Source: a virus. From it: a DNA stretch of 64,000 bases. Where the stretch lies: positions 97,782 to 161,781 of IMG/VR virus record IMGVR_UViG_3300020385_000005; one strand, written 5' to 3'. Position 1 is the stretch's first letter. Every line of letters begins with the position of its first letter. Below the pieces are notes generated by a model. That model had not been told where the DNA came from. It worked only from the letters and a program-made list of their open reading frames with translations, and did no database searches. A program made the translations under genes and the position numbers. Positions 1 through 64,000 of this stretch are shown in pieces.

Positions 1-1866
1 AATTTCAACAAAACAATAGATCACTGCTTGTCGGAACAAAATTTTGTAAATAACAAGTTAAGTAAAATTGATAACGAAACTGAAAAAGAGTTTCGAATGT
101 ATGCAAACAAATTTAATGAAAGTTTAAAGCATATTAAAAAAATGGAAAGGGAAATTAATAAAAACCTTTTGCTGCATGCTAAGGATGATATCTACACTCA
201 TGGATTAGTAGAAACATTTGAAGACTATGAGAATATTAATTTTGATCAAAGCAACATCTATATGTTTAACGGTAAAGTTACTTTGGGTTACACAAAGGTA
301 ACAGGAGAAAGATTCAATTCAGCAAATTTGTCATATTCTGTTTCTTCTCGAAGTGGTAGAAGCGTTATGCAGCGTAATATAAATGATATTTCAAACGCAG
401 TTAACGAAGACGGAAACTTTTTTAAAGTATTGGTGTTTTCGAAAGTGCCTGATGATAGTATCGATTTTTATATTGACTTAACATTTAGTGAAGCAAGGCA
501 CATTGACACTTTAAAATTCACCACACAAGCAATTGAATCAAATTCTAAAATATTTTATAATTGTTATTATAGTGAAGATGATACAACATTGAATGAGGTT
601 TTTGAAAGCAACCTAGCTATTGATAACAATGAGAACTATGTTGAGATCAATAAAGACTCTATTAAAAGTATACGTTTAGTTTTAAACAAACGAGGATACG
701 ATTATTTAGATGGTGAAGATTATGTTTATATTTTTGATTTAGATTTTATGGGTGGAACAACTAAAAAATTCAAAATAAACGAAGAGTCTGTTTTAAATCT
801 AGGTCCCTACAAGATAAAAGATGCGGATGAGGAAGAAGTAAACTTTTCGATGGCGACTATAAAAGGTGGAACATGTTGTATCGTTCCAGATCGAACGAGT
901 ATCGACTTTTATTTATCAAAAGATAATGAAACCTGGATTAAAGCAGACTACAATAATACAGGTAGAGAGGTCATCCAATTTGAAGAGTCCAAAGAGCCTT
1001 TTGATGGGAGTGGCCTTTTTAAACGATATGATACGATATTAAGTAGCTTGCCTCTACAAGATGTAATAGAGGATGATTCTAAGATAGCGTTAGATCTGCT
1101 TCCTCATCAACGATTGCTTAACCTTTACATATTGAAAGAAAACTTTAAAAATATTGTAAAAGAGTCCATGGTTATAAAGCGCAACGTTTGCAACAAAGGC
1201 AATAAGGAAACTTATGGTGCCAAAGAGGGTTGGTATAGAGATGCAAATGGGTACTATTGCTGCTTAATAAATATTAAAGAAGCGGAAGGTAGGTATCTGA
1301 ATTTTGGTGAAAAGTCATGTTTTATAAATGATAAGCAAGTAAGCGGAAAACATTTTTTAACTTTTGGAGAACATAAATTCAAAACCAGTGAAGAGAACTG
1401 GTATGACTTAGATATGAATAATGAAAGCGAGTTAAATAATGAAGCGCAGTTAAGAGAAGAAGATATCCTGTACCCGTATAATCATAAATACATTATAGAA
1501 GGGTTCAACTATTCCAATATTTTCAATGGCAAAAAAGTTTACTTAGCCAAAAGTGAAGTGTATAGTTTCTCTTTAAATGAAGTTTCAAACCAACGATTTT
1601 TAATCGGTAGGGATTTAAACAATTTCACTTTTATAAATAGTGAGTTCACAAACGATGATGGAGATATTATCGAAGCTGTATTCATAATGGTTAATGCAAA
1701 AGAAGACTCTAGCGAAATTAAAATGGAAGATTACAAATTAGAGTGCATTAAACGAAACTCGACTAATGGTGATTCAAGCAATGAGTTGTATATTAAAGCG
1801 ATATTGAAATCTTCTGATCCTAGTGTCACACCTAAAATAGATCAAATACAAGTTAGGGTAATATAA
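1..1866 (+). CDS. Virion structural protein, 5' end outside the window
   Basis: The reading frame is open from base 1, so the true start lies upstream; the TTG at 28 is only the first possible start inside the window. At least 620 residues are visible. The N-terminal part (about residues 10-60) is charged and helical. The rest looks beta-rich, with many aromatic and Asp/Asn residues and no catalytic motif. The stop overlaps the start of the next virion gene by one base (TAATG), so the two are translationally coupled. Its position before a repeat-containing fibre protein and a holin-like gene suggests a tail, baseplate or fibre component, but I do not recognise the family. Confidence 0.6.
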   Translation, partial: NFNKTIDHCLSEQNFVNNKLSKIDNETEKEFRMYANKFNESLKHIKKMEREINKNLLLHAKDDIYTHGLVETFEDYENINFDQSNIYMFNGKVTLGYTKVTGERFNSANLSYSVSSRSGRSVMQRNINDISNAVNEDGNFFKVLVFSKVPDDSIDFYIDLTFSEARHIDTLKFTTQAIESNSKIFYNCYYSEDDTTLNEVFESNLAIDNNENYVEINKDSIKSIRLVLNKRGYDYLDGEDYVYIFDLDFMGGTTKKFKINEESVLNLGPYKIKDADEEEVNFSMATIKGGTCCIVPDRTSIDFYLSKDNETWIKADYNNTGREVIQFEESKEPFDGSGLFKRYDTILSSLPLQDVIEDDSKIALDLLPHQRLLNLYILKENFKNIVKESMVIKRNVCNKGNKETYGAKEGWYRDANGYYCCLINIKEAEGRYLNFGEKSCFINDKQVSGKHFLTFGEHKFKTSEENWYDLDMNNESELNNEAQLREEDILYPYNHKYIIEGFNYSNIFNGKKVYLAKSEVYSFSLNEVSNQRFLIGRDLNNFTFINSEFTNDDGDIIEAVFIMVNAKEDSSEIKMEDYKLECIKRNSTNGDSSNELYIKAILKSSDPSVTPKIDQIQVRVI

Positions 1867-4547
1867 TGCTTGATCCAACAAATCATTTAAATAATTTAAA
1901 TAAAAGAATAGAAATAAGTTCTTCTGAGATTGCAAATGTTCAATTGAAAGAAAGTTTTGTTTTAAATAGTCGTCGAAATGCTAGTGATTTAGTTAGCATA
2001 GGAGACTATATCAATGAGGTGATTGTAAGAAGTTACTCTACTTTATGTTCAAACCCTAGGTATCCTAAAGACGCATTAGCTAATGGACTGTCTGGCTCAA
2101 CTATAGTGACGTGGTTAGAGGAAGATGGGAATAACAAATACAATTCACCCATTTTTTGGTTCAGTTCAGAGAACCCTGATAATGATGGACGCCCTTGCAC
2201 AATTAAAGAATCTTTTCAGTATATTTGGGAAAATTTAAATCAACGTGTAATAGAAAATCGAGCAGACCCTACAGATTTAAGTGAGATAGAAAACAGTTTA
2301 AGTTGTCTTGATAGTATGTTGGATCGGCTCAAGATTGATACGTTTGGGAATTCTTTTATACTTACATGCAATGATGAGTGGACCAAGCAAACTTGGCCAA
2401 TCTCTAAACATGTATTTGAAATATTAAATCAACTAACAACAGGACACTTAATTGATAATATCAATGGCTTGAATAAGGTTTCTGAGCCAGCCTATCCCGA
2501 TTTAAGCTGGAGCATAGAGTTAAATGATTTGTTAGATGTAGATCTTGAAAGTGTGCCCCCCAATCACGGAGACGCCTTAATATATGATGGAACTACTGAG
2601 AAGTGGCAGCCAGGTAGCGCAGACGTAAAGTGGATCGATGAGCTATATGATGTTGATACATCCTCTACTCAGCCTGTAGAAAATGATATTTTAGTTTGGG
2701 ATCCAAACCATAAAGATTCTCAAGGAAGCAGTGATCCAGAACATGATGGAGCTTGGGTGCCTGTATCGCCAGATACTTTGTTTAGTGATTCTACTTTAGA
2801 ATACGCATATGAATTAAAAGATGTAGATTACGGTGACGGAGCAACAAAAGCAGGTAATGGGCAAATCTTAGTTTGGCGAACAGATGAAGACCCTGACAAT
2901 GATGGAGGTATACAAGGAGCTTGGGTACCAGAGTATCCTGATACTTCATCAAGCTCTAGTGATCTATTTGGTACTGGTTTATGTCCTGGGGAGACATTAG
3001 ATAATAAAGACTTTTTAGTTTACACTAACAATTGTGGAGATAATCAGAGTGTAAGCAGTCCTGGGTGGGTTGCTCAAAACAAATACAACCCCATGCTTAC
3101 CACTAAACTGCCTTATGCTTCACCTGCTAGAAATACACTCTGGAATAAAGATACAGAAGATAATCTAAATATTGATTGGGACGACAATACTATATTCCCA
3201 GGGTTGGTAGGGGTTGCAAGTGATTACGAGATTTCTAAATTGTGGTCATTTAATTTAGATGTCTACAATACTGAAAATTTGATTGATGGAAGTTTAAAAA
3301 GTGGAAGCTTAATATCTTATGTACTTACTGCTGACAGGTTTATAACAAGCTTAATTGGAAAGACAATAAGCGGTGTGCCTGGAGCTTTACAGACAGAAAA
3401 TAGCGCAAGTGAAGGAGTAGCTTTCTATGATCCCAGCTATCATACTGCAAGTGAAGTATCAGCTCTACAAGCTGATGTTACCCATATGCACGTAGAGGTA
3501 AACTTGTTGCAGCAAAATGTAACAAATTTCTTCTTATCAAGATTAAACCGAAGTTCAATAACAGAACTTGCAGATGTAAATACGTCTGGTGGCGGAGTAA
3601 AAGCGAACGACCTATTAGTTTGGGAGCCTAATGAAATTGACGATAGTGGGTTGCAAAATACAGGATGCTGGAAGCCTAAAGAATTAAGTACAATAATGAG
3701 CGAATTGGGGATATCCACTGGGAGTGGATCGTCAACAACAGCACTAGATCAAATAGTAGAACAAGGAAGTATAGTCGAAGTAATTGATGACGGAAGTACC
3801 CAAGCAATCGTATTAATGACTGACAGTACTAAAAGATGGATAGTAAATGCTAATGGGCATATGTTGCCATATGCAAATGCAAGCTACGACATAGGTAGTG
3901 CTGAAAAGAAAGTTAGGCATTTATTTTTAAGCGACAATTCTCTACATATTGGTGTCAACACGTTGGGTGCAGCAGGCGGGATTCCTAAATGGAACAGCAC
4001 TTTCAGTATTCCTGTATACTCTGGAGCACCTGAGAACAATGATGTATTGAAGTGGGACGGAGCAGGATGGAGCCCAAGTCCTGAAAGTGTTAGTAGTCCT
4101 TCAGGAAGTGGCATTGAAGGGTCATTTGAAAATGGAATTAGTAATGAATTTTCAATTGAAGTTAATTATGATTCAAATGGATATAATTTAGGAACCGGTA
4201 AGTCGCATCATATGTTTCAGTTCAAGAATCAACAATCTGCAGCCATTACGATTAAGGGCTTTAGCATCTTGTGCAAAGAGATGTACAGTTCGACAATTGA
4301 ACTATCTTTTGCAAAATGCCAAACAGCAGAACTGTTGGGGAATGTTTTCACAACAGCATCTGATGTGAAAACAATGAATAGAGTTAATACTGACCCGCAA
4401 GCTAATAACGTGGGGGTTGGATTAGTAGAAGGGTCTGTTGAAGTTTCACTGAATTCAGGAGAATGGATTGTAGTTTTCTTGAACTTTTATGAAAAAGTAA
4501 CTGACAGCAATAAAGATTGGTACATTCAGTTAAAATATACAGAATAG
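1866..4547 (+). CDS. Probable tail fibre or baseplate protein with DVD/W-x-P repeats
   Basis: 893 residues. A degenerate module of about 25-45 residues recurs at roughly residues 219-250, 255-300, 314-355, 565-605 and 715-737. It has the pattern L-x-D/E-L-x-D-V-D/N, a spacer, N-D-x-L-V/K-W-D/E, then G-A/C-W-x-P, for example LYDVD with DILVWD and GAWVP. Such modules are common in phage fibre proteins, where they form repeated beta-structured segments. Residues after about 780 look like a compact beta-rich C-terminal head. There are no enzymatic motifs. It is coupled to the upstream virion gene, and the 80-base gap after it holds a promoter candidate. Being a virion fibre is inferred from the repeats and context. 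Confidence 0.6.
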   Translation: MLDPTNHLNNLNKRIEISSSEIANVQLKESFVLNSRRNASDLVSIGDYINEVIVRSYSTLCSNPRYPKDALANGLSGSTIVTWLEEDGNNKYNSPIFWFSSENPDNDGRPCTIKESFQYIWENLNQRVIENRADPTDLSEIENSLSCLDSMLDRLKIDTFGNSFILTCNDEWTKQTWPISKHVFEILNQLTTGHLIDNINGLNKVSEPAYPDLSWSIELNDLLDVDLESVPPNHGDALIYDGTTEKWQPGSADVKWIDELYDVDTSSTQPVENDILVWDPNHKDSQGSSDPEHDGAWVPVSPDTLFSDSTLEYAYELKDVDYGDGATKAGNGQILVWRTDEDPDNDGGIQGAWVPEYPDTSSSSSDLFGTGLCPGETLDNKDFLVYTNNCGDNQSVSSPGWVAQNKYNPMLTTKLPYASPARNTLWNKDTEDNLNIDWDDNTIFPGLVGVASDYEISKLWSFNLDVYNTENLIDGSLKSGSLISYVLTADRFITSLIGKTISGVPGALQTENSASEGVAFYDPSYHTASEVSALQADVTHMHVEVNLLQQNVTNFFLSRLNRSSITELADVNTSGGGVKANDLLVWEPNEIDDSGLQNTGCWKPKELSTIMSELGISTGSGSSTTALDQIVEQGSIVEVIDDGSTQAIVLMTDSTKRWIVNANGHMLPYANASYDIGSAEKKVRHLFLSDNSLHIGVNTLGAAGGIPKWNSTFSIPVYSGAPENNDVLKWDGAGWSPSPESVSSPSGSGIEGSFENGISNEFSIEVNYDSNGYNLGTGKSHHMFQFKNQQSAAITIKGFSILCKEMYSSTIELSFAKCQTAELLGNVFTTASDVKTMNRVNTDPQANNVGVGLVEGSVEVSLNSGEWIVVFLNFYEKVTDSNKDWYIQLKYTE

Positions 4548-4572
4548 ATTTGAAAAGTTGTTTCAAGGCTAA

Positions 4573-4602
4573 TTGATATAAATGTATTATCTGCTATATA
4601 AT
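4573..4602 (+). promoter_or_regulatory. Candidate sigma70-type promoter
   Basis: TTGATA (4573-4578) and TATAAT (4597-4602) are separated by 18 bases, ending 26 bases before the start codon at 4629. The match is close to consensus, but the region is AT-rich, so a chance match is possible. It would drive the XhlA-like and coiled-coil genes. Confidence 0.45.
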
Positions 4603-4628
4603 AGTATTATTTACAGAAAGACCTAGTC

Positions 4629-4964
4629 ATGCCTCCACAAAACACACCCGCACCTGATATAAATCTAGTTAGTTACAGATTAAAAGAAATAGAAAATAGC
4701 TTAGAAAAAAATATTGAAAAGCTTGCAGACAAAATTGATCTGCTGCTAGCAGAGTTAAATAAAACGACAATTGCTCAGTCAGAGACGAAAGTCAAAGTAG
4801 ACAAATTGGAAGTTGAAGTAGCTGCATTAATTAAAGCAGACTTATCTATTAGAAGTGAATTGTCTCAAGTTAAGGTTAGCATAGCTGAAAAATTAACTTG
4901 GGGAGCGGCGGGTGGGGGACTTGTTAATCTAATAATTAGCTTCTTCCAGAATGGAGGTCAGTGA
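4629..4964 (+). CDS. XhlA-like coiled-coil membrane protein (holin-associated)
   Basis: 111 residues. A Pro-rich N-terminus is followed by a long amphipathic helix with heptad-like Leu/Ile spacing (about residues 14-85). Then comes a short hydrophobic segment rich in Gly/Ala (about 90-106, WGAAGGG then LVNLIISFF) and a polar tail. A coiled coil with one C-terminal membrane helix is the architecture of the hemolysin XhlA family, found beside phage lysis genes. The stop overlaps the next start (TGATG). It may be a holin accessory or a membrane anchor; no other lysis gene is immediately adjacent, so the role is inferred from architecture only. Confidence 0.5.
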   Translation: MPPQNTPAPDINLVSYRLKEIENSLEKNIEKLADKIDLLLAELNKTTIAQSETKVKVDKLEVEVAALIKADLSIRSELSQVKVSIAEKLTWGAAGGGLVNLIISFFQNGGQ

Positions 4965-5191
4965 TGCCAATAGATATTAACGAAGAATTTGACCAGCAAA
5001 CACTAAGGCGCATAAGTAATTTAGAAGAGCGTATTCGTGATATCTTTACTGCTCAAAATAATTTTGTATCATTAAACCAAATCCAGCAGTTACTCTCGGT
5101 AATAAGCACAGATCTTGCTGTTTTAAATGAGACTATAAGATCTTTAGAAAGAAGAATTAGTATACTGGAAGATATACCTCCAATAAACTAA
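4964..5191 (+). CDS. Small coiled-coil protein
   Basis: 75 residues from the ATG at 4964, chosen over the GTG at 4961 because a strong GGAGGT ribosome site lies at 4953-4958. Residues 8-70 form heptads (ISNLEERI, LAVLNETIRSLERRISIL), so it probably makes a trimeric or dimeric coil. It is the last plus-strand gene and converges tail-to-tail with minus-strand genes. The function is unknown; possibly a virion or lysis accessory coupled to the preceding membrane protein. Confidence 0.5.
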   Translation: MPIDINEEFDQQTLRRISNLEERIRDIFTAQNNFVSLNQIQQLLSVISTDLAVLNETIRSLERRISILEDIPPIN

Positions 5192-5277
5192 TTGGTTTTC
5201 TTGTTCTTCTCAAGATGCTTTTTTAAAGCTTCTTGTGCAGCTTTTTTAGCTTTTTCTTTACATTTAGAGCAGGCCAT
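5188..5277 (-). CDS. Tiny Lys-rich CxxC peptide
   Basis: A 29-residue frame starting 4 bases after the stop of the upstream coiled-coil gene. It begins MACSKCKEKAKK and continues as a Lys/Ala-rich helix. A CxxC pair plus a basic helix suggests a metal-binding or nucleic-acid-binding peptide. Its last bases overlap the end of the convergent plus-strand gene. No strong ribosome site is visible, so it may be a chance frame. Confidence 0.35.
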   Translation of the reverse strand: MACSKCKEKAKKAAQEALKKHLEKNKKTN

Positions 5278-5281
5278 AATG

Positions 5282-5626
5282 TTATTCTTGGTCTTCTTGG
5301 TCGACAGACTGCTTTTCAAGCTTCTTTTTTAACCGAGTGTTTTCAGAACGCACTTTTTTTAAGTCTGCTTTTAAAACTGAAAGTTCTTCTTGAGATGCAA
5401 GGAAAAGAGCTTCTGCATCAGAAAGTTTTTGTTGATTTTCTTTCTGAGATTGTTCTTTTTGGTTTAAGATTTTTTGGATTCTAGATTGAAGTTCATCACA
5501 ATCGCAGTCTGGTGCGCAATCTTCTTGAGGCTTCTGCATCGATAATTTCTGCTTGAGATTTATAATTTCATTCTCTAATGCAATAATTTTTCTAGAGCTC
5601 GCGACTCTTTCTTTAAATAAACTCAT
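5282..5626 (-). CDS. Coiled-coil protein with a Cys/Asp-rich insert
   Basis: 114 residues, helical throughout. Two heptad-containing segments (about 8-33 and 47-108) flank a short Cys/Asp stretch (APDCDCDEL) that could bind metal or form a disulfide. The C-terminus is highly charged. It lies 2 bases after the upstream gene, so it is in one operon with it. I do not recognise a family. Confidence 0.5.
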   Translation of the reverse strand: MSLFKERVASSRKIIALENEIINLKQKLSMQKPQEDCAPDCDCDELQSRIQKILNQKEQSQKENQQKLSDAEALFLASQEELSVLKADLKKVRSENTRLKKKLEKQSVDQEDQE

Positions 5627-5628
5627 AA

Positions 5629-6123
5629 TTAAAATCCTCCATTAGGTTTATGAGGTGTAAACAATACGTGAGGCAACCAGTTAGTTGATTCAGAATTAAA
5701 CTTTGACTCCGAATCTAAGATTGCATGTATACCAACTTTATCTACTTTAACACCTACTATATTGTCCATTGCAAGTACTTCTGCAACTCTTTCAGAAAGC
5801 CAGCGCTTACCTTGAACTTCCCATTCTGGAAGTTTATTGTTTTGATTAAAATCAACGACACAACTAGAGTGAGTTTTAACTTCTGTCATATCAGAAGCGA
5901 ATGATATTAAAACATCTTTGAAGTGTCGGCAACGACGGAGCCAAGTAAAGATTGCACCAGAAAGTTGCTCTTTAGAAATGTTTTCTGTTAAATTAGCTCC
6001 ACCTGGAATGATTAGTTTGATTTGTTTATTAATCTTCGGTCCTGAAAGTTTCTGTACCAAAGATTGTTGATGAGCAACAGAAGGATTGTTGCCGAGTTGT
6101 TTTATAGCACTGTGTCTATCCAT
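5629..6123 (-). CDS. Hypothetical phage protein
   Basis: 164 residues, mixed alpha/beta by eye, with no membrane segment and no catalytic motif I recognise. It contains IKLIIPGGANLTE and a Trp/Arg-rich segment (FTWLRRCRHF). It overlaps the start of the operon by 22 bases with the candidate sigma-like gene upstream. Function unknown. Confidence 0.5.
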   Translation of the reverse strand: MDRHSAIKQLGNNPSVAHQQSLVQKLSGPKINKQIKLIIPGGANLTENISKEQLSGAIFTWLRRCRHFKDVLISFASDMTEVKTHSSCVVDFNQNNKLPEWEVQGKRWLSERVAEVLAMDNIVGVKVDKVGIHAILDSESKFNSESTNWLPHVLFTPHKPNGGF

Positions 6124-6782
6124 GAATTAGCCTCTTCTTTTAAAAGAATATAATCTGAGTTGTTTAATTTATATTTTAATTTTATATTTTTCCAAGTATC
6201 ATTTTCATGAAGCAAAGATATTATTATAGAATATAATAACTTGTTTCTTAAAAAAAGAAAATACAATTCTAAAGACAGATCAGAATTCAAAGTGAATTGA
6301 GTTGAGAAAAAAAGATCAACAGGGTTCGTAAAGAAGTCCCGTTTGAATTGTTGTAAGATTCTTCTGATAATTTTAAACAAAGAATATTTTATTTCTTGAG
6401 ATATATAAAATAAAAACTTATATCGCTTAGGGTAATTATCATAAAGGATGGTTTCTTTATACATGTGCATAAGGAACGCTTCAATTAAATGATCTTTGAA
6501 AGTTAAAGAATTATCTTTTAAGTATCTTTTATAAGTATCTAACTTCCAAGCAAAAGATGCTTTTGGTTTATCATCTTTGGAAAGCAATGAAAACAAAGTA
6601 ACAATATTAATATTATTGTTGAAATTGATTTTTAAAAAATCATTAGCCCAAATATCAAAGCAAGAGTTAATTTGTTTTATGCAAGACTCCAAAGAGTCAA
6701 CAGATTTCGCCTGCTTGAAATCTCGATAGTTGAGCATAAAAAAATCGAAATCAGAAATAAAAAAACTATTTGTCTGTTTCAT
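6102..6782 (-). CDS. Highly helical protein, possible divergent sigma factor
   Basis: About 226 residues from the ATG at 6782 (MKQTNSFF); frames further upstream run into the preceding gene. The protein is almost all helical and rich in Phe, Tyr and Lys. Residues about 95-150 resemble a sigma region 2 layout: a helix, then KRYKFLFYISQEI, then a basic helix. The last 45 residues (LLHENDTWKNIKLKYKL then a second helix) could be a helix-turn-helix like region 4. Late phage transcription needs such a factor, and a T4-late-like TATAAATA element lies at 25128. This is pattern reading only; it could equally be an unrelated helical protein. Confidence 0.3.
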   Translation of the reverse strand: MKQTNSFFISDFDFFMLNYRDFKQAKSVDSLESCIKQINSCFDIWANDFLKINFNNNINIVTLFSLLSKDDKPKASFAWKLDTYKRYLKDNSLTFKDHLIEAFLMHMYKETILYDNYPKRYKFLFYISQEIKYSLFKIIRRILQQFKRDFFTNPVDLFFSTQFTLNSDLSLELYFLFLRNKLLYSIIISLLHENDTWKNIKLKYKLNNSDYILLKEEANSWIDTVL

Positions 6783-7119
6783 TTTTAATATAAGCGTTAA
6801 AGAAATGTATCCAGTCATCAAGACGCATAGTGCATAATATTTCAGCTCTGTCATCTTTGGTTATAGCAACGGGAATCTTTCCATTAACATTGGCGTCTTC
6901 TATAGCTTGTTTAAGAGCTGCCTTTATATGACAGCGTTTATGTCTTTTAGCTTCGACATGTATAACTGGCATGTCGACATCAGAAACTTCAGCCCCACCA
7001 CTTCTTGACTGACCAATACCTCTCTTAGCTTCGAATACAGTATTGTCAGTAAAGTACTTTGCAAGTTGTCTTTCAAATGATGCGCCCTTGATACGGGCGC
7101 CTTTTCCACGAGAAGCCAT
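6766..7119 (-). CDS. PD-(D/E)XK endonuclease, Holliday-junction-resolvase-like
   Basis: 117 residues. It starts with a basic tail (GKGARIKG), then a helix with a conserved Glu (SFERQLAKYF), then the nuclease core: DVDMP followed by HVEAKRH, the D and E-x-K of the PD-(D/E)XK fold, with a following helix KAALKQAIEDA. The length and layout match small phage resolvase-like nucleases (the archaeal Hjc or RusA-replacement type). It probably cuts branched recombination intermediates before packaging. It sits 3 bases before the ClpP-like gene and overlaps the next gene by 17 bases. Confidence 0.65.
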   Translation of the reverse strand: MASRGKGARIKGASFERQLAKYFTDNTVFEAKRGIGQSRSGGAEVSDVDMPVIHVEAKRHKRCHIKAALKQAIEDANVNGKIPVAITKDDRAEILCTMRLDDWIHFFNAYIKNETDK

Positions 7120-7121
7120 AT

Positions 7122-7754
7122 TTAACTCTTTTCTATTTCAAAATCTAATTTGTTGCTTTCAGTAATTGCATCAATTAGATTAAAGCCTAAAGCTTCTTCT
7201 GAATCAAAATAAAAATTAGTTTTGCCTTCGAAATGTTTATTCCAAATGTTCTTTTTAATTTTTGCTCTAGCTCTAATTATACCATCTGTAAGATCTTTAC
7301 AATTAGAGTAGTAATCATTAAGTTGATTCATGTTTTGAACAGAATTAACCATAGAGTCTTGGATGACAGGTTGGTGATAATAGAAAGTAGTATTAGGAGA
7401 GCTGACTCTGTAATCTCCTGAGCTCAGTATTAATAGTCCAGCTGATGCACACAAGCCTAAAGCGTGTATGATTACAGGACAGGAAATTTGAGCAATTACA
7501 TCGTATATAGCTAAACCATCAGTGAGGGATCCTCCAGGAGTATTCATTAATATGGTGATAGGTTTTTCAGGATCAAGCTCTTCAAGGTGCTTTAACTGAC
7601 TAATGAGCAGCAGAGCAGTTTCTTTTGTAACGTCATTGAAGAAAGGTAATACTCTAGTGTCGGCACCAAAGTATTTTGGTTCAAAGCAGTTCCATGATTC
7701 AAAATCAGAATTCATTAGAAGCTGTGAAATTAAATTTTGTTTCAATTCGTTCAT
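7122..7754 (-). CDS. ClpP-family serine protease
   Basis: 210 residues with the ClpP/S14 core: NTPGGS (about 71-76, oxyanion region), the catalytic Ser in CASAG (Ser104), and the catalytic His in YYHQP (His127). At the place of the usual catalytic Asp (the R-D-R-F region of E. coli ClpP), this protein has T-N-F, so the third residue appears to be Asn, as in some non-canonical ClpP homologs. Phage ClpP-like enzymes act as prohead maturation proteases or partner host unfoldases. No capsid gene is in view, so the substrate is unknown. Confidence 0.75.
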   Translation of the reverse strand: MNELKQNLISQLLMNSDFESWNCFEPKYFGADTRVLPFFNDVTKETALLLISQLKHLEELDPEKPITILMNTPGGSLTDGLAIYDVIAQISCPVIIHALGLCASAGLLILSSGDYRVSSPNTTFYYHQPVIQDSMVNSVQNMNQLNDYYSNCKDLTDGIIRARAKIKKNIWNKHFEGKTNFYFDSEEALGFNLIDAITESNKLDFEIEKS

Positions 7755-7757
7755 AAA

Positions 7758-8180
7758 TTAGCTTTCGTAAAATATTTTTTGTTTTAAAAAATCTGAATCA
7801 ATCTTATCATAATGCTTATAAGAGATCTCTAGATAGCTATACCCTGCATTTAGTAATGCAGTTTTTTTGCGGTTATCTCGATACTGAATATTATGAAAAT
7901 TTTTCTTTTGATTAAAGTAAGAGTCGGTAGAACCGAAAGATTGCATTTTGTAATGTTGCACGCCATGTAGCTCAAGAATAATATTGTATTCGTCAATATA
8001 CCAGTCTACAGCATCTAAATAGTGCAGATAAGTAGGAGCAAGATCCCGTACTGGAACTTCTTGATAACATTGAAGCTGCTTGAAAAAGGGGTCGGTAGAG
8101 AAGATATGTTTAACTTTTTGATGCAAATTAGAAGCGGATTCATAAGTGTAGAATTGATTTTTCCAAGAAGATCTAGGCAT
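7758..8180 (-). CDS. VSR/DUF559-like restriction-fold endonuclease
   Basis: About 140 residues from the ATG at 8180. The second half shows the very-short-patch-repair type core: DWYIDEYNIILELHG with Asp and Glu, HYK, then QYRDNRKK and a C-terminal GYSYLEISY strand. These match the D...E-x-HG and Q..D..K pattern of VSR-like PD-(D/E)XK nucleases often found in phages. It overlaps the preceding gene's end by 8 bases. It is likely a DNA endonuclease in recombination, repair or host DNA attack; the target is unknown. Confidence 0.55.
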   Translation of the reverse strand: MPRSSWKNQFYTYESASNLHQKVKHIFSTDPFFKQLQCYQEVPVRDLAPTYLHYLDAVDWYIDEYNIILELHGVQHYKMQSFGSTDSYFNQKKNFHNIQYRDNRKKTALLNAGYSYLEISYKHYDKIDSDFLKQKIFYES

Positions 8181-8475
8181 CAAATCCTTCTCCTATAATA
8201 ATCTCTTTATCTTTATCAAAACCAAGTACACCTTGGTCTACAAGAAAATTTAAGAGGTCCACCCATAATTGATCATCTTCTATTTGGTAGAATTGACCAG
8301 TTGCACTTATTTGTTCTAAGTAAATCTTACCCGTTGGTTCGTGAAGTAATGCGACATATTCAGATAAAGATCTTTTGGCAGTAGCCATGTGGACCCAAGG
8401 TCCGCCATTGAAGATGTTAATGGGAAGGTTAACTCTTGCTCGTGAAGCAAGTTTGAAATCACCATATTCAGCCAT
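8173..8475 (-). CDS. Hypothetical protein
   Basis: 100 residues from the ATG at 8475, chosen because of the strong GGAAGGAG ribosome site 8-10 bases before it; in-frame upstream codons lie inside the previous gene. It is an alpha/beta protein with a central HEPTGKIYLEQ strand and an acidic C-terminal half (WVDLLNFLVDQGVLGF) that looks like a helical hairpin. No family recognised. Confidence 0.55.
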   Translation of the reverse strand: MAEYGDFKLASRARVNLPINIFNGGPWVHMATAKRSLSEYVALLHEPTGKIYLEQISATGQFYQIEDDQLWVDLLNFLVDQGVLGFDKDKEIIIGEGFDA

Positions 8476-9211
8476 AAGTACACTCCTTCCGTTTGGTGCA
8501 ATTTGTATTTGGGCAATAAGGTATTGTATGTAATGAATCGCAAGATTCAAGATACTTTTTTTGTGCGTTAAGAAAATTAACTTTATGTTGTTTTTTAACC
8601 TTGCCTGAGCTTACATGAGAAAAAGAATAATTTTTTTGACTCTTGTTTCTAAAAGTAGCAGAAGGCACAGAAAGATAATGTATCTTAACTGGAATGTTAG
8701 AAGAAATATGAGAGTAAATTTCTTTTAAACATTGTATTTTAATAGATATTAAAAAATCATTTTCTTTAATATGCTTTGTTACCATAGGGTAAAAATTAAC
8801 AGTATGTATTTTAGATGGATTAGCATCCTCAACTAAAATTAAATCTAACTCAAGTTTAAGTGAAATAAATTCAGTAGATACTGTAGGTGAAAAATTAGTA
8901 GCTAACGGAGTGTAAATTGTTATAGGAAAGATTTTAAAGTAACAATTGATAATATTAATCGCCCAACTGACAAGATATTGTATATCATCAATTGTGGATA
9001 AAGAAGGGTGATAATTCGCAATATTGGTTTTGATTATTTTAATAAGATCTTTATTAAAATCAAAGAGATTGTTTTTAAGAAAAAGCAAATATACTTCTTT
9101 TATAGATTCATATATTATATTTTGTGAAGCTGAAACTTCTAGTATGTTACCGTCAAGCCTATATAGTTCAGGGCAATATAAAGAAGTTTTAAATTGAGCT
9201 TCAGTTAGCAT
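8468..9211 (-). CDS. Degenerate RecB/Cas4-like nuclease-fold protein with cysteine clamp
   Basis: 247 residues. The N-terminus has a Cys in the position typical of Fe-S RecB-family nucleases (TSLYCPELYRL, Cys13), and the C-terminus ends in three clustered Cys (YCPNTNCTKRKEC), the usual place of the other iron-sulfur ligands. Between them a strand with ELDLIL could carry the acidic residue, but the expected E-x-K is not evident (VNFYP in its place), so catalysis may be lost. A second Cas4-like protein is encoded at 14202-15215. The assignment rests on the cysteine layout and is moderate. Confidence 0.4.
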   Translation of the reverse strand: MLTEAQFKTSLYCPELYRLDGNILEVSASQNIIYESIKEVYLLFLKNNLFDFNKDLIKIIKTNIANYHPSLSTIDDIQYLVSWAINIINCYFKIFPITIYTPLATNFSPTVSTEFISLKLELDLILVEDANPSKIHTVNFYPMVTKHIKENDFLISIKIQCLKEIYSHISSNIPVKIHYLSVPSATFRNKSQKNYSFSHVSSGKVKKQHKVNFLNAQKKYLESCDSLHTIPYCPNTNCTKRKECTYG

Positions 9212-9678
9212 TAGTAAATCGTTTTAACAATTAGAAAAGAAGTCAAACCTGTAGCGGCTATAGCTGTAATAGAATAGAAAATAGTTTTAGTTTTTTGCTC
9301 TTTGTACAATTCAACCTGGAGATTTAGTCGTTGAGTTAAAGATTCGTTCTCTTTGACAATAGAAACAAAGCGAGAGTTTGCGTCATCTTGACATTTGTTA
9401 AGAGTCTTTTTGCATTGTTTAGAAAGCAAATCTAAATTCAAGCTCATAGTGTCTGCAAAAGAGTCAAATTCAACTTTAATTAAAGCTAAATCAGCAACTG
9501 AAAGTAAATAGCCTTCAGTAATGATTTTATCACCTGCAAAATAATATGGTAAAAAGAATTGGTGAGGACCTAATTTTAGATCAAAGTCTAAAGATTCTTT
9601 AGGTTTTTTGATTGGTTCAGCAATTACAGGCGGAACAATAAAAAACAATAATAGACAAAATGATAATATTTTTTTCAT
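9211..9678 (-). CDS. Exported or membrane coiled-coil protein, possible spanin component
   Basis: 155 residues. A signal peptide or N-terminal membrane helix (residues 3-20, ending PPVIAEP) is followed by a soluble region and a coiled segment (about 80-128). A C-terminal hydrophobic helix (about 133-153) is predicted to span the membrane. It overlaps the upstream coiled-coil membrane gene by 4 bases. Paired periplasmic coiled-coil membrane proteins in phages are often spanins that fuse inner and outer membranes at lysis, but the topology here (signal plus C-terminal TM) is not the classical Rz/Rz1 form. Confidence 0.45.
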   Translation of the reverse strand: MKKILSFCLLLFFIVPPVIAEPIKKPKESLDFDLKLGPHQFFLPYYFAGDKIITEGYLLSVADLALIKVEFDSFADTMSLNLDLLSKQCKKTLNKCQDDANSRFVSIVKENESLTQRLNLQVELYKEQKTKTIFYSITAIAATGLTSFLIVKTIY

Positions 9679-9995
9679 CGACTTGCCTTACAAACTTCGC
9701 ATTTAAGCTCAAGGCAAGCTGCACGATACCTTAGAACCTTTTGAGAACAAATAGATTCTTGTTGCTTTATGCATTCGGCTTGAAATTGTTGAGTTTCTGA
9801 TAAATGATCATTTCTTAAAGTTTTTATTTGATGACCAAGTAGAGTTACTTGGTCTATTTCTTTTTTGCAAAGAATATCTTTTGGAACTGGTTTTGGAGAA
9901 ATGGCATAGCCAACAACCATACCGATAAGAATAAGTGCAAAAATAATTGCGAGGAAGATTTTTAAATCTTCCATCTTTTGTAAAAGAAAATTCAT
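9675..9995 (-). CDS. Rz-like signal-anchor coiled-coil protein with many cysteines
   Basis: 106 residues. One N-terminal membrane helix (about 10-32, IFLAIIFALILIGMVVGYAI) is followed by a periplasm-like coiled coil and six cysteines, three of them in the last 12 residues (CLELKCEVCK). A signal anchor plus coiled coil is the layout of inner-membrane spanins (Rz). It is translationally coupled with the next gene, which also has membrane segments. Assignment by architecture only. Confidence 0.45.
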   Translation of the reverse strand: MNFLLQKMEDLKIFLAIIFALILIGMVVGYAISPKPVPKDILCKKEIDQVTLLGHQIKTLRNDHLSETQQFQAECIKQQESICSQKVLRYRAACLELKCEVCKASR

Positions 9996-10285
9996 TTAAA
10001 GTTACCTTCTTCTGGCTGGTTGTTTTTGTAATATAAATCTTTTATATGTTTAGATAAAAATATTGGCTTTACTTCATAATCGTTCTTATGAGCTTCGTCA
10101 TAAGATATGATTTGATAAGGAGATTTGGAATAATTAGTATTTATTTCAGGAAGGATTAAGCTCCTTTGAATTAAAGCTTTTTTAATCCTATCAATAGAGT
10201 TGCCTATATAGTTGTCGCCTGCTTCTAAGTAGTAGAATGTTTTATTTTTAGGAACTAATATTCCTAATGTTTTCGAATCAAGCAT
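9992..10285 (-). CDS. Hypothetical protein
   Basis: 97 residues from the ATG at 10285 (an in-frame TTG precedes it). The first half (ILVPKNKTFYYLEAGDNYIG) may form a small beta sheet followed by a helix (IDRIKKALIQRS). It overlaps the upstream gene by 8 bases and the downstream one by 4. Function unknown. Confidence 0.5.
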   Translation of the reverse strand: MLDSKTLGILVPKNKTFYYLEAGDNYIGNSIDRIKKALIQRSLILPEINTNYSKSPYQIISYDEAHKNDYEVKPIFLSKHIKDLYYKNNQPEEGNFK

Positions 10286-10592
10286 CAATCTGCTCCTTAT
10301 ATGTTAATTTAATTAGTTTAAGATCTTCATCAAAAGTCCCTAATGATTCTATCAGAATTGCTGTCGCTTTATTAGGTACTGTAAAAGTTTGACCGGGAAG
10401 ACGTGGAACGCTATCTAGTAAAGACAGGTGCTTATCAAGCGGATAGAAGATAGCTGAACCGCACAGTAAGTATAAGAAACAAGCGGTATTTGGTTGAATT
10501 TTCAAATGTAGGCTTTGCTGTTGACTTAAAACGATTTCATCGAATTCAAAATTAGAAGTTTTCAATAAGTTTTTAGTAAGACAATTAAGCAT
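10278..10592 (-). CDS. Hypothetical small protein, cupin-like beta pattern
   Basis: 104 residues. A run of short beta strands (SLHLKIQPNTACFLYLL, then AIFYPLD, LPGQTFTVPNKATAILIES) resembles a small beta barrel such as a cupin or double-psi fold, without metal-binding His residues. It overlaps the end of the primase-helicase by 8 bases. Role unknown. Confidence 0.5.
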   Translation of the reverse strand: MLNCLTKNLLKTSNFEFDEIVLSQQQSLHLKIQPNTACFLYLLCGSAIFYPLDKHLSLLDSVPRLPGQTFTVPNKATAILIESLGTFDEDLKLIKLTYKEQIDA

Positions 10593-13074
10593 TGTAGTCC
10601 TCCGATTGGCTTACAATAACTTTTTTACCATTCGTACTTACATAACCTGAAGATTTTAAATCTTTAAAATTCTCGGCTTCTTGCAAGCAGGAAGTGGTAT
10701 CAACATGCTTCAAAGAAACTGTTGTTGGGTCAAGATCCAATACTAGTTTATCTTTAAACCCACTAATCTTATTTTTAGTAAAATGAAGCAGCAAGCGAGG
10801 GAAAATATTACCTTCTTGATCTTTCCAGAAAATTTCACAATGCTCTTTACGATCATGCATATCGTTGTAAACATGAAAAATAACATTAGGTCGATACATT
10901 AATGCGCGTGCATCTGCTAGATCATCATCAACTGGAAGCTTAAGCCTACTATGATCCATAGGCATATTCTTCCTATACTCGGCAGTAGCAATCATGCAAG
11001 CATGATATTTAATAGTAAGATTTTTTTGTTGATTTGATATAGAAGTCATTCGACTAGATTGTTCCATATTCATAAAGTCCATGTAATTGTGCGTATTGTC
11101 ACAAATCATCATAAGCTTTCTGTCAGGATATCTATTTCTATAGTAACGTAGATTTCTTTCTAGAGTGCTGAGAGTCGCGCCATCTTCGCTATCAATAATG
11201 ACTAAACGTTCGGATTCAATTAGTTCTCGAAAACATTCATTGGCTTTTTCAAAAGCATGAGTGTATTCAACTGGATAATCTTTCAAGGTTGTTTTGGGCT
11301 GAACTACCATACCAATACTCAAAGGAACCCCTTCAGGGTAAAGCATTCGGTAAAGATTAGTTTTTATTCTTGGTTCGATTTGTTCGTAACTGTCGTCAGT
11401 GCTGTGTATTAGCACAGTCGCATTCTCATCAGAAAGTGCGACATCAGTTCCGATCATTAAACATGTTGCAGTTTTACCTGAATTAGCACGACCACCTACA
11501 TACATTAAAGCACCAGAAGACCAACTCATCCCACCATTCATGTTGTCTGCAAAAGTTTTAAAATAATTCATTTTAAAGCCTGCTGCAGATGCATCAGCTG
11601 AAGCAGATGCACGAAGTTCCTGTATAGCATCAAATCTATTTATCTGATAATTGATGCCAATTGAATCAGTTTTAAACTCTTTCTCAATGAGTTCCAGCAT
11701 CTGTTCATGTGAAGCCATATGAGCTCTAATATTATTAGGATCTTGCTCAACAGCTCGCATGTAAGCTTCAGCAGCAGTCTTACTCTTTTCTAATTTTTGA
11801 GAAAATTTATTAGATCGAATTGCATTTACATCGGCCAATATAGAAGACGTAGATACTGTTGTGAATTGTGCTAGCTCTTTAATAAGTAGTTCACGCTTCA
11901 CTTCAGTCTCTTCAGCAGCAATGATAGGAACCATCTTCTGGCAAATAACATCAGGCGTATGATTTTCTGAAAAAGAATTAAGCTGCCATTCAAATGCAGA
12001 CATCTTAACTAGATTTAAATAATCTTCTGCAGCATCTGAGTTTTGAAGAAATTCGTCGGTATCTTTGTATTCTTGACCTTTAGGGGGCATCACTATATAA
12101 GTGCTAATGCCAGAAGTAGCTTTTAGAATATTCTCTAGTACACGCTGAGTAGCTGCATAGCCTGCAGCGTCCCAATCGAAATTTAAGAAAAGCTTTCTGA
12201 TGCCAATTTGCTTAAGGTAAAGCAAATGAGTTTCTGTAAAAGCAGTACCACAAACAGATACAGCATTTTTAATGCCCAGTCTGTAAAGTTGCATCAAGTC
12301 ACCAGGACCCTCAACTACATATAGTCCATACTTTTTAGCATCACGATAAGCTACATCAATACCCATTAAAGCTTTATTCTTTTTATAGATAGCTGATTCA
12401 GGGCTATTAGTATACTTGGGAATGCTTTGGGCTTCGAAATCTTGATTCCGACAAATAAAGCCTACAGTTCTTTTAGCATGATCTTTGATTGAAAAGGTTA
12501 TTTTACTATCACCAAAATAATCAACGAATCTTGTGCTAATTAAATTAGTGCTAGCAATGTAACTAGAATCCCAACCCTTTTCGACTAACTTTGCTACAAG
12601 AGAATCCTTATCTAAAGATGCAGCAGGAATAAAACTTTGAATCCAGTTTCGCTCCACCATATACTCATTATCTTTAGGATTGACAGTTGCAATAGTGTCA
12701 GAGATATCTTGAGCTAATTTGTATAATTTTATTCTCTCTTTATCTTGCTCTGAGAGAACGCCAGGCGAATAAGGGATGTCTAGCATATCACAGAGAGTGG
12801 GAATGGTAAGAGTGAGCCATTCTGAACCGCTAAGCGGCAACTGGTCGAAATGCTCAGCGCAAGTAAATATGTCACCATAAAAACCACAACTAAAACATTT
12901 AACAGTTTCGTTGTTGGTTCTAGGGTTTAGCCCCATACTAGGATGCTGGTCATCATGTGCAAAGCATTGGAATTTTTTTGTTAGATCAATATCAGATGAA
13001 AGTTTTAGCTGTAAATATTCTGGCAGTTTGCTGCGCAAAAGAGCAATTACTTCATCAGTATCAGTAATATACAT
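10585..13074 (-). CDS. Bifunctional primase-helicase (DnaG-DnaB type, T7 gp4-like)
   Basis: 829 residues. Domains in order: a CHC2 zinc finger with Cys37, His40, Cys60 and Cys63; a TOPRIM domain at about 245-330, with the acidic motif in VVEGPGDL and the DxD-like FDWDAAG; a linker; and a DnaB-like RecA-fold helicase with Walker A GRANSGKT near residue 530 and a Walker B aspartate in LMMICDN. It would unwind the fork and lay primers for the DnaE-type polymerase. The fused design is known from T7-like phages and mitochondrial Twinkle. It is the largest replication gene here and sits with the GMP reductase, Cas4-like and phosphoesterase genes. Confidence 0.88.
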   Translation of the reverse strand: MYITDTDEVIALLRSKLPEYLQLKLSSDIDLTKKFQCFAHDDQHPSMGLNPRTNNETVKCFSCGFYGDIFTCAEHFDQLPLSGSEWLTLTIPTLCDMLDIPYSPGVLSEQDKERIKLYKLAQDISDTIATVNPKDNEYMVERNWIQSFIPAASLDKDSLVAKLVEKGWDSSYIASTNLISTRFVDYFGDSKITFSIKDHAKRTVGFICRNQDFEAQSIPKYTNSPESAIYKKNKALMGIDVAYRDAKKYGLYVVEGPGDLMQLYRLGIKNAVSVCGTAFTETHLLYLKQIGIRKLFLNFDWDAAGYAATQRVLENILKATSGISTYIVMPPKGQEYKDTDEFLQNSDAAEDYLNLVKMSAFEWQLNSFSENHTPDVICQKMVPIIAAEETEVKRELLIKELAQFTTVSTSSILADVNAIRSNKFSQKLEKSKTAAEAYMRAVEQDPNNIRAHMASHEQMLELIEKEFKTDSIGINYQINRFDAIQELRASASADASAAGFKMNYFKTFADNMNGGMSWSSGALMYVGGRANSGKTATCLMIGTDVALSDENATVLIHSTDDSYEQIEPRIKTNLYRMLYPEGVPLSIGMVVQPKTTLKDYPVEYTHAFEKANECFRELIESERLVIIDSEDGATLSTLERNLRYYRNRYPDRKLMMICDNTHNYMDFMNMEQSSRMTSISNQQKNLTIKYHACMIATAEYRKNMPMDHSRLKLPVDDDLADARALMYRPNVIFHVYNDMHDRKEHCEIFWKDQEGNIFPRLLLHFTKNKISGFKDKLVLDLDPTTVSLKHVDTTSCLQEAENFKDLKSSGYVSTNGKKVIVSQSEDYNA

Positions 13075-13092
13075 TTATAATCCTTTTACATT

Positions 13093-14205
13093 TTATGTTT
13101 TTAACATATGTGGAGTGCTCTCATGAGATGCACTGTTTGAAATTTGAAGAAATTTTACATTTATAGGAGACAATTGGCTTACAGAAGATAAGCCTAAATA
13201 AGAAATAGCAGATGCTATAGAAGCATTAAAATTTAAAATAAAATCAGCAGTAGTGTAGCTTGGATGTTGCAAGGGACCTTGCACTCCTTCTACATGTAAA
13301 GGAAGTTTTCGAGAATATGTTTTCTGAAATTCTTTCGAAGCTTGCCCTCTGTAATACTTATAAAGGTATTTGTTTTGGAACAAGTAACCAAATGAAATAA
13401 TATTTAAAAACTTTAAAAGTTTAGATTGTTTCCAGCCATGACTTTCGATAGCTTTACTGAATAAATTGCCTATCATTACTGCATCTGCGCCTGCAGCTAA
13501 ATATTTTATTGCATCTCCGGTACTTCTAATACCTCCATCAGCGATTATAGTGACTTTATCATTCAAGTTATAAGAAAAGAAGCCTGACCAAACATCGTAA
13601 ACTGCTGATAAATTAGGAACGCCACAACCTGTAACAATCCTAGTAGAACAGGCAGAGCCTGGGCCAATACCCACTCTTATATGAGTGCAACCAGCTTCAT
13701 GGACATTTAAAGCTGATTGAAAGGTAGCTACAGTGCCGGACATTAAAGCTTTACACCAGGATGCATTAGCATACTTATTATAAAGAGGATAGGTATCTAT
13801 CATGTCGCCGTGAGCGACATCTACAGATATGTTTAAAGAAACTTTAGACTTATGATTTTCAACCCATTCTTTTAAGAATTGGAATGTTTCATTATTGGCT
13901 CCTACAGAAAACCAATAATTTTTATGTGCGTGATATTTTTCTAAAGACTGAATGAGTTCTTTTTCTGAAAGATATCTACAAAAAACAGTAGCTTGGTTTA
14001 AAGGTAGCAAAGCGTCGCATAGATTGGTCCCAGTTACGGTATCCATAGGACTGCTATAGATATAAGTGCTACGCACATCGGCATTAGAGCGGCTTCTTAA
14101 TAGCCCGGTTGCAGGCTCTAAAAGTACATCATCGGTAGATAACTTTACATTTGTTCGAAGAACGGTTTCATTATGAGAGAGAAAATCAGCTTGTTTATCG
14201 TTCAT
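13093..14205 (-). CDS. guaC: GMP reductase / IMP dehydrogenase family enzyme, GMP reductase favoured
   Basis: 370 residues, a TIM-barrel oxidoreductase with the nucleotide loop GIGPGSACSTR (catalytic Cys186, Thr188), IADGGIRS for phosphate binding, and AGADAVMIG. It has no CBS domains. The GVP-NLSAV segment resembles GMP reductase, and the flap after YRGQAS is short and lacks the Arg-Tyr dyad that IMP dehydrogenase uses to activate water; both points favour GMP to IMP reduction. IADGGIR is more IMPDH-like, and the glutamate expected in the flap of GMP reductase appears shifted. No GMP synthetase is present, while PurA and PurB are, so GMP to IMP to AMP is the coherent route. Confidence 0.7.
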   Translation of the reverse strand: MNDKQADFLSHNETVLRTNVKLSTDDVLLEPATGLLRSRSNADVRSTYIYSSPMDTVTGTNLCDALLPLNQATVFCRYLSEKELIQSLEKYHAHKNYWFSVGANNETFQFLKEWVENHKSKVSLNISVDVAHGDMIDTYPLYNKYANASWCKALMSGTVATFQSALNVHEAGCTHIRVGIGPGSACSTRIVTGCGVPNLSAVYDVWSGFFSYNLNDKVTIIADGGIRSTGDAIKYLAAGADAVMIGNLFSKAIESHGWKQSKLLKFLNIISFGYLFQNKYLYKYYRGQASKEFQKTYSRKLPLHVEGVQGPLQHPSYTTADFILNFNASIASAISYLGLSSVSQLSPINVKFLQISNSASHESTPHMLKT

Positions 14206-15215
14206 TGGAATTCTTTCAAAACATCTTGGCCATTACAAATCGTTTTATAGTCACAGAAACGACACTGCCAATCACCTTTTTCTACAGCTTTGACAATGCG
14301 CTTTTTACCTTCTTCAATTTGCTTTTGACGTTTTTCAAATTGTGTCTTGTCTGTTTTACTCAATAAACCCTGGTCATAAAGTGATTGGATTTTTGCTTGT
14401 GAATAACTAAGTTCGTAATCAGGAGGAGGGATAGTTATTTTTTCAGCATTAACTGAATCAGATATTTGCTTGTAGTTTTCAAGTATGCTTTGAATAGTTA
14501 TATTAGAATTTACTTTAGAAGTTGTTATAGGAGTGTGGCCTTGATAAAAAATATAATCAAGATCATCGTCACCTTTTTCTACGGTGACCATATACTCAGC
14601 GTAACGGCCAGTATCCCTAGCGCCATAAGTAAGTAGAGCAGGACCAAAATCACTATTACTGTTACCATACCACCACTGATAAAATCCTATTTGCATAAGG
14701 TTTGAATCTCTAGGAGTACCTAGAAGATTCTTTTTATGTTGAGCTTCTGTTCCAAGAACACTGTTGGCATTGAAACCATAAACAGATTTAACTTCTACAA
14801 TGTGAAATTTTGTTGTTTCAGGATTAATAACAATCAAGTCTAATTTTCCTGATATATTATATCCAGGTACATAAACACTTATTTGATCCCCAATGTAAAC
14901 TCCAGATTCTTTTGCTAGATTGATGCAATAATCCTCATAGAGAGAGCCTTGAATCCAAATCCACTGAAGGTATTTGCTAGGTGGGGCTTTATGTTCATTA
15001 ATAATATTAACTAAAGGTTTTAAATGATCGTATTTTGGATCAAAATGATAACTGTCTTTAGCGAATCTAAAATAAGACTGACGCCTACACTTACCAATGA
15101 CCTCTTCGTTTATGATTGCAGTAGCAGATGAAGGCCACAAGGTAGGTGCTTTTTGCTCTCCTAATTTTGGCCTTTCAAGATGCTTAGAAATGTGCTTTAT
15201 GAAAGACCAAGTCAT
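14202..15215 (-). CDS. Cas4/RecB-type PD-(D/E)XK exonuclease
   Basis: 337 residues. The core shows the nuclease triad: an entry helix with EDYC, then GKLDLIVINP (Asp), then HIVEVKS (E-x-K), followed by a QIGFYQWW helix (the Q-x-x-x-Y motif of RecB-family enzymes). Cysteines at CRRQSYFRF near the N-terminus and CRFCDYKTIC at the C-terminus are placed to hold a 4Fe-4S cluster, as in Cas4 and AddB. It probably trims DNA ends for recombination with RecA. Its start overlaps the previous gene's stop by one base; no cas genes are present. Confidence 0.75.
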   Translation of the reverse strand: MTWSFIKHISKHLERPKLGEQKAPTLWPSSATAIINEEVIGKCRRQSYFRFAKDSYHFDPKYDHLKPLVNIINEHKAPPSKYLQWIWIQGSLYEDYCINLAKESGVYIGDQISVYVPGYNISGKLDLIVINPETTKFHIVEVKSVYGFNANSVLGTEAQHKKNLLGTPRDSNLMQIGFYQWWYGNSNSDFGPALLTYGARDTGRYAEYMVTVEKGDDDLDYIFYQGHTPITTSKVNSNITIQSILENYKQISDSVNAEKITIPPPDYELSYSQAKIQSLYDQGLLSKTDKTQFEKRQKQIEEGKKRIVKAVEKGDWQCRFCDYKTICNGQDVLKEFQ

Positions 15216-15526
15216 TAATCATCCTTTAAGTTGATTTGAGAATCTTCGACTTCAACCTGAGATTCGGTTTCGGCTTTTTGCATTTCAAATTGTTTCTTTA
15301 TTTCGACTATTCTTTCATCTTGGAAAGCTTGAAATTTTTCTCCCATTTCAATTCCAATTTCTTTATCTTCTAGTTCTGAATAAAGATATTCAACTAATAG
15401 GGAAAGTTGAATCATAGAATTAAAATTATAATCTATTCTTGCTTCTAAAGCTTGGGTTAAAGGGATGAGAAAGCCAAAGGGAACTGGTTGTTCTTGCACT
15501 TCTGGGTTAAGTTGTTCTTCTGACAT
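15215..15526 (-). CDS. Hypothetical acidic helical protein
   Basis: 103 residues, rich in Glu and Gln. A central helix (about 28-55) and a charged helical C-terminal half (QKAETESQVEVEDSQ) suggest a coiled coil. It lies between the phosphoesterase and the Cas4-like nuclease with a one-base overlap, so it is probably a partner in the same operon. No known family. Confidence 0.5.
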   Translation of the reverse strand: MSEEQLNPEVQEQPVPFGFLIPLTQALEARIDYNFNSMIQLSLLVEYLYSELEDKEIGIEMGEKFQAFQDERIVEIKKQFEMQKAETESQVEVEDSQINLKDD

Positions 15527-15527
15527 A

Positions 15528-16595
15528 TTAAATTACACCTTTTTTGGTGGGTAAATGAGAACCTAAATAAATAGGATGGGAATCGTTAAAATTAGTATTG
15601 CCGTTAGCATCTTGGTAGATAACAGCATAACCATTCATAGCATTTTTAAATCTTAAATCTGCTCTGAACTGGTAGGGGAGTTTATGCGCCATAGCGCCTT
15701 GTTCGATGAGCAGTTTTCCTGAAACTACTCCCTTATAAACCTTGTGGGTGTGGCCGACAACTATAGAATCAAAATCAGTTTGATCCATTCTGTGTGCAAA
15801 ATGGTCAAGTAACTTAACTACAGTTGCTCCAGGGTAACGGCTGGCAAAACCACTTGGGTGTGTAAAGATTGTTTGACCTATCCTAACGTACCAAGAGTCG
15901 GCTTTTTGATAATGAACGTTTTCAAATTCATGTACTTTTTCTAAATCTCCAAACGCATTAAGTCTTTCACCATTAGCAATTCTTGAAAGAAGATCTGGGC
16001 GATAAACTTTCTCTATATCTGAAGATATGCCACTCATTTTAAGAGCTCGAGTAGTTCTGTAATCATGATTTCCTGAAACAAGAACGACCATAGGGAAGTT
16101 ATCTGAAAGGTATTTGACTAAATCAAAAGCAGCTCGATATTCTTTTATTGCAGCAACGTTTTTGCTTTTACTAAAAGTACTAAACATATAGGCGTCAAGT
16201 ATATCACCATTCAAAACAATAACATCTGCATCGTGGTGTTGAGCAAGAGCTATTTTCATATCTTCCCAAAGAAAAAATGGTATGTGAAGATCACTAAAAG
16301 AAACAATTTTCCTTTCTTTACTGGTCGTAAGGCCTAAGTCTAGATGTTCACTTTCAGATCTAAATTCCTTTGCAGCATCAATGATTGTTGCCCAAGCGTG
16401 ATCATATTCAGGTACTGCGGCTTCAGTAATATTTTCACGAGCAACTTTAGTTCTTACAGCATGAAAAGTTCTTTTAACTGGAAAACCCGGAGTTCCATTG
16501 TCATGTTTCAAACAAATTAATTCAGCAATTTCTTTAAAAGTTTTTTCGCCAGTAAAAAGTTGGAGTAGGTATTCTTCTTCAGGAGTCCATCTCAT
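15528..16595 (-). CDS. Calcineurin-like metallophosphoesterase with N-terminal SANT/HTH-like domain
   Basis: About 355 residues from the ATG at 16595, preferred because AGGA lies 5 bases upstream. The N-terminal 50 residues (WTPEEEYLLQLF) look like a Myb/SANT or HTH DNA-binding helix set. The catalytic part has all metallophosphoesterase motifs: SDLHIP, NGDILD, GNHDYR and VVGHTHK. This could be a DNA or nucleotide phosphatase or a nuclease of the SbcD type; the DNA-binding-like N-terminus favours DNA. It overlaps the end of the DnaE C-terminal gene, so it is in the replication operon. Confidence 0.72.
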   Translation of the reverse strand: MRWTPEEEYLLQLFTGEKTFKEIAELICLKHDNGTPGFPVKRTFHAVRTKVARENITEAAVPEYDHAWATIIDAAKEFRSESEHLDLGLTTSKERKIVSFSDLHIPFFLWEDMKIALAQHHDADVIVLNGDILDAYMFSTFSKSKNVAAIKEYRAAFDLVKYLSDNFPMVVLVSGNHDYRTTRALKMSGISSDIEKVYRPDLLSRIANGERLNAFGDLEKVHEFENVHYQKADSWYVRIGQTIFTHPSGFASRYPGATVVKLLDHFAHRMDQTDFDSIVVGHTHKVYKGVVSGKLLIEQGAMAHKLPYQFRADLRFKNAMNGYAVIYQDANGNTNFNDSHPIYLGSHLPTKKGVI

Positions 16596-17841
16596 AATCG
16601 TCCTCATATAAATGTATGGAATTTAAAATTAATTTTATATCAGGTTCTATTCTTTCTACTTTAACTTTGCAACAAACAATATCGGTCTCTTTAAGCTCAA
16701 GCTTTGAAACTTTTGGCCACAACTGTGGGAAAACAACAATCTCCGCACTACTGGTCTTATCATTGATTTCAATGAAAGCCATTTGTTTGCCTTTGCGAGT
16801 TACAATAGTCTTTATAGACAGGATAACACCTGCGACATTAGCATATTCAGATTCAGTTAGGGAAGATAATTTATCCCTACGTATATCAATTAAATCTAAA
16901 GGGTGGCCGCCAATATAACATCCAATGTAATTGGCTTGATCTAGAATTTCTTTCATACCTAGTTCTACAAATGAATTTTTAAGTAGTTCAGGAAATTCAG
17001 GTTTTTCTTTTTCCTTTAAGGATACTTTTTTCTTTAGCTCTTGATCTTCAATTGGTTGAAGTTCTTCAGACATAAGGTGAAAGTTATCCATATCGTTCTC
17101 TTTTATTTTATCTTTATCAATTCTATTTTGGATCTTTTTGATTTCTTTTCTAAGAAAATTACGACGCTCAATTAGCGGAATCACTCTTCCGTTATACGCA
17201 TTTCGTTCAATAACGTCTAATTGTCTCTGCTTGTATGCTTCGACGTCTCTTATATAAGCATATATAAGTGGGCACTTTTCAAGTAAATCGGCTCTATCAT
17301 AACCTAATTTATCAAAAGCACCAGCTTTAACTAAGGCTTCAAAGGTTTTTGTGTTTACTTTCTGCAAGTTCACTCTAGAAACAAAGTCTTTGACAGATTG
17401 GAAAGGAGTTTTTTGACGAGCTTTAATTATCATACGAGCTGCAGTTCTACCAACATCTCGAATTGCATTTAGTCCAAAAAAAATCTCGCCATTAGCAATT
17501 GTAAATTCAAAACTTGATTGATTAACATAAGGCGGGTTCACAATTACACTAAACTTTTTTGCTTCTGCAATGTATTCTGGAGCTTTAAATGCCCAGCTTT
17601 TAGGTTGCAAAGTTTTACTTCTAGTAGACATGAGAGCTGTAAAGAATTCTACAGGGTAGTGTGTTTTCATATATGCACTTACATAAGTGAGTATAGAGTA
17701 ACTAACACTATGTGCTTTATTAAAACAGTTAGAAGCGATTGCGCCATTTTCTAGAACAAAGTTATGGTTACCTTCTAAAGAAGCCACACCTATATCGTAT
17801 ACCTCTTGTTCTCCGAGATATTCTTTCGAAATTATTTTCAT
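16579..17841 (-). CDS. dnaE: DNA polymerase III alpha, C-terminal piece with split-intein C-half
   Basis: 420 residues. Residues 1-38 are an intein C-terminal half (KEYLGEQEVYDIG, then NHNFVLENGAIASN), ending in the Asn that cyclises. They are followed by Cys39 of CFNKAHS, exactly the junction used by the cyanobacterial DnaE split intein. After splicing, residues 39-420 supply the polymerase fingers end, a helix-hairpin-helix-like region (VGRTAARMI) and an OB-fold (about 330-400). The matching N-half is at 25525-27144. An AAGGA ribosome site precedes the ATG. The protein is useless as a polymerase alone, so trans-splicing is strongly implied. Confidence 0.92.
   Translation of the reverse strand: MKIISKEYLGEQEVYDIGVASLEGNHNFVLENGAIASNCFNKAHSVSYSILTYVSAYMKTHYPVEFFTALMSTRSKTLQPKSWAFKAPEYIAEAKKFSVIVNPPYVNQSSFEFTIANGEIFFGLNAIRDVGRTAARMIIKARQKTPFQSVKDFVSRVNLQKVNTKTFEALVKAGAFDKLGYDRADLLEKCPLIYAYIRDVEAYKQRQLDVIERNAYNGRVIPLIERRNFLRKEIKKIQNRIDKDKIKENDMDNFHLMSEELQPIEDQELKKKVSLKEKEKPEFPELLKNSFVELGMKEILDQANYIGCYIGGHPLDLIDIRRDKLSSLTESEYANVAGVILSIKTIVTRKGKQMAFIEINDKTSSAEIVVFPQLWPKVSKLELKETDIVCCKVKVERIEPDIKLILNSIHLYEDDYEMDS
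17728..17841 (-). other. Split intein C-half (Int-C, 38 residues)
   Basis: Encodes residues 1-38 of the polymerase C-piece. It has the block F signature VYDIGV and NHNF, and the terminal IASN; the next codon (17725-17727) is the nucleophilic Cys+1. Length and motifs match Nostoc-type DnaE Int-C (about 36 residues). The penultimate residue is Ser, as in the cyanobacterial DnaE inteins, instead of the usual His. Confidence 0.93.
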
Positions 17842-17858
17842 TAGTTTCCTTTATATAT

Positions 17859-17896
17859 AAAAAAAGGGCAGCCCGCATTGTAGCGGACCACCCTTT
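17859..17896 (-). terminator. Intrinsic terminator after the fibre operon
   Basis: On the minus strand, a 14-base-pair stem (17896-17883 with 17876-17863, three G-U pairs) closes a 6-base loop and is followed by a run of Ts down to 17859. It lies downstream of the 17933-21574 fibre gene and just before the DnaE C-piece, so it separates late structural transcription from the early replication gene. Confidence 0.8.
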
Positions 17897-17932
17897 AAAA
17901 ACAAGAGATTACTTTATGTGTTAAACTATATA

Positions 17933-20900
17933 TTAAATTGTATACCAACCACTTGAGCCTGCAGAAATGAGAGTTCTCGATGCACCAGGAGCCAATGTGA
18001 TCTTTTTATTGGTTGCATCTGATACGCCATCAATATTACTAGTAGAGTCTATTACCAGATCATTTGAAGTAGTACTGATATTCTTGACCTTAACCTCTCT
18101 ATTGACCATTTGACTATCATTGGCGGAAGGAAGAACAAATTCGATACCAGTATTACTTGGATTGATTAACATGATATGGTCATCAGCAAAAGATTCGTCA
18201 TCATCAAAATTATAACTACCATTTTGGGTAGATATGTTTTTGACTTTTACACGTCTTTGGATAGCGTCAGTAGTCAATTTGCCTTGTATATCTACATTAC
18301 CACCAGTATCATCTGAAGAGTCAGATCTAATAGTAAGGCTATCGCCGTAATCGATGTAAATGTTACCATTTGTTGCATCAAGTGTTAAATCTGAAGATGA
18401 AGCTATTTTGGCTCCATTAAGAGTAAGATTATCTATAACTGCTTCATCAGCAGTAAGACCAGTTGATTCAAGCTTATTGTCATCGTCAACTTTAAGAGTA
18501 GTAGCAGTTACAGTACCTAAGTTACCAATATCTTGATTAGTACCAGCAACAAGAGCTTTATCAGTTGCAGCAGTACCGTTGGTAATGCCATCAATTTTTG
18601 CAGCATCTGTAGCATCAATTTCTACACTATCAATAGTAATTTTATCTACAGCCAAATCAGCAAAAGTAACATTATCAGTAGTAGCTACAGCTTGAGCGAT
18701 AGCAATACTGCCATTAGTGATAGTTACGCCAGTTCCACCAGCAATATGGGCTCTTACTTCAGCAGCACTTGGACCAGTATAAGTGAATACACCAGTAGAG
18801 GCATCATAAGCAAGACTTCCATCTCCGCCTGCGTCAGTAGCTGATACGGCTCCTCGTGAGTATGTCTTTAATACTGAAGCTTCCAACCGACTATTGGTTC
18901 CATCAGCTCCATCGTCCACAATGAAGAGGTCATCATCCATTAAAGTGGTGCAATTATTAGATTCGCTATTGATTTCAAGAGCACTAAGAGCAACCTTACC
19001 TGCGGTAGAGATTTGACTTAGTTTACTGTCAGCGATAGAACCAGTTAACTGTGTATTACTAACACCTCCAGAAGCTATTTGAACCATACCATCAGTAAGA
19101 GTAAAGTCGCTTGAATGGAAAGATGCTACACCTTTACTTGAGCCAGTAGCGTCATCAGCATTTATTGTAATTGTATTGTCTGTGACAGCAGTACTAATAC
19201 TGGCGCCGCCAGCAAACGTAAATGATTCACCGAGAGCAAGAGTATCAGCACTGCCAGAATCAGCGACTAAACCAACAGTACTATTTTGCAACTTAGCATT
19301 AGTAATAGAGCCTGCAAGTTGTGTATTAGTGATGGTTCCAGTAAGACTTGTGGTAGGGTAATTGGTTGCATTTGTAAGGTCAAATTCTGGCGTGGCATCA
19401 GAAGCACCAAGCGCCAATGAAACACCACCAAAACTTACAGTACTGTTGGAGAGTTTATCATTACCAATACTTCCGTTTAACATAGTATTGGTAATACCAC
19501 TATCTTTAACTGAGATAGTAAGCCCTGTACTACCATTATAAGTTGTACCAGAACTAAGCTTAATACTACTGTTATCAACAGTAAGATTGCTTAGATTGGC
19601 TCCTAAAGAAATTCCAGAAATAGTACTATTCGCAAGTTTTGCATTGGCAATACTGCCAGCTAGTTGCGCATTTGTAACCGTACCTGTCAATGAGGTGGTA
19701 GGTAAGTCTGTAGCATCAGCAAGATTAAAAGCAGGTGTAGCGTCAGAAGCACCCAAGGCGAGTTGAACACCACCGAAAGAAATAGTGCTGTTAGCTAACT
19801 TAGCGTTCTCAATGGAACCTGCTAACATTGCATTTGTAATGCCAGCGGCTTTAACTTGTAACTCGTTAGAAGTAGAATCAACTTCTATTGAGCTATCGTC
19901 GACTTTAGCATTAACAGTAACAGAGCTTCCTAAAGATACAGAGCCACCAGCTTGCAACCCACTTCCAGCAGTAATTGTTACTGCTGAATTTAACAACTTA
20001 GCATTCGCAATGCTGCCAGCAAGCATTGCATTTGTAACGCCTTCAGCCTTTACTCTTAAAATATCAGAGTCAGTTTCAATAGAAGAGTCATCAACATTAA
20101 CAGAAAGTACTTGACTTGTTAGTGCAAGACCATCGCCTGCTAAAGCAGCTTTAAGTCTCAGACCAGTACTGTCTTCAATAGCAGAATGTGTTGAATTTAA
20201 TTGAATAGCTGAGCCAGAAACTTTATTTGAAGTAGCAATTGTATCAAGTTTTGAATCTTCAATAGAACCAGCTAATTGCGCGTTAGTAACTGTGCCAATT
20301 AAACTAGAAGTTGGGTAGTTAGTTGCGTCACTTAAATCAAACGCAGGGGTTGCGTCAGATTGACCAAGATCTAAAGATACGCCACCAAAGCTTACACTAT
20401 CGTTAGCAAGTGAAACGTTAGCAATTTGACCTGCGGCAAAAGTAATCGTACCAGCTGAAACATCGAGAGTCTTACCGCTACCAACAGTGATATTAGAAGT
20501 TGCAATTGTAGAACCATCGATTGCACCACTATTTATATCTACATTGGTCATTGCTTGGTTAGCAAAATCGATAGCACCAGCTGCTTCAAAAGCACCAATC
20601 TTGGTAGCTGTCAAAGTGTCAGTTGCAAAAGTGAGATTTGCATTATCTGAAAGCACACCATCAGTACCCGCAAACACAACTCGAGTGTTTGTTAAATCAT
20701 CTGCAGTTAGAGTTTTGGCTCTTAAATCAAAACCACCGACATCTACATCTGAAACAGCACCTTGCAGAATAGCAAGCTTTTGTGCTGCTGAAGTAGAAAA
20801 AGTACCTGCAGAAACGTCCAAGGTTTTACCAGCACCAACAGTAATATTTGATGTTGCAATAGTAGTACCATCAATAGTGCCGCCATTGATATCAACAGAA

Positions 20901-21574
20901 GAGAAGGAGGGAGCGCCACCACTTACGGTAATATCATTGCCAGCGATAGTAACGTTACCAGCAAGCAAGGTGCCAGCAGTAATAGTGTTGATGCCTGTTA
21001 TATCTTTATTAGTATCAAGCACAACTGCTTTACTAGCGGAAGCAGTACCAGCAGTAACGCCATCGAGTACATTCAATTCGGCTGCATCTGCACCTACTAC
21101 AACTCCAGCGATCTTAAGGTCGCCAGCAGCTGGAAGGTTTAGTTTAGCTTGCAAGGTGCCGTCAACGCTGCCACTTCCACTAAAATCGACAGTAGTGTCT
21201 CCGGGTGCGTCTTGGTTGCCTTCAAAAAGCTTCCAGGTTGCATCATCAGCGTCACGAACAAGACCGTGGTATTTAGGCGTACCGTCAGTGTCTTCTACAC
21301 CATATAAGCCAATATCTGCACTGGAGGTACCAGCACCAGTATTAATTTTAGCAAGCTTAACCATCGGTTCTTCAACGCTAAGCTTGTCTACGGTAACTTC
21401 TGTAGCATTTCCAGTAACGGTCAAGTTGCCTTCAATTACAACATTGCCTTTAGCAGTCATATTGACGGTTTGGACGTCTTTCCATGGTACTGTTGAGGTA
21501 CCTAAGGTATCTTGTCCGCCTGCTGAGAAGTCCCCCCCATTAGGGGCGTCTTTTTGTCTTAAGCTAGAAGCCAT
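17933..21574 (-). CDS. Long repeat-rich tail fibre protein
   Basis: 1213 residues, Ser/Thr/Ala/Asp-rich and nearly Cys-free. Long repeats recur with the units FGGVSLALGASDATP, a DLTNATNYPTTSL-like segment, GTVTNAQLAGSI and ANAKLANST (clear copies near residues 388-435, 595-640 and 711-760). Shorter ones (GVTNAMLAGSI, DSSIEVDSD) lie between. The N-terminal 110 residues (LTVTGNATEVTVDKL, GDLKIAGV) resemble the head-binding or shaft start of T4-like long fibres, and the last 150 residues look like a compact beta tip. This is an extended trimeric fibre shaft; it starts after an AGGAGA ribosome site. The function is inferred from repeats and neighbours. Confidence 0.75.
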   Translation of the reverse strand: MASSLRQKDAPNGGDFSAGGQDTLGTSTVPWKDVQTVNMTAKGNVVIEGNLTVTGNATEVTVDKLSVEEPMVKLAKINTGAGTSSADIGLYGVEDTDGTPKYHGLVRDADDATWKLFEGNQDAPGDTTVDFSGSGSVDGTLQAKLNLPAAGDLKIAGVVVGADAAELNVLDGVTAGTASASKAVVLDTNKDITGINTITAGTLLAGNVTIAGNDITVSGGAPSFSSVDINGGTIDGTTIATSNITVGAGKTLDVSAGTFSTSAAQKLAILQGAVSDVDVGGFDLRAKTLTADDLTNTRVVFAGTDGVLSDNANLTFATDTLTATKIGAFEAAGAIDFANQAMTNVDINSGAIDGSTIATSNITVGSGKTLDVSAGTITFAAGQIANVSLANDSVSFGGVSLDLGQSDATPAFDLSDATNYPTSSLIGTVTNAQLAGSIEDSKLDTIATSNKVSGSAIQLNSTHSAIEDSTGLRLKAALAGDGLALTSQVLSVNVDDSSIETDSDILRVKAEGVTNAMLAGSIANAKLLNSAVTITAGSGLQAGGSVSLGSSVTVNAKVDDSSIEVDSTSNELQVKAAGITNAMLAGSIENAKLANSTISFGGVQLALGASDATPAFNLADATDLPTTSLTGTVTNAQLAGSIANAKLANSTISGISLGANLSNLTVDNSSIKLSSGTTYNGSTGLTISVKDSGITNTMLNGSIGNDKLSNSTVSFGGVSLALGASDATPEFDLTNATNYPTTSLTGTITNTQLAGSITNAKLQNSTVGLVADSGSADTLALGESFTFAGGASISTAVTDNTITINADDATGSSKGVASFHSSDFTLTDGMVQIASGGVSNTQLTGSIADSKLSQISTAGKVALSALEINSESNNCTTLMDDDLFIVDDGADGTNSRLEASVLKTYSRGAVSATDAGGDGSLAYDASTGVFTYTGPSAAEVRAHIAGGTGVTITNGSIAIAQAVATTDNVTFADLAVDKITIDSVEIDATDAAKIDGITNGTAATDKALVAGTNQDIGNLGTVTATTLKVDDDNKLESTGLTADEAVIDNLTLNGAKIASSSDLTLDATNGNIYIDYGDSLTIRSDSSDDTGGNVDIQGKLTTDAIQRRVKVKNISTQNGSYNFDDDESFADDHIMLINPSNTGIEFVLPSANDSQMVNREVKVKNISTTSNDLVIDSTSNIDGVSDATNKKITLAPGASRTLISAGSSGWYTI

Positions 21575-21599
21575 AATTTAATCTCCTGTGTAAAATTTT

Positions 21600-24500
21600 T
21601 TAGTTTCGATATCCTGTAAAGATTGAATCACCATTAGTGGTATCTACTTCGAAATGGGCGTCTTCGTGTGTCTTGGCTTTGCAGCCGTAAAAAATGATGT
21701 CACCTGCGCCACTATTGGTTATAATATCGGCCATGTCAATTTCGAACGGACCGAGATGTGAGCTAATTTTTATGGTTGAAGGCATGATGACAGAATAAAC
21801 ACTAGAACCATGATCTTGCTGCTCAAATAGTCCACCGTCTCTTACTTCTAGGAGGTCAATATTGTCAGCATTGTTTTTGGCTTGTGTATCAAGTTGAGTG
21901 ACTGCAGTTTTTAAATTGGTTCCATCAGCATAGTTAGCATCAGCTATAACAGTGTAAGTGCCATCACTATTAAGTCCAATTGCGGTTTCATGCGTGTCGG
22001 ATAATGCTTGAAGAGCTGTGATATCAGTATCATTCGAACTGATGTTGCTCGCATTGGAGGATATACCAGAAGTATTCGTGCTGATTTCGCCATCGTTACT
22101 TGTAATCTGACTCTGTAGACTCGTAAGCGTTGAAGCGTGAGAAGACTGAGTAGAGGTAAGACTGTTAATACTCGTTGTGTGAGATCCGATACTGCTAGTA
22201 TTGGAGGCTACATCTGTTTCAAGATTATCAATGTCGCTCTCAGCAGCAGTCATCCTGGTACCGAGATTTGATATATCAGTATCGTTTGAACTGATGTTGC
22301 TTTCAGCAGAACCTATACGAGTCGTAAGACCTGCAATGTCAGTGTCATTACTTTGAATGGCGGCCAAGTTAGAGGTTATATCAGAGTCATTCGTACTAAT
22401 GTTACTAGCATTAGTGCTGATTGAACTGGCGTTGGTACTGATACTCGATGTATTAGTGGCCACATCAGACTCTAGGTCATCTATATCACCTTCAGCCGCT
22501 GTCATCCTGGTACCAAGACCTGAGATGTCAGTATCGTTACTCTGGATTGCCGCTAAGTTGCTAGTGATGTCTCCATCATTTGCTGTAATTTGGGTTTGCA
22601 ATCCAGTAATTGCAGAGGAGGTGCCTAATTCAGAAGCAACATTAGTTGCTAAAGTTGAATCTGAAGAAACAGAAGAGATGAAACCAGCGTTTGTGCTTAA
22701 TGAACTAGCAATAACGCTGTTAACTGCATCTGCTCCAGCAGCTCCAGTTGGGCCTTGAATACCTTGAGGACCAGTTTGACCCTGGATGCCTTGAATTCCG
22801 TTAACGCCATTGGCGCCAGCAGGTCCGGTGTCACCAGTATCGCCTTTAAGTCCAGTTGCGCCTTGTGAACCTTGAGGTCCAGTGTCACCTTGGGGGCCTT
22901 GAATTCCCTGAGTTCCATTCGAACCAGCAGTTCCTGTAACTCCTGCGGGACCAGTAGCGCCCGTTTGACCCTTAGGGCCTGTAGCGCCGGTTTCTCCTTG
23001 AACTCCAGTTGCGCCTGTAGTCCCTTGAGCTCCAGTAACTCCTTGAGTTCCTTGGGTTCCCTGAAGTCCGGTTGGACCTCTAGCGCCTTCGATACCTTGA
23101 CTACCAGTCGTTCCTTGAACCCCGGTAGGGCCAGTAATGCCTACAGCGCCAGTCAAACCTGCTGGACCTGTAGCACCCTGAAGACCAGTTGCACCTGTTT
23201 CGCCTTTGACGCCAGCTGTTCCAGTGACACCAGCGATACCTTGTGGTCCTGTTGCACCTTGAATTCCTGCGGCTCCTGTTTCACCTTTAGCGCCTGTTGT
23301 ACCAGTTGAGCCCTGGGCACCAGTCACCCCTATGGGACCTTGAGCTCCAGTTGCGCCCTGGAGACCAGTAGAGCCTGTATTACCTTTAGCACCAGTCACC
23401 CCTTGAATTCCTTGAGAGCCTGTGGTGCCTTGAGGTCCTACAGCGCCTGTATCGCCTGTATCACCTTTAACACCAGTAAACTGACCGAGATCAGACCAAT
23501 CATTGCCATCATACATGACTATATGTAAATCAAGATTCGTACTTGAAAGAATACTGCCTGCGTTAGCATTTCTTGTATCTGAAGTTACAACAAAGAAATA
23601 AACATCAGTGCTTGAAGCATTAGAGTTATTTTGGACAGCCAAAACTTTTGCATCGCTTAAGACACCAGAATCATCAACGCTAAAGGCTTGACCTCTAGGT
23701 CCTTGCGAACCAGCGATACCGTTTGTTCCTGCAGTACCTTGAGGGCCTGTAATACCTTGCGCACCTTGAGGGCCTGTAGCGCCTGTTGGCCCAGCCACTC
23801 CTTCAGCACCTTGAGGGCCTGTAACGCCGCGAGAACCTACAGAGCCTTCAACTCCAGTTGCGCCGGTAGCGCCTTGAAGACCTGTGGTTCCTGGAGTACC
23901 TGGGACACCTTGCGGTCCGGTAGGACCGGTAGCACCATCTGAACCTTGAAGCCCAGTAAGGCCAATGACGCCTTGCGGACCAGTGACGCCTTGAGCTCCT
24001 GTTGCTCCATTGGTTCCTGGATATCCAGTTGCACCACGAAGACCTGTTAGTCCAGTAATTCCTTGGGGCCCTGTTGGGCCTGCAGGGCCGGAAACACCAG
24101 GAACTCCAGTTGTTCCTGTGGGACCTTGAAAGCCTTGAGGGCCGGTTGCTCCGGCAGGACCAGTTGTTCCAGCGACTCCAGTCGGACCTTGAGGACCTTG
24201 GTCACCAGCTTGGCCTGTGGCACCAGTGGGTCCAACTTGACCCTGAACGCCGTCAGGTCCTGTAACGCCAGGGATTCCTTGTGGACCTGTCGGTCCGACT
24301 AATCCATCAAGACCGGGGTTCCCTGAAGGGCCTGTTGCGCCTCTAAGACCAGTTACTCCAGCAATACCTTGATCACCAGTCTGGCCTTTTACTCCGGTTA
24401 CCCCAGCTACACCAGTAGGTCCAGCTGCCCCTTGGGGGCCTTCAGGTCCTGTAACACCAATAATACCTTGCGGACCGGTTTGTCCCGCTGCTCCTGTCGC

Positions 24501-24668
24501 TCCAACAGGGCCTGCTGCGCCTGTGGGACCTTGTGGCCCTGTGGGACCTTGACCGCCAGTACCTCCAGTGGAACCACCAATTTGTTCAATTACTTTATTT
24601 GTAATTTCGTTTATAAGAGAGTCGTCGATAGCGCCTCTACGTAAGTCGGTACGTCTTTTTGTAGCCAT
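21600..24668 (-). CDS. Collagen-like tail fibre protein
   Basis: 1022 residues. Two blocks of uninterrupted Gly-X-Y triplets (about residues 34-328 and 398-650, with GPTGPQG, GATGPQG and GVTGPAG units) should fold as collagen-like triple helices. They are separated by a roughly 65-residue globular insert ([19 protein letters not shown]). The C-terminal part has heptad-like NDTDISGL and [10 protein letters not shown] repeats (about 670-890), an alpha-helical or beta-repeat stalk, and a final globular tip ending TGYRN. Collagen-like fibres are common in phages. It is co-oriented with the next fibre gene, 26 bases upstream of it. Confidence 0.82.
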
Positions 24669-24680
24669 TTTAAATTCCTT

Positions 24681-25103
24681 TTAAGCTAGAGTGTAACGAG
24701 CAAGTAGTACGGGAGTGTCAATGTCACTATGCCGCCTAGGCAAATCTTCGAGTCGCCACATGAGCTCGACTTTAGTACTATCGATAACTTTGTAATCGCC
24801 CTTAGAATTAGGATCTGCTGGATTGAGATTTGGAGACAAAGTTAATCCATCAAGGATAATCATAAGCGTATTTACTCGAGCAGGAGATGGTAGAGTAATA
24901 TCTTTTAAAGCTGTTTGAAGCTCAATCAGTTCTTGACCTGTTGGAATGCTACTGTCTGAATTCAGAAGCGTTCCATCCCAAGCTGGGAATTGATCACTTA
25001 AATCATAAGTATGCGTTCTTTGATTATCATCGTAAACATTAACTGTATTAACTTCTATCTGAGAATTGTCTATATTAACTAGACCTGGATACACGACGGC
25101 CAT
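24681..25103 (-). CDS. Small virion protein, fibre-associated
   Basis: 140 residues, beta-rich, starting at an ATG with the strong ribosome site AGGAGAG. It contains NTLMIILDGLTLSP, similar to NTMIFVDGTSLS in the neighbouring 25141-25512 protein, so the two may be distant paralogs. It precedes the collagen-like fibre by 13 bases and probably connects or decorates it. No catalytic residues or membrane segments are visible. Confidence 0.55.
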   Translation of the reverse strand: MAVVYPGLVNIDNSQIEVNTVNVYDDNQRTHTYDLSDQFPAWDGTLLNSDSSIPTGQELIELQTALKDITLPSPARVNTLMIILDGLTLSPNLNPADPNSKGDYKVIDSTKVELMWRLEDLPRRHSDIDTPVLLARYTLA

Positions 25104-25127
25104 GAGTTCTCTCCTATTGATTATTGG

Positions 25128-25135
25128 TATTTATA
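25128..25135 (-). promoter_or_regulatory. T4-late-type promoter element TATAAATA
   Basis: On the minus strand, TATAAATA occupies 25135-25128, 25 bases before the ATG of the small fibre gene, and is followed by a clean AGGAGAG ribosome site. This is exactly the sequence of the T4 late promoter minus-10 element, placed at the head of the structural genes. The same octamer also occurs inside AT-rich coding regions, so it needs support from transcript ends. Confidence 0.4.
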
Positions 25136-25140
25136 AAAAA

Positions 25141-25512
25141 TTATTGATTCCTACTAGTATACAGTGCATGAATCTCTTTTGTCGATAAGTCTGAAACGTT
25201 TACAATAGTAAGTTCATTGCCATCGGCACTTATAAAATATCCAGGGCCAGAATCCTCAAGAGAGGATAATTTTGATAAAGATGTTCCATCAACAAATATC
25301 ATTGTATTTGTAAGAAAATCTACATTGATAGGATGATCTAAAGAAACTGTTGTATTATCTGCAAATTTATTAGGATCTATAGAATAATAAGCAGGAAGTG
25401 CTTTGATAATTTCTTCATGAGTGCTCGTTTTGTTAACATTCAAAGTGTCTATTACGATATCGCTATCTTTTATTAAAGTAGAATGAGAAGAATTGTTTGA
25501 ATGTGTCGCCAT
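25141..25512 (-). CDS. Small virion protein
   Basis: 123 residues, polar, Ser/Thr/Asp-rich, beta-dominated. It shares the NTMIFVDGTSLS motif with its downstream neighbour, which supports a common fibre or structural role. It starts 12 bases after the end of the DnaE N-terminal piece. No known family recognised. Confidence 0.5.
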   Translation of the reverse strand: MATHSNNSSHSTLIKDSDIVIDTLNVNKTSTHEEIIKALPAYYSIDPNKFADNTTVSLDHPINVDFLTNTMIFVDGTSLSKLSSLEDSGPGYFISADGNELTIVNVSDLSTKEIHALYTSRNQ

Positions 25513-25524
25513 AAAAAAATCCTT

Positions 25525-27144
25525 TTAGCTTTTTAATTTTAAGTTTCGTTGATATATAGCATCAATTTCAAGCATTTTGTTATTTAAAGTTAAAAAATTA
25601 TGATCGATAGTGCAATCAACGTAAGAGTGGTTATCGAAGGTGTATCTAAAAACTTTTTTGACCCCTTGAGTGTGCCACTGAGTTACTGTTTGAAAATGAT
25701 ATTTATCACTTTTTGTATTGTACGATAGCACGTTAACAGGTTTTTTTTCTGCAACAATATCTTTTATCGCAAAAAGACCTTGATCTGTTTGAATTTGAGT
25801 GTTTGCAGCTAAACAATAATCAGCAAAGCCAACAAGATTGTCCCACAGCTCTTTACTGTAAGTTTCAGAAAGTCCTCCAATTGAAATGCACCCATCAACA
25901 AATTGTTCTTTATAGGTGTTTAAAACATCTACTTTTTTCTTGCCCATAGCACGTCTAATATCGTCAGCTTCTTTAGGAGTGAAGCCTGCTATCTTAGAGC
26001 AAATATCCATTACTTGCTCTTGATAAACCAAAGTCCAATAAGAACTTTTTAAAATTTCTGCAATATTTTCTGGAAGTTCATCAGGTGGGCAATCATTATA
26101 TTTATTTATAATGTACTGCTTATCAAGTCCTGCTTGAAGTGGGCCAGGACGATTCAATGCAGAAATAGCAGATAAATCTTCTATAGATTTTGGTTTAATT
26201 TTTATAATTAACTCTTTAGCCATACCCGATGTTTCCATTTGGAAGACACCAGTAAGCAATCCTTTTTCTAAAGTATTGTAAGTTTGATTATCAAAATCAG
26301 GAATTGCATATGGATTTATTTCAATGTCATGATTATCTTTTATTAAAGAAACGCATTCTTTTATAATAGAAAGAGTATCTATTCCTAAGAAATCAAATTT
26401 AATCAAACCTAATTCTTCACACTCATCTTTATCAAATTGAGTTATGCGGTCTGCTTTTTTATTTTTCCATAAAGGTACAATATCATCTATGTCGGAATCA
26501 CTAATGATTATACCAGCAGCATGAATCCCAAAGTTAGCCACCATACCTTCTATTCTATCTGCGAATTCTAAAAACTCTAGATAGCGAGGATCTTCTTGAA
26601 CTTCAGGGTTCATTTCTAGAACTTCATCTAATGTTGCTTCTTTTCCAAATTTAGGTGGAGGAATTTTTTTAAGTAATTCACTTAAATCTTCTGATTCTTT
26701 TTCAGTTATACGATAATAAGAGCGCGCAAGACTTTTAGGTTTAAAAGTTCCGTGCGTAATGATATTAGCGACTTTGTCTTCACCCCAGTAGTCTATACAC
26801 CACTGGATAGCAGTTTCACGATCCAAAGCATCGTGATCGATATCTATGTCCGGAGGAGAGCCATTAATAGTATTGGATCTGGCTTTTTCAAAATCAAACT
26901 GATTAGTAAGGCCAGTTATATAAAGTATAATACTGTTGTGCGGGTTGTCTTCGAAGAAGGGAAGTTCTGGTGGGTTTTTATTAAAGTTAGCAATAGCCCA
27001 GAGACAATCGTTAATCTTTTGAAGATCATCTAGGGCTGACATTTTAATTTCAAACTCCAGATAATCTGGATCAACTTGAATATATCTTGTATCTATTATA
27101 TAAGGGTCTATACCCTCTAGTATTTCTTTTCTTTTTTGATCCAT
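25525..27144 (-). CDS. dnaE: DNA polymerase III alpha, middle (palm) piece with split-intein N-half
   Basis: 539 residues. An N-terminal extension (1 to about 95) has no recognisable polymerase motif. Then come the palm catalytic aspartates in PPDIDIDHD (near residue 97) and the third aspartate in KFDFLGI. GVFQMETSGM and LNRPGPLQ follow, then VYQEQVM. It ends GFADY then Cys444, where a 96-residue intein N-half begins; its TIDHNF carries the block B Thr-x-x-His. The extein stops at the exact site of the cyanobacterial DnaE split intein. It needs the N-terminal piece (28172-29500) for the PHP domain and the C-piece (16579-17841) for completion. Confidence 0.92.
   Translation of the reverse strand: MDQKRKEILEGIDPYIIDTRYIQVDPDYLEFEIKMSALDDLQKINDCLWAIANFNKNPPELPFFEDNPHNSIILYITGLTNQFDFEKARSNTINGSPPDIDIDHDALDRETAIQWCIDYWGEDKVANIITHGTFKPKSLARSYYRITEKESEDLSELLKKIPPPKFGKEATLDEVLEMNPEVQEDPRYLEFLEFADRIEGMVANFGIHAAGIIISDSDIDDIVPLWKNKKADRITQFDKDECEELGLIKFDFLGIDTLSIIKECVSLIKDNHDIEINPYAIPDFDNQTYNTLEKGLLTGVFQMETSGMAKELIIKIKPKSIEDLSAISALNRPGPLQAGLDKQYIINKYNDCPPDELPENIAEILKSSYWTLVYQEQVMDICSKIAGFTPKEADDIRRAMGKKKVDVLNTYKEQFVDGCISIGGLSETYSKELWDNLVGFADYCLAANTQIQTDQGLFAIKDIVAEKKPVNVLSYNTKSDKYHFQTVTQWHTQGVKKVFRYTFDNHSYVDCTIDHNFLTLNNKMLEIDAIYQRNLKLKS
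25528..25815 (-). other. Split intein N-half (Int-N, 96 residues)
   Basis: Encodes residues 444-539 of the middle polymerase piece. It starts with Cys1 (CLAANTQI), has WHTQG and VFRYTF strands, TIDHNF (Thr-x-x-His) and MLEIDAIYQRNL. Length and motif order match Nostoc-type DnaE Int-N (about 102 residues). It pairs with Int-C at 17728-17841, about 7.7 kb away. No homing endonuclease domain is present in either half. Confidence 0.93.
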
Positions 27145-27177
27145 AAATAAGGAGTCCTCATGTTTAAAAGATGGATG

Positions 27178-27582
27178 TTACCTAGTGTTCGTAGGTGTAA
27201 GAACGGGTGTCAAGTAAGAGTGATAAACTTCTAAGAAAGTGTTATCGTCAGATATAGCTATGCTACACGTTTCTCGGCCCCATATATAAAACCCCCAATG
27301 GTTTGTAACTAGCTGGTTTCGAAATTGAAGCTGCTTTCCAAACCAATCTGAAACAATCCAGAATTGCATTGGAGATCTATAACTAGGGTCAGCTGAAGGG
27401 TTGTTGTAAAAATCTGAAGAATACAGCTCTTCAGAAATCATAAATAAATCTGCATACCAAGAGTATTCAAGAAGATTCCAGTCACGTTGCGATTTGTCTA
27501 GTAGATCTCTAATTAGTTGCCCACAGGGGGCTAATATATGTTTGCTTTTAAAATCTGCAATCTTTAAAGATGTGTCATTCAT
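27178..27582 (-). CDS. Hypothetical protein
   Basis: 134 residues, Trp/Tyr-rich (WNLLEYSWY, QFWIVSDWFG, HWGFYIWGRET), with an alpha/beta profile that suggests a compact binding domain. It overlaps the end of the upstream gene by 8 bases and lies between two DnaE pieces. Not a recognised intein, endonuclease or maturase. Confidence 0.5.
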   Translation of the reverse strand: MNDTSLKIADFKSKHILAPCGQLIRDLLDKSQRDWNLLEYSWYADLFMISEELYSSDFYNNPSADPSYRSPMQFWIVSDWFGKQLQFRNQLVTNHWGFYIWGRETCSIAISDDNTFLEVYHSYLTPVLTPTNTR

Positions 27583-27865
27583 TATCCGGCACCATTAATT
27601 CCAGATTCGAACACATGGGTTTTCCTGGATTTAATCTAACATCCATATAAAAAGCAGCTAAGTTGACATGTCTGCTAGTAGTTGCAGATATAAAACTATT
27701 ATTAGCAACTGTATAATCGTATAGTATTTTTTGGCCATCAGAAGTTGTAGTTCCAATAAGGAGCTTATAGCTATAAAGATTATGGCCATCAGTCCAATAG
27801 TTGTTGGTGTAACTTTTAGCGGGAGCGTTGTTTCGCCAAAACTTTGGAACAAGATCAAGCTTCAT
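27575..27865 (-). CDS. Conserved phage hypothetical protein (LYSY / TTS-RHVN family)
   Basis: 96 residues. The segments WTDGHNLYSYKLLIG and a downstream TTSRHVN resemble a small family seen in many phages and plasmids, with no function assigned that I know. Its start is overlapped by the end of a 34-residue hydrophobic peptide gene, so translation is probably coupled. Confidence 0.5.
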   Translation of the reverse strand: MKLDLVPKFWRNNAPAKSYTNNYWTDGHNLYSYKLLIGTTTSDGQKILYDYTVANNSFISATTSRHVNLAAFYMDVRLNPGKPMCSNLELMVPDNE

Positions 27866-27959
27866 GTTGTTTCCTAAATATCTTTTTAAATATTGCTAAT
27901 AATGGTGCAAGAAGCAAAAGCTCTAATCCGCAAGCTTTAAAATAAGTGGAACAAATCAT
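27855..27959 (-). CDS. 34-residue hydrophobic membrane peptide
   Basis: A frame starting at the ATG at 27959, in ATGA overlap with the stop of the upstream gene. It contains one membrane helix (LELLLLAPLLAIF) followed by a basic tail (KKIFRKQH) and overlaps the next start by 11 bases. The overlap on both sides and the classic positive-inside tail argue that it is a real small membrane protein, perhaps holin-like. Confidence 0.5.
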   Translation of the reverse strand: MICSTYFKACGLELLLLAPLLAIFKKIFRKQHEA

Positions 27960-28153
27960 TTAGCAGTTTTCCAATCAGTGTAATTGGTAAAATCGCCTTT
28001 AACAATTCGAACATCTTGTCGGTTAGTAAGACGTCTGTACTCTCTTGCATCAGAACGAGTTGCATGCAAAGTTCTGTTTTTTACAGTAATAAGTGTGCCG
28101 TTATTATCCATAATAGCATAAAGGGTAGTAGCACATGTATTTAATACATTCAT
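27956..28153 (-). CDS. Hypothetical small basic protein
   Basis: 65 residues, short beta strands followed by a basic helix (TRSDAREYRRLTNRQ) and a C-terminal VKGDFTN segment. The pattern of a charged helix plus VKGDF is seen in small conserved phage proteins of unknown role. It sits 18 bases after the N-terminal DnaE piece. Confidence 0.45.
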   Translation of the reverse strand: MNVLNTCATTLYAIMDNNGTLITVKNRTLHATRSDAREYRRLTNRQDVRIVKGDFTNYTDWKTAK

Positions 28154-28171
28154 TATATTTTCCTTGCTCCG

Positions 28172-29500
28172 TCAAAACGGAATTGAATATTTGTCGGCTT
28201 TATAAGCCATCTCTTTATCAAAAATAAGCGGTGTGGCACCACGACCTTCATTCAAAAATCTCTCAAAGATTAATCCGTATTTTATAGGATCCACTTCGGT
28301 TATTCCAAGCGCATACGCTATAAGAGATCCAGCAGCAGACCCTCTTCCAGGACCATGTAAGACGCCTCGTTCTCTAGCGCCGTTCATAAATTGTGCGACG
28401 ATAAGTAAGTAGTCAGCAAAGCCCATTTTTTTAATGACGTTTAATTCATAATTCAAACGGTCCCTATATTCTTGTGTTGGCATTTGACCAAACCTATTAA
28501 ACAATCCATGTTGACTTTCAATCTCTAGAAAAGAGATATCAGTATATCCTTCTGGAATGTCTTTATATTTAGGGTACCTATTCATTCTGTCCATAAAATA
28601 TGAATCGGAGTCAATCATGTCAGCAAGCGTTACTGTGTTAGAGATAACATCATAAGGCATACCTTGAGCAGATGCTTCATTCCACATCCAGTCATGATCT
28701 GCCATATGAACTTTTATTTCACCGAAAGTAAATCTTTTAGGATTCGATAAAGTAGTTTTGGTTTGCATACATAAAGCAGCTTCATGATGCATTTTATCGT
28801 GTTCGTAGGCATAATGACAATCATTCGTCACGATCATAGGGAAATTATTTTTTAAAGCAATTTGTTGCAAAACTTTATTAACAGCTTGCTGTTCTTCTTC
28901 TCTATGAAGTTGCAATTCGACAATAAAGCGATCCTTAAAGATTGATCTGTGATGATGGATTAATTTTTCTGCTTGGGTTATCTCATTGTTAAGAATCAAT
29001 TGAGAAGCGCGACTACCTAAGCAAGTAGTCGTAGCTATGATTCCTTCAGAATGATCAGCTAATAGAGCGTCATCTATACGAGGTTTTCTATAGAAACCAG
29101 TAGTATAAGCTTTAGAAGAAAGTTTAATTAAATTGTGCAGTCCAATGTTATTTTGAGCTAAAAGTATTAAGTGGTAATAGCTTTTACCCATTTCATCTGG
29201 TTCTTTTACTGTACGGTCATTTACAGAGTAATAAGCTTCCATACCAATAATAGGTTTGATATTAGCTTTGTTACATTCTTTATAAAATCTGTAGCATCCA
29301 GAAATGTTACCATGATCAGTCATTGCAACAGCAGGTTGATTCATAGACTTTACGAAATTTGGAAGTCTAGAGACCTTGTTGATACCGTCAAGTAGAGAAT
29401 ATTCAGTATGTACGTGCAAATGTACATACTTAGATTCATTATAATTAGAAGTTACATTTTCGTGGTGCGAATGTTTGTGAGTAGAGCAATCATGTGTCAT
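28172..29500 (-). CDS. dnaE: DNA polymerase III alpha, N-terminal piece (PHP domain)
   Basis: About 442 residues from the ATG at 29500, which overlaps the RecA stop; upstream frame lies inside recA. A His-rich lead (HKHSHH) precedes the PHP domain with VHLHVHTEYS, TDHGN and TNDCHY, metal-binding motifs of the PHP exonuclease or structural domain. The palm entry GPGRGSAAGS follows. It ends FERFLNEGRGATP plus an 18-residue tail, just before the PDIDID catalytic motif carried by the middle piece. No intein half is visible at this break, so the two pieces probably associate non-covalently. Confidence 0.88.
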   Translation of the reverse strand: MTHDCSTHKHSHHENVTSNYNESKYVHLHVHTEYSLLDGINKVSRLPNFVKSMNQPAVAMTDHGNISGCYRFYKECNKANIKPIIGMEAYYSVNDRTVKEPDEMGKSYYHLILLAQNNIGLHNLIKLSSKAYTTGFYRKPRIDDALLADHSEGIIATTTCLGSRASQLILNNEITQAEKLIHHHRSIFKDRFIVELQLHREEEQQAVNKVLQQIALKNNFPMIVTNDCHYAYEHDKMHHEAALCMQTKTTLSNPKRFTFGEIKVHMADHDWMWNEASAQGMPYDVISNTVTLADMIDSDSYFMDRMNRYPKYKDIPEGYTDISFLEIESQHGLFNRFGQMPTQEYRDRLNYELNVIKKMGFADYLLIVAQFMNGARERGVLHGPGRGSAAGSLIAYALGITEVDPIKYGLIFERFLNEGRGATPLIFDKEMAYKADKYSIPF

Positions 29501-30527
29501 CTTCTTTAGTGTCTTCTTGGTCTGGGTTGAGAATAAAATCATACAGAAGTTGGTAATCTTCAGGGTTTTCGATAAAGTGACTTTTAGCGCCAAGTTTACC
29601 GCCAGTACAAAGAGACTCTTCCTCACCGGTAGCTGGATTAATCCATTTTACAGAAGAACCTGCGAAACGCATTATGCCAGTATCTTTAGCATAACCAATA
29701 ATATCTAAATATGGATCAGTGCCTTTTCCACAGATGAAATCAAACTCTGCGGTTTTATTTAAAGCAGGAGCGACTTTGTTTTTAACTACTTTAACTTTCA
29801 TAGTTATTGCACCATCTTGATCTTTAGATGGCTTGCTACTTACACGAAGTCTAACTGAACAGTAAAAAGGTATTGCATTTCCACCACTAGTCGTTTCTGG
29901 ATTACCATACATAACGCCAATTTTCATACGCACTTGGTTGATAAATAAATATAAACATTCATTATCTACGCTTATTTTTGAAATAGAACGCAATGCTTTA
30001 GATAGAAGTCTTGGTAAATCGCCAACGCCGGTTTCATTCATTAATCTTTTAGTATCTTTTTCTGACTGAGCAGCATCGATACTATCGAATACAATTACAC
30101 CAACTTTGCCAGTTTTTCCTAAATCCTGACACAACTGAAGTGCTTCTTCAGCAGTGTCAGGGTAACAAAAGATCATTTTTTCGGGTTGGAGTCCCATAGA
30201 TTGGACAAGGTCCAGACCAGTAGTACGCTCAAGATCAACATAGACAGGCGGTCTGTCATATCCATGCTTGTCAGTGTATTGTTTAAGGACTTGTAAGCAG
30301 AGAGAGGTTTTGCCTGCGGAGGGGGGACCATATATTTCGACGACACGATCATTAGGGAGACCTCCAACCCCAAGGCAAGCATCAAGAGATATTGAGCCCG
30401 TTGAAACGGGAGTAACTTTTTCATATTTAGGTCCTAAAGTCATAATGTTTTCTTTGCCAAATTTTTTAGCAATAGAAGCTGCAATCATATCGATTTCAGG
30501 GATGCCTGTAATTTTTTTATTTGCCAT
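29490..30527 (-). CDS. recA: RecA recombinase
   Basis: 345 residues with RecA features: Walker A GPPSAGKT (67-74), Walker B hydrophobic stretch IVFDSIDA, INQVR, the conserved TSGGNA loop, and KVVKNKVAP. It forms the filament that pairs ssDNA with duplex DNA, probably supplied by the Cas4-like and resolvase-like nucleases and the SSB here. The stop overlaps the DnaE N-piece start by 11 bases. Length and motifs are typical of bacterial RecA rather than T4 UvsX. Confidence 0.93.
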   Translation of the reverse strand: MANKKITGIPEIDMIAASIAKKFGKENIMTLGPKYEKVTPVSTGSISLDACLGVGGLPNDRVVEIYGPPSAGKTSLCLQVLKQYTDKHGYDRPPVYVDLERTTGLDLVQSMGLQPEKMIFCYPDTAEEALQLCQDLGKTGKVGVIVFDSIDAAQSEKDTKRLMNETGVGDLPRLLSKALRSISKISVDNECLYLFINQVRMKIGVMYGNPETTSGGNAIPFYCSVRLRVSSKPSKDQDGAITMKVKVVKNKVAPALNKTAEFDFICGKGTDPYLDIIGYAKDTGIMRFAGSSVKWINPATGEEESLCTGGKLGAKSHFIENPEDYQLLYDFILNPDQEDTKEDDT

Positions 30528-30542
30528 TTTTTTTCCTAGTTT

Positions 30543-30671
30543 TTAGTTTAAATTAATTTTGCTTTCTAAGCACTTGAAACAAGCGCCACTAGAAGCGTGA
30601 AAACGATGGCCGCACTTTGAACAAGTTCTATAGTGCGAGCTCCAATCATCGGGTAAATTGCTAAATATCAT
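30543..30671 (-). CDS. 42-residue zinc-ribbon mini-protein
   Basis: The start codon at 30671 overlaps the deaminase stop as ATGA. The product has two CxxC pairs (CSKCGH and CFKC) 10 residues apart, spaced for one zinc, plus basic flanks. It is probably a small nucleic-acid or protein-binding zinc ribbon. It is too short for many gene callers. Confidence 0.55.
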   Translation of the reverse strand: MIFSNLPDDWSSHYRTCSKCGHRFHASSGACFKCLESKINLN

Positions 30672-31135
30672 TCTATTTTCTCGTAATGGGTAAGGCTACG
30701 TAAAACACACTCTTGATGTATATAAGGTTTGTTTCCGTATGATTCTTTAAAATAAATAGAAGTAATGCCGGCGCTAAGGATGTTCTTATAGCAACTCCAA
30801 CAAGGTTCTACGTTGCAATAAATGGTAGCACCATTAAGGGAAACACCATTTTTAGCAGCTCGGTTAATTGCATTAGTTTCTGCATGTATTGTGCGAACAC
30901 AATGTGAATCTTGCAGAAAGCAACCATGTGTGTGACAATGAGATTCCCCTGGAAGGGAACCGTTATAGCCTGTAGCTATAATAGCTTTATCTTTTACTAT
31001 TACACAACCTACTTGTTTTCTAGGGCAAGTAGACCTTGTAGCCGCTTGAACGGCTATATTCATAAAATAGTCATCCCAGCTTTGACGAATCGGAATCGTG
31101 TTTTTCTTCGTGTTCTCTGGGGAGGGTGTAGTCAT
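30668..31135 (-). CDS. dCMP deaminase
   Basis: About 155 residues from the ATG at 31135. It has the zinc cytidine-deaminase motifs HAETNAI (His and catalytic Glu) and PCWSC (two Cys ligands), and the SWDDYF and RSTCPRKQVG entry typical of dCMP deaminases (comE/T4 CD type). It converts dCMP to dUMP, feeding ThyX for dTTP. An extra Cys/His stretch (HCHTHGC) may bind a second zinc, as in T4 dCMP deaminase. The 5' part overlaps the upstream 55-residue gene by 65 bases. Confidence 0.85.
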   Translation of the reverse strand: MTTPSPENTKKNTIPIRQSWDDYFMNIAVQAATRSTCPRKQVGCVIVKDKAIIATGYNGSLPGESHCHTHGCFLQDSHCVRTIHAETNAINRAAKNGVSLNGATIYCNVEPCWSCYKNILSAGITSIYFKESYGNKPYIHQECVLRSLTHYEKIE

Positions 31136-31238
31136 GAATTTTATTTCCAATTTCCGTCATGCCTAATAAGTGTAAAATTTCCATAAGTGGATGAGCGATA
31201 AGATTGTGAATCGTATAGTCAAATTTGTTTTTTTTCAT
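31071..31238 (-). CDS. 55-residue conserved-type small phage protein (HNLIAHPL / IHDYTLP)
   Basis: The ATG at 31238 forms an ATGA overlap with the amidohydrolase stop. The protein carries HNLIAHPLMEILHLLG and KIHDYTLPRE. I recall similar short proteins (N-L-I-A-H-P-L, then I-H-D) in other phages, without a function. It overlaps the dCMP deaminase start by 65 bases, long but compatible with compact phage genes. Confidence 0.55.
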   Translation of the reverse strand: MKKNKFDYTIHNLIAHPLMEILHLLGMTEIGNKIHDYTLPREHEEKHDSDSSKLG

Positions 31239-32176
31239 ACGTAATTTGTCGCAATGTCTGAGATTAAATTTAAATCATAGCAGCGAGTAGCTTCCATGAG
31301 GAGTCTAGATTCAAACCACATGTTTCCGTCTACAAGTGGCATGTATAGATCGTTAATGTTATCTACACCTAAAGCCATTTGAACATTATGTTTATGCAAT
31401 ATGTTTAGTGGGGCAATAGAATTATGTATAGGTGCAATGTAACCTTTTAAAGGTTTCATGCTGAGCCCTGCCGAAGGGCAGATTATAACGCCTACATTTT
31501 CTTCAGCAAGCCTTTGAGCAATTATGTTTTGATATGACTCAGGGTGGCAAGCTAAAGAAATGCTATGAATAGCATTAACTTTTTCCTTGAGACTTCTAGT
31601 TTCTTTAACGTCTAGAAGCAATTGTGTTTCTTTTTCGTTTGGAGAATTTAGTTGGTCTACATGAACATCTAAAGGTAAGGAAAATTCTTCAGCAATATCA
31701 AAAAGAATATGTAAGTGTTCTTTAGGGTCTGGGTCTCTAGAAGGTAAGCCACCGACCATGTCGGCTTTAGAACAAGCAAGTCTAAATGCTTTATAATCTT
31801 CAGTTTTAGAAACACCTTGAATGGGTTGGATTGCTATTTCGATAGAAATAATATCTTTATAATCCTCTTTTAATTGAAGAAGGGCGTCTATACATAATTG
31901 TCCGATTATTGAATCAGCGTCAGCAAATGTTCGAACAACAGATGCTCTTTGTTTGATAAATGAATGGACGCAGATTTCTGCTCTGCGATAAATGTCTTCA
32001 AATGTATAGCTTGCTTTAATTTTATTATAAGTGTCCCATTTATCTTGCATAGACTCTTTTTGAGCTTGCATTAAAATGTCAGGGGTGACCACATTACTTT
32101 TATCAAAGTGCGCATGAAGCGGTTTAAAACCACCTTTGCTTTTTACTAAGTTTAAAAAACATTCTTTTACATTCAT
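31235..32176 (-). CDS. Cytosine-deaminase-like amidohydrolase
   Basis: 313 residues, amidohydrolase superfamily TIM barrel resembling E. coli CodA. Metal ligands are HAHFD (two His), a third His in DVHVDQL and the Asp in LGVDNIND; a further His is in AIHSIS. The catalytic Glu that follows the third His in CodA (H-C-D-E) is Gln here (H-V-D-Q), and the Asp after the metal-binding Asp is Asn. Cytosine to uracil deamination would fit the pyrimidine genes nearby, but the altered Glu makes activity or substrate uncertain. The protein is shorter than CodA (about 427) and lacks its N-terminal beta domain. Confidence 0.6.
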   Translation of the reverse strand: MNVKECFLNLVKSKGGFKPLHAHFDKSNVVTPDILMQAQKESMQDKWDTYNKIKASYTFEDIYRRAEICVHSFIKQRASVVRTFADADSIIGQLCIDALLQLKEDYKDIISIEIAIQPIQGVSKTEDYKAFRLACSKADMVGGLPSRDPDPKEHLHILFDIAEEFSLPLDVHVDQLNSPNEKETQLLLDVKETRSLKEKVNAIHSISLACHPESYQNIIAQRLAEENVGVIICPSAGLSMKPLKGYIAPIHNSIAPLNILHKHNVQMALGVDNINDLYMPLVDGNMWFESRLLMEATRCYDLNLISDIATNYV

Positions 32177-32177
32177 C

Positions 32178-32483
32178 TTATTTTAATTCCTCAAAGAATT
32201 CTGTGTCCAGGGTTCCATAATCATATGGGGCTACAGTTTCGTGACCTTGTGAGAAGAAAAAGCCTTTAGAGCCAGATTCTATAGGTTTTATGGTTTCACC
32301 AGTTACATGTCTGTGTGTAATCTCTCCAGAACCTTTTATTACCTTAAAGGGAACGTCAGAGATCCTAGTGGGTCCGCTAACTACTTGTATAATTGCGCCG
32401 GGGTTTAAATAGCCCCCTCCTGGCATATTCCAGCAATTGTCTTTAATTCTAACTTTCTTCAAGACTTGAAGTTGAATGTTCAT
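32178..32483 (-). CDS. Hypothetical beta-rich protein
   Basis: 101 residues from the ATG at 32483 (frame extends upstream). It is beta-rich with Gly/Pro turns (MPGGGYLNPGAIIQVVSG) and HRHV and GHETVAPYDYG, suggesting a small barrel or virion domain. It overlaps the previous gene end by 35 bases. Function unknown. Confidence 0.5.
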   Translation of the reverse strand: MNIQLQVLKKVRIKDNCWNMPGGGYLNPGAIIQVVSGPTRISDVPFKVIKGSGEITHRHVTGETIKPIESGSKGFFFSQGHETVAPYDYGTLDTEFFEELK

Positions 32484-33150
32484 CTTTAATTTTACCATTT
32501 TGTTTTTCTATTTCTTTATCTAAATTAATTGTTAAAAATTGAACGCGATTTTCTTGAATTGCGTCTCTTATGCGTCTTTGATTTTTACTCAAAGATGAGT
32601 TTCCTGTTTTAATATCAATGAAATTTACAGAAGTTATTTCGTCAGAAGTACCATCAATTATATTTGAGAGTCCTTCAAAATGAATGTAATCAATAGGGTT
32701 GCCTAAAAATCTATAATCTTTAGGATTAGTGCCTTTTAATATAAAAGGTGCAAGATGTTCAGTAGCTTGCCCTCTGATTACTGCTCTTGATTTTTTTAAT
32801 GTTTCTTTTCGAGTAGTCTCAATAGTTTTTTTTAAGTTTTTAGAGTGCTCAAGATCTTTTGTTTTCATTTGAGAATCATGTTTTTGTTCAGTTAATTTTA
32901 AAGTTGAATTAAAATCATTTTTCATTTCAGAGATAAATTCATTGCTAGCAGTAGTTACTGATTCAATAATATTATTATATTCTTTTATTTCTGTTTCGTA
33001 TTTAAGTATTTTTTGTTGTGCATTAGTTTTATCAGTTATAAAAATGTCAATTTGCTTTGTAGTGGCGATGAGCTCTACTTGAAGCTTATGGATCTTTATA
33101 ATAAGTAAAGTAAATAAAAAAAATGATGCACAAATTATTATTAAATTCAT
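32449..33150 (-). CDS. Membrane-anchored coiled coil with Holliday-junction-resolvase-related domain
   Basis: 233 residues. One N-terminal membrane helix (about 3-19), a coiled coil to about residue 105, then a domain with VIRGQATEHLAPF, FLGNPIDYIHFEG and NFIDIKTGNSSLS, and RRIRDAI. This is the endonuclease-Holl related (PF10107-like) layout, where D and D/E-x-K of a PD-(D/E)XK fold are in PIDY and DIKTG. The usual E-V-K is D-I-K here. It could cleave DNA at the membrane, for example incoming or recombining DNA; function is inferred from the domain. Confidence 0.65.
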   Translation of the reverse strand: MNLIIICASFFLFTLLIIKIHKLQVELIATTKQIDIFITDKTNAQQKILKYETEIKEYNNIIESVTTASNEFISEMKNDFNSTLKLTEQKHDSQMKTKDLEHSKNLKKTIETTRKETLKKSRAVIRGQATEHLAPFILKGTNPKDYRFLGNPIDYIHFEGLSNIIDGTSDEITSVNFIDIKTGNSSLSKNQRRIRDAIQENRVQFLTINLDKEIEKQNGKIKDEHSTSSLEES

Positions 33151-33152
33151 AT

Positions 33153-33740
33153 TTAAGCCTTAAAAGCATTATTTATCTTAAGGAATAAATAAAAGATTTT
33201 ATGTAAGGTTTCAAAAGTTTCGTCTTCAAGATCGATAGAAGCTTCTTTGAGAATAATCTTTAAGCAAAGTTTAAAAAATATCCTGTCAGAACCTTTTTTC
33301 TTGATAGGAAGAAATATTTTATATTTCTCAAAATCTATATGTTCAGTAAGGGCGTTATGGACAAAGTAAATTTTTCCAAAAATGTTGATTGAACTTGGTA
33401 GGTGGATATCATTGAAATTTTTCTCCCACCAATAGCGAATTGATTCGTTTACAACATGTTGGCGTGCCTTGTCCATTGAGACTCCTGTGTCTGATAGTAG
33501 GATGGATATGATGTCTTTAGTGGATAGAGGAGCTTCATCAATTATAGATCTGAATGAATCAAACCTATATTGATCGTCAAAAAAAACACTTATTGAATTT
33601 AAAAAAGTATCTTCTAAGTATTTTTTATTTCTATTTTTAGGATGAGAAAGTTTTACATAATCAGTAATAGAACTATCTATGACTGCTTTAATTATGCGTT
33701 TATAATCCTCATCATGGTCTAACTCCTCTATATCCAGCAT
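33153..33740 (-). CDS. Hypothetical protein
   Basis: 195 residues, mixed helical, beginning with an acidic segment (DIEELDHDED), then LSHPKNRNKKY and a hydrophobic C-terminal third. No membrane segment is certain and no catalytic signature is recognised. It is 2 bases from its neighbours, so in one operon with MazG and the resolvase-related protein. Confidence 0.5.
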   Translation of the reverse strand: MLDIEELDHDEDYKRIIKAVIDSSITDYVKLSHPKNRNKKYLEDTFLNSISVFFDDQYRFDSFRSIIDEAPLSTKDIISILLSDTGVSMDKARQHVVNESIRYWWEKNFNDIHLPSSINIFGKIYFVHNALTEHIDFEKYKIFLPIKKKGSDRIFFKLCLKIILKEASIDLEDETFETLHKIFYLFLKINNAFKA

Positions 33741-33742
33741 AA

Positions 33743-34078
33743 CTACACTACCTTGTTTCCGTGCCTATAAGGTCTGGTGCGATTGTATTCCATTTTTTGC
33801 TTTAGGACTGTTTCTAAATCGATACTATGCAATCCGCAAAAATCAAATATCCTGATAATACAATCTGCTAATTCAACCGGAATTCCTTCAGGTTTATTAG
33901 GTTTATTATCATTGAAATAAATTTCTGAAGGTGAATGACCGTTTCTATGTTCTTCTAAAGCCTCAGAAAGCTCTGAGTGCATTAAGCAAATTAAGTCACC
34001 AATAGATCTCTCTGAGTCATGCCAACCATGGTCTTTTGCGTTGTCGTAAGATTCTTTTACTGCGTCGTTTATTTGCAT
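33743..34078 (-). CDS. MazG-like nucleotide pyrophosphohydrolase
   Basis: 111 residues, all-alpha, with the MazG metal motif E-x-x-E (SELSEALEEH) followed by E-x-x-D (ELADCIIRIFDFCG). It would hydrolyse (d)NTPs to the monophosphate plus pyrophosphate. In phages, MazG-type enzymes also tune GTP or dGTP and the alarmone ppGpp. Its place just downstream of the ribonucleotide reductase suggests pool control. MazZ, which supplies dGMP in 2-aminoadenine phages, is a relative, but sequence alone cannot tell them apart. Confidence 0.8.
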   Translation of the reverse strand: MQINDAVKESYDNAKDHGWHDSERSIGDLICLMHSELSEALEEHRNGHSPSEIYFNDNKPNKPEGIPVELADCIIRIFDFCGLHSIDLETVLKQKMEYNRTRPYRHGNKVV

Positions 34079-34088
34079 ATTAAGTTCC

Positions 34089-35054
34089 TTAATCCCAAAT
34101 TATTTCGCCTATCATACCAGATGCATTGTAATCTGTAACTGCTCCTTCAAAGAAATTTTTGAATGAGTCCCCAGAAATGATCCAGTCGAGCCAAGGCAAT
34201 GGGTTGTCTTTTTGTTTAAAAATTGGTTTTAAGCCAAGTTGAAGCAATCTTCTATCGGCTAAATAATGTATATAGGTTTTTAATTCGGTTGCTGTCAAAC
34301 CTTCAATTTTAACTTCATCATAAATAAAGTCTATTAAAGAGTGTTCGAGCTCTACAGCTTTAGTAAAATTAAGATATATATAGCTTTTTAAAGTATCTGT
34401 TACTAAATGAGGGTTTTCTTCAAGATATGTATGAAACAATTTTGTCATTCCATCAACATGCATAGTTTCATCACGTATGCTCCACTCTACAATTTCGCAC
34501 ATACCCTTCATTTTTCCAAATCGTTGGTAATTTAAAAGCATTACAAACGCAGAAAAAAGAGACATGCCTTCGTTGCAAACAGTTCTAGCTAATTCGAAAG
34601 CAAGATGTTGATCTTTTTTCCTCATAGATTTAGGAGGAGTAGTCATGAACTCAATTTTATCAGCCATTTCTTTATATTGAAGAAATACAGAATACTCTTG
34701 TACAGGTATACCTAATGTATCATTAAGTAAAGCGTAAGATCTTTGGTGTGTGCCTTCTCTATTTGCAAAAGATAGCAACATGTTTCTTATTTCATTATTT
34801 TTGAAAGTTCTAATGAATATATCACAATAATTGCCGCCAACAGCGACGTCTGATTGAGTAAATATACGAAGAATATTGGTGATATGTTTCTTTTCTTCAG
34901 AAGTTAAAAACTCTGATTTCCATTGATTTACATCTTCTTGCAGTTTAGCTTCCCAAGAACCCCAGTGAATCTTTTCGTGTGCTTCAGCGTACTCCATAGC
35001 CCAAGGATACAGGAATGGTTTGTAAGTTTTAGAAAATTCAGTTAGCCTTGACAT
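34089..35054 (-). CDS. nrdB: Ribonucleotide reductase class I beta subunit
   Basis: About 321 residues from the ATG at 35054 (GAGGAG site upstream). Iron ligands are visible: Asp in FTQSDVAVGG, Glu and His in REGTHQ, Glu in CNEGMS, and Glu/His in RDETMH. The radical tyrosine follows in THQRSYA. It provides the radical for the alpha subunit encoded immediately upstream, with which it overlaps by 13 bases. It makes deoxynucleotides for the phage. Confidence 0.92.
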   Translation of the reverse strand: MSRLTEFSKTYKPFLYPWAMEYAEAHEKIHWGSWEAKLQEDVNQWKSEFLTSEEKKHITNILRIFTQSDVAVGGNYCDIFIRTFKNNEIRNMLLSFANREGTHQRSYALLNDTLGIPVQEYSVFLQYKEMADKIEFMTTPPKSMRKKDQHLAFELARTVCNEGMSLFSAFVMLLNYQRFGKMKGMCEIVEWSIRDETMHVDGMTKLFHTYLEENPHLVTDTLKSYIYLNFTKAVELEHSLIDFIYDEVKIEGLTATELKTYIHYLADRRLLQLGLKPIFKQKDNPLPWLDWIISGDSFKNFFEGAVTDYNASGMIGEIIWD

Positions 35055-36796
35055 GATAAGCACTCCTCAATATTAAAATCTTTTAAAGTTTTTCGTTCAA
35101 TTTTTTGACTAACTTTATCTGCAAGCACACCTGCATTAGTTCTTAGGTAATACAAGCCTTTTAGCTTTTTCTTATAAGCTGAAAGATGAACTGCATTAAC
35201 ATAGTTAATATCTGAACCAGACGGAAAGAATAAGTTGATAGATTGACCTTGGCAAATCCACTCCTGTCTTGTAGCAGCATGTTCTACAATCCACATCTGG
35301 TCAATTTCGAAAGCAGTTCTAAATACATCTTTTTCATGACTAGTCAGATAGGAAAGGTGCTGTACAGACCCTTGCGCTAATATGATTGATTGAATCTGTT
35401 CTTGAAGCCATGTTTCTTTAGTAAGAGTGATATCGTTAGTGGCAAAAGTTTCAGCAAGTATTAGCTTCGAATGCTCTTCAAGCACAGCGAGTAAATACTT
35501 GTTAATCTGCAAGAACGATCCAGCTCTTGTTCGATGAGTGAATGCATTAGATTTCCAAGGTTCAATACTTGGAGAGGTATTGAGTATAATTGAGCTATTT
35601 GCATTAGGAGCAATAGCTAATAAGTGGCTATTCCTTAGCCCTGCGCCTTGCCCGTCTAAATATTCTCCACGTTCTTGTGCTAATTGTTTAGTAGCGATCA
35701 AAGCTTGATCTTTTATATGAATGAACATTTTTCTGTTAATTGAGGTAGCAAAAATAGAGTTAAAAGAAATATTGTTCTTCTGAAGATATGAATGGAAGCC
35801 CATAGCTCCCAAACCTAAAGATCTTTCTCGTTGAGCAGAGAAGATGGCTTTGTTTAAAGCAGAAGGAGCATTTTCAATAAAATGTTGCAAAACATCATCT
35901 AGAAAACGGATTAGATCTTGAACAATTAAAGTTTCTTTCCATTCATTGAAGTACTCTAAATTTAAAGATGATAAGCAGCAAACGGCTGACCTATCATCAG
36001 ATGTGGGAAGATGAATCTCGTTGCATAAATTGCTTCCATGAATTTTTAATCCTTTGTTTTTTAATGGTTGAGGTAGGTGACGGTTAGCTTCGTCTATAAA
36101 ATTCAAATATGGTTCGCCTGTACGGAACCTAGTTTCTAAAATTCTTTGCCATAGGCTTCTTGCATTAATTATTTCTCTTGTTGTTGAATCTTTAGGGTCA
36201 ATTAAGTCCCATTCTTTATTTTCAATAACTGCTTCCATAAAAGCATCAGTTATATTTATTGCGTTGTTTAAATTAAAACATTTTCGATTTGAATCACCGC
36301 CAGTTGGAATTCTCATATTTAAAAATTCAATTATATCTGGATGGCTTACATCTAAGTAAGCAGCATAGGATCCTTTTCTTGTACTACCCTGCCTGTATGC
36401 AATCATATCTGCATCGACAGTTTTTATAAAAGGCATTGGGCCTGGCGACTTTTGCGAAACAGATCTAATGTCAGACCAGTGGCCACCAACACCTCCACCC
36501 ATCACTGACATCCAGCGCAACTCTTCAGTATGCTCTATGAGCCCTGTAACAGTGTCAGGGACATAAGTCAGAAAGCAAGAGATGGGCATGCTTTTAGTTT
36601 TCGCATTAGATAGAATTGGACTAGAAAACATGAACCAGCCATTTAAGGCATAATTGTATATCCTATCAGCAAGTTCTTCAGTAGAAGCGTAAGTGTATGC
36701 TGCTCGTTTAAAAGCTTCGATAGGTTGAGATTCATTTTCTTTTAAGTAGTAGTTTTTTAGTAATTTTTTTGCGTGATCAGTAAATTTAAAATTCAT
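35042..36796 (-). CDS. nrdA: Ribonucleotide reductase class I alpha subunit
   Basis: 584 residues. The active-site strands are recognisable: SNLCNEI (active cysteine), SSLNLEYF, and the SAQRERSLGLGAMGFHSYL loop. The C-terminus ends CLSCQG, the redox cysteine pair that reduces the active site. The N-terminal ATP-cone is absent, as in many phage enzymes, so allosteric activity control by ATP/dATP is likely lost. It lies upstream of nrdB in one operon; no inteins are seen. Confidence 0.93.
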   Translation of the reverse strand: MNFKFTDHAKKLLKNYYLKENESQPIEAFKRAAYTYASTEELADRIYNYALNGWFMFSSPILSNAKTKSMPISCFLTYVPDTVTGLIEHTEELRWMSVMGGGVGGHWSDIRSVSQKSPGPMPFIKTVDADMIAYRQGSTRKGSYAAYLDVSHPDIIEFLNMRIPTGGDSNRKCFNLNNAINITDAFMEAVIENKEWDLIDPKDSTTREIINARSLWQRILETRFRTGEPYLNFIDEANRHLPQPLKNKGLKIHGSNLCNEIHLPTSDDRSAVCCLSSLNLEYFNEWKETLIVQDLIRFLDDVLQHFIENAPSALNKAIFSAQRERSLGLGAMGFHSYLQKNNISFNSIFATSINRKMFIHIKDQALIATKQLAQERGEYLDGQGAGLRNSHLLAIAPNANSSIILNTSPSIEPWKSNAFTHRTRAGSFLQINKYLLAVLEEHSKLILAETFATNDITLTKETWLQEQIQSIILAQGSVQHLSYLTSHEKDVFRTAFEIDQMWIVEHAATRQEWICQGQSINLFFPSGSDINYVNAVHLSAYKKKLKGLYYLRTNAGVLADKVSQKIERKTLKDFNIEECLSCQG

Positions 36797-36870
36797 TTCT
36801 TTCTTTCTTTTACTTTTTAATAAGACAGACTTTTATTCTAAAAATAAGTTGAGACTATTTTCTCATTATT

Positions 36871-37113
36871 TTAAAAAAAGTAATTCCGGACCATAAGTGT
36901 AATGTTGACTAACAATCCGCACAGCATTGCAGCTATTACTGCAACTATTGACTTTGATATACCTGTCAGAAGGAAGAAAGAAATAATAACTGATAAACAA
37001 TCAGTAAGAAATGGATTTCTTAATAAGAGTTGTTTAATTTTAGTAGGGAAATGCAAAAAGGAAAAAACAAAAGATATGTAAGAGATAACTCCTAGTATTA
37101 TTCCATTTTCCAT
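36871..37113 (-). CDS. Small membrane protein
   Basis: 80 residues, three likely membrane helices (about 5-20, 40-56 and 57-77; FLLTGISKSIVAVIAAM). It is Ile/Val/Leu-rich with few charges. Size and topology are holin-like, but there is no neighbouring lysin, so this is only a possibility. Confidence 0.5.
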   Translation of the reverse strand: MENGIILGVISYISFVFSFLHFPTKIKQLLLRNPFLTDCLSVIISFFLLTGISKSIVAVIAAMLCGLLVNITLMVRNYFF

Positions 37114-37122
37114 AATAGCTCC

Positions 37123-37473
37123 TTACCACCAACCCCCTAGGCGTGCATTTAGTTTGGCATATGTAGAAAACATGCGTGAAAGCATCTTAATCTCATCATT
37201 ATGCAAATATTCACTCCAACGGCCTGGTGCTTTAGATTTTTTTTCAATAAAATCATTAAGCTTTTTTGCTATTTGTTGTATCTCTTCCGAAGAGATCTCT
37301 TCTTTATAAAGAGAAACGCTAAATTCATGTTCGAAAAATGGTGAATAAATCTTTCCTCTAAAAGATTCAGCGCCATTTTCAGAAAACAATCCTCCACATA
37401 ATTCAAGAGGTGGATCGAATTGAGGGTGGATCTCATTACCTTCTGGCATAAGCCAGTAACTGTCTAATCCCAT
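37123..37473 (-). CDS. Hypothetical protein
   Basis: 116 residues. It begins MGLDSYWLMPEG and has a helical C-terminal half with several Trp (GGWW at the end). No known domain recognised. It is 10 bases from the next gene upstream in the same operon. Confidence 0.5.
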   Translation of the reverse strand: MGLDSYWLMPEGNEIHPQFDPPLELCGGLFSENGAESFRGKIYSPFFEHEFSVSLYKEEISSEEIQQIAKKLNDFIEKKSKAPGRWSEYLHNDEIKMLSRMFSTYAKLNARLGGWW

Positions 37474-37482
37474 GGTTATTCC

Positions 37483-38037
37483 TTAATTAGATGTGAATTT
37501 CATCTCTACAGAGAGTGACAATCCAATTTGTTCAAAAATTTTTCTTAAGTCTAGAAGCGTGTCTACGCGTTGTTTCCAAAATGTTTTTACAATTTTAGCT
37601 GCACGTTCTGCAGAGACAGTGTTAACAAGGTAAGATTCTGCCATTTTTTCAATTACAGATGCAGCTGGGCGTTTAGCGCCACGTTTAGCGTAATTAGAAA
37701 CTATGACATTGATGATGTCTGCTTTTCGAATAGTATTTCCTCCGCCGATAGTATCGGCCATGGAGCAAGCTACAGAGTAGTAATTCGAAGCAATTTGTAA
37801 GTTAGTGCTCAGCTCTAGCAACAAGTCTCTGAATAGAACTATAGTTAGTTGATTATTAGGAGGTATTGCTATCATCAAACTAGTGGCCCAATCATAAAGA
37901 GTTTTATCGTAAAAGACAAAATCCTTCACAAAGGCCTGAGTTATTTGAGTATAAAGCTCAGCACCCTCTTGAAGGGACTGGATTATGTCTTCAGCAGTAG
38001 CTTCAGGTATCTCTTCTACTATGGGTGTGTTAGTCAT
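37483..38037 (-). CDS. Hypothetical helical protein
   Basis: 184 residues, mostly alpha-helical with heptad-like stretches and a moderately acidic N-terminus (EEIPEATAEDII). Lys and Arg cluster near KRGAKRPAASV. No motif points to a function. It is in the operon with the SpoVG-like gene. Confidence 0.5.
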   Translation of the reverse strand: MTNTPIVEEIPEATAEDIIQSLQEGAELYTQITQAFVKDFVFYDKTLYDWATSLMIAIPPNNQLTIVLFRDLLLELSTNLQIASNYYSVACSMADTIGGGNTIRKADIINVIVSNYAKRGAKRPAASVIEKMAESYLVNTVSAERAAKIVKTFWKQRVDTLLDLRKIFEQIGLSLSVEMKFTSN

Positions 38038-38040
38038 GAA

Positions 38041-38460
38041 TCAATAACCCCACAGAGGTTTACGATCTCTAGGAGGATTAGAAGTCGACTTAGTAGTAGT
38101 GGTAGAAGATTTAGCGTTCACTGCCGCTGTTGCGGCTCGACTAGCATTAGAATGATTGGTTGAAGATTTGGAATTAGAAGCAGAATTATATGCATTAATG
38201 ATAGATGCTTTTAGTTCTTCTGCAAAAGTAGAGCCTTCTTCGCCTTTGAAGCGTACGTCATCAAAATATTTTTCGATTGAAACTCCGTCTTCCATAACGG
38301 TGCCTTTATGAGAGGGTACTGAAACGAATAAACCTTTTGAACCGTCGATAACCTTGAAGCCTTCGAGGTCTAGAATGTCATCAATAGTAACCGTAGCAAA
38401 GGCTTTGAGTTTACTGTTAGGATTTGTTAAAGGGCGAATTTGAATAGAATATGAAAACAT
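38041..38460 (-). CDS. SpoVG-like nucleic-acid-binding protein
   Basis: 139 residues. Residues 1-85 follow SpoVG: SIQIRPL, then a LKAFATVTID strand, GFKVIDGSKGLFVSVPS (the family's hallmark I-x-V-I-D-G-x-x-G-L-F-V-x-x-P-S), and a helical end. SpoVG proteins bind DNA and RNA and regulate gene expression in Gram-positives and spirochaetes. The last 50 residues are a Ser/Thr/Asn-rich, low-complexity tail with a basic end (RDRKPLW), an unusual addition. Confidence 0.75.
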   Translation of the reverse strand: MFSYSIQIRPLTNPNSKLKAFATVTIDDILDLEGFKVIDGSKGLFVSVPSHKGTVMEDGVSIEKYFDDVRFKGEEGSTFAEELKASIINAYNSASNSKSSTNHSNASRAATAAVNAKSSTTTTKSTSNPPRDRKPLWGY

Positions 38461-38736
38461 TTATTTTTCTTTCTTATCTTTGTTATTAATTATTACTTCA
38501 TTTTGATTTAAGAATATTTTATAGTAGTAGCCTGCCATAAAATATATTGAAAAAAGCTGTGTTAAATTAGCTTCTAACAAGTTTGTTTTTACAGTTTTTG
38601 TTATTACTTTTATAAAAGCATCGATATCTTTTAGATTTTCGTTATGCTCTTCGACGAAACATTGCTTTAAGATGAGCTGAAAAAGTTCCTCTGTAGTAAC
38701 ATTGAGAGAACCTTCTTCAGTTTTTATTTCAAACAT
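38461..38736 (-). CDS. Hypothetical acidic helical protein
   Basis: 91 residues, helical; an acidic N-terminal segment (EIKTEEGSLNVTTEEL) and a hydrophobic C-terminal helix (FSIYFMAGYYYKIFL) are visible. It overlaps the Whirly-like gene by 8 bases and the SpoVG-like start follows directly, so it belongs to this operon. No family recognised. Confidence 0.5.
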   Translation of the reverse strand: MFEIKTEEGSLNVTTEELFQLILKQCFVEEHNENLKDIDAFIKVITKTVKTNLLEANLTQLFSIYFMAGYYYKIFLNQNEVIINNKDKKEK

Positions 38737-39166
38737 TACTCCAGCCTAAAATAATAGGAAGCGCACTGCTAAAGAGTCTGCCTAAAACGTTAAACTCTCC
38801 AGCTGTTAAGCTGACTGTAACGCGATTATCGCCCACATTGAGTGACATCATAAAAGTGCCTTCATATTTACCTTCGCCATGATTGAAGATCAACTTTTTA
38901 TTAGTAGAGTCGTTTACATGGAAGAAAGATCCCCACCCTTGTTTATTAGGGTCATCGAAAAACATGCAAAGATCATTGATACCAAAAGCAAATGTTACTT
39001 TTTGGTTTCGCCAATCATAGCTTTTTTCTCCTTGAGAAGGGGCCATTTCTAAAAGAACAGCACCAACTTTATTAATTCGTCCGTTTTCATCTCTTCGTGG
39101 AGGTAGTACGGTAAATTGAGCGGCGCCGCTTTTTTTGTAAATATTAAAACTTGAAGGATATGTCAT
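38729..39166 (-). CDS. Whirly-fold single-stranded-DNA-binding protein
   Basis: 145 residues, matching the plant Whirly proteins along nearly the whole domain: an IYKKSGAAQFTV first strand (Whirly IYKGKAALTV), then a MAPSQGEKSYDW segment (plant APSAGVRQYDW), an FFHV and a C-terminal SLTAGEFNVLGRLF helix then LPIILGW (plant I-T-x-A-E-F-x-V-L then LP-x-LIGW). Whirly proteins bind ssDNA as tetramers and protect organelle genomes. A phage homolog would be a second ssDNA-binding protein beside the SSB at 49163. The fold assignment is by motif recall only. Confidence 0.7.
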   Translation of the reverse strand: MTYPSSFNIYKKSGAAQFTVLPPRRDENGRINKVGAVLLEMAPSQGEKSYDWRNQKVTFAFGINDLCMFFDDPNKQGWGSFFHVNDSTNKKLIFNHGEGKYEGTFMMSLNVGDNRVTVSLTAGEFNVLGRLFSSALPIILGWSNV

Positions 39167-40047
39167 TTTTTGTCCTTATTTAATTCTTTATCTATATTGT
39201 AGATGAGGTCAGGAATGCGACCTCGATATTGTTTTTTTAAATGTATCGTTGCTGTAAATTCTGAATCTTTGAATGTTTCAGAATTGAAAAGTGTATAAAG
39301 ACCAGTTTCTTTGTATTTGCAACCTGAATCAATTTGATTAGGATCTCCACAGAGGATAATTTTACTATTTTCTCCTATGCGAGATAGCACGGTTTTCAAT
39401 TCGTGCCAAGATAAATTTTGAACTTCATCTAGAATGAAAGTGCAATTTTCAAAAGTACAACCTCTAGTGAATTCTACTGGCATAAATTCAATATGTTTTT
39501 TGTGAAGCATAGTTTCAAGATAATCTCGTCCTGAAGAGCCTAGCATCTTATTAAGTATAATCTCAAAGCTACCAATATACGGAGCATATTTGTCTTGGAC
39601 GTCTCCAGGAACAGGTCCGAAAACTTGGTTTTCATGAGTACTCACTAGATGAGTTGGCTTACATAAATAGATTTTCTTTTTATCTTTAAAATAATCAGTT
39701 AAAGCTTTCGCTAATGCTATAGTTGTTTTTCCTGTTCCTGCAGCGCCTAAAGCGGCGATAACAGACATGGATTCTTCTTGAAGGAGATTAAAGTATATTG
39801 TTTGGTACAAGTCTTTAGGTCCGAAACCATTGAGAGTTTTACCTTTCCAAGAGTCTATAACTTTTACTTTTCCTTCAATTTGAATAACAACTGCTTTTTT
39901 ATTTGATGAGCTTAAAACAAAACAGAATTCTCCTGAAGATAATTGTAGTTTGTCAGCAAAATTTTGATCAAGAATGTTGCTAACGTACATGTCTTCAAAA
40001 ATATCATCTGGTACGATTATTTCTTTAACAGTATTTTTTGAACTCAT
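39163..40047 (-). CDS. phoH: PhoH-family ATPase
   Basis: 294 residues. Walker A GAAGTGKTT (101-109), Walker B ILDEVQNL, then an arginine-containing KIILCGDPNQ motif, as in the helicase-like PhoH/RNA-binding ATPases. The N-terminal 80 residues form an extra domain. PhoH is common in marine phages; its role (RNA or DNA remodelling, perhaps phosphate stress) is not established. It overlaps the Whirly gene by 4 bases; both may act on nucleic acid. Confidence 0.85.
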   Translation of the reverse strand: MSSKNTVKEIIVPDDIFEDMYVSNILDQNFADKLQLSSGEFCFVLSSSNKKAVVIQIEGKVKVIDSWKGKTLNGFGPKDLYQTIYFNLLQEESMSVIAALGAAGTGKTTIALAKALTDYFKDKKKIYLCKPTHLVSTHENQVFGPVPGDVQDKYAPYIGSFEIILNKMLGSSGRDYLETMLHKKHIEFMPVEFTRGCTFENCTFILDEVQNLSWHELKTVLSRIGENSKIILCGDPNQIDSGCKYKETGLYTLFNSETFKDSEFTATIHLKKQYRGRIPDLIYNIDKELNKDKK

Positions 40048-40228
40048 AAAAATTTTCCCTATATTAGAATAGATTTAATTAATCTTAGCTAGATAGATTT
40101 GATATTAGCAATGGGGTAGCTTAGATACCATCTAGAGGCTAGAATCTAATGCGGAATGAATTTAAAGAGGTGTCGATAGTCTTTTTAATATGAGTTGAAA
40201 TTACAAAGCAGGTATAATAATATGCAGA

Positions 40229-40525
40229 TTATCTTTTAGATGGATTGTTTCCGCGACCACCGCCAGAAGGTCTTCCTGTTTGAGAAGGGCCATTGGCAGG
40301 AGTACTCTTACTATTACCTTTGACACTGCCTGTGGCGAAGATTTCTGCATTTTCAGGAATCAAAGTGTCAGAATAAGTAACAGGAGCTACACCTGCACCG
40401 TTAATGATCATGTCTCTTCCATGAAGATTTTCTTGGGAAACCAAATCTGCAAGTGTCATATTTGCATTGAGAGTTAATTGACGAGCACCAGGGCCAGGGA
40501 TTACAATAAGTGTGATATTGTTCAT
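40229..40525 (-). CDS. Ubiquitin-like protein precursor 1 with C-terminal tail
   Basis: 98 residues. Residues 1-70 are a beta-grasp (ThiS/MoaD/ubiquitin-like) domain: NNITLIVIPG strand, a TLADLVSQ helix, GRDMIINGAG strand and turn, ending EIFATGSVKG. It aligns residue for residue with Ubl 2 (41184-41399). The final G70 is where a ubiquitin-like protein exposes its C-terminal glycine. Here 28 extra residues follow (Ser/Pro/Gly/Arg-rich), so it looks like a precursor needing cleavage, presumably by the JAMM protease at 42400. Conjugation targets are unknown. Confidence 0.72.
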   Translation of the reverse strand: MNNITLIVIPGPGARQLTLNANMTLADLVSQENLHGRDMIINGAGVAPVTYSDTLIPENAEIFATGSVKGNSKSTPANGPSQTGRPSGGGRGNNPSKR

Positions 40526-40532
40526 TTTTTCC

Positions 40533-40826
40533 TTATATATTTTCTTGCTTAAAGAAGAGGTATGAAAGCTCTTCTTGTTGTTTTACTATAACACATCCAG
40601 CGCATTTTGGGCGCATTTTAAAAGGCGTATTAGTATTAATATAATCTAAAGCTTCTTGTTTAGAAGCAAAGGGTTGAGTGTTGACGATCTTGTATCTTTT
40701 AAGATCTAAAAAAGGAGATTGAATTTGAAATTCTTCAAACCAACCTAATTCTGTTTCTATTAAGGTGGTAAAAGCATCTTTGGCTCCATTTCCTTCATAG
40801 GTTCGATATTCTAACTGATCAATCAT
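40533..40826 (-). CDS. Ubl-linked protein X2 (CAGCVIV family)
   Basis: 97 residues. Similar in plan to X1 at 40847-41182: a helix with Ala/Glu pattern, a strand with Gln/Pro, then KCAGCVIVKQ near the end (X1 has PAGCIRL), giving one conserved Cys-Val/Ile segment. It sits between X1 and Ubl 1. Its family is unknown to me; context suggests it belongs to the Ubl pathway, possibly a substrate adaptor. Confidence 0.45.
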   Translation of the reverse strand: MIDQLEYRTYEGNGAKDAFTTLIETELGWFEEFQIQSPFLDLKRYKIVNTQPFASKQEALDYINTNTPFKMRPKCAGCVIVKQQEELSYLFFKQENI

Positions 40827-40846
40827 TAGGTTCCTTCATTAAGGAT

Positions 40847-41182
40847 TTATTCTGAAGCCCAACCGAAAAATAAAAATTCGAATGAACTTGGTTTGTTTTT
40901 GTCTTGGTTCCAGCCAATTTGACGAGCAGGTGAGTCTAAACGGATGCATCCAGCAGGACCCCATTTATTAGAGTACTCAGTGTCTCTGAGAGAGTTTGCT
41001 AAAGCATAAGCTTTTTCTCGAGAAAGAGGTTCGGAAGAAGCTATTGTGAAGCTGTGCTTTTCAGCAATAGTACCTGTATAACCGCCGTGACCATGCATAT
41101 ATCGGGCTTCTTTTTGAGCTGCAAAGAAAGCTTCTTCTGCAGTTTTCCCTCGAGAAGTTTCATAAAAAGTTGTAGCACCCAT
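40847..41182 (-). CDS. Ubl-linked protein X1 (HGHGGYTGTIAEK family)
   Basis: 111 residues starting one base after the Ubl 2 stop. It has an amphipathic TAEEAFFAAQKEARY helix, HGHGGYTGTIAEK, a strand, then PAGCIRL. I recall the HGHGGYTGTIAEK motif in small phage and bacterial proteins of unknown role. The one-base spacing to Ubl 2 makes co-translation likely. X1 and X2 look like distant paralogs, paralleling the duplicated Ubl. Confidence 0.5.
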   Translation of the reverse strand: MGATTFYETSRGKTAEEAFFAAQKEARYMHGHGGYTGTIAEKHSFTIASSEPLSREKAYALANSLRDTEYSNKWGPAGCIRLDSPARQIGWNQDKNKPSSFEFLFFGWASE

Positions 41183-41183
41183 A

Positions 41184-41399
41184 TTAATTGCCTTTTACAC
41201 TGCCAGTAGCAAAGACTTCAGCGTTTTGAGGAATTGTAGTAGACTCCCATGCTGAAGGAGCAATACCTGCACCGTTAATAATAATGTCACGGCCATGTAA
41301 ATTTTCTTGGCAAACAAGGTTAGCAACAGTATCATTGGAGTTGATTGAAATTTGACGAGCGCCAGAACCAGGGATGATAATTAAAGTGATGTTATTCAT
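41184..41399 (-). CDS. Ubiquitin-like protein 2
   Basis: 71 residues from the ATG at 41399; the longer frame would run into a terminator hairpin. Same beta-grasp domain as Ubl 1 (NNITLIIIPG, TVANLV, GRDIIINGAG, EVFATGSVKG), but it ends one residue after the glycine (KG then Asn71). One residue to trim is unlike classical ready-made ubiquitin-like proteins. A ThiF/E1 (41679), JAMM protease (42400) and an E2-like domain (43515) follow upstream. Confidence 0.75.
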   Translation of the reverse strand: MNNITLIIIPGSGARQISINSNDTVANLVCQENLHGRDIIINGAGIAPSAWESTTIPQNAEVFATGSVKGN

Positions 41400-41424
41400 T
41401 TTTTTTCCTTTTTGGAACATAAAA

Positions 41425-41446
41425 AAAGGGAGCAAAAGCTCCCTTT
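41425..41446 (-). terminator. Intrinsic terminator between E1 operon and Ubl operon
   Basis: Minus strand: a perfect 9-base-pair stem (41446-41438 with 41433-41425), a TTTT loop and a run of Ts to 41421. It ends the transcript of the NTase-E2-JAMM-E1-Hc1 genes, so Ubl 2, X1, X2 and Ubl 1 need read-through or their own promoter. Confidence 0.85.
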
Positions 41447-41490
41447 GTAAAAGTGTAAATAGTAAATTGTGTTATAAGATTTAAAATATG

Positions 41491-41679
41491 TTACTTGCTT
41501 TTGCGGGAATTTCTTTCCGCTTGAACTTGTTGACGCAAAGATTGAAGTTCAGCTTTAACTTCTTGAGCAGCGGCACGTACACGTCTCCCAGCAGCATCAT
41601 TTCCGCTATCAAACTTTTCAGCATCAGATAACGTTTCAGTAAGAATGTCTACTAGTTGTTGTAGTTTTTGTTTTGTCAT
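41491..41679 (-). CDS. Histone-H1-like (Hc1-type) DNA-binding peptide
   Basis: 62 residues, helical and charged: LQQLVDILTETLSDAEKFD, then a GNDAAGRRVRAAAQEVKAEL core that matches the Hc1/histone-H1-like G-N-x-A-A-G-x-R-V-R motif of bacterial small basic proteins, ending SRKSK. Such proteins bind and compact DNA. It directly follows E1 in one transcript and precedes the terminator, so it may be an early target or structural partner. Confidence 0.6.
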   Translation of the reverse strand: MTKQKLQQLVDILTETLSDAEKFDSGNDAAGRRVRAAAQEVKAELQSLRQQVQAERNSRKSK

Positions 41680-42416
41680 TAATTTCCTCCCGGGGTGTAA
41701 ATTGACAATGGAAAGTTTACATTTGAAGGCAAGGAGAATACTTGCTTTCTATTGATGTTATATTGTTGTTGATGTCGATCCTGTGCTGCAAAAGCACATA
41801 TTGTGTGTACAATAGAGGAAGCGACAATACAAGTCAATGTTGTTATGATTCGTGCATTGCAGGCACTTTCTGTTACTTCGTCATCAGTTTTTAAAGTAGC
41901 TAAATATTCATGAATTTGAGAAGGTCGAGAAGGATCAAGAATGTTAATTTCGGCATGTTCGAAACCCATTCTAGATTCGAAAATAAGATCAACTAATAAA
42001 TGAGACTCTAGTCCTTCGATAATATCTTGACGTGCAGATAGAGAATCAACAGCTACAAAAACAAAATCCTCTACAAGATGTTGATGTTCTGCAGATGTAT
42101 AAAATTCATTATAAGTCTCTACAATTACTTGAGGATTGAATATTTTAAGTGACTGCTTGAACGCATCTACCTTATTCATACCAACTTGATTTATTGTATA
42201 GATTTGATTTGGTAGATTATGAGTCTCTACAATATCAGCATCCCAAACACGAAAATGTTGCCAGCCCATTTTGGCTGCTAAATAACCAACCCAACTGCCA
42301 GTAGCACCAACACCTATGATGTTTAGAACTTTATCTTGAGAGTCTTCTGGGCCAAAAAAAGCTCCATGTCTTAAAAAAGAGACATTATGAGCTATAGGAT
42401 TAGATTCTTCCGTCAT
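41679..42416 (-). CDS. E1/ThiF-type ubiquitin-activating enzyme
   Basis: 245 residues, a single Rossmann ThiF domain. Motifs: nucleotide loop IIGVGATGSW (33-42), WDADIVETHNLPNQ (58-71), NKVDAFK (81-87), AVDSLSAR (122-129) and a candidate catalytic Cys186 in TESACNAR. It adenylates the Ubl C-terminal glycine and passes it as a thioester. The protein ends YTPGGN. It overlaps the JAMM gene by 17 bases and the Hc1-like gene by 1, so the three are coupled. Activity is inferred from motifs. Confidence 0.8.
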   Translation of the reverse strand: MTEESNPIAHNVSFLRHGAFFGPEDSQDKVLNIIGVGATGSWVGYLAAKMGWQHFRVWDADIVETHNLPNQIYTINQVGMNKVDAFKQSLKIFNPQVIVETYNEFYTSAEHQHLVEDFVFVAVDSLSARQDIIEGLESHLLVDLIFESRMGFEHAEINILDPSRPSQIHEYLATLKTDDEVTESACNARIITTLTCIVASSIVHTICAFAAQDRHQQQYNINRKQVFSLPSNVNFPLSIYTPGGN

Positions 42417-43512
42417 GAGTAATGTACTCCTTGCATTCTTTTCTAGTTTCTAAATCTACAATCTCAAGTGTAGATTTAGCAGCATCATAAACATTACGTA
42501 TAGTGACATCCTTATCAGTTACAAGGCTTTGAAAAAGCGTGAAAACGTGTTCTTCAGAAGAGATCTTTCTGTTGAATGCCTCTTCCAAGAAGATCTCTGG
42601 AATCTTTTTTTGTTTGCCGCATAAGAAGTAAGTGAAAAAGACTATTTCACGATCATCTAAACTTCTCCCCAATGAGTCATACAGTTTAAGAAGAGCGTTG
42701 GTGTTCATTTTGTACTTTTTATTGAATTGGTTAACAGGAAGTTCATAAGCATTGTAAGCAGCAAAAGCTTCTTCGAGGATGCTAACAATTATAGTTTCAT
42801 TAATATCTTCATCATCTTGACCAAAGAGAAAATCATTGCTTGCTCCGTAAGAATAGGAGTTGTTGCTGTTGGAGTTGCCCCAAGACTTAGATTTTTTAAA
42901 TGGTTTTACACCAAATAGTTTTGGTTTGGGTTTTTTGAATTTAGTTTTGGCTGCTTGATGAATATAATCAAAATCATAATCATTAACGATATGTATGGGG
43001 ACGCCTTCATGAATGGTGGCTCTATCAGGATCATACACTCGACTGTAAAATTGATCTTTTTTATTAAAAATCAACATTATTTGCCAGAGTTTTTGGCCTT
43101 GCTCAATTGACAAACCTATAAAAGAATTGAATTGAAGATCATCTTGGCCGCTAGGATTAGGTGACATATTAACGTGACTGTGACACCAACAAGTCATAGC
43201 CGTTAATTTTTGATTAACAATTTCTTGGTTTGCATAATCGCTTTGTAAATCTCTATAAAAATCCATCATCATAGCCGAAGTTGTATCTACTTGCGCTGCT
43301 GATGTGTTTTGAGTTGGAATATAGAGTTTTTCTGATAAAAGAAGATGAACTTCGTTAGGGGATTGCTTATACACGATGGGCTCAACGGTATGAAACCATT
43401 GCGCTTCTTGTGGTGCGAGTTTAACAATTTCTTTAATTGCAGACAAACCTTTATGAGTGATAGAAATTATAGGTATATTATTTAAAATATGATAATTTGT
43501 AATAGATTTCAT
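42400..43512 (-). CDS. JAMM/JAB metalloprotease (deubiquitinase-like)
   Basis: 370 residues. The JAMM zinc motif is complete: Glu36 (PQEAQWF) and HSH-x7-S-x2-D (His111, His113, Ser121, Asp124, in CWCHSHVNMSPNPSGQDD). Residues about 185-225 are a basic, Ser/Asn-rich linker, and the last 130 residues form an extra helical domain with no known match. It would cut Ubl precursors or remove Ubl from targets. It is coupled to the E1 and lies 2 bases after the E2-containing protein. Confidence 0.82.
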   Translation of the reverse strand: MKSITNYHILNNIPIISITHKGLSAIKEIVKLAPQEAQWFHTVEPIVYKQSPNEVHLLLSEKLYIPTQNTSAAQVDTTSAMMMDFYRDLQSDYANQEIVNQKLTAMTCWCHSHVNMSPNPSGQDDLQFNSFIGLSIEQGQKLWQIMLIFNKKDQFYSRVYDPDRATIHEGVPIHIVNDYDFDYIHQAAKTKFKKPKPKLFGVKPFKKSKSWGNSNSNNSYSYGASNDFLFGQDDEDINETIIVSILEEAFAAYNAYELPVNQFNKKYKMNTNALLKLYDSLGRSLDDREIVFFTYFLCGKQKKIPEIFLEEAFNRKISSEEHVFTLFQSLVTDKDVTIRNVYDAAKSTLEIVDLETRKECKEYITHDGRI

Positions 43513-43514
43513 TT

Positions 43515-46505
43515 TTACCTTAATGCGTACGGGATATATGGCTGATTAGTATTAAAATCAGTAATAGTATCTGTAGCAGTTACATTTGTATTAGTTTCAA
43601 GAGTAGGAGTTTCTTCGAGGACAGGGCCCTCTTGAAGCATTGGGCTCTGTGCAACAGTCTCTTCTGTGGTTTGCTCATGAAGAGCATCTGCAGTGTTCAC
43701 TGCAGGCGCTTCTTGAGTTTCAATCATTTCAACAAGGAATTCTTCCACCTCATCATCTGTTATTTGAGTAGTTTCAATTTTGGTTCCTTCAACTGAAGCC
43801 GCAGGGGAATTTAAAAAATTTTCATACGTAGGGAACTTGGAGTAAGTTTTCCCCCAAACATCAGTGCTATTAGCATTTTTAACCCAAGTTAAAGCTGCTA
43901 TTATAATTGTTTTGAGATTGTTATTTTCAAAAGCTTTATAAAGTAAAGCTGACGCTTCCCCAAGGCAAGCATTTCTAAATGGATAAGACTTGTAATCAGT
44001 AACATTGCCAAAACCATTAAAAAAACCGTTAGTACTATTAGAACTACAGTGAGGGTGGGTGTAAATCGTGCCAGAAGTATCATAACCATGTATGGAACTA
44101 GGGTATGCCAAAGCAATGTGTAAAGAGTTTTTCTTTACCTTTACAATATAAGGACCAGCTACGCGCTGACCCTTATTTCCGCCATCTACGTTAATAATTA
44201 CTGGCTTGTCAATCAAGAACATTACTTCTTCAAGAATAAGATCTGTTTTTTGAGTAAGTAGTGACTTGGCAAATTCAGACAATTCTCTAGGATCACTTTG
44301 ATAATTTAATGTTTTTAATTTGCCTTGAGTTCCTAAATGGTTTAATCTTGCGCTAAGCTCAAGTATTTTTATAGATTCTTTTTCATATAAATTTTTAAAA
44401 AATGTTCCGTTTTTATATGAACTACTTTTTATTGCAGCTTCAACTTCTTGATCATATTTAGATTTAATTGTTGAGTGAAGTGTTGCATTAGTAAGAATTG
44501 TTTTTAATAAATCCATTCGTTTATTAAAAGCAGACTTCAAATTTTTAGCGTGGTTTACAATTTCAATTTCAAATGCTGCAATACTGTCCATGTAAGTTTG
44601 TATTGCTTCACGTGCACTTCTTATATCATTCTGCTTAGTTGAAACTGTAATGGCATTATTGGTTATGATGTCTCGTTCAACTTTATTTTGATTTATTAAT
44701 TTCGAATAATGATTATTCACTTTATTGTATTTCTTAAGAATACTTGGATTCAAAGCAAGTTTTGAAGTTAAACTATCACTAAAATTGCACAAAGAAGTTG
44801 GTGTAGCAGTTTTCAACTTTTGTTTTACGTTAGGAATTGATGTTATAAGAGTATCTAATACAGTTGAGCTGCAATTAGAAAAAGAAGGAGAATTAACAGA
44901 AGAATATTCTGCCAAGTCCTTCATGCGTTCAAGATGTCTTTTTATGTATTGCTCGTAATTGGCAAAAATAAGCCCATCTGCTCCGTACTTAGAACAAAAA
45001 GATTTAAGTTCCTGCCTGCTTCTTTTTTTCTTTTTAACTTCATCTAAAGTAGATGTGGGATTATAAAGAGAGAAAGAATAAGCAAGCTTGTTTTGCATAT
45101 CAGAATCTTTAATCAAAAATGGAACTAATACTGGTGCGAAAAAACCTTTACGTATTAATGTTTGTTTTTTGGTTAAGTTTATAAAGTCAAAATCTTGTTT
45201 GGAAGTAGTTTTTGTAAAGCCATTTGAAATCAATCCTACTGCTCTAGAATTTTCATTTTGAGTTAAAGATTCTTTAAAAGTAAAGCGATGATCGTTATTT
45301 GCATGATGCTTAAAAATAAAGCCTGAGCTACCGCCTATGTAAAGAGCGGGAGTAGAGTTATTATTACCTGGAAGGTGATTGGTGACAGAAGAGCCTCTTC
45401 CGGAATTATTTCCATATGAAAACATACTATTGAATTCATAATTATATTCATGGCTAGAGCTAGGCAGGCATTGAAAATCATAAGGTTTAGTATTTACAAT
45501 CTTAATGATATTATCATCATTAAGCGTATCTGAAAAACCAGTTCGAGCAATAGTTTTAAATTTATTGTAAAAAGCAGAAGAAAATGAAGAGTAAATTTTT
45601 ACGGAATCTTTTTCTTCTAAAAAACCTGTTTTAACATAATTGTGCACTTGAATCGTTTTCAATAAATCGATTCGATGTTGTAGTTCTTCGGTAGAAAGTA
45701 AAAGTAATTGTTGAGTTGGGCGGTAAAAATCAATATGTAAAAAATTTGTATGCGCATCAGTATCATTCAATTGTTGCCACAAAGAATATGCTGCTGGATA
45801 AGATGTATTTAAAGTTTCTAAATCTTGATTTCCTGTTTCAGCGATTAATTTTTTATGTATAATATATTCATAAAAACTAGCATACAATTCTGCCAATGCA
45901 ATAATTGGAGATACGTTTTCGCGAGATCCTGAAATTTGCGTAGTTTCTTCAGCATTGCTAATGAAACAAACATACCCGTTTTGTAATAACTTTGTATGAA
46001 TTTCTGGATTTAATGAATAAGAATTCATTTTTGAAGACGTAGCTTCAAGAACTTTCCAAGTTTCTTGAAAGAATTGATTTGGAGTGTGTCTGTTGAATTT
46101 GAATCTATTTGATAATGTATGACTACTATATAGAGTATGATATAAAGCGCGAATATCATTTGTTGTTTGGCTATGATTTCGATCACTTGAATTGAATAAA
46201 TTTAGAAAAGTTTTCCATGGACTATGACCACGATGATAGTAGCTAGGTCCATTCGCAGCAGGAAGATAATGGACAATTGGAAGAGTAGGGCTGTTCGTAT
46301 CGAACATACTAGGGTTTAAAAGTTGTAAACGATCTCCAAGTTCGAAGTTGAACTGAGGATCGTTTTGTTGGGTTTCAAGAGGTTGGAAACCATTTGAGTA
46401 ATATTCATTTTCTTCATTAACAAGAAGTTTTTCTATCATGCTAGAGAGCCAAAAACGCTCTTCATTTTCAGAAGATAAAACATCAAAGAAGTTGTAAAAA
46501 TTCAT
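43515..46505 (-). CDS. 996-residue protein with C-terminal E2-like domain
   Basis: The first about 700 residues have no recognised motif; residues about 500-700 are mostly helical (coiled segments with Lys/Asn). Residues about 770-880 look E2-like: KPVIINVDGG, AGPYIVKV, HPHC (817-820), then NACLGEAS with candidate catalytic Cys847, followed by a helix LLYKAF and an LTWVKNANSTDVWGK end. The H-P-x and C-L-G pairing is the signature of prokaryotic E2-type Ubl-conjugating enzymes. The last 110 residues are acidic and low complexity. It is the upstream-most large gene of the Ubl locus; the E2 call is pattern based. Confidence 0.62.
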   Translation of the reverse strand: MNFYNFFDVLSSENEERFWLSSMIEKLLVNEENEYYSNGFQPLETQQNDPQFNFELGDRLQLLNPSMFDTNSPTLPIVHYLPAANGPSYYHRGHSPWKTFLNLFNSSDRNHSQTTNDIRALYHTLYSSHTLSNRFKFNRHTPNQFFQETWKVLEATSSKMNSYSLNPEIHTKLLQNGYVCFISNAEETTQISGSRENVSPIIALAELYASFYEYIIHKKLIAETGNQDLETLNTSYPAAYSLWQQLNDTDAHTNFLHIDFYRPTQQLLLLSTEELQHRIDLLKTIQVHNYVKTGFLEEKDSVKIYSSFSSAFYNKFKTIARTGFSDTLNDDNIIKIVNTKPYDFQCLPSSSHEYNYEFNSMFSYGNNSGRGSSVTNHLPGNNNSTPALYIGGSSGFIFKHHANNDHRFTFKESLTQNENSRAVGLISNGFTKTTSKQDFDFINLTKKQTLIRKGFFAPVLVPFLIKDSDMQNKLAYSFSLYNPTSTLDEVKKKKRSRQELKSFCSKYGADGLIFANYEQYIKRHLERMKDLAEYSSVNSPSFSNCSSTVLDTLITSIPNVKQKLKTATPTSLCNFSDSLTSKLALNPSILKKYNKVNNHYSKLINQNKVERDIITNNAITVSTKQNDIRSAREAIQTYMDSIAAFEIEIVNHAKNLKSAFNKRMDLLKTILTNATLHSTIKSKYDQEVEAAIKSSSYKNGTFFKNLYEKESIKILELSARLNHLGTQGKLKTLNYQSDPRELSEFAKSLLTQKTDLILEEVMFLIDKPVIINVDGGNKGQRVAGPYIVKVKKNSLHIALAYPSSIHGYDTSGTIYTHPHCSSNSTNGFFNGFGNVTDYKSYPFRNACLGEASALLYKAFENNNLKTIIIAALTWVKNANSTDVWGKTYSKFPTYENFLNSPAASVEGTKIETTQITDDEVEEFLVEMIETQEAPAVNTADALHEQTTEETVAQSPMLQEGPVLEETPTLETNTNVTATDTITDFNTNQPYIPYALR

Positions 46506-46708
46506 TAATCTGGCCTTAATTTATCTAAAATCTTTAGATAAGTTTCTATATTTATGTCTATATTTGTGTCTTTAGAAATTGTTACTGTGTAAAAGCCACA
46601 AAGAGGGCACGAATTAAAAGGTGCGTCTAAGTGATTTTGATTGATATCTTTGCTATCTAATGTTTTTTGGTAACCGCAATCTTGAATATTTAAACAAACA
46701 GTTTTCAT
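46505..46708 (-). CDS. Small Cys-rich protein, possible zinc ribbon
   Basis: 67 residues with Cys at 5, 11, 34 and 37 (CLNIQDC and CPLC); the second pair is a CxxC. It could bind one zinc. It begins right before the large E2-like protein with a one-base overlap and is in the same operon. Function unknown; it might be a cofactor of the Ubl pathway. Confidence 0.5.
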   Translation of the reverse strand: MKTVCLNIQDCGYQKTLDSKDINQNHLDAPFNSCPLCGFYTVTISKDTNIDINIETYLKILDKLRPD

Positions 46709-46716
46709 TTTTTACC

Positions 46717-47490
46717 TTAAAATTCTATTGATTCTGTTGGCTCTGCATGGTTTGAAGTGCCATATCTAAGCCAAGATTCCATATGTTGGACAATCTCATA
46801 AAGAGATCTCAAATTATTTTGGTTAGGATTGTAAGTTCCATTATAAAACAAATTGCTGTCAACATGAATCTTTTTCAAGGTTTGCTTTGAATGAGATTTA
46901 GTAAAAGCATGCAGGCTCTGTAATAGATCTACTGAATTAGAATCTAAATCTAAATCATAGCGATCGACATACTTGCGAACCCTATTAAATAGTAGGGCTA
47001 TCTTTTTCAATTTATTTAAAATTGTCATTCCTTCAGTAATTTGAGAACTCCTGATTGAGAGTTTTCCATCATAAAAAAGTTTAAACAATTCATCATCAAT
47101 ATATATTGAATCTTTTGTTATACAAATAGAGGCATTTTTAAAATCATGCAGGTATATAATTTCTTCTGGTGACGCAAAAAATTTATTTATAAGTTGTAAT
47201 TTAATACCTTGAATATAGAAAGTATTTGAATTCTCTGATTCATTAGAAGACGTAAAAGATTTTAAAATATCTTGCGCAGCAAAATATTCTGCAGATGTAG
47301 AGAAGTAAAGATCTATATCATCGTAAACGGAAGCTGGTTTGAACAAAAGATGTATTGCATAGCTACCACTGATGATTGGGTTTGATTCCCAAAATAATTC
47401 AGGGAGGAAATCTAAAGTACAAAGTAATTTTTTTCTTATTTTTTTATGGTATTTTAATTCACCATTTTTGTAGTTAAATATTTTTAACAA
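46717..47490 (-). CDS. Nucleotidyltransferase-fold protein (MNT/AbiEii type)
   Basis: 257 residues, TTG start at 47490 with no ATG available nearby; an in-frame stop lies just upstream. The core has IISGSYAIHLLF then a SVYDDIDLYF strand, the G-S/G-x..D-x-D pattern of the polymerase-beta-like nucleotidyltransferase fold as in AbiEii or MNT enzymes. A helical C-terminal half follows. The start is inside the T-run of a terminator (47493-47516), so translation may be governed by that hairpin. First gene of the Ubl transcript. Confidence 0.55.
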   Translation of the reverse strand: MLKIFNYKNGELKYHKKIRKKLLCTLDFLPELFWESNPIISGSYAIHLLFKPASVYDDIDLYFSTSAEYFAAQDILKSFTSSNESENSNTFYIQGIKLQLINKFFASPEEIIYLHDFKNASICITKDSIYIDDELFKLFYDGKLSIRSSQITEGMTILNKLKKIALLFNRVRKYVDRYDLDLDSNSVDLLQSLHAFTKSHSKQTLKKIHVDSNLFYNGTYNPNQNNLRSLYEIVQHMESWLRYGTSNHAEPTESIEF

Positions 47491-47516
47491 AAAAGCCTAT
47501 CTTTCTGCACAGGCTT
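47489..47516 (-). terminator. Intrinsic terminator overlapping the start of the NTase gene
   Basis: Minus strand: stem 47516-47511 with 47498-47493 (6 pairs, 12-base loop) followed by Ts to 47489. The TTG start codon of the next gene sits at the end of this T-run, and an AGG in the stem could serve as its ribosome site. So the hairpin may act both as terminator of the upstream 47582-48140 genes and as a control of NTase translation. Confidence 0.7.
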
Positions 47517-47581
47517 ACATTAGTGTAACGTATTGTGTGTTTTACATTTATAACATTTGTGCTTTAATGTAAAGTTTGAAC

Positions 47582-47881
47582 TTAAGTCAATCTATTGTAA
47601 TTGCTTGAATTAGATTGATTAAGTGGTCGTAAAGAAGATACAGGTGTGTATCCTGAATTAGAAACTGGAGATGGAGGTGTTAATGGGACATATTCTGGTT
47701 CAGCGAGAGAAATGTCTACGCAAGAAATTTCAATATTTTCATTAATAAATCCTGTACCAGTTAAGATATCATAAGATATTGTTTCAGCCATTTGTTGCGC
47801 TAAATCAGGGTTTTCAGCTTCTAAAATGAATTTAATATTTTCATCGATTGTAGCGTTGTAAGTGATATTGTATATAGGCAT
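47582..47881 (-). CDS. Hypothetical protein with Pro/Ser-rich tail
   Basis: 99 residues. A beta-alpha N-terminal half (YNITYNATIDENIKFILEAE) with an acidic helix, then a Ser/Pro/Asn-rich low-complexity C-terminal part (LTPPSPVSNSG). No known domain. It is 7 bases from the coiled-coil membrane gene. Confidence 0.45.
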   Translation of the reverse strand: MPIYNITYNATIDENIKFILEAENPDLAQQMAETISYDILTGTGFINENIEISCVDISLAEPEYVPLTPPSPVSNSGYTPVSSLRPLNQSNSSNYNRLT

Positions 47882-47888
47882 TTTTACC

Positions 47889-48140
47889 TCAAAGATGTTT
47901 GACTAATAGGTTGATAAATTTGGAATTTTCTTCTTCCAAATCGTTGATTTTCTCTTGGAGTTTTTTATTCTCTTCTTCTAGTAAGAACATTTTATACTCC
48001 AGAGGAGATCGAGGGGTTTGTTTTTTAAAAATTTTCCATTCCATAAGGATTAATATTTTATATAGAATGAAACTTATAAAGATAAACCCTAAGCTAGATA
48101 GAATCATGACAATGATTCCTGGAAAATTGATTGATATCAT
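47889..48140 (-). CDS. Membrane protein with coiled coil
   Basis: 83 residues. An N-terminal membrane helix (about 6-32; IIVMILSSLGFIFISFI) is followed by a heptad coiled coil (about 50-80, FLLEEENKKLQEKI). Such small membrane plus coil proteins are typical of phage lysis or superinfection genes; the role is not determined here. Confidence 0.5.
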   Translation of the reverse strand: MISINFPGIIVMILSSLGFIFISFILYKILILMEWKIFKKQTPRSPLEYKMFLLEEENKKLQEKINDLEEENSKFINLLVKHL

Positions 48141-48141
48141 T

Positions 48142-48225
48142 TCAAGCCCATATTAACATTAGCATTGTAAGTGTGTTAAAAAGAATTTTAATAGTTTCAA
48201 TGAATTTATTTGCAGTTGTTAGCAC
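48142..48225 (-). CDS. 27-residue membrane peptide (GTG start)
   Basis: A GTG-started frame with AAGGA 7 bases before it and its TGA ending just before the next gene's ATG. It is one hydrophobic helix (ILFNTLTMLMLIWA) after a short polar head. The ribosome site and tight spacing favour a real gene; it resembles the small peptide at 55153. Confidence 0.4.
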   Translation of the reverse strand: MLTTANKFIETIKILFNTLTMLMLIWA

Positions 48226-48250
48226 AATAAATCCTTTCGTATAGCTAGGC

Positions 48251-48258
48251 TATAAATA
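48251..48258 (+). promoter_or_regulatory. TATAAATA element before the endolysin
   Basis: The only TATAAATA immediately before a plus-strand gene, 13 bases before the ATG at 48272. It would place the RNA start within a few bases of the start codon and leave little room for a ribosome site, so it is weak. T4-late-like in sequence only. Confidence 0.25.
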
Positions 48259-48271
48259 ATAAGGTTATAAT

Positions 48272-49180
48272 ATGAATGTTAAAAGAATAATAGAAAAAAA
48301 CGTTGTTTCTTCTAAAAAGTATGGTTGGACACCTGAATGGTTTGGGCACGATGATTTTGACGAACAGCTTGTTAAGCTAATTATAGAATTTCAACATGAA
48401 TTCTCCTTAGGTAAAGATGGTATTGTTGGGCCTGTTACTTATCGTCGTTTAGAGACTGAGTTGCTTGTTAAACAAGAATTTAAGCCAATTAAACGGAACA
48501 AACGAAAAGGCGAAAAAGGCATAATTTATAATGGCAATAAGTATCCCATAAAATGGGAAAAGATAATCCTCTGGGACGAACGTGGAGGTTTACCTGCTAA
48601 AAAAGGTACTTATTACGACTGGTCAAAGAAACCTGCACGGCAACCTGTTCAATTTGTAAACCATTGGGATGCGACCTTGTCGAGCGAAGCGTGTGCTCGT
48701 ATAATTGGTAAGCGTGGACTGTCTATGCATTTTTTAATTGATAATGATGGAACAATTTATCAAATGCTAGATATACAACATCCAGCCTGGCAAGCAGGAT
48801 CTAAATTTTGGAATACAAACGGCATTGGTGTTGAAATATCTAATGCGTATTATACTAAGTACCAAAATTGGTATGTTAAGAATGGTTTTGGAGAACGGCC
48901 AATTGTAGAATCTGAAGTACATGGCGTCAATTTAGGTGAGCATTTAGATTTCTATCCAGTCCAACTAGAAGCTTTAGCAGCTTTATGGGAAGCTGTAGCT
49001 AGTGCTACTGGAATGACCTTAGACGTATGTGACGTAAAAGGGCATTGTGAAGATTGTAGCAAATGTAATTGCGCTTCATTTGTTAATCATTATAACCTTA
49101 CTCGTAACAAGATTGATTGTGCTTCATTGAATATGCAAGAAATCTTAGAAAAGGCTGTAAGCTTAACAAGCCTTGATTAA
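48272..49180 (+). CDS. N-acetylmuramoyl-L-alanine amidase endolysin
   Basis: 302 residues. Residues about 10-70 are a peptidoglycan-binding domain (FDEQLVKLIIEFQHEF, GIVGPVTYRRL). After a basic linker, the amidase_2 domain has NHWDATLS, GLSMHFLIDNDG, YQMLDI, HPAWQAG and a C-terminal Cys/His cluster (GHCEDCSKCNC) with zinc-ligand candidates His and Cys. It cleaves the amide between muramic acid and the stem peptide at lysis. It is the only plus-strand gene in this stretch and meets SSB tail-to-tail with an 18-base overlap. Confidence 0.85.
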   Translation: MNVKRIIEKNVVSSKKYGWTPEWFGHDDFDEQLVKLIIEFQHEFSLGKDGIVGPVTYRRLETELLVKQEFKPIKRNKRKGEKGIIYNGNKYPIKWEKIILWDERGGLPAKKGTYYDWSKKPARQPVQFVNHWDATLSSEACARIIGKRGLSMHFLIDNDGTIYQMLDIQHPAWQAGSKFWNTNGIGVEISNAYYTKYQNWYVKNGFGERPIVESEVHGVNLGEHLDFYPVQLEALAALWEAVASATGMTLDVCDVKGHCEDCSKCNCASFVNHYNLTRNKIDCASLNMQEILEKAVSLTSLD

Positions 49181-49501
49181 AGATATATCCTCAAGCACAA
49201 TTTCCCAATTTGATTTGTTTGTGGCTTTTGATGAGTTCTTCAATCGACCTACAACTCTAACGACATCATTAGATTTGTATTTTGTTATAAGTAATTCAGC
49301 TAACTCATCCCAAGCGACTACAGGTATGTAGGCTGTTTCTTCTTTGTAAGTTGAGAAACCATTAGCGCTTTCAGAGACTTTGTATGAAGTGTCAATTTTT
49401 AAAAAAAAATTAGTGACTTTATAGTTGTTTTGAGTTTCACGTAATGAAAAGTCTCCTCGGATTTGACCTTCTCCAATCCATTTGTTTATATTTTTATGCA
49501 T
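49163..49501 (-). CDS. ssb: Single-stranded DNA-binding protein
   Basis: About 112 residues from the ATG at 49501, 2 bases after the ThyX stop. OB-fold: NKWIGEGQIRGDF, FFLKIDTS, then AYIPVVAWDELAELLI and the end strand RVVGRLKNS, like the SSB family. It lacks the acidic C-terminal tail of E. coli SSB. It protects ssDNA at the fork and aids RecA. It ends 18 bases inside the convergent endolysin gene. Confidence 0.78.
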   Translation of the reverse strand: MHKNINKWIGEGQIRGDFSLRETQNNYKVTNFFLKIDTSYKVSESANGFSTYKEETAYIPVVAWDELAELLITKYKSNDVVRVVGRLKNSSKATNKSNWEIVLEDISLIKAC

Positions 49502-50237
49502 GAGTTTTTTCCTTATTTTTTTCATATATTTGAATTAAATTAGGCCAGATAGTTTGTACTAGTTGTTTACAAGCTTGCGCCATCATTTGAATCTCAAATT
49601 GAGAACCTTCATGATCTCTAAGGGAGAGGAACTTAAAGAAATTATTTAAATTTACTGTTCCCCAATATTGAGTATAGAGATTTTGAGGGAGTATCATTCT
49701 GGCTTGTTCACGAGCTACGCCGGCGTCTAGCATACTATTAAAAAGCTTTAAACTTTCTTGAGTATGTTCTTCTACTGCTTTAGCAGCTTGTTTGGTCCAA
49801 GTTTGAGTACTCCCATCAATTTCGTCAATTACTGGATTGAAACCTAAAAGTTCAATTGAAGCTTGGCGATTAGATTTGGCTTGTGCTCTAAAATGTGCAG
49901 GGCAATAAAAATCGATATCGACGTTAGTATAGCGCCTACTGATTTCATTAAAGCTCCAGGTGCGATGTCGCATATGTTGACGAGCAACAAAAAGAGGAAC
50001 TTTAAATGAGAAAGTCAAAATGTTGTGTTCTAAAACTGATGTGTGTTTTTCTTTAATTAAGTACTTTAAAAGTTTTGAATCTTTCTGTTCAAAAGTTTCA
50101 CTCTTTTTGTTAAAAGATACACGAGCAGCATTGACACAAGTTAAACCGTCATCACCTAAATGATCAAGTAATTCCACATAGCCATGTGAAGAAAGAGAGT
50201 CTTCATATATTGGTATTATTTTTCTATGTGGGTTCAT
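49494..50237 (-). CDS. thyX: Thymidylate synthase ThyX
   Basis: 247 residues. The RHR signature is present (RQHMRHRTWSFNEISRRY) with the FAD- and dUMP-binding SRRY, plus SVLEHNILTF before it. ThyX methylates dUMP to dTMP with FAD and methylene-tetrahydrofolate, using no dihydrofolate reductase. With dCMP deaminase and ribonucleotide reductase it forms the dTTP route. The ribosome site and start overlap the next small gene. Confidence 0.93.
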   Translation of the reverse strand: MNPHRKIIPIYEDSLSSHGYVELLDHLGDDGLTCVNAARVSFNKKSETFEQKDSKLLKYLIKEKHTSVLEHNILTFSFKVPLFVARQHMRHRTWSFNEISRRYTNVDIDFYCPAHFRAQAKSNRQASIELLGFNPVIDEIDGSTQTWTKQAAKAVEEHTQESLKLFNSMLDAGVAREQARMILPQNLYTQYWGTVNLNNFFKFLSLRDHEGSQFEIQMMAQACKQLVQTIWPNLIQIYEKNKEKTHA

Positions 50238-50238
50238 G

Positions 50239-50619
50239 TTATTCCTCAGAGTGGATTAAATGAAAATCACGATATGATGGATGACTTGTAGCTTGATAGG
50301 GGAAGGCTTTTTTTAAAGAAATGAAAAGAGCTTCTGGAGTGATGCTTTCTTTTTGAATCAACTGAGTAATAAAAAGAAGGTTCTTAGCTAAAGTAATGGT
50401 CAACTCTTCTTTGTGGGAAGAATCTGTTGATAAAGTTTGACTGAAATTAACAGTGTGTTGAGCTGCATCAAGGTAACCGTTAAAGATATCTGAAAGAACA
50501 GTAATGCATCTTAAAGTGTCTTTATTTTTCCAACCTCTAGTATCAAGATCATCATCATAGTAGTTGTCTATTAATCGATTAATATAATCGATATTAAAGT
50601 TATTTTGGTTGGTTTCCAT
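50239..50619 (-). CDS. Hypothetical helical protein
   Basis: 126 residues, helical: an acidic N-terminal DDDLDTRGW, a Ser/Leu helix with LTITLAKNLLFITQLIQ, and a C-terminal His/Tyr-rich tail (QATSHPSYRDFH). It sits directly before ThyX in the operon. No known family. Confidence 0.5.
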   Translation of the reverse strand: METNQNNFNIDYINRLIDNYYDDDLDTRGWKNKDTLRCITVLSDIFNGYLDAAQHTVNFSQTLSTDSSHKEELTITLAKNLLFITQLIQKESITPEALFISLKKAFPYQATSHPSYRDFHLIHSEE

Positions 50620-50626
50620 TTATTCC

Positions 50627-51343
50627 TCAATAGTCGTCAAAGGTGTTGTTAACATCTGGTAGTGGTTGACTTGTCTCTTCTTGAGAAGATGAGACAAAAT
50701 GCATATTTTTAGTCAAGGAGGCTGCTAAATGAGAAGGCTCTTTTGTAGTTGAATCTACAATAGTTAAATTAGAAACTAGTTCTGGAGGTCTAGGTCCTGC
50801 TTTATAGAAAATAGTTATATTTTCTTTTTCTACTGTAAAAAGTTTACACCCTCTAATTGCTTCACTAGGTCCATTGCGAGTAGGCCAGGGTATAGTATTG
50901 ACCATATTAATGAACTCACTAATAAAAGTGTTGGCTAAAATATATTGATCTAAATTTGCAAACTCTTCTGTTTTAAGATTTATAGTACAAGTTTTTTTAT
51001 CAATTTCAATTCTAACAGCACCAGTGTCAATAAAAGTGGTTCTGTTAGTAAATTTTTTAAAATTGTTTTTCTTAGGGGAGTAAATATAATTATTAGTTCC
51101 GCTAAATAAAGCTGAATGTACAAGTTCTTTTTGATATGTCGAAGGGCTCAAAGGTTGAATTAATAATTCATAATCTTGGATGACAGTCTCTAGAGAGAGA
51201 CTGTCATCTTTTATTTTAGAGTAAAGTTTAATAGCCTTAGAGTAAGCATTTTCGATTTCTTCGTTTACAAAGTTTAAAATACTATTGTAAACATATTTCC
51301 AGTCTTTATTTGGTACAGTTAATGTTCCTTTAATGCAGGGCAT
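50627..51343 (-). CDS. Hypothetical protein
   Basis: 238 residues, alpha/beta, with a Pro- and Ser-rich C-terminal tail (HFVSSSQEETSQPLP) and a strand-rich middle (FIDTGAVRIEID). The motif NKDWKYVYNSILNFVNEE opens the protein. No enzyme motif recognised. It overlaps the lytic transglycosylase by 14 bases. Confidence 0.5.
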   Translation of the reverse strand: MPCIKGTLTVPNKDWKYVYNSILNFVNEEIENAYSKAIKLYSKIKDDSLSLETVIQDYELLIQPLSPSTYQKELVHSALFSGTNNYIYSPKKNNFKKFTNRTTFIDTGAVRIEIDKKTCTINLKTEEFANLDQYILANTFISEFINMVNTIPWPTRNGPSEAIRGCKLFTVEKENITIFYKAGPRPPELVSNLTIVDSTTKEPSHLAASLTKNMHFVSSSQEETSQPLPDVNNTFDDY

Positions 51344-51812
51344 TTTCCATCGTCCTTTGTGTTTTGTAATAAGTTGTTTTTAGTTTCTTAGCGGTTTTCA
51401 ATATTTTGTTAGCATAATTTTTACTTTTACATCTATAGCCAGAATTATAACATTGCAGACTTACGAAGTAAGAGTTGGCTCTTCTAGAAAGCCAACCACG
51501 GAGTATTGAAGCGCCTACTTCTATTGAAAGAGCTGTATTAGTTTGAAGTTGCTCACAAGTATACTTGACGTATTTTGGAAGAACTTGAGTCAATCCACAT
51601 GCTCCAACATGTGATTTTGCTTTTGGCTTATATCTACTTTCATGATAAATCAAAGCAGATAGAATAAACGGGTCTATGTCTTCTTCATGAGAAGTAACAA
51701 TAGTAGTTTGAGCTGATTCACATGCTGTGATTACTGAATCTTTAGTTAAGTGAAAGCTAGAAGTAGTTGAAAGCATGGTATAGACCATACACAAGTAAAA
51801 AGAGTTGATCAT
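51330..51812 (-). CDS. Lytic transglycosylase (SLT-like)
   Basis: About 160 residues from the ATG at 51812, chosen for its N-terminal signal peptide (SFYLCMVYTMLS). The mature part has the SLT motif: catalytic Glu in YHESRYKPKA, then GACGLTQVLP, and QCYNSGYRC. It cleaves the glycan backbone with anhydro product. Being exported, it may help DNA entry or lysis. It lies 8 bases after a small upstream gene. Confidence 0.82.
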   Translation of the reverse strand: MINSFYLCMVYTMLSTTSSFHLTKDSVITACESAQTTIVTSHEEDIDPFILSALIYHESRYKPKAKSHVGACGLTQVLPKYVKYTCEQLQTNTALSIEVGASILRGWLSRRANSYFVSLQCYNSGYRCKSKNYANKILKTAKKLKTTYYKTQRTMENALH

Positions 51813-51819
51813 TTGGGTC

Positions 51820-52032
51820 CTAATTGGATTCCATAATGTCTTCTTCACCGTCATTTAAGACTACTTGATCTCTGTTGTCTTCAAGTTGACCTAAATATCC
51901 TATAGCTTCAGAATATAATGCTCCATCATTAAATTCGATTGTCACTTCGTGTTCTCTCAATAGAGTGTTGAGTGCATTGATGAACATTTGAAGAGAGTTC
52001 TTTTGAGAAGAGCTTAAATGATAAGATGACAA
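51820..52032 (-). CDS. Hypothetical small acidic protein
   Basis: 70 residues, helical N-terminal half and a very acidic C-terminus (NDGEEDIMESN). Starts 1 base after the end of a membrane gene's stop. Unknown family. Confidence 0.45.
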   Translation of the reverse strand: MSSYHLSSSQKNSLQMFINALNTLLREHEVTIEFNDGALYSEAIGYLGQLEDNRDQVVLNDGEEDIMESN

Positions 52033-52033
52033 T

Positions 52034-52294
52034 TTATGGATCCTTTTTTGTATTGTCGTTGTTTAACATATTGTTTGAGATTTGTGTATATTTGTCTAGT
52101 GCGGCTTGGCCTAATATATAGCCAACCTGTATGAAGCCAGATACTATTATTAAAGCTAACATTATTCCGAATTCGTATGGGCTTATTTTAGTTGAATGAG
52201 TCCAGATGAAATAAAATGTTAATATTTTCCATCCAAAATCTGCGATTAAATAAGCTAGGAATTTTTTTGACTTTAAAGGTAGTTTTTCTGACAT
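52034..52294 (-). CDS. Two-helix membrane protein, holin-like
   Basis: 86 residues with two membrane helices (about 12-30 and 43-64) and a short charged tail. It is directly upstream of a small gene and the lytic transglycosylase, so it could be a holin, but no experimental hint is present in the sequence. Confidence 0.5.
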   Translation of the reverse strand: MSEKLPLKSKKFLAYLIADFGWKILTFYFIWTHSTKISPYEFGIMLALIIVSGFIQVGYILGQAALDKYTQISNNMLNNDNTKKDP

Positions 52295-52376
52295 GATTTA
52301 AAATCCTGTTAAACTATGGGGAAATCCACACAGATGCAAATTAAATTTATAAAATCATAATAACAGTAATTCATTT

Positions 52377-52637
52377 TTATAATAAGTAAATATCTAGTTC
52401 TTTTACAAATAACGCTGCATCAGGGTTAGCTAGCATTTGGTGGATTATTTTGTCACCAAGATCATTGTTTGGGACAATATAATTGTAAGATACCTTATTG
52501 TATTTGATTGGTCTAGATAAAATTTTAAAAGAATATTCATTAAAGTTTATATTAAATATTTCTTCAATGAGATAATCTATTGGAAGAGATTGATCTTGTT
52601 TATTGTTCATATGTTTTATTACTTCGAGTGGCCACAT
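52377..52637 (-). CDS. Hypothetical protein
   Basis: 86 residues. The ATG is preceded by a short basic-hydrophobic lead (MWPLEVIKHMNNK). It has a strand-helix pattern with KYNKVSYNYIVPNNDLGDK and ends VKELDIYLL. No family found. Confidence 0.45.
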   Translation of the reverse strand: MWPLEVIKHMNNKQDQSLPIDYLIEEIFNINFNEYSFKILSRPIKYNKVSYNYIVPNNDLGDKIIHQMLANPDAALFVKELDIYLL

Positions 52638-52652
52638 GCGTTAAGTACCTCT

Positions 52653-53036
52653 TTAAAAATCATCTTGTTCATGATAATCAGCTAACGCTGGAAATATTTT
52701 GCATATGTAGTCATAAGCGTCCTGTGCTTTGCATAAGCCATTTTCACCTTTAAAACACCTAATTAAAAAATTCAATTCATTATATTCTGTCTGGTCAGAC
52801 CAGTCTTTAAATGAATCATCAAATTCATAATCTTCCCAAGGGATTAAACAAGTCTTCATGAAAAAAGAGATTTCTTCTTCTTTCAGTCTGAAGAAGACTG
52901 AAGGTTGGTCGCTGATGAGCCATTCGAAAAATTCGGCTACATGCACATCATTAGAGTAATTAGTTTGAGCAAGGATTTCCTCTAACTCTTTTTTTTGCTT
53001 TCTTCTTTCAAAAAAATTTTTGATAAATTTAATCAT
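52653..53036 (-). CDS. Hypothetical acidic protein
   Basis: 127 residues. A basic N-terminal helix (NFFERRKQKKEL) is followed by an acidic, aromatic body (PWEDYEFDDSFKDW). The 5' end overlaps the upstream gene by 8 bases. Function unknown. Confidence 0.5.
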   Translation of the reverse strand: MIKFIKNFFERRKQKKELEEILAQTNYSNDVHVAEFFEWLISDQPSVFFRLKEEEISFFMKTCLIPWEDYEFDDSFKDWSDQTEYNELNFLIRCFKGENGLCKAQDAYDYICKIFPALADYHEQDDF

Positions 53037-53331
53037 GAAGAATCGTGCCTTCCTCTAAGAAGATTGGAGTTGTAGGGCCTACATATGCGTTAGCAATGTT
53101 GAAATCGAAATATTCGTTAACTTCTTCAATGCGATCCCAGTTGGAGGGGATCATCTCTTTACTAATAGGCGGGAAAGGTTCGTTATACATGTTTTCAAAA
53201 AGATAATGTATGATGCGTTTTTTTGAATAAATGTAAGTAGGTTCATCAACGATGATTCCAGTTGCAATACCTAAAATAAATTCATCATATATCTCTCTTG
53301 GTTCAAGATGCGTCATTGTTTTGTTTTCCAT
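53029..53331 (-). CDS. Hypothetical protein
   Basis: 100 residues, aromatic- and acid-rich, with a hydrophobic middle (FILGIATGIIVDE). It overlaps the zinc-binding small protein by 29 bases. No recognised motif. Confidence 0.45.
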   Translation of the reverse strand: MENKTMTHLEPREIYDEFILGIATGIIVDEPTYIYSKKRIIHYLFENMYNEPFPPISKEMIPSNWDRIEEVNEYFDFNIANAYVGPTTPIFLEEGTILHD

Positions 53332-53500
53332 TCGGCCATTTATTAAGTGGACACTTTGTGTCTCTAAGTGCAGCCTTTATAATTAAAAAGCAACCGCATT
53401 TAGTGCAACGGTTAAGTTTTTTTTGATAGCAAGGGCAGTCCAAGCAGGTAGACATTCTCTGCTTGTAGCGCTCTTTGCTAATTAACTGTTCTTTATTCAT
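53303..53500 (-). CDS. Small four-plus-cysteine zinc protein of phages
   Basis: 65 residues with C-x2-C (CLDC) and CPCYQKK then CTKCGCFLIIKA and CPLNKW. The C-x2-C...C-x2-C-G-C...C-P-x-x-K-W spacing is a recurrent small phage zinc-binding protein; function not established. It ends inside the next gene, coupled to the lipoprotein gene by a 4-base overlap. Confidence 0.65.
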   Translation of the reverse strand: MNKEQLISKERYKQRMSTCLDCPCYQKKLNRCTKCGCFLIIKAALRDTKCPLNKWPNGKQNNDAS

Positions 53501-53718
53501 TCACTTTCGTCATCTATATCGGGACCAAGATCAAGATCCGGTTCAATGGAAATCGTATCAAAGTCATAGTATTCTACATCTAAATCTGATTCAGAATTGT
53601 TAGCAGCGTCCATTTCTAATGTGGCATCGCGCAAACTAGGTTTAGCTGTTGGTTTTTTATTATCGTCGCAACCAAAAGCAGCAACAAGTAGGACTAATAA
53701 AAGTGCAAGTCTATTCAT
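53497..53718 (-). CDS. Acidic lipoprotein
   Basis: 73 residues. An N-terminal signal peptide ends in a lipobox (LLVAAFGC), so Cys17 is the likely lipidated residue. The rest is strongly acidic (SDLDVEYYDFD, DLDLGPDIDDESE). It may sit in the outer membrane and block superinfection or help lysis; that is inference. Confidence 0.6.
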   Translation of the reverse strand: MNRLALLLVLLVAAFGCDDNKKPTAKPSLRDATLEMDAANNSESDLDVEYYDFDTISIEPDLDLGPDIDDESE

Positions 53719-53767
53719 GAGGTTCTCCTATTTTTATTAGGGTTTTATATAAGGTTAAAAAGAAATT

Positions 53768-54250
53768 TCAAGATTTATTTTTAATTTGTTTTTGTCTATC
53801 GACAGGGAGCCATTCTTCAATGTGAGGATTCAGTGTAACTTGGCTTTCGTCTTTGGTTGTGATGGGGTGAGAATCATGAAAAACAGAAAGCTTATTTATG
53901 ACTGCATTTTGTAGTTCAAACACTTGTTCATTTTTAAGTTGAAGTTGTATTTGACAATCTCTAAGCCTACCTATCAAAGCTGCTCTATCTGCATCAGAAG
54001 AAGACAGCTTATCTTTAAGTTCTTCTACTTCGCTTGGGTCTCGACCAGAAGCTATAGCCATCATACTTGATATTGATCCAGTTATCATACCTAAGATTCC
54101 GACAAGTACATCTCGATTTTCATCAACAATTTTGACATATGTTAAAAACAATATTAAACCAACGACAATTATCATAAAAACAACGCTAAACCACCAACCT
54201 CGTTTAGACTTGTCAGAAAGTATGCCTTGCTTAAATTTTTGTGCATTCAT
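53768..54250 (-). CDS. Two-TM membrane protein coupled to a cyclase
   Basis: 160 residues. Two membrane helices (about 20-40 and 46-66; the second ends GRDPSEVEELK) are followed by a coiled coil (about 70-115) and a polar tail. Its ATG overlaps the cyclase stop by 4 bases, so the two are translated as a pair. Such a pair resembles cyclase plus membrane effector (as in Pycsar), or a holin-like protein with a fortuitous neighbour. Confidence 0.5.
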   Translation of the reverse strand: MNAQKFKQGILSDKSKRGWWFSVVFMIIVVGLILFLTYVKIVDENRDVLVGILGMITGSISSMMAIASGRDPSEVEELKDKLSSSDADRAALIGRLRDCQIQLQLKNEQVFELQNAVINKLSVFHDSHPITTKDESQVTLNPHIEEWLPVDRQKQIKNKS

Positions 54251-55101
54251 GTTAGTACCTTTTGGATGTAATCAATTATAAACTGTATGTATTCGAAAGG
54301 TCTGAAAATCAAATAATCTATGTTCCAATTTTGTTTTTGATTCCTAGACGATAACAGAGGCCAAAAAGTGTACAATAAATACGAGAAAGCCAAAGAGCCT
54401 ACTCTCCAATATACCCACATAAATTTCTGCTGCCATTTTTTGTGGCGGAGCTTTATACTTATTTTTTTTGGGCCAGCTATTTTCTTAACCTTGTCGTTTG
54501 AAAGCGGTGGTTGAAGATGAGACTCTTCGGTTCCAACTGCCCAAAGTTGCTCTGGTTTTGCAACTCCTTTAAATTGATAAAGACCTATACAGACAATTAA
54601 AGTATTTTTTGGAATGTAAGGATGACTAGATACTCTATCTTTGTAAGCTAAATACGCTTGATGTGTTAAAATGATTTGTTTTGGACCACATAGGCTCATA
54701 GCTCTAGCGGCTACATTTTTTCCTATTCCATCAAGAGATATTCTTTTATGATTAGCGGCAATTAAAGCGTCTGAGTTTTTTGCTATAAGCATTTCATCCC
54801 AATGAATCCCAATGCGGGTTTCAAAAGGAAATTTATGTTGCAATAGTTTTTTTTTGTAAAAAAAAGAGAACGCTATAGCGTCATGCACTGTATAGAAATA
54901 CATCAAAAATCCATCTGAAGAATCAGATAGAACGCCGTTGAACCTTGTGATTAAACTTATGCAAAGTTTATCATGCGCTTTGAACCATTTAGTTGAAGCT
55001 AAATTACCTGCTTTTTGCACAAATTTTGTGCTACCGATTATGTCAGTAAGGACTATAGCAATGGTTTGAGAATTGATATTACCTTCTTGCAAAATGGACA
55101 T
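54247..55101 (-). CDS. Class III nucleotidyl cyclase (adenylate/guanylate cyclase-like) with C-terminal membrane segment
   Basis: 284 residues. The cyclase homology domain (about 13-165) has the first metal Asp in VLTDIIGST, a second Asp in SDSSDGFLMYF, the RIGIHWDEM strand, LDGIGKNVAARAMSLC (with the Asn and Arg of the transition state), and a GPKQIIL end. The usual substrate-specificity positions cannot be assigned by eye. A C-terminal hydrophobic stretch (about 235-250) anchors it. It probably makes a cyclic nucleotide (cAMP, cGMP or cCMP/cUMP). Confidence 0.75.
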   Translation of the reverse strand: MSILQEGNINSQTIAIVLTDIIGSTKFVQKAGNLASTKWFKAHDKLCISLITRFNGVLSDSSDGFLMYFYTVHDAIAFSFFYKKKLLQHKFPFETRIGIHWDEMLIAKNSDALIAANHKRISLDGIGKNVAARAMSLCGPKQIILTHQAYLAYKDRVSSHPYIPKNTLIVCIGLYQFKGVAKPEQLWAVGTEESHLQPPLSNDKVKKIAGPKKISIKLRHKKWQQKFMWVYWRVGSLAFSYLLYTFWPLLSSRNQKQNWNIDYLIFRPFEYIQFIIDYIQKVLT

Positions 55102-55152
55102 ATAGTACTCCTTTTGTAATCAGTATAATACCATTTAACATTTTAAATCTAG

Positions 55153-55230
55153 TTAAGTAAAATAGATGTAAAGGCCTAATAATGTAAAAAGATAAGTCAT
55201 TATAACAGTAGCTTCATTAATAATTTTCAT
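55153..55230 (-). CDS. 25-residue membrane peptide
   Basis: A short frame with a strong AGGAG ribosome site 7 bases before its ATG. A single hydrophobic helix (VIMTYLFTLLGLYIYF) follows a short polar head. The clear ribosome site favours a real gene of unknown role. Confidence 0.45.
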   Translation of the reverse strand: MKIINEATVIMTYLFTLLGLYIYFT

Positions 55231-55303
55231 TGGATACTCCTATGGTTTGCTAGAAGTTTAATAGCAGTGTAGTTGTTTGATTTTCAATTAAAATTTATAA
55301 AAA

Positions 55304-55382
55304 TGAGTTGTTAAGGAATCGAACCTTAATTTATAAAAAGTGAAAGATTTAAAAACGGAATATTTGCAATACCAATCAACCC
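55304..55382 (-). ncRNA. tRNA-like element A
   Basis: Minus strand: 7-base acceptor (55382-55376 with 55311-55305, one mismatch), T-arm stem TAAGG/CCTTA with loop TTCGATT, discriminator A. The region between is AU-rich with no clear D-arm or anticodon arm. It resembles a tRNA 3' half but not a canonical tRNA. It is one of three such elements in this 900-base cluster. Confidence 0.4.
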
Positions 55383-55432
55383 TTAGCGCACGACTTACAA
55401 ACCCTTCGCGCTTAGGGGCGTCACCACAACGC
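55380..55432 (-). other. GC-rich stem-loops next to tRNA-like A
   Basis: A 10-base-pair stem with one mismatch (55380-55389 with 55408-55417) and a small GCGT/ACGC hairpin (55418-55432) stand out against the AT-rich background. They immediately precede tRNA-like A on the minus strand and suggest a structured leader or an undescribed small RNA. Confidence 0.35.
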
Positions 55433-55503
55433 TTACCATACAGTTATCACGAGTCCTTAGTTTTGAAAAATCTAAAGAAAATTGTATGAAATTTTGATTT
55501 AAA

Positions 55504-55541
55504 ATAGGTCTGCGATAAGCCAAATCGCATTAAAGACCTAT
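55504..55541 (-). terminator. Hairpin after tRNA(CAU): terminator or processing stem
   Basis: Two stacked stems (7 and 6 base pairs; 55504-55510 with 55535-55541, 55511-55516 with 55524-55529) around a 7-base loop, with a 5-base bulge. It starts 2 bases after the tRNA 3' end on the minus strand and is followed by a TTTT run, so it could end or trim the transcript. Confidence 0.45.
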
Positions 55542-55543
55542 AG

Positions 55544-55616
55544 TGGGCCCCCTGGGGATTGAACCCAGGACCTGCCGATTATGAGTCGGATGCTCTAACC
55601 ACTGAGCTAGAGGCCC
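55544..55616 (-). tRNA. tRNA with CAU anticodon (Ile-CAU or Met)
   Basis: Full cloverleaf: acceptor GGGCCTC with GGGGCCC (one G-U pair), D-arm GCTC/GAGC, anticodon loop CTCATAA, and T-arm CTGGG/CCCAG with loop TTCAATC. CAU is read as Met, or as Ile (AUA) if C34 is made lysidine. The body resembles bacterial tRNA-Ile2, and AUA is a frequent codon in an AT-rich phage. No CCA is encoded. Confidence 0.9.
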
Positions 55617-55620
55617 AAAA

Positions 55621-55646
55621 CGTGCAGCGTAGAATTGCGCTGCACG
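55621..55646 (-). other. 9-bp hairpin at the 5' side of tRNA(CAU)
   Basis: Perfect 9-base-pair stem (55621-55629 with 55638-55646) closing an 8-base loop, just upstream of the tRNA on the minus strand. No T-run follows. It may be a leader processing stem between tRNA-like B and the tRNA. Confidence 0.45.
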
Positions 55647-55677
55647 CAAAGCAACATTACTATCCGTTAAGACAGAA

Positions 55678-55772
55678 GGTAGTATACAGGAGTCGAACCT
55701 GCCAATAGTGAATTTAGTCATCCTGTCAACCTGTTCTCATAAGTTAATAAATAGAAATATAAACCATACTAC
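55678..55772 (-). ncRNA. tRNA-like element B
   Basis: Minus strand: perfect 7-base-pair acceptor (55772-55766 with 55685-55679) and T-arm GCAGG/CCTGT with loop TTCGACT. 63 bases separate acceptor and T-stem, too long for a normal tRNA without a long variable arm, and no D-arm or anticodon stem could be found. It shares a conserved core (GAACA, TTGA, GGA, CACTATT) with element C. Confidence 0.45.
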
Positions 55773-55860
55773 GTCACCAGCGACTACTACCGTAATTTGT
55801 TTTACAAAAATTAGTTTAATTTGTAAATGTTTTGGCGGGTTTTTAAACGTTTTACAGAGA

Positions 55861-56049
55861 TCAAGGTGATTCGTAAACGTTTTGGTATTTTATTCTAGCT
55901 TCTCTAGAAATACTGACAGTATCGATTGCTCGATATTCAAGTGCTTCTTCTTTTTCAAGGATTAGTTTTTTAAACTCCACAGGGGAGATATAGTATCTGT
56001 GAAGGTCATATCTTAGATCATAGTATTTAGAAATAGCTGAAGTCTTCAT
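55861..56049 (-). CDS. Hypothetical small basic-acidic protein
   Basis: 62 residues, helix-rich (KKLILEKEEALEYRAID) with a basic start and no membrane helix. It sits inside the tRNA cluster between elements B and C. Function unknown. Confidence 0.45.
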   Translation of the reverse strand: MKTSAISKYYDLRYDLHRYYISPVEFKKLILEKEEALEYRAIDTVSISREARIKYQNVYESP

Positions 56050-56066
56050 TTTAAAGCCTTAATGTA

Positions 56067-56176
56067 TGCAATGCGTAGGAGTCGAACCTACAATAATAGT
56101 GTATTTCAGTGTCCATCAAATGTTCAATAAATCAAATGTTGGAATAATATTATTCTACCCTAATAGTAGGCATTGC
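56067..56176 (-). ncRNA. tRNA-like element C
   Basis: Minus strand: 7-base-pair acceptor GCAATGC/GCATTGC and T-arm GTAGG/CCTAC with loop TTCGACT, discriminator A. 78 bases lie between acceptor and T-stem, with a D-like CTAC/GTAG arm but no canonical anticodon arm. It contains the direct repeat ACATTTGAT and an inner palindrome. The 3' core is similar to element B, so they are probably one RNA family. Confidence 0.45.
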
Positions 56177-56299
56177 GGAAATAGGTGTCCAGCATGCAAG
56201 CTTTCTGGACGTAAAGGGGAGTGCCCAGTCCCGTTTTATATAGCTGAAAACGAAAAACTATATAAACCTTGCTTGTTGTGCCAAACAACTTGACACAAG

Positions 56300-56371
56300 C
56301 ACACCAGGCAGGATTTGAACCTGCGACCAATGGCTTAGAAGGCCACTGCTCTTCCACTGAGCTACTGGTGC
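56300..56371 (-). tRNA. tRNA-Arg (UCU anticodon)
   Basis: Cloverleaf with acceptor GCACCAG/CTGGTGT (one G-U pair), D-arm GCTC/GAGC, anticodon arm with loop CTTCTAA (anticodon UCU, reads AGA/AGG), and T-arm GCAGG/CCTGC with loop TTCAAAT. AGA is frequent in AT-rich genes here, a common reason for phage tRNA-Arg. No CCA encoded. Confidence 0.93.
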
Positions 56372-56387
56372 TCACCCCTTGCGGGGG

Positions 56388-57509
56388 TTAAGTTAAGAAT
56401 TTTAAATTATTAGAAATTCTTTCATGTTGAGATTCCGGCGCTTCTATAAGAAGCTCTTCCATTAGTACTTTAGACAAACTCTTCCTATCTGTATAGTATA
56501 AGATCAAGGAGATTTCATCTTTTAAACGCCAATGATATACATCACTTTGAGCGAATAAAAAGTGTTTCATTTTTTCTGAATTTAAAGTTAAAGAATTTGG
56601 AAATAATGATGAAAGTGCCCAAAAGAGAGCTTTAGAATATTCACTTGCAATTCTATAGTGCCTTACAAGGTGATATGCAACTTCAGGGTATCTATCTGGA
56701 TTAGTTTTCGCTGCTTCTAGGAGATATCTTTCTGCTTCAACAACGTCTTTCAAATTATGTAGGTGCAATAAACCTAATTGATAATAAGAGTAGAAGACTT
56801 CTTCTGCCCAACCTCCTAGTGTGATTCTTTTTTTATAACCTTGAATTGCTAATTCAACTTCTTCTGCGTCTTTATAACTTTGAGCAAGATAAAAAGCTGA
56901 CCTTGCATCTTTTGGATTTCGCATCAACTCAGTTTCAAGTAAGCCTGCGTCTTTCAAATACTTTTCTTTAGAAGAAACATTATGAGATTTGGCTCCTTGA
57001 TGAGGATGGCTAATTATATGAAGCAGTTTAGGATCAATAGATTCAGAAGTTATAACTTCTTTTGCAGAAAGATAATTGTGAACAGGAGCATTCCACTTCC
57101 AACCAATTTTATTATTATTGGAAATATTTATTAGTGCAGGAAGCTCATAATTAACTCTAGAGTATTTTCGTGTAATATTGTAACAATCTTTGTTAAGCTG
57201 GATTAAAATTTCTTGATTGACAACATTCAACTCTTCATCTGCATCAATTATTAAAACATAATCAGCTGTTCCGATTGCTAATTCTAAAGCGATTTGGCGA
57301 TTAACGCCAAAATTTACCCAAGGTCTTTCGTGTAAACCACCTGGGATGCGATTGTTTCGCATGTAGTTTTTTATATACTCTTGAGTACCATCGGTGCTGC
57401 CAGTGTCTACAATCAAATAAGTATCAATATGATTGATTAATGAATCAAAAAGTCTAGGTAAAACTTTTATTTCATTTTTAACAATCATATTCAAGCATAT
57501 GGTAGGCAT
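56388..57509 (-). CDS. Family 2 glycosyltransferase with TPR-like C-terminus
   Basis: 373 residues. The GT-A domain has MIVKNEIKVL, DTGSTDGT (nucleotide-sugar binding), and DxD in IIDADEE. Residues about 195-330 are TPR-like helical repeats (ARSAFYLAQSYKDAEEVELAIQGY). It transfers a sugar from a nucleotide donor, perhaps to virion protein, DNA or host surface glycan. It follows tRNA-Arg directly. Confidence 0.82.
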   Translation of the reverse strand: MPTICLNMIVKNEIKVLPRLFDSLINHIDTYLIVDTGSTDGTQEYIKNYMRNNRIPGGLHERPWVNFGVNRQIALELAIGTADYVLIIDADEELNVVNQEILIQLNKDCYNITRKYSRVNYELPALINISNNNKIGWKWNAPVHNYLSAKEVITSESIDPKLLHIISHPHQGAKSHNVSSKEKYLKDAGLLETELMRNPKDARSAFYLAQSYKDAEEVELAIQGYKKRITLGGWAEEVFYSYYQLGLLHLHNLKDVVEAERYLLEAAKTNPDRYPEVAYHLVRHYRIASEYSKALFWALSSLFPNSLTLNSEKMKHFLFAQSDVYHWRLKDEISLILYYTDRKSLSKVLMEELLIEAPESQHERISNNLKFLT

Positions 57510-57518
57510 TACATTCCT

Positions 57519-57845
57519 TTAGCAACCAATCTCTTCGTCCATAAACATTTCAGGAACAATACTCAAGAGATATAGATAAGCTGGTATCCATTTATCATGT
57601 TCTTGATCTTTTAGTATACTAAAATAGTTCCTTAAAGATATTGATGAATCAATTTCAGGTAAATTAGAAAAATTGGTTACATATTTCTTTTTTTTAAAAG
57701 TTTTTTTTATTAAATTTATATCTTTTAGTGACAGGTTAAATTCATTTTGAGATTGAATTTGGGCCATCGAATTTTCAAGAAATATCAAATCAATGCAACA
57801 ACAATTAAAAATTGCAGTCAATAAGATTAACTTAAAGCTATGCAT
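57519..57845 (-). CDS. Secreted hypothetical protein
   Basis: About 108 residues from the ATG at 57845. A hydrophobic signal segment (FKLILLTAIFNCCC) opens it, then a Lys-rich and Phe-rich body. Three adjacent Cys sit at the end of the signal and might form a lipidation or cleavage site. It overlaps the preceding gene by 8 bases. Role unknown. Confidence 0.5.
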   Translation of the reverse strand: MHSFKLILLTAIFNCCCIDLIFLENSMAQIQSQNEFNLSLKDINLIKKTFKKKKYVTNFSNLPEIDSSISLRNYFSILKDQEHDKWIPAYLYLLSIVPEMFMDEEIGC

Positions 57846-58116
57846 TGATAAATATACTCCTGCTTGGATCACTAAGGAATTGTTCGCGAACTTCAGGGGT
57901 TAATTCTGGAAAAGCATTTTGAATGTAAACATCAGGGCCTGAGCAAAGATAAGTTAACTTTTCGCAAAGAGTTGAATAGTTCATCTCAAGGTTAAAAGAC
58001 CAGGCACCTAAAAAAGCACTCTTTACAGTAACATTGCAGGGGTTAGTGCCCTTGGATTCTACTGTATATGTTTTTCTGTTAAATGGATTAGGAGAATTTA
58101 AATTAAAGGTTTTCAT
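57838..58116 (-). CDS. Conserved small phage protein (I-Q-N-A-F-P-x-L-T-P-E-x-R-E family)
   Basis: 92 residues. A beta N-terminal half followed by VYIQNAFPELTPEVREQFL, a motif that recurs in many phage proteins of unknown function (x-I-Q-x-A-F-P-x-L-T-x-x-E-R-E). It overlaps both neighbours (by 8 and 4 bases). Confidence 0.55.
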   Translation of the reverse strand: MKTFNLNSPNPFNRKTYTVESKGTNPCNVTVKSAFLGAWSFNLEMNYSTLCEKLTYLCSGPDVYIQNAFPELTPEVREQFLSDPSRSIFINA

Positions 58117-58376
58117 TTTTTGTATGGGCCTTTCAGTAGCCTAACATAGTATTTAGTATATTTAGCTTTAGTACAAGTTAAATTTTGCGGATAGATACTG
58201 TTCTTTAAAACAGTGTATTCTTGTTCAGTCATTGGGAAGAGTTTTATTTGAGTAGTTTTATCAAAACAGTTGTAGAAAACAATTTTCTGGTTATAAAGAT
58301 CATGATTTGCTTTATATAATAAATAACCGACAAAAGAGATAAAGAAGGTAAGGAAAAGTTTTTCTAGACTATTCAT
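58113..58376 (-). CDS. Small protein with one N-terminal membrane helix
   Basis: 87 residues. A signal-anchor-like helix (LFLTFFISFVGYLLY) precedes a soluble part with two Cys. Coupled by a 4-base overlap to the previous gene. Function unknown. Confidence 0.5.
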   Translation of the reverse strand: MNSLEKLFLTFFISFVGYLLYKANHDLYNQKIVFYNCFDKTTQIKLFPMTEQEYTVLKNSIYPQNLTCTKAKYTKYYVRLLKGPYKK

Positions 58377-58379
58377 AAA

Positions 58380-58703
58380 TTACCTTCCATTGTGCGCTTC
58401 ATGTTTCATGAAGGCATCTTGAAGTGCTAAGATAGCTTCGTTAGCATAAAGTACTTCTAGCTCACCTAAGTTTTCATGCATGTAATTCTCTTTATCAATT
58501 TGCAATTTAAAAACTTTAGTAGAAGTTTTAGTAGTTGGTTTTAGTTTAACTTTATCAAATCTTGTTGTTAACGTTTTGAGACGTTTTTGAGTCATAGATA
58601 AAACAATGCCTATTTCTAAAATCAAACCTCCGTAACGAGGATTTCCTCCTGGCATTAAAAACATGTCCCCAGGGCTGAGATTTTGACCTAGCATGTCTTT
58701 CAT
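58380..58703 (-). CDS. Hypothetical protein, small barrel-like
   Basis: 107 residues. It opens MLGQNLSPGDMFLMPGG and has strands with GLILEIGIVLSMT, then a helical C-terminal third. The start resembles small SH3- or KOW-like barrels, but no family could be assigned. It lies 4 bases after the previous gene. Confidence 0.45.
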   Translation of the reverse strand: MKDMLGQNLSPGDMFLMPGGNPRYGGLILEIGIVLSMTQKRLKTLTTRFDKVKLKPTTKTSTKVFKLQIDKENYMHENLGELEVLYANEAILALQDAFMKHEAHNGR

Positions 58704-58715
58704 ATCATTACCCCT

Positions 58716-59852
58716 TTATTTGGTAAAATTATATTTATGGTATCTTTGTTGAACATTTGCATAAGCTGATAAACGTGTAGTTTCAAGAGCTTGAGATAAC
58801 AACTGTTCGTGAGAGTCTGCATTGCTATTTTTTAAATTTGATGCAATTGCATCGTAATTAATAACAAGATTGTTTAATACATCAGTCATAGCAGTCATCA
58901 TATGGCAAATAATGTGGAACGATTGAGGCCACACAATTCTTTCTACTGATGAGTGCGACATATCTCTTTCGAACCATAGGTTGTTATTATCGAGAACTGT
59001 TAAGTAATTATTTTTAATGATTCTTGCTAAACCGCAAAGTTTTTCAGAAGAAATTGGATTTTTCTTATGTGGCATAGCTGAACTACCAGCTTGGCCTTGA
59101 GAGAATCCTTCTTGTACTTCGTTGATTTCATCGATTGCCATTAATCGTATTTGAGTAGCCATTCTTTCTATTGCTGATGCAAACAAAGTTAAGGAGTACA
59201 TTAAGGTAGTAGAATAAAAACGAGGTACAACTTGAGTAGTTATGGGTGCGGGAGAAATATTTAATTGTTGTAAAGTTTTTGTTGCAGCTTCTTGGTCTAC
59301 ATAAGAGCTCGTTCCAACAGGCCCAGTTAATTGTCCATATAAATTTTCTCTGCCTAGCTTTAGAAACTTGTGTGCATGTATTAACTCTGCATCGAATAAT
59401 TCAATTCTTTTATTAAAGTCTATGACTTCTGCATGTTTGCCATGTGTTCTACCAATAGCTTTTACGTCATTTAAACGTTTGAAAATACTACTAACACTGT
59501 ATTGAAGGTGAATCCAGCAATCCTTTATTTCACTTTCGCTATGTTTTAGCTGTAGGTTGAAGGCGGTGTCTATAATATCCGAACTAGTTAATCCATAATG
59601 AAGATTTTGCAAAATTTCATTATCTTTGTAATGTTCTAACCTTTCATGAAGATGAGTCAAAAAAGCAACAAATTCATGTTTGGTTTCTCGTTCATATCGT
59701 TCAACAACTCTATCATGTCGAGCTGTTGGATAGATATTGTTCCTATTCATTTTATTGTTAAGGTATTTTAAACTGATTCTTTCCCAAAGATCATACCTAT
59801 AAGGTTTTGACCATATTTGTTTAATACGTTTGTTTTCATATCGTTCAATCAT
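58716..59852 (-). CDS. purB: Adenylosuccinate lyase
   Basis: 378 residues, fumarase/aspartase superfamily. Motifs: LTSSDIID, GRTHGKHAE and GSSAMPHKKNP (the flexible catalytic loop), with the expected His and Ser. It splits adenylosuccinate to AMP and fumarate. It is shorter than E. coli PurB (about 456), as in short forms of the family. Directly overlaps PurA by 8 bases, so both make AMP from IMP. Confidence 0.9.
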   Translation of the reverse strand: MIERYENKRIKQIWSKPYRYDLWERISLKYLNNKMNRNNIYPTARHDRVVERYERETKHEFVAFLTHLHERLEHYKDNEILQNLHYGLTSSDIIDTAFNLQLKHSESEIKDCWIHLQYSVSSIFKRLNDVKAIGRTHGKHAEVIDFNKRIELFDAELIHAHKFLKLGRENLYGQLTGPVGTSSYVDQEAATKTLQQLNISPAPITTQVVPRFYSTTLMYSLTLFASAIERMATQIRLMAIDEINEVQEGFSQGQAGSSAMPHKKNPISSEKLCGLARIIKNNYLTVLDNNNLWFERDMSHSSVERIVWPQSFHIICHMMTAMTDVLNNLVINYDAIASNLKNSNADSHEQLLSQALETTRLSAYANVQQRYHKYNFTK

Positions 59853-60960
59853 CGTAAAGTATATCTTCCCAGTCTAAGGTGCATTTTTGTTCTGCACTCA
59901 TGAAAAATCTTGTTAATAAAGGACAATGTTTTTTAATCAAGTCAGTTATAGAAATGTACATTGCGTCTAAAGAAGGAGTTTGTTGCAGATTGCCGTTGAA
60001 ATAATAGCAAAAAGGATCAATATTATATGCACTTACTTCTTGCAAAATGTCCCATTTTTGCAAAACAAGCAATGTTGTGCCACTTTGATTTATTGCATTA
60101 ATCAATCGATTTACATCAAGGAATCTAATGTGGCGTTTGCGCCCAGTGGTAACTCCGTATTCTTGGCCTAACTGAGATATAAGTTCATAACATTGATTTA
60201 CAGTTTCAGTAGGTACATCTGGCTTAATAAGCTGACCATTTTGGTTAATTACTTTTTGAAAATCAGGGTCAATTCCACTACGAGTTTCATAGCATTTAGC
60301 AACGCCGATAATATCCTTGATAGCATCAGCAGGAAATCCAAATGTTGCAGCAGCAGCACCTGGATGGCAACTACTAGAAGTAGTATAAGGATAAGATCCT
60401 TGGTATGGATTTAAATACCAGCCTTGAGCGCCTTCTAATAAGATAGTATTAACTGAAGTTATTTCTTCAATGCACTCTTTATTGTTTGAAGGCCAACTAA
60501 AGCTATTGGCTAATTCAGCAGTCCTATTATAGAAGGATGCATAAGCAGGAGCTATTCCTTTTTTAGTGCTTCCTTGATTAATAGAATGGTACTTACTGTC
60601 CTCTTCTTTGTGTTGAGTGTCAATAACGATCGCTTGGGGCGAAATAGTGAGGTAATCATAAGGGTCAAAATTCATGACTTGTTGGAAGTGTTCTCGTTCG
60701 AGATCTAATTGATTAAAATCCAAAACGCATCCAGGTCCAATGTAAGATTGTTTTTTAAATATTACGCCTGTTGGAATTTGATGTAATTTTACGATTCTGT
60801 TTTCATCGAGGTGTACTGAATGCCCTGCATTAGGGCCACCATTGTACCTCGCTACAAGATCGTAGTGTTTCTTTTGAGCTATAGAAGATGCAATTTTCCC
60901 TTTACCTTCATCTCCGTATTGCAATCCAATTACAATATCTGCGTAATCATTTACTATCAT
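59845..60960 (-). CDS. purA: Adenylosuccinate synthetase (short, archaeal/phage-like form)
   Basis: 371 residues, shorter than E. coli PurA (about 432). It has QYGDEGKGK with Asp17 (the base that activates IMP) and His47 in NAGHSV, NQGSTKKGIAPAY, and TTGRKRHIRFLD. The Asp and His are retained, whereas the 2-aminoadenine enzyme PurZ replaces the Asp, so IMP is the likely substrate (GTP plus Asp to adenylosuccinate). Overall length and the IPTG strand look like archaeal PurA and phage relatives. Coupled to PurB by 8 bases. Confidence 0.88.
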   Translation of the reverse strand: MIVNDYADIVIGLQYGDEGKGKIASSIAQKKHYDLVARYNGGPNAGHSVHLDENRIVKLHQIPTGVIFKKQSYIGPGCVLDFNQLDLEREHFQQVMNFDPYDYLTISPQAIVIDTQHKEEDSKYHSINQGSTKKGIAPAYASFYNRTAELANSFSWPSNNKECIEEITSVNTILLEGAQGWYLNPYQGSYPYTTSSSCHPGAAAATFGFPADAIKDIIGVAKCYETRSGIDPDFQKVINQNGQLIKPDVPTETVNQCYELISQLGQEYGVTTGRKRHIRFLDVNRLINAINQSGTTLLVLQKWDILQEVSAYNIDPFCYYFNGNLQQTPSLDAMYISITDLIKKHCPLLTRFFMSAEQKCTLDWEDILYDD

Positions 60961-60969
60961 GTTGTTTCC

Positions 60970-61353
60970 TTACTTTGTTAAGTATATTTTTAATGGGCGA
61001 ATATAAATTCGTGGACGCCTAGGTTTAATAGTGTTTTTGGAAAAGTGTATTTGATAATACTTTTTTCCTTTTGCACAGATAGGTTCATTTAAAAAAATAA
61101 TTTTATTATTTTTTTCTATAGCTCGTTTAATAGCATTAACATCTTTTGAAGAAATTTTATATTTTTCATTTAGTAAACTTTTAAAAAAGTCTTTAGCATT
61201 TCTTTTTTCCCATATCCATTCATTAAGGTCATGATATTGTTCTGTATTTTTAAGAAAGAATTCTATTTCGCTTGTGCAGCGTGGATAGATATCATTTAGC
61301 TCGTTCAAGATATTTGAAGGTAAGTTTGCATAAAAATTTAATTGTTCTTTCAT
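60970..61353 (-). CDS. Hypothetical basic protein
   Basis: 127 residues with an aromatic N-terminus and a strongly basic C-terminus (TIKPRRPRIYIRPLKIYLTK). It may bind nucleic acid. It is 10 bases before PurA. No domain recognised. Confidence 0.45.
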   Translation of the reverse strand: MKEQLNFYANLPSNILNELNDIYPRCTSEIEFFLKNTEQYHDLNEWIWEKRNAKDFFKSLLNEKYKISSKDVNAIKRAIEKNNKIIFLNEPICAKGKKYYQIHFSKNTIKPRRPRIYIRPLKIYLTK

Positions 61354-61361
61354 AGTTTTTC

Positions 61362-61943
61362 CTAGTTGTATTTGTTGTAATTTGCGTCCCCATAAGGGTG
61401 TATTACTTTTCTAAAAGAAAGCGAATATCGAACACTGTCAAGCTGATTGCCTTTAGGAATTTCATGATTGAAATTTTTTTGACAGTTGTTTTTCATAAGT
61501 ATTAAATTGTTATTTTTAAATATAAAACTAATTTTTGTTTTATTAGTTTTGTTAATTAAATTAAAATTAATACTTTTTCCAACATTCAGTATTGCTATTT
61601 TAGGTGAGGGACCTAGAAAAAACTCATCGTCTGAATGTGGCGCTATTGAATGTTTGCTTGAAGTATATTTTGCATAGAGTATGTAATTGAAATCATTAGA
61701 AAAAACATTCCTTGTATATTCTAATAAGGGCAAGATCCACTGGGGGTGTTGATTGGTAGTAGTTTTGCAGCCTCCAGACACCCAAGTAAATCTAGGTGTC
61801 GTGATTTTGCCACGGTTTTTTTTGAAGTATTCGACTTGTCGCCAAGGCAAAGTCGCTAATTTAGTATTTAAATATTCAATATCTGACTTTAATAAATAGT
61901 CTTTATAATATTCATAATCGTCATTATCATGAATTTGAATCAT
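61362..61943 (-). CDS. AlkB-like 2-oxoglutarate/Fe(II) dioxygenase
   Basis: 193 residues. The jelly-roll core has HSDDEF (the H-x-D iron motif, in IAPHSDDEF), a distal His in FNHEIP, and RYSLSFR, whose Arg residues bind 2-oxoglutarate; TPRFTW near the N-terminus is a typical AlkB segment. AlkB-type enzymes remove alkyl groups from DNA or RNA; viral forms may repair alkylated genomes. It overlaps a 57-residue upstream gene. Confidence 0.75.
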   Translation of the reverse strand: MIQIHDNDDYEYYKDYLLKSDIEYLNTKLATLPWRQVEYFKKNRGKITTPRFTWVSGGCKTTTNQHPQWILPLLEYTRNVFSNDFNYILYAKYTSSKHSIAPHSDDEFFLGPSPKIAILNVGKSINFNLINKTNKTKISFIFKNNNLILMKNNCQKNFNHEIPKGNQLDSVRYSLSFRKVIHPYGDANYNKYN

Positions 61944-62100
61944 TAAATATCAAATCAGGAGCTTTATTATTTTCATTTTCTTTTTTCTGAGAAGATGCGT
62001 GTTCTTCTAGAGCGGCAGCAATTCTTTTTAATTCTGCAATAAGTTGAGGCAACGTATAATTGTAGTATTCGTGACCCATTTTAGTTTGATGGAAGTCCAT
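61927..62100 (-). CDS. 57-residue hypothetical protein
   Basis: Starts at the ATG at 62100 directly after a small gene and overlaps the AlkB-like start by 17 bases. Helical with a LPQLIAELKRIAAALEEH coil and an acidic, Asn-rich tail. Plausible coupled gene. Confidence 0.5.
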   Translation of the reverse strand: MDFHQTKMGHEYYNYTLPQLIAELKRIAAALEEHASSQKKENENNKAPDLIFNDSNS

Positions 62101-62101
62101 A

Positions 62102-62500
62102 TCAATTCACCTTATATTGCATGAGTGCATTTTTTTGACGCTCTAATGAAGAGATTTCATTATTCATAGTTTTAATAGAATCAGACAAAGTAGTTAATTT
62201 ATTACTTTTGATATTCAGAAGAATGTCAACGTCTTCTTGGGTTAACTTATATTTTGTATTCAAAGCCATATGGCTTGTGAAAGCATCGTTTAACTTGAAT
62301 ATATGTGGAGTGCCGGGTTGATCTATATATGCTTTTTGAGTATCAATAATCAAACCTTGTGATAAAAGTTGATTGAAAACATGAGCAGTTACGCCTACTT
62401 GTAAACGAAACTCTTTTCTTGTAAAATTGTTTTTATCTTTGTTTTGAAGGTAACTTTTCATTTCTTTAATTAAGTTAAATTTTTTATTATTAGTAAGCAT
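62102..62500 (-). CDS. Winged-helix plus coiled-coil protein 1
   Basis: 132 residues. Residues 15-75 look like a winged helix (FTRKEFRLQVGVTAHVFNQLL). Residues about 85-130 form a coiled coil (SIKTMNNEISSLERQKNAL). The neighbour at 62510 has the same plan. They may form a DNA-binding heterodimer. Unknown target. Confidence 0.5.
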   Translation of the reverse strand: MLTNNKKFNLIKEMKSYLQNKDKNNFTRKEFRLQVGVTAHVFNQLLSQGLIIDTQKAYIDQPGTPHIFKLNDAFTSHMALNTKYKLTQEDVDILLNIKSNKLTTLSDSIKTMNNEISSLERQKNALMQYKVN

Positions 62501-62509
62501 TAGTTCCTC

Positions 62510-62947
62510 CTAGCAGAATTTCTTTTTAATTGAGTTAAGCTGCTCTTTTTGATTTTCGAGTTTAGTAATCTTTAATTTTAAATTATCGATTTTATCTGTA
62601 GTATTAGCGATAGAAATATTTTTCCATTCGATAAGCTTTTCAATATCTTCGTGTGCTAAGAAAGCGGGAAGATTATCTGGGTTCGTAACGATGCTTTCGA
62701 TGATTGGATTTTTACTAACGTCTCCAGTGATTGTTGAAACTGTTTGAGCTGTCATATATTGTCCTCTTCTAACTCTAGTTAATGCGTCTGTAGTTGAGGC
62801 AAGATTAGACAAGTGCAAAGTGATTGCTTTGCGTGAAAATACTTTCGCCTTACCTTGACTTTCATAAAGTTCATTTGGCGTAAAGACAGTTTTGTTTGCT
62901 TTGTCGATTAAAGATAAGATTGATTTTTGTTTATTAGTGTAATTCAC
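62510..62947 (-). CDS. Winged-helix plus coiled-coil protein 2
   Basis: 145 residues. An N-terminal winged-helix-like domain (KQKSILSLIDKANKTVF, FSRKAITLHLSNL, TRVRRGQYM) and a C-terminal coil (IDNLKLKITKLENQKEQL). Same architecture as the gene 10 bases downstream, consistent with paralogs. Confidence 0.5.
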   Translation of the reverse strand: MNYTNKQKSILSLIDKANKTVFTPNELYESQGKAKVFSRKAITLHLSNLASTTDALTRVRRGQYMTAQTVSTITGDVSKNPIIESIVTNPDNLPAFLAHEDIEKLIEWKNISIANTTDKIDNLKLKITKLENQKEQLNSIKKKFC

Positions 62948-62948
62948 G

Positions 62949-63224
62949 TTAATCCTCGAGAATGTTAGCTACTATCCACACGAATGATAGTGTGCTGAAG
63001 TGTATAAGAACTTTAGTAAACCAAAGCTCTGTATTGAAGTATAAAAATAAGAATGGTAGACCTACCCAGAATGAAGTACATACTATGCAATCTAGTAGGT
63101 TTCTTATTGATTCATGGGTGTCACGAAATATGTTGACAAGAGGTTGTATAGGTTTGGCATATAGTATTGACCATGTCATGCCATAAATGCCCAAGTAATA
63201 GACTATTAAATCTAATAATTTCAT
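62949..63224 (-). CDS. Small membrane protein, DUF1360-like
   Basis: 91 residues, three probable membrane helices and the CIVCTSFWVG segment, typical of DUF1360-type small membrane proteins in phages and bacteria. It overlaps the next gene by 4 bases. No biochemical role known. Confidence 0.6.
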   Translation of the reverse strand: MKLLDLIVYYLGIYGMTWSILYAKPIQPLVNIFRDTHESIRNLLDCIVCTSFWVGLPFLFLYFNTELWFTKVLIHFSTLSFVWIVANILED

Positions 63225-63541
63225 TGTTGATAGTCAGCTAATGCTAAGATCGCATACCCGGCTATATCTTTATATGGTTCCTCACCCATTGTATCTTTTC
63301 GGTCTTCAGGAAGATTGGTAATCCTGAAGACTTTGTCAAGGATCCTTGCTAGGGTTAAAACGTCTTTGTATTGGTGAATAGCAATACCGCTTGGATACAG
63401 TATTTTAAATATTTCTTCCATCTTGCCGAATGCATCTCCGTAACAGGCTTGCTTTTCGTTTAATAAGATTCCAATCTGTTCGCCTAAAGACTCATAGTCT
63501 TTTGACATATTTTTCATAAATTCGAATTGTTGTTGATTCAT
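63221..63541 (-). CDS. Nucleotide pyrophosphohydrolase-like protein (DUF1599-like)
   Basis: 106 residues, all-alpha. Features EKQACYGDAF, LYPSGI, LARILDKVFRI and EEPYKDIAGYAIL recall the DUF1599-type small phage family, distantly MazG-like. It may trim nucleotides alongside the MazG at 33743. The assignment is by motif memory. Confidence 0.5.
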   Translation of the reverse strand: MNQQQFEFMKNMSKDYESLGEQIGILLNEKQACYGDAFGKMEEIFKILYPSGIAIHQYKDVLTLARILDKVFRITNLPEDRKDTMGEEPYKDIAGYAILALADYQQ

Positions 63542-63798
63542 TTTGTATGATATTTCTTAGGTTTGGGTGTTTCTTGACACAAGACTACATATCCCTTGTA
63601 TCGTTCTGTCGCAATGATGGTTTCTCCTTCGAATATATCGTATGTTTCTCTTGCTGCTTGCGCGAGAGCTTCGGTATAATTGTCGAAGAGGAGTGTTCCT
63701 GGGTAGACGGTATCTTTAAGATACCAGTTGTCTATTAATTCGAATCCTAGGCCTTTATCAGCGTGTTTTTGAATTAAGATCATGTATTTATTAGACAT
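63538..63798 (-). CDS. Hypothetical protein
   Basis: 86 residues, alpha/beta, with FELIDNWYLKDTV and a Lys/Pro-rich end. It overlaps the previous gene by 4 bases and the partial gene upstream by 8. Unknown family. Confidence 0.45.
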   Translation of the reverse strand: MSNKYMILIQKHADKGLGFELIDNWYLKDTVYPGTLLFDNYTEALAQAARETYDIFEGETIIATERYKGYVVLCQETPKPKKYHTK

Positions 63799-64000
63799 AA
63801 TAAAACCTGTATTTATTTCCTATTCTGTTAAATTGCTTGTACATAATTCCTTTTCTTTCTAATTTGATTACTTTTTCATGCCATTCTTTAATAGAATTAC
63901 ATTTGATAGTGTGTGTTTTAAAAATTAGTTCGTACATGTAGGTCTCGTCGTATCTTTTTTTCTTTTTTTTGTTTATACCTATGTCAAAACGCCCCCTTGC
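63791..64000 (-). CDS. Partial basic protein, start outside the window
   Basis: The frame is open to base 64000 on the minus strand; 69 residues are visible. It is strongly basic (NKKKKKRY) with helical segments (ECNSI-like and KVIKLERKG) and ends FYYV. It might bind nucleic acid. Its stop overlaps the next ATG by 8 bases. Confidence 0.45.
   Translation of the reverse strand, partial: ARGRFDIGINKKKKKRYDETYMYELIFKTHTIKCNSIKEWHEKVIKLERKGIMYKQFNRIGNKYRFYYV

Follow-up and report, generated by a model that had tools for sequence, protein, structure and literature searches.

Components of a putative ubiquitin-like conjugation pathway among the core genes of a tailed phage clade

The window analysed here, a 64,000-nucleotide stretch of a 161.8 kb virus record (IMG/VR IMGVR_UViG_3300020385_000005, positions 97,782 to 161,781), contains at 40229-46505 a tightly packed minus strand cassette specifying an E2-domain protein, a JAB/JAMM metalloprotease, an E1-like enzyme and two ubiquitin-like (Ubl) proteins (Table 1). 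The record also encodes a terminase, a portal and a major head protein, and thus derives from a tailed phage. Apart from one gap of 91 bp, intergenic distances in the cassette run from -17 to +20 bp, and most of the genes are preceded by purine-rich Shine-Dalgarno-like sequences. The neighbouring genes, which encode PhoH, a Whirly ssDNA-binding protein, SpoVG, RNR, SSB and ThyX, are not virion genes. All of the features named in a first-pass annotation of this DNA were recovered at the positions it gave. Since the catalytic residues of the E2, E1 and JAMM proteins are invariant in alignments that drop to 15-30% identity, the motifs are not due to chance.

Table 1. Genes of the cassette and adjoining genes, in window coordinates
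Product	Position	Strand	Features
Putative nucleotidyltransferase (GS...DxD)	46717..47490	-	upstream of E2 gene, kept in near clade
Putative zinc-ribbon protein, 67 aa	46505..46708	-	overlaps E2 gene start; position conserved
E2-domain protein	43515..46505	-	996 aa, E2-like domain C-terminal
JAB/JAMM metalloprotease	42400..43512	-	E36, H111, H113, S121, D124
E1-like adenylating/thioester enzyme, ThiF family	41679..42416	-	Pfam ThiF, Cys186
Hc1 (histone H1-like) peptide, 62 aa	41491..41679	-	between E1 and Ubl; PF07432
Ubl protein 2, 71 aa, beta-grasp/ThiS-like	41184..41399	-	ends ...FATGSVKG-N
Small conserved protein between Ubl genes	40847..41182	-	homologue fused to Ubls in relative L045
Small conserved protein between Ubl genes	40533..40826	-	matched by L029 12780
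Ubl protein 1, 98 aa	40229..40525	-	Ubl domain + basic tail after KG

The E1-like protein matches Pfam ThiF (PF00899) at 5.5e-23, with 81.8 bits against a cut-off of 28.1, and its PDB matches are UBA5 and other E1s. The GVGATG loop bears out the ThiF domain with a GxGxxG loop that had been annotated, and is accompanied by D59/D61, K82, D124 and a catalytic-type Cys186 in an E-x-x-C-x-x-R motif (E-S-A-C-N-A-R). This cysteine is invariant in both E1 alignments, some distant members reading SPCTxRA. The arginine of the NLxRQ motif, which is required in MoeB and is found in E. coli ThiF (NLQRQ), is absent from all 11 rows of one of these alignments, which read NLPNQ or in one relative NLANQ; consequently the activation chemistry of the phage E1s could differ or fail. 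The metalloprotease on its own yields only a sub-threshold Prok-JAB match (0.012). Prok-JAB is found in 11 of 15 family members, and the family profile retrieves Rpn11 at 2.7e-9 together with JAMM1, BRCC36 and AMSH. Its JAMM motif is perfect, as first described (E36, H111-S-H113, S121, D124), and the pattern E...HxH-x7-S-x2-D is invariant throughout the family alignment. The protein is likely the enzyme of Ubl precursor processing and deconjugation, a reaction that is inferred.

The E2-like domain occupies residues ~754-899 of the large protein (DNA 43809-44246) and displays the E2-spaced motifs for which it was singled out: HPH817-819, CLGE at Cys847, then N..D.WG. The upstream PH is present in 22 of 22 alignment rows, and HPH precedes the cysteine in the window protein and most relatives. 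The window E2 family by itself matched nothing in Pfam or the PDB, and UQ_con matches weakly, below threshold, in two relatives. The link to the ubiquitin-conjugating enzymes is obtained only via the wider cassette E2 family, to which the window family aligns by hhalign at 97.2% (E=4.1e-11) and whose profile retrieves UBE2L3 (5e-4) and also UBE2N from the PDB, laying HPH-x-C on HPN-x-C. The relationship is supported at the level of sequence profiles and is transitive rather than direct. An AlphaFold model of the window's own domain, built with 8 sequences, is poor, and a Foldseek search with it is meaningless. The model of the domain from one relative (L004) has a pLDDT of 90; its best Foldseek match in the PDB is at E=0.068 with no E2 among the 50 matches listed, and its sole match at E<=0.001 in a viral library is a phage protein without a name. 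For want of a significant PDB match to this model the E2 fold lacks structural confirmation, and the four-part set as originally proposed has profile support for its E2 but no structural match. The N-terminal ~700 residues of the protein are fast-evolving: identity to the nearest relative is 57% in the E2 domain and 34% in the N-terminal region, and for three relatives the corresponding values are 57/54/37% and 34/30/18%. CNF1 also matches this protein, with 12.9 bits (cut-off 25) and E=0.067, and was discounted as a chance hit.

In Ubl protein 1 the KG is followed by a conserved, basic 28-residue tail rich in Gly, Arg and Asn (NSKSTPANGPSQTGRPSGGGRGNNPSKR), common to the Ubls of four relatives. 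In Ubl protein 2, whose start was set at ATG 41399 and not at TTG 41435, KG is followed by a single Asn, and Gly70 is invariant in the Ubl alignment. The window Ubl family profile alone finds E. coli ThiS as its best PDB match (0.022), but aligns with the wider Ubl family at 92.6% (hhalign, E=4.5e-7), which in turn retrieves SAMP2 at 1.6e-7 as well as MoaD and ThiS; ThiS exceeds its curated cut-off in two relatives. The earlier description of two beta-grasp-type Ubls with a glycine and trailing residues accordingly holds at the profile level, no fold having been predicted. Six relatives encode two to four fused Ubls with every unit ending in KG before an Asn, which implies processing. In one of these (L045, 11917-13068) a four-Ubl polyprotein has a homologue of the larger of the two small proteins between the Ubl genes fused at its C-terminus. 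Throughout the near clade the residue after the Ubl glycine is always Asn, even where it is the last residue, and this counts against the conjugation reading because a residue serving only as a leaving group could be something other than Asn. The polyubiquitin of our own cells is likewise made as strings, the tags of the phage relatives being strung up to four.

The remaining genes are less well defined. The Hc1-like peptide (PF07432, 3.4e-14) is accessory and was not found in several relatives. The nucleotidyltransferase is supported only by a GS/GG...DxD-type pattern conserved in 8 relatives and by a match to PHROG 4400 (1.2e-6), for which no function is given; it was not found in three relatives (L037, L038, L053) and matches no CD-NTase model. 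The two small proteins between the Ubl genes are perhaps distantly related, since the L029 protein matches both. No E3 and no partner protease was recognized.

Distribution was assessed in 21 records chosen by an unrelated neighbouring gene, independently of the cassette. The whole quartet is found in the same order in 19 of these, the other two being cut by contig ends; its presence in every uncut contig identifies it as core phage equipment, part of the conserved genome core of the clade. The first-pass annotation had considered such a locus unusual in a phage; its presence is confirmed, but it is not a one-off, being core to this clade with related sets recurring elsewhere. The E1-E2 pair recurs in Xanthomonas phages, and in crAss-like and Flavobacterium phages the E1 and JAMM are clear (JAMM hhalign 98.1%) with E2 and Ubl only suggested by weak hhalign values of 7% and 16%. 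A first genome scan with the JAB and tblastn of the JAB and E2 against cultivated phages gave no match. A MoeB match in an Acinetobacter "phage" was set aside, as it sits among ordinary metabolic genes without a cassette. Cultivated phages with related sets, in which the E1 often bears the label "thiamine biosynthesis protein", are Xanthomonas PhiXhv and, more tentatively, crAss001 and Flavobacterium FpV4, and the pathway is thus testable now.

The operon, its conserved order and core status, and the invariant catalytic residues of four domains recognized by homology are matters of observation, and the identity of the four parts is supported by independent profile evidence (the E2 family alignment, Rpn11, and SAMP2 via the wider Ubl family), in agreement with the initial proposal of a four-part set. 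Every reaction step, like the target and conjugation itself, is inferred. The JAMM enzyme would cut Ubl precursors after the invariant KG, freeing Asn or a longer tail and splitting fused Ubls. The E1 would adenylate the glycine end and then form a thioester on Cys186, from which the Ubl would be handed to the E2 domain at Cys847. Target choice, an E3-like role, may fall to the large N-terminal region of the E2-domain protein, which evolves fast, and the Ubl would be attached either to a protein of the host or to one of the phage's replication proteins, a step that the JAMM may be able to reverse. It is probable that the cassette specifies such a complete, self-contained conjugation and deconjugation pathway among the core replication-phase genes, and its most likely function during replication is to tag host or phage proteins reversibly, although the target is unknown. 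If conjugation does occur, host proteins during takeover have somewhat under an even chance of being the target, the phage's own proteins are rather unlikely and rival phages more unlikely still. A broader idea also has somewhat less than an even chance of being right: several tailed-phage lineages would run a core polyubiquitin-like signalling pathway of their own and use it to reprogram either the infected cell or phage replication. The fused Ubl precursors and the Ubls joined to basic tails would be its eukaryote-like traits, and E2 and E3 functions would be combined in one enzyme.

SAMP2, MoaD and ThiS are the nearest relatives of the Ubls, the E1 is of ThiF/MoeB type, and known JAB-Ubl-E1 sets include some with a link to sulfur metabolism (PMC1779556); the Ubl might then be an E1-activated, JAMM-trimmed carrier of sulfur for tRNA or nucleotide modification and not a protein tag. 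This is very unlikely, in that no complete set is without its dedicated E2 domain, in which PH and Cys are invariant, neither a sulfurtransferase nor a rhodanese nor a thiamine gene was recognized beside the cassette, and fused precursors of 2-4 Ubls are not typical of sulfur carriers.

A superinfection weapon is another possible reading. Tagging of the structural proteins of rival phages to yield non-infectious virions would employ the same four components as Bil, which is known to act on phage assembly (PMC11354881), and the fast-evolving N-terminal region could track changing targets; however, exclusion genes are usually patchy whereas the cassette is core and syntenic across the clade, it lies among replication genes, and its E2 keeps the upstream His unlike type 6d/Bil, making this improbable. 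Equally improbable, in our view, is a counter-defence role in which host immune proteins, those of host Bil/CBASS-type Ubl systems among them, are modified or decoyed by the cassette. The replication-type gene cluster would suit such a role and the JAMM could strip host Ubls, but a stand-alone JAMM would suffice for stripping, and a full E1-E2-Ubl set across a divergent clade argues against a single patchy host defence as the target.

Known bacterial E1-E2-JAB-Ubl operons are mostly regarded as anti-phage defences. In the present case the whole set belongs to the core genes of phages themselves; the Ubl precursors are polyubiquitin-like, and the E2 is so near to the classical type that human E2 enzymes are retrieved by its wider family. 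No description of a full phage-encoded Ubl conjugation was found in the literature searched. If functional, reversible tagging of proteins in infection would represent a layer of phage biology that has been little explored, and these phages a possible reservoir in ubiquitin-system evolution.

Among known systems, type II CBASS (Cap2-Cap3, operon type 6b) resembles the cassette in combining E1, E2, JAB and a polymerase-beta-type nucleotidyltransferase in one operon. However, in Cap2 the E2 is fused to the E1, and it is the CD-NTase that becomes conjugated, whereas the phage has separate E1 and E2 and true Ubls; membership was rejected on the separate genes and the lack of a CD-NTase model match. 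The PRTRC system also places a ThiF-type E1 within a small-protein cassette on mobile elements, but was rejected since the E1 scores 27.5 bits against the PRTRC_ThiF cut-off of 144.75 and the other cassette proteins match no PRTRC model. In the archaeal SAMP/UbaA/JAMM1 system SAMP2, which is the best match of the wider Ubl family among solved structures, is paired with JAMM1 in a solved structure; no E2 is known to take part in archaeal SAMPylation. Multiubiquitin operons such as that of Synechocystis pSYSX (L066), whose E1 is the plasmid match with the longest coverage (91%), share fused Ubl repeats, E2/UBC, E1 and JAB. They differ in uniting a JAB-like region and E1 in one protein, in a 126-residue E2/UBC protein that shows no HPx-Cys motif where the phage E2 has its Cys, and in lacking the phage pattern of up to four repeats with invariant KG-N cut sites. 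Bil (BilABCD; operon type 6d of Iyer et al. 2006) is like the phage cassette in its separate Ubl, E2, JAB and E1 genes and in a Ubl whose C-terminal residues must be trimmed off. The comparison with Bil drawn at first pass is sound in this respect but imperfect, since the phage E2 retains the classical HPH upstream of the Cys, while type 6d E2s lack that His and have one after the Cys instead (PMC1779556). The phage cassette is further set apart by the order E2-JAB-E1-Ubl, an E2 protein of 700-1100 residues, a place in the core gene set and the adjoining nucleotidyltransferase and Hc1 genes. Phage lambda also pairs a Ubl (TAPI) with a JAB (TAPK) in tail assembly (PMC1779556), but without E1 or E2 and among virion assembly genes, whereas the cassette described here lies in a replication-gene cluster.

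The cassette probably encodes an active, phage-borne pathway of ubiquitin-like protein (Ubl) conjugation and deconjugation, a conclusion drawn in the absence of biochemistry. The window forms the final 64 kb of a virus record of 161,781 bases. The carrier is a tailed phage, because outside the window this record has genes for terminase (E=7.9e-31) and portal (5.4e-55) as well as for major head proteins. The cassette genes are spaced by -17 to +20 bp, with a single exception of 91 bp, and most have a Shine-Dalgarno-like sequence upstream.

Genes of the Ubl conjugation cassette in order of transcription
Feature	Position	Strand	Order
Putative nucleotidyltransferase	46717-47490	-	1
Putative zinc-ribbon protein, 67 aa	46505-46708	-	2
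E2-domain protein, 996 aa	43515-46505	-	3
JAMM protein, 370 aa	42400-43512	-	4
ThiF protein (E1), 245 aa	41679-42416	-	5
Hc1-like peptide, 62 aa	41491-41679	-	6
Small protein (Ubl), 71 aa	41184-41399	-	7
Small protein, no assigned function	40847-41182	-	8
Small protein, no assigned function	40533-40826	-	9
Small protein (Ubl), 98 aa; PhoH follows	40229-40525	-	10

All the JAMM residues named in the first-pass annotation (E36, H111, H113, S121, D124) are found; the protein alone reaches Prok-JAB at only 0.012, and a profile of its family (15 members) has invariant catalytic residues and best PDB matches to Rpn11 (2.7e-9), archaeal JAMM1, BRCC36 and AMSH. The E1 matches Pfam ThiF at 5.5e-23, and its family profile finds UBA5 among the solved structures. 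Its Cys186, within E-S-A-C-N-A-R, is invariant in 11 divergent aligned relatives, and at this loop some distant members have SPCTxRA, resembling the PxCTxR motif of ubiquitin E1s. The arginine of NLxRQ is replaced in 11/11 aligned E1s (NLPNQ, and NLANQ in one); E. coli ThiF has NLQRQ, in contrast to the NLPNQ of the window E1. Since this arginine matters in MoeB, its loss calls for caution as to E1 function.

Assignment of the E2 is less direct and rests on sequence profiles. The C-terminal domain of the large protein has invariant GPY, HPH, CLGE and W..N..D.WG among relatives 33-56% identical, and the window family has no direct match in Pfam or PDB. It aligns with the wider cassette E2 family (motif HPHV-x-x-x-G-x-PCLGNI) at 97.2% probability, E=4.1e-11; the profile of that wider family retrieves human UBE2L3 (5e-4) and UBE2N, with HPH...C placed upon their HPN...C active site. 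An AlphaFold model of the domain from a related locus, L004 (pLDDT 90.2), shows an E2-like succession of strands, HPH, Cys and two helices, but no E2 was among the matches listed by Foldseek for this model against PDB. The E2-like domain first proposed is thus upheld by profiles, whereas the attempt to confirm it by structure failed. Identity to relatives is 34/30/18% over the N-terminal 700 aa and 57/54/37% over the E2 domain; this faster N-terminal divergence suggests a putative part in target recognition, which has not been shown.

The same ~70-aa domain, ending FATGSVKG-N, occurs in both window Ubl proteins. The best PDB match of its family profile is E. coli ThiS (0.022); Ubl relatives from other cassettes exceed the Pfam ThiS cut-off and retrieve SAMP2 (1.6e-7), MoaD and ThiS, and alignment of one family to the other (92.6%) brings their Gly ends into register. 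Related loci encode fusions of two (L002, L006, L029) or three Ubls (L005, L014), and a single 383-aa ORF (L045 11917-13068) joins four units to a homologue of window 40847-41182. KG followed by Asn ends every unit of the near clade, the phages closest to the window; a further form, found in the window, L003, L004, L006 and L029, has a basic tail that is conserved and rich in Gly, Arg and Asn. A degenerate Ubl-like protein without the KGN end (L014 9768-9974) adjoins a three-Ubl fusion.

Scans with JAB, Ubl and E1 found >20 viral contigs, and near-clade contigs share the order E2-JAB-E1-(Hc1)-Ubl, then PhoH, Whirly ssDNA-binding protein, SpoVG and 37483-38037. With 37483-38037 as the only query, a sampling independent of the cassette, 21 contigs were obtained; all four components are present in 19, and the remaining two are interrupted by contig ends. 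Some are near-identical pairs, so there are fewer independent lineages than contigs. In the window, Whirly-family (38729-39166, -; PF08536, 1.2e-10) and SpoVG-domain (38041-38460, -; PF04026, 6e-13) proteins adjoin PhoH and are kept with the cassette; the Whirly family binds ssDNA in plants.

More distant E2-JAB-E1 sets occur in large phages (L054-L057), and triads with canonical HPHV...CLGNI in many bacterial MAG contigs (L070-L090; Patescibacteria, Planctomycetes and others) of undetermined phage or chromosomal origin. Xanthomonas phage PhiXhv-15 (L058 1733-5612) has E1 and E2 genes (E2 hhalign 95.2%), preceded by a weakly matched (40%) Ubl-like protein with a Gly-Gly terminus; no JAB was seen beside them, which fits a Ubl without need of trimming. 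In crAss-like phages and in Flavobacterium FpV4 the E1 (often annotated "thiamine biosynthesis protein") and the JAMM are clear, whereas the E2 and Ubl genes adjoining them are candidates with weak support.

Placement of the cassette among replication genes favours a role within the infected cell rather than the virion; the target is unidentified. Elsewhere in the window, three separate genes (28172-29626, 25525-27144, 16579-17841; all -) together encode DNA polymerase III alpha. No explanation was found for the first break, after ERFLNEGR; at the second, 25525-27144 at its C-terminus (FADYCLAANTQI...) and 16579-17841 at its N-terminus (MKIISKEYLGEQEVYDIGV...ASNCFNKAHS) each resemble one half of a split intein of the cyanobacterial DnaE type, at the canonical site. 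Two tRNA genes of the phage, for Met and Arg(tct), lie at 55543-55616 and 56299-56371 (-).

No description of phage Ubl conjugation was found in the open-access library searched, and a search of a 2021 jumbo-phage survey (PMC7824862) gave no text about JAB, ThiF or Ubl conjugation in phages; subscription papers and preprints were outside this scope, so that a prior description is possible. Bacterial E1/E2/JAB/Ubl operons, and a lambda tail Ubl with JAB, were described by Iyer et al. 2006 (PMC1779556). The cassette belongs to the known prokaryotic E1-E2-JAB-Ubl systems and is a distinct variant: its genes are phage core genes, its E2 is of the classical HPH-Cys kind and forms part of a very large protein, its Ubl precursors are tandem and share an invariant KG|N site (proposed cut after Gly), and its E1 has NLPNQ. 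In architecture, the fused and tailed phage Ubls are like eukaryotic polyubiquitin and ubiquitin-tail fusions, with no kinship claimed.
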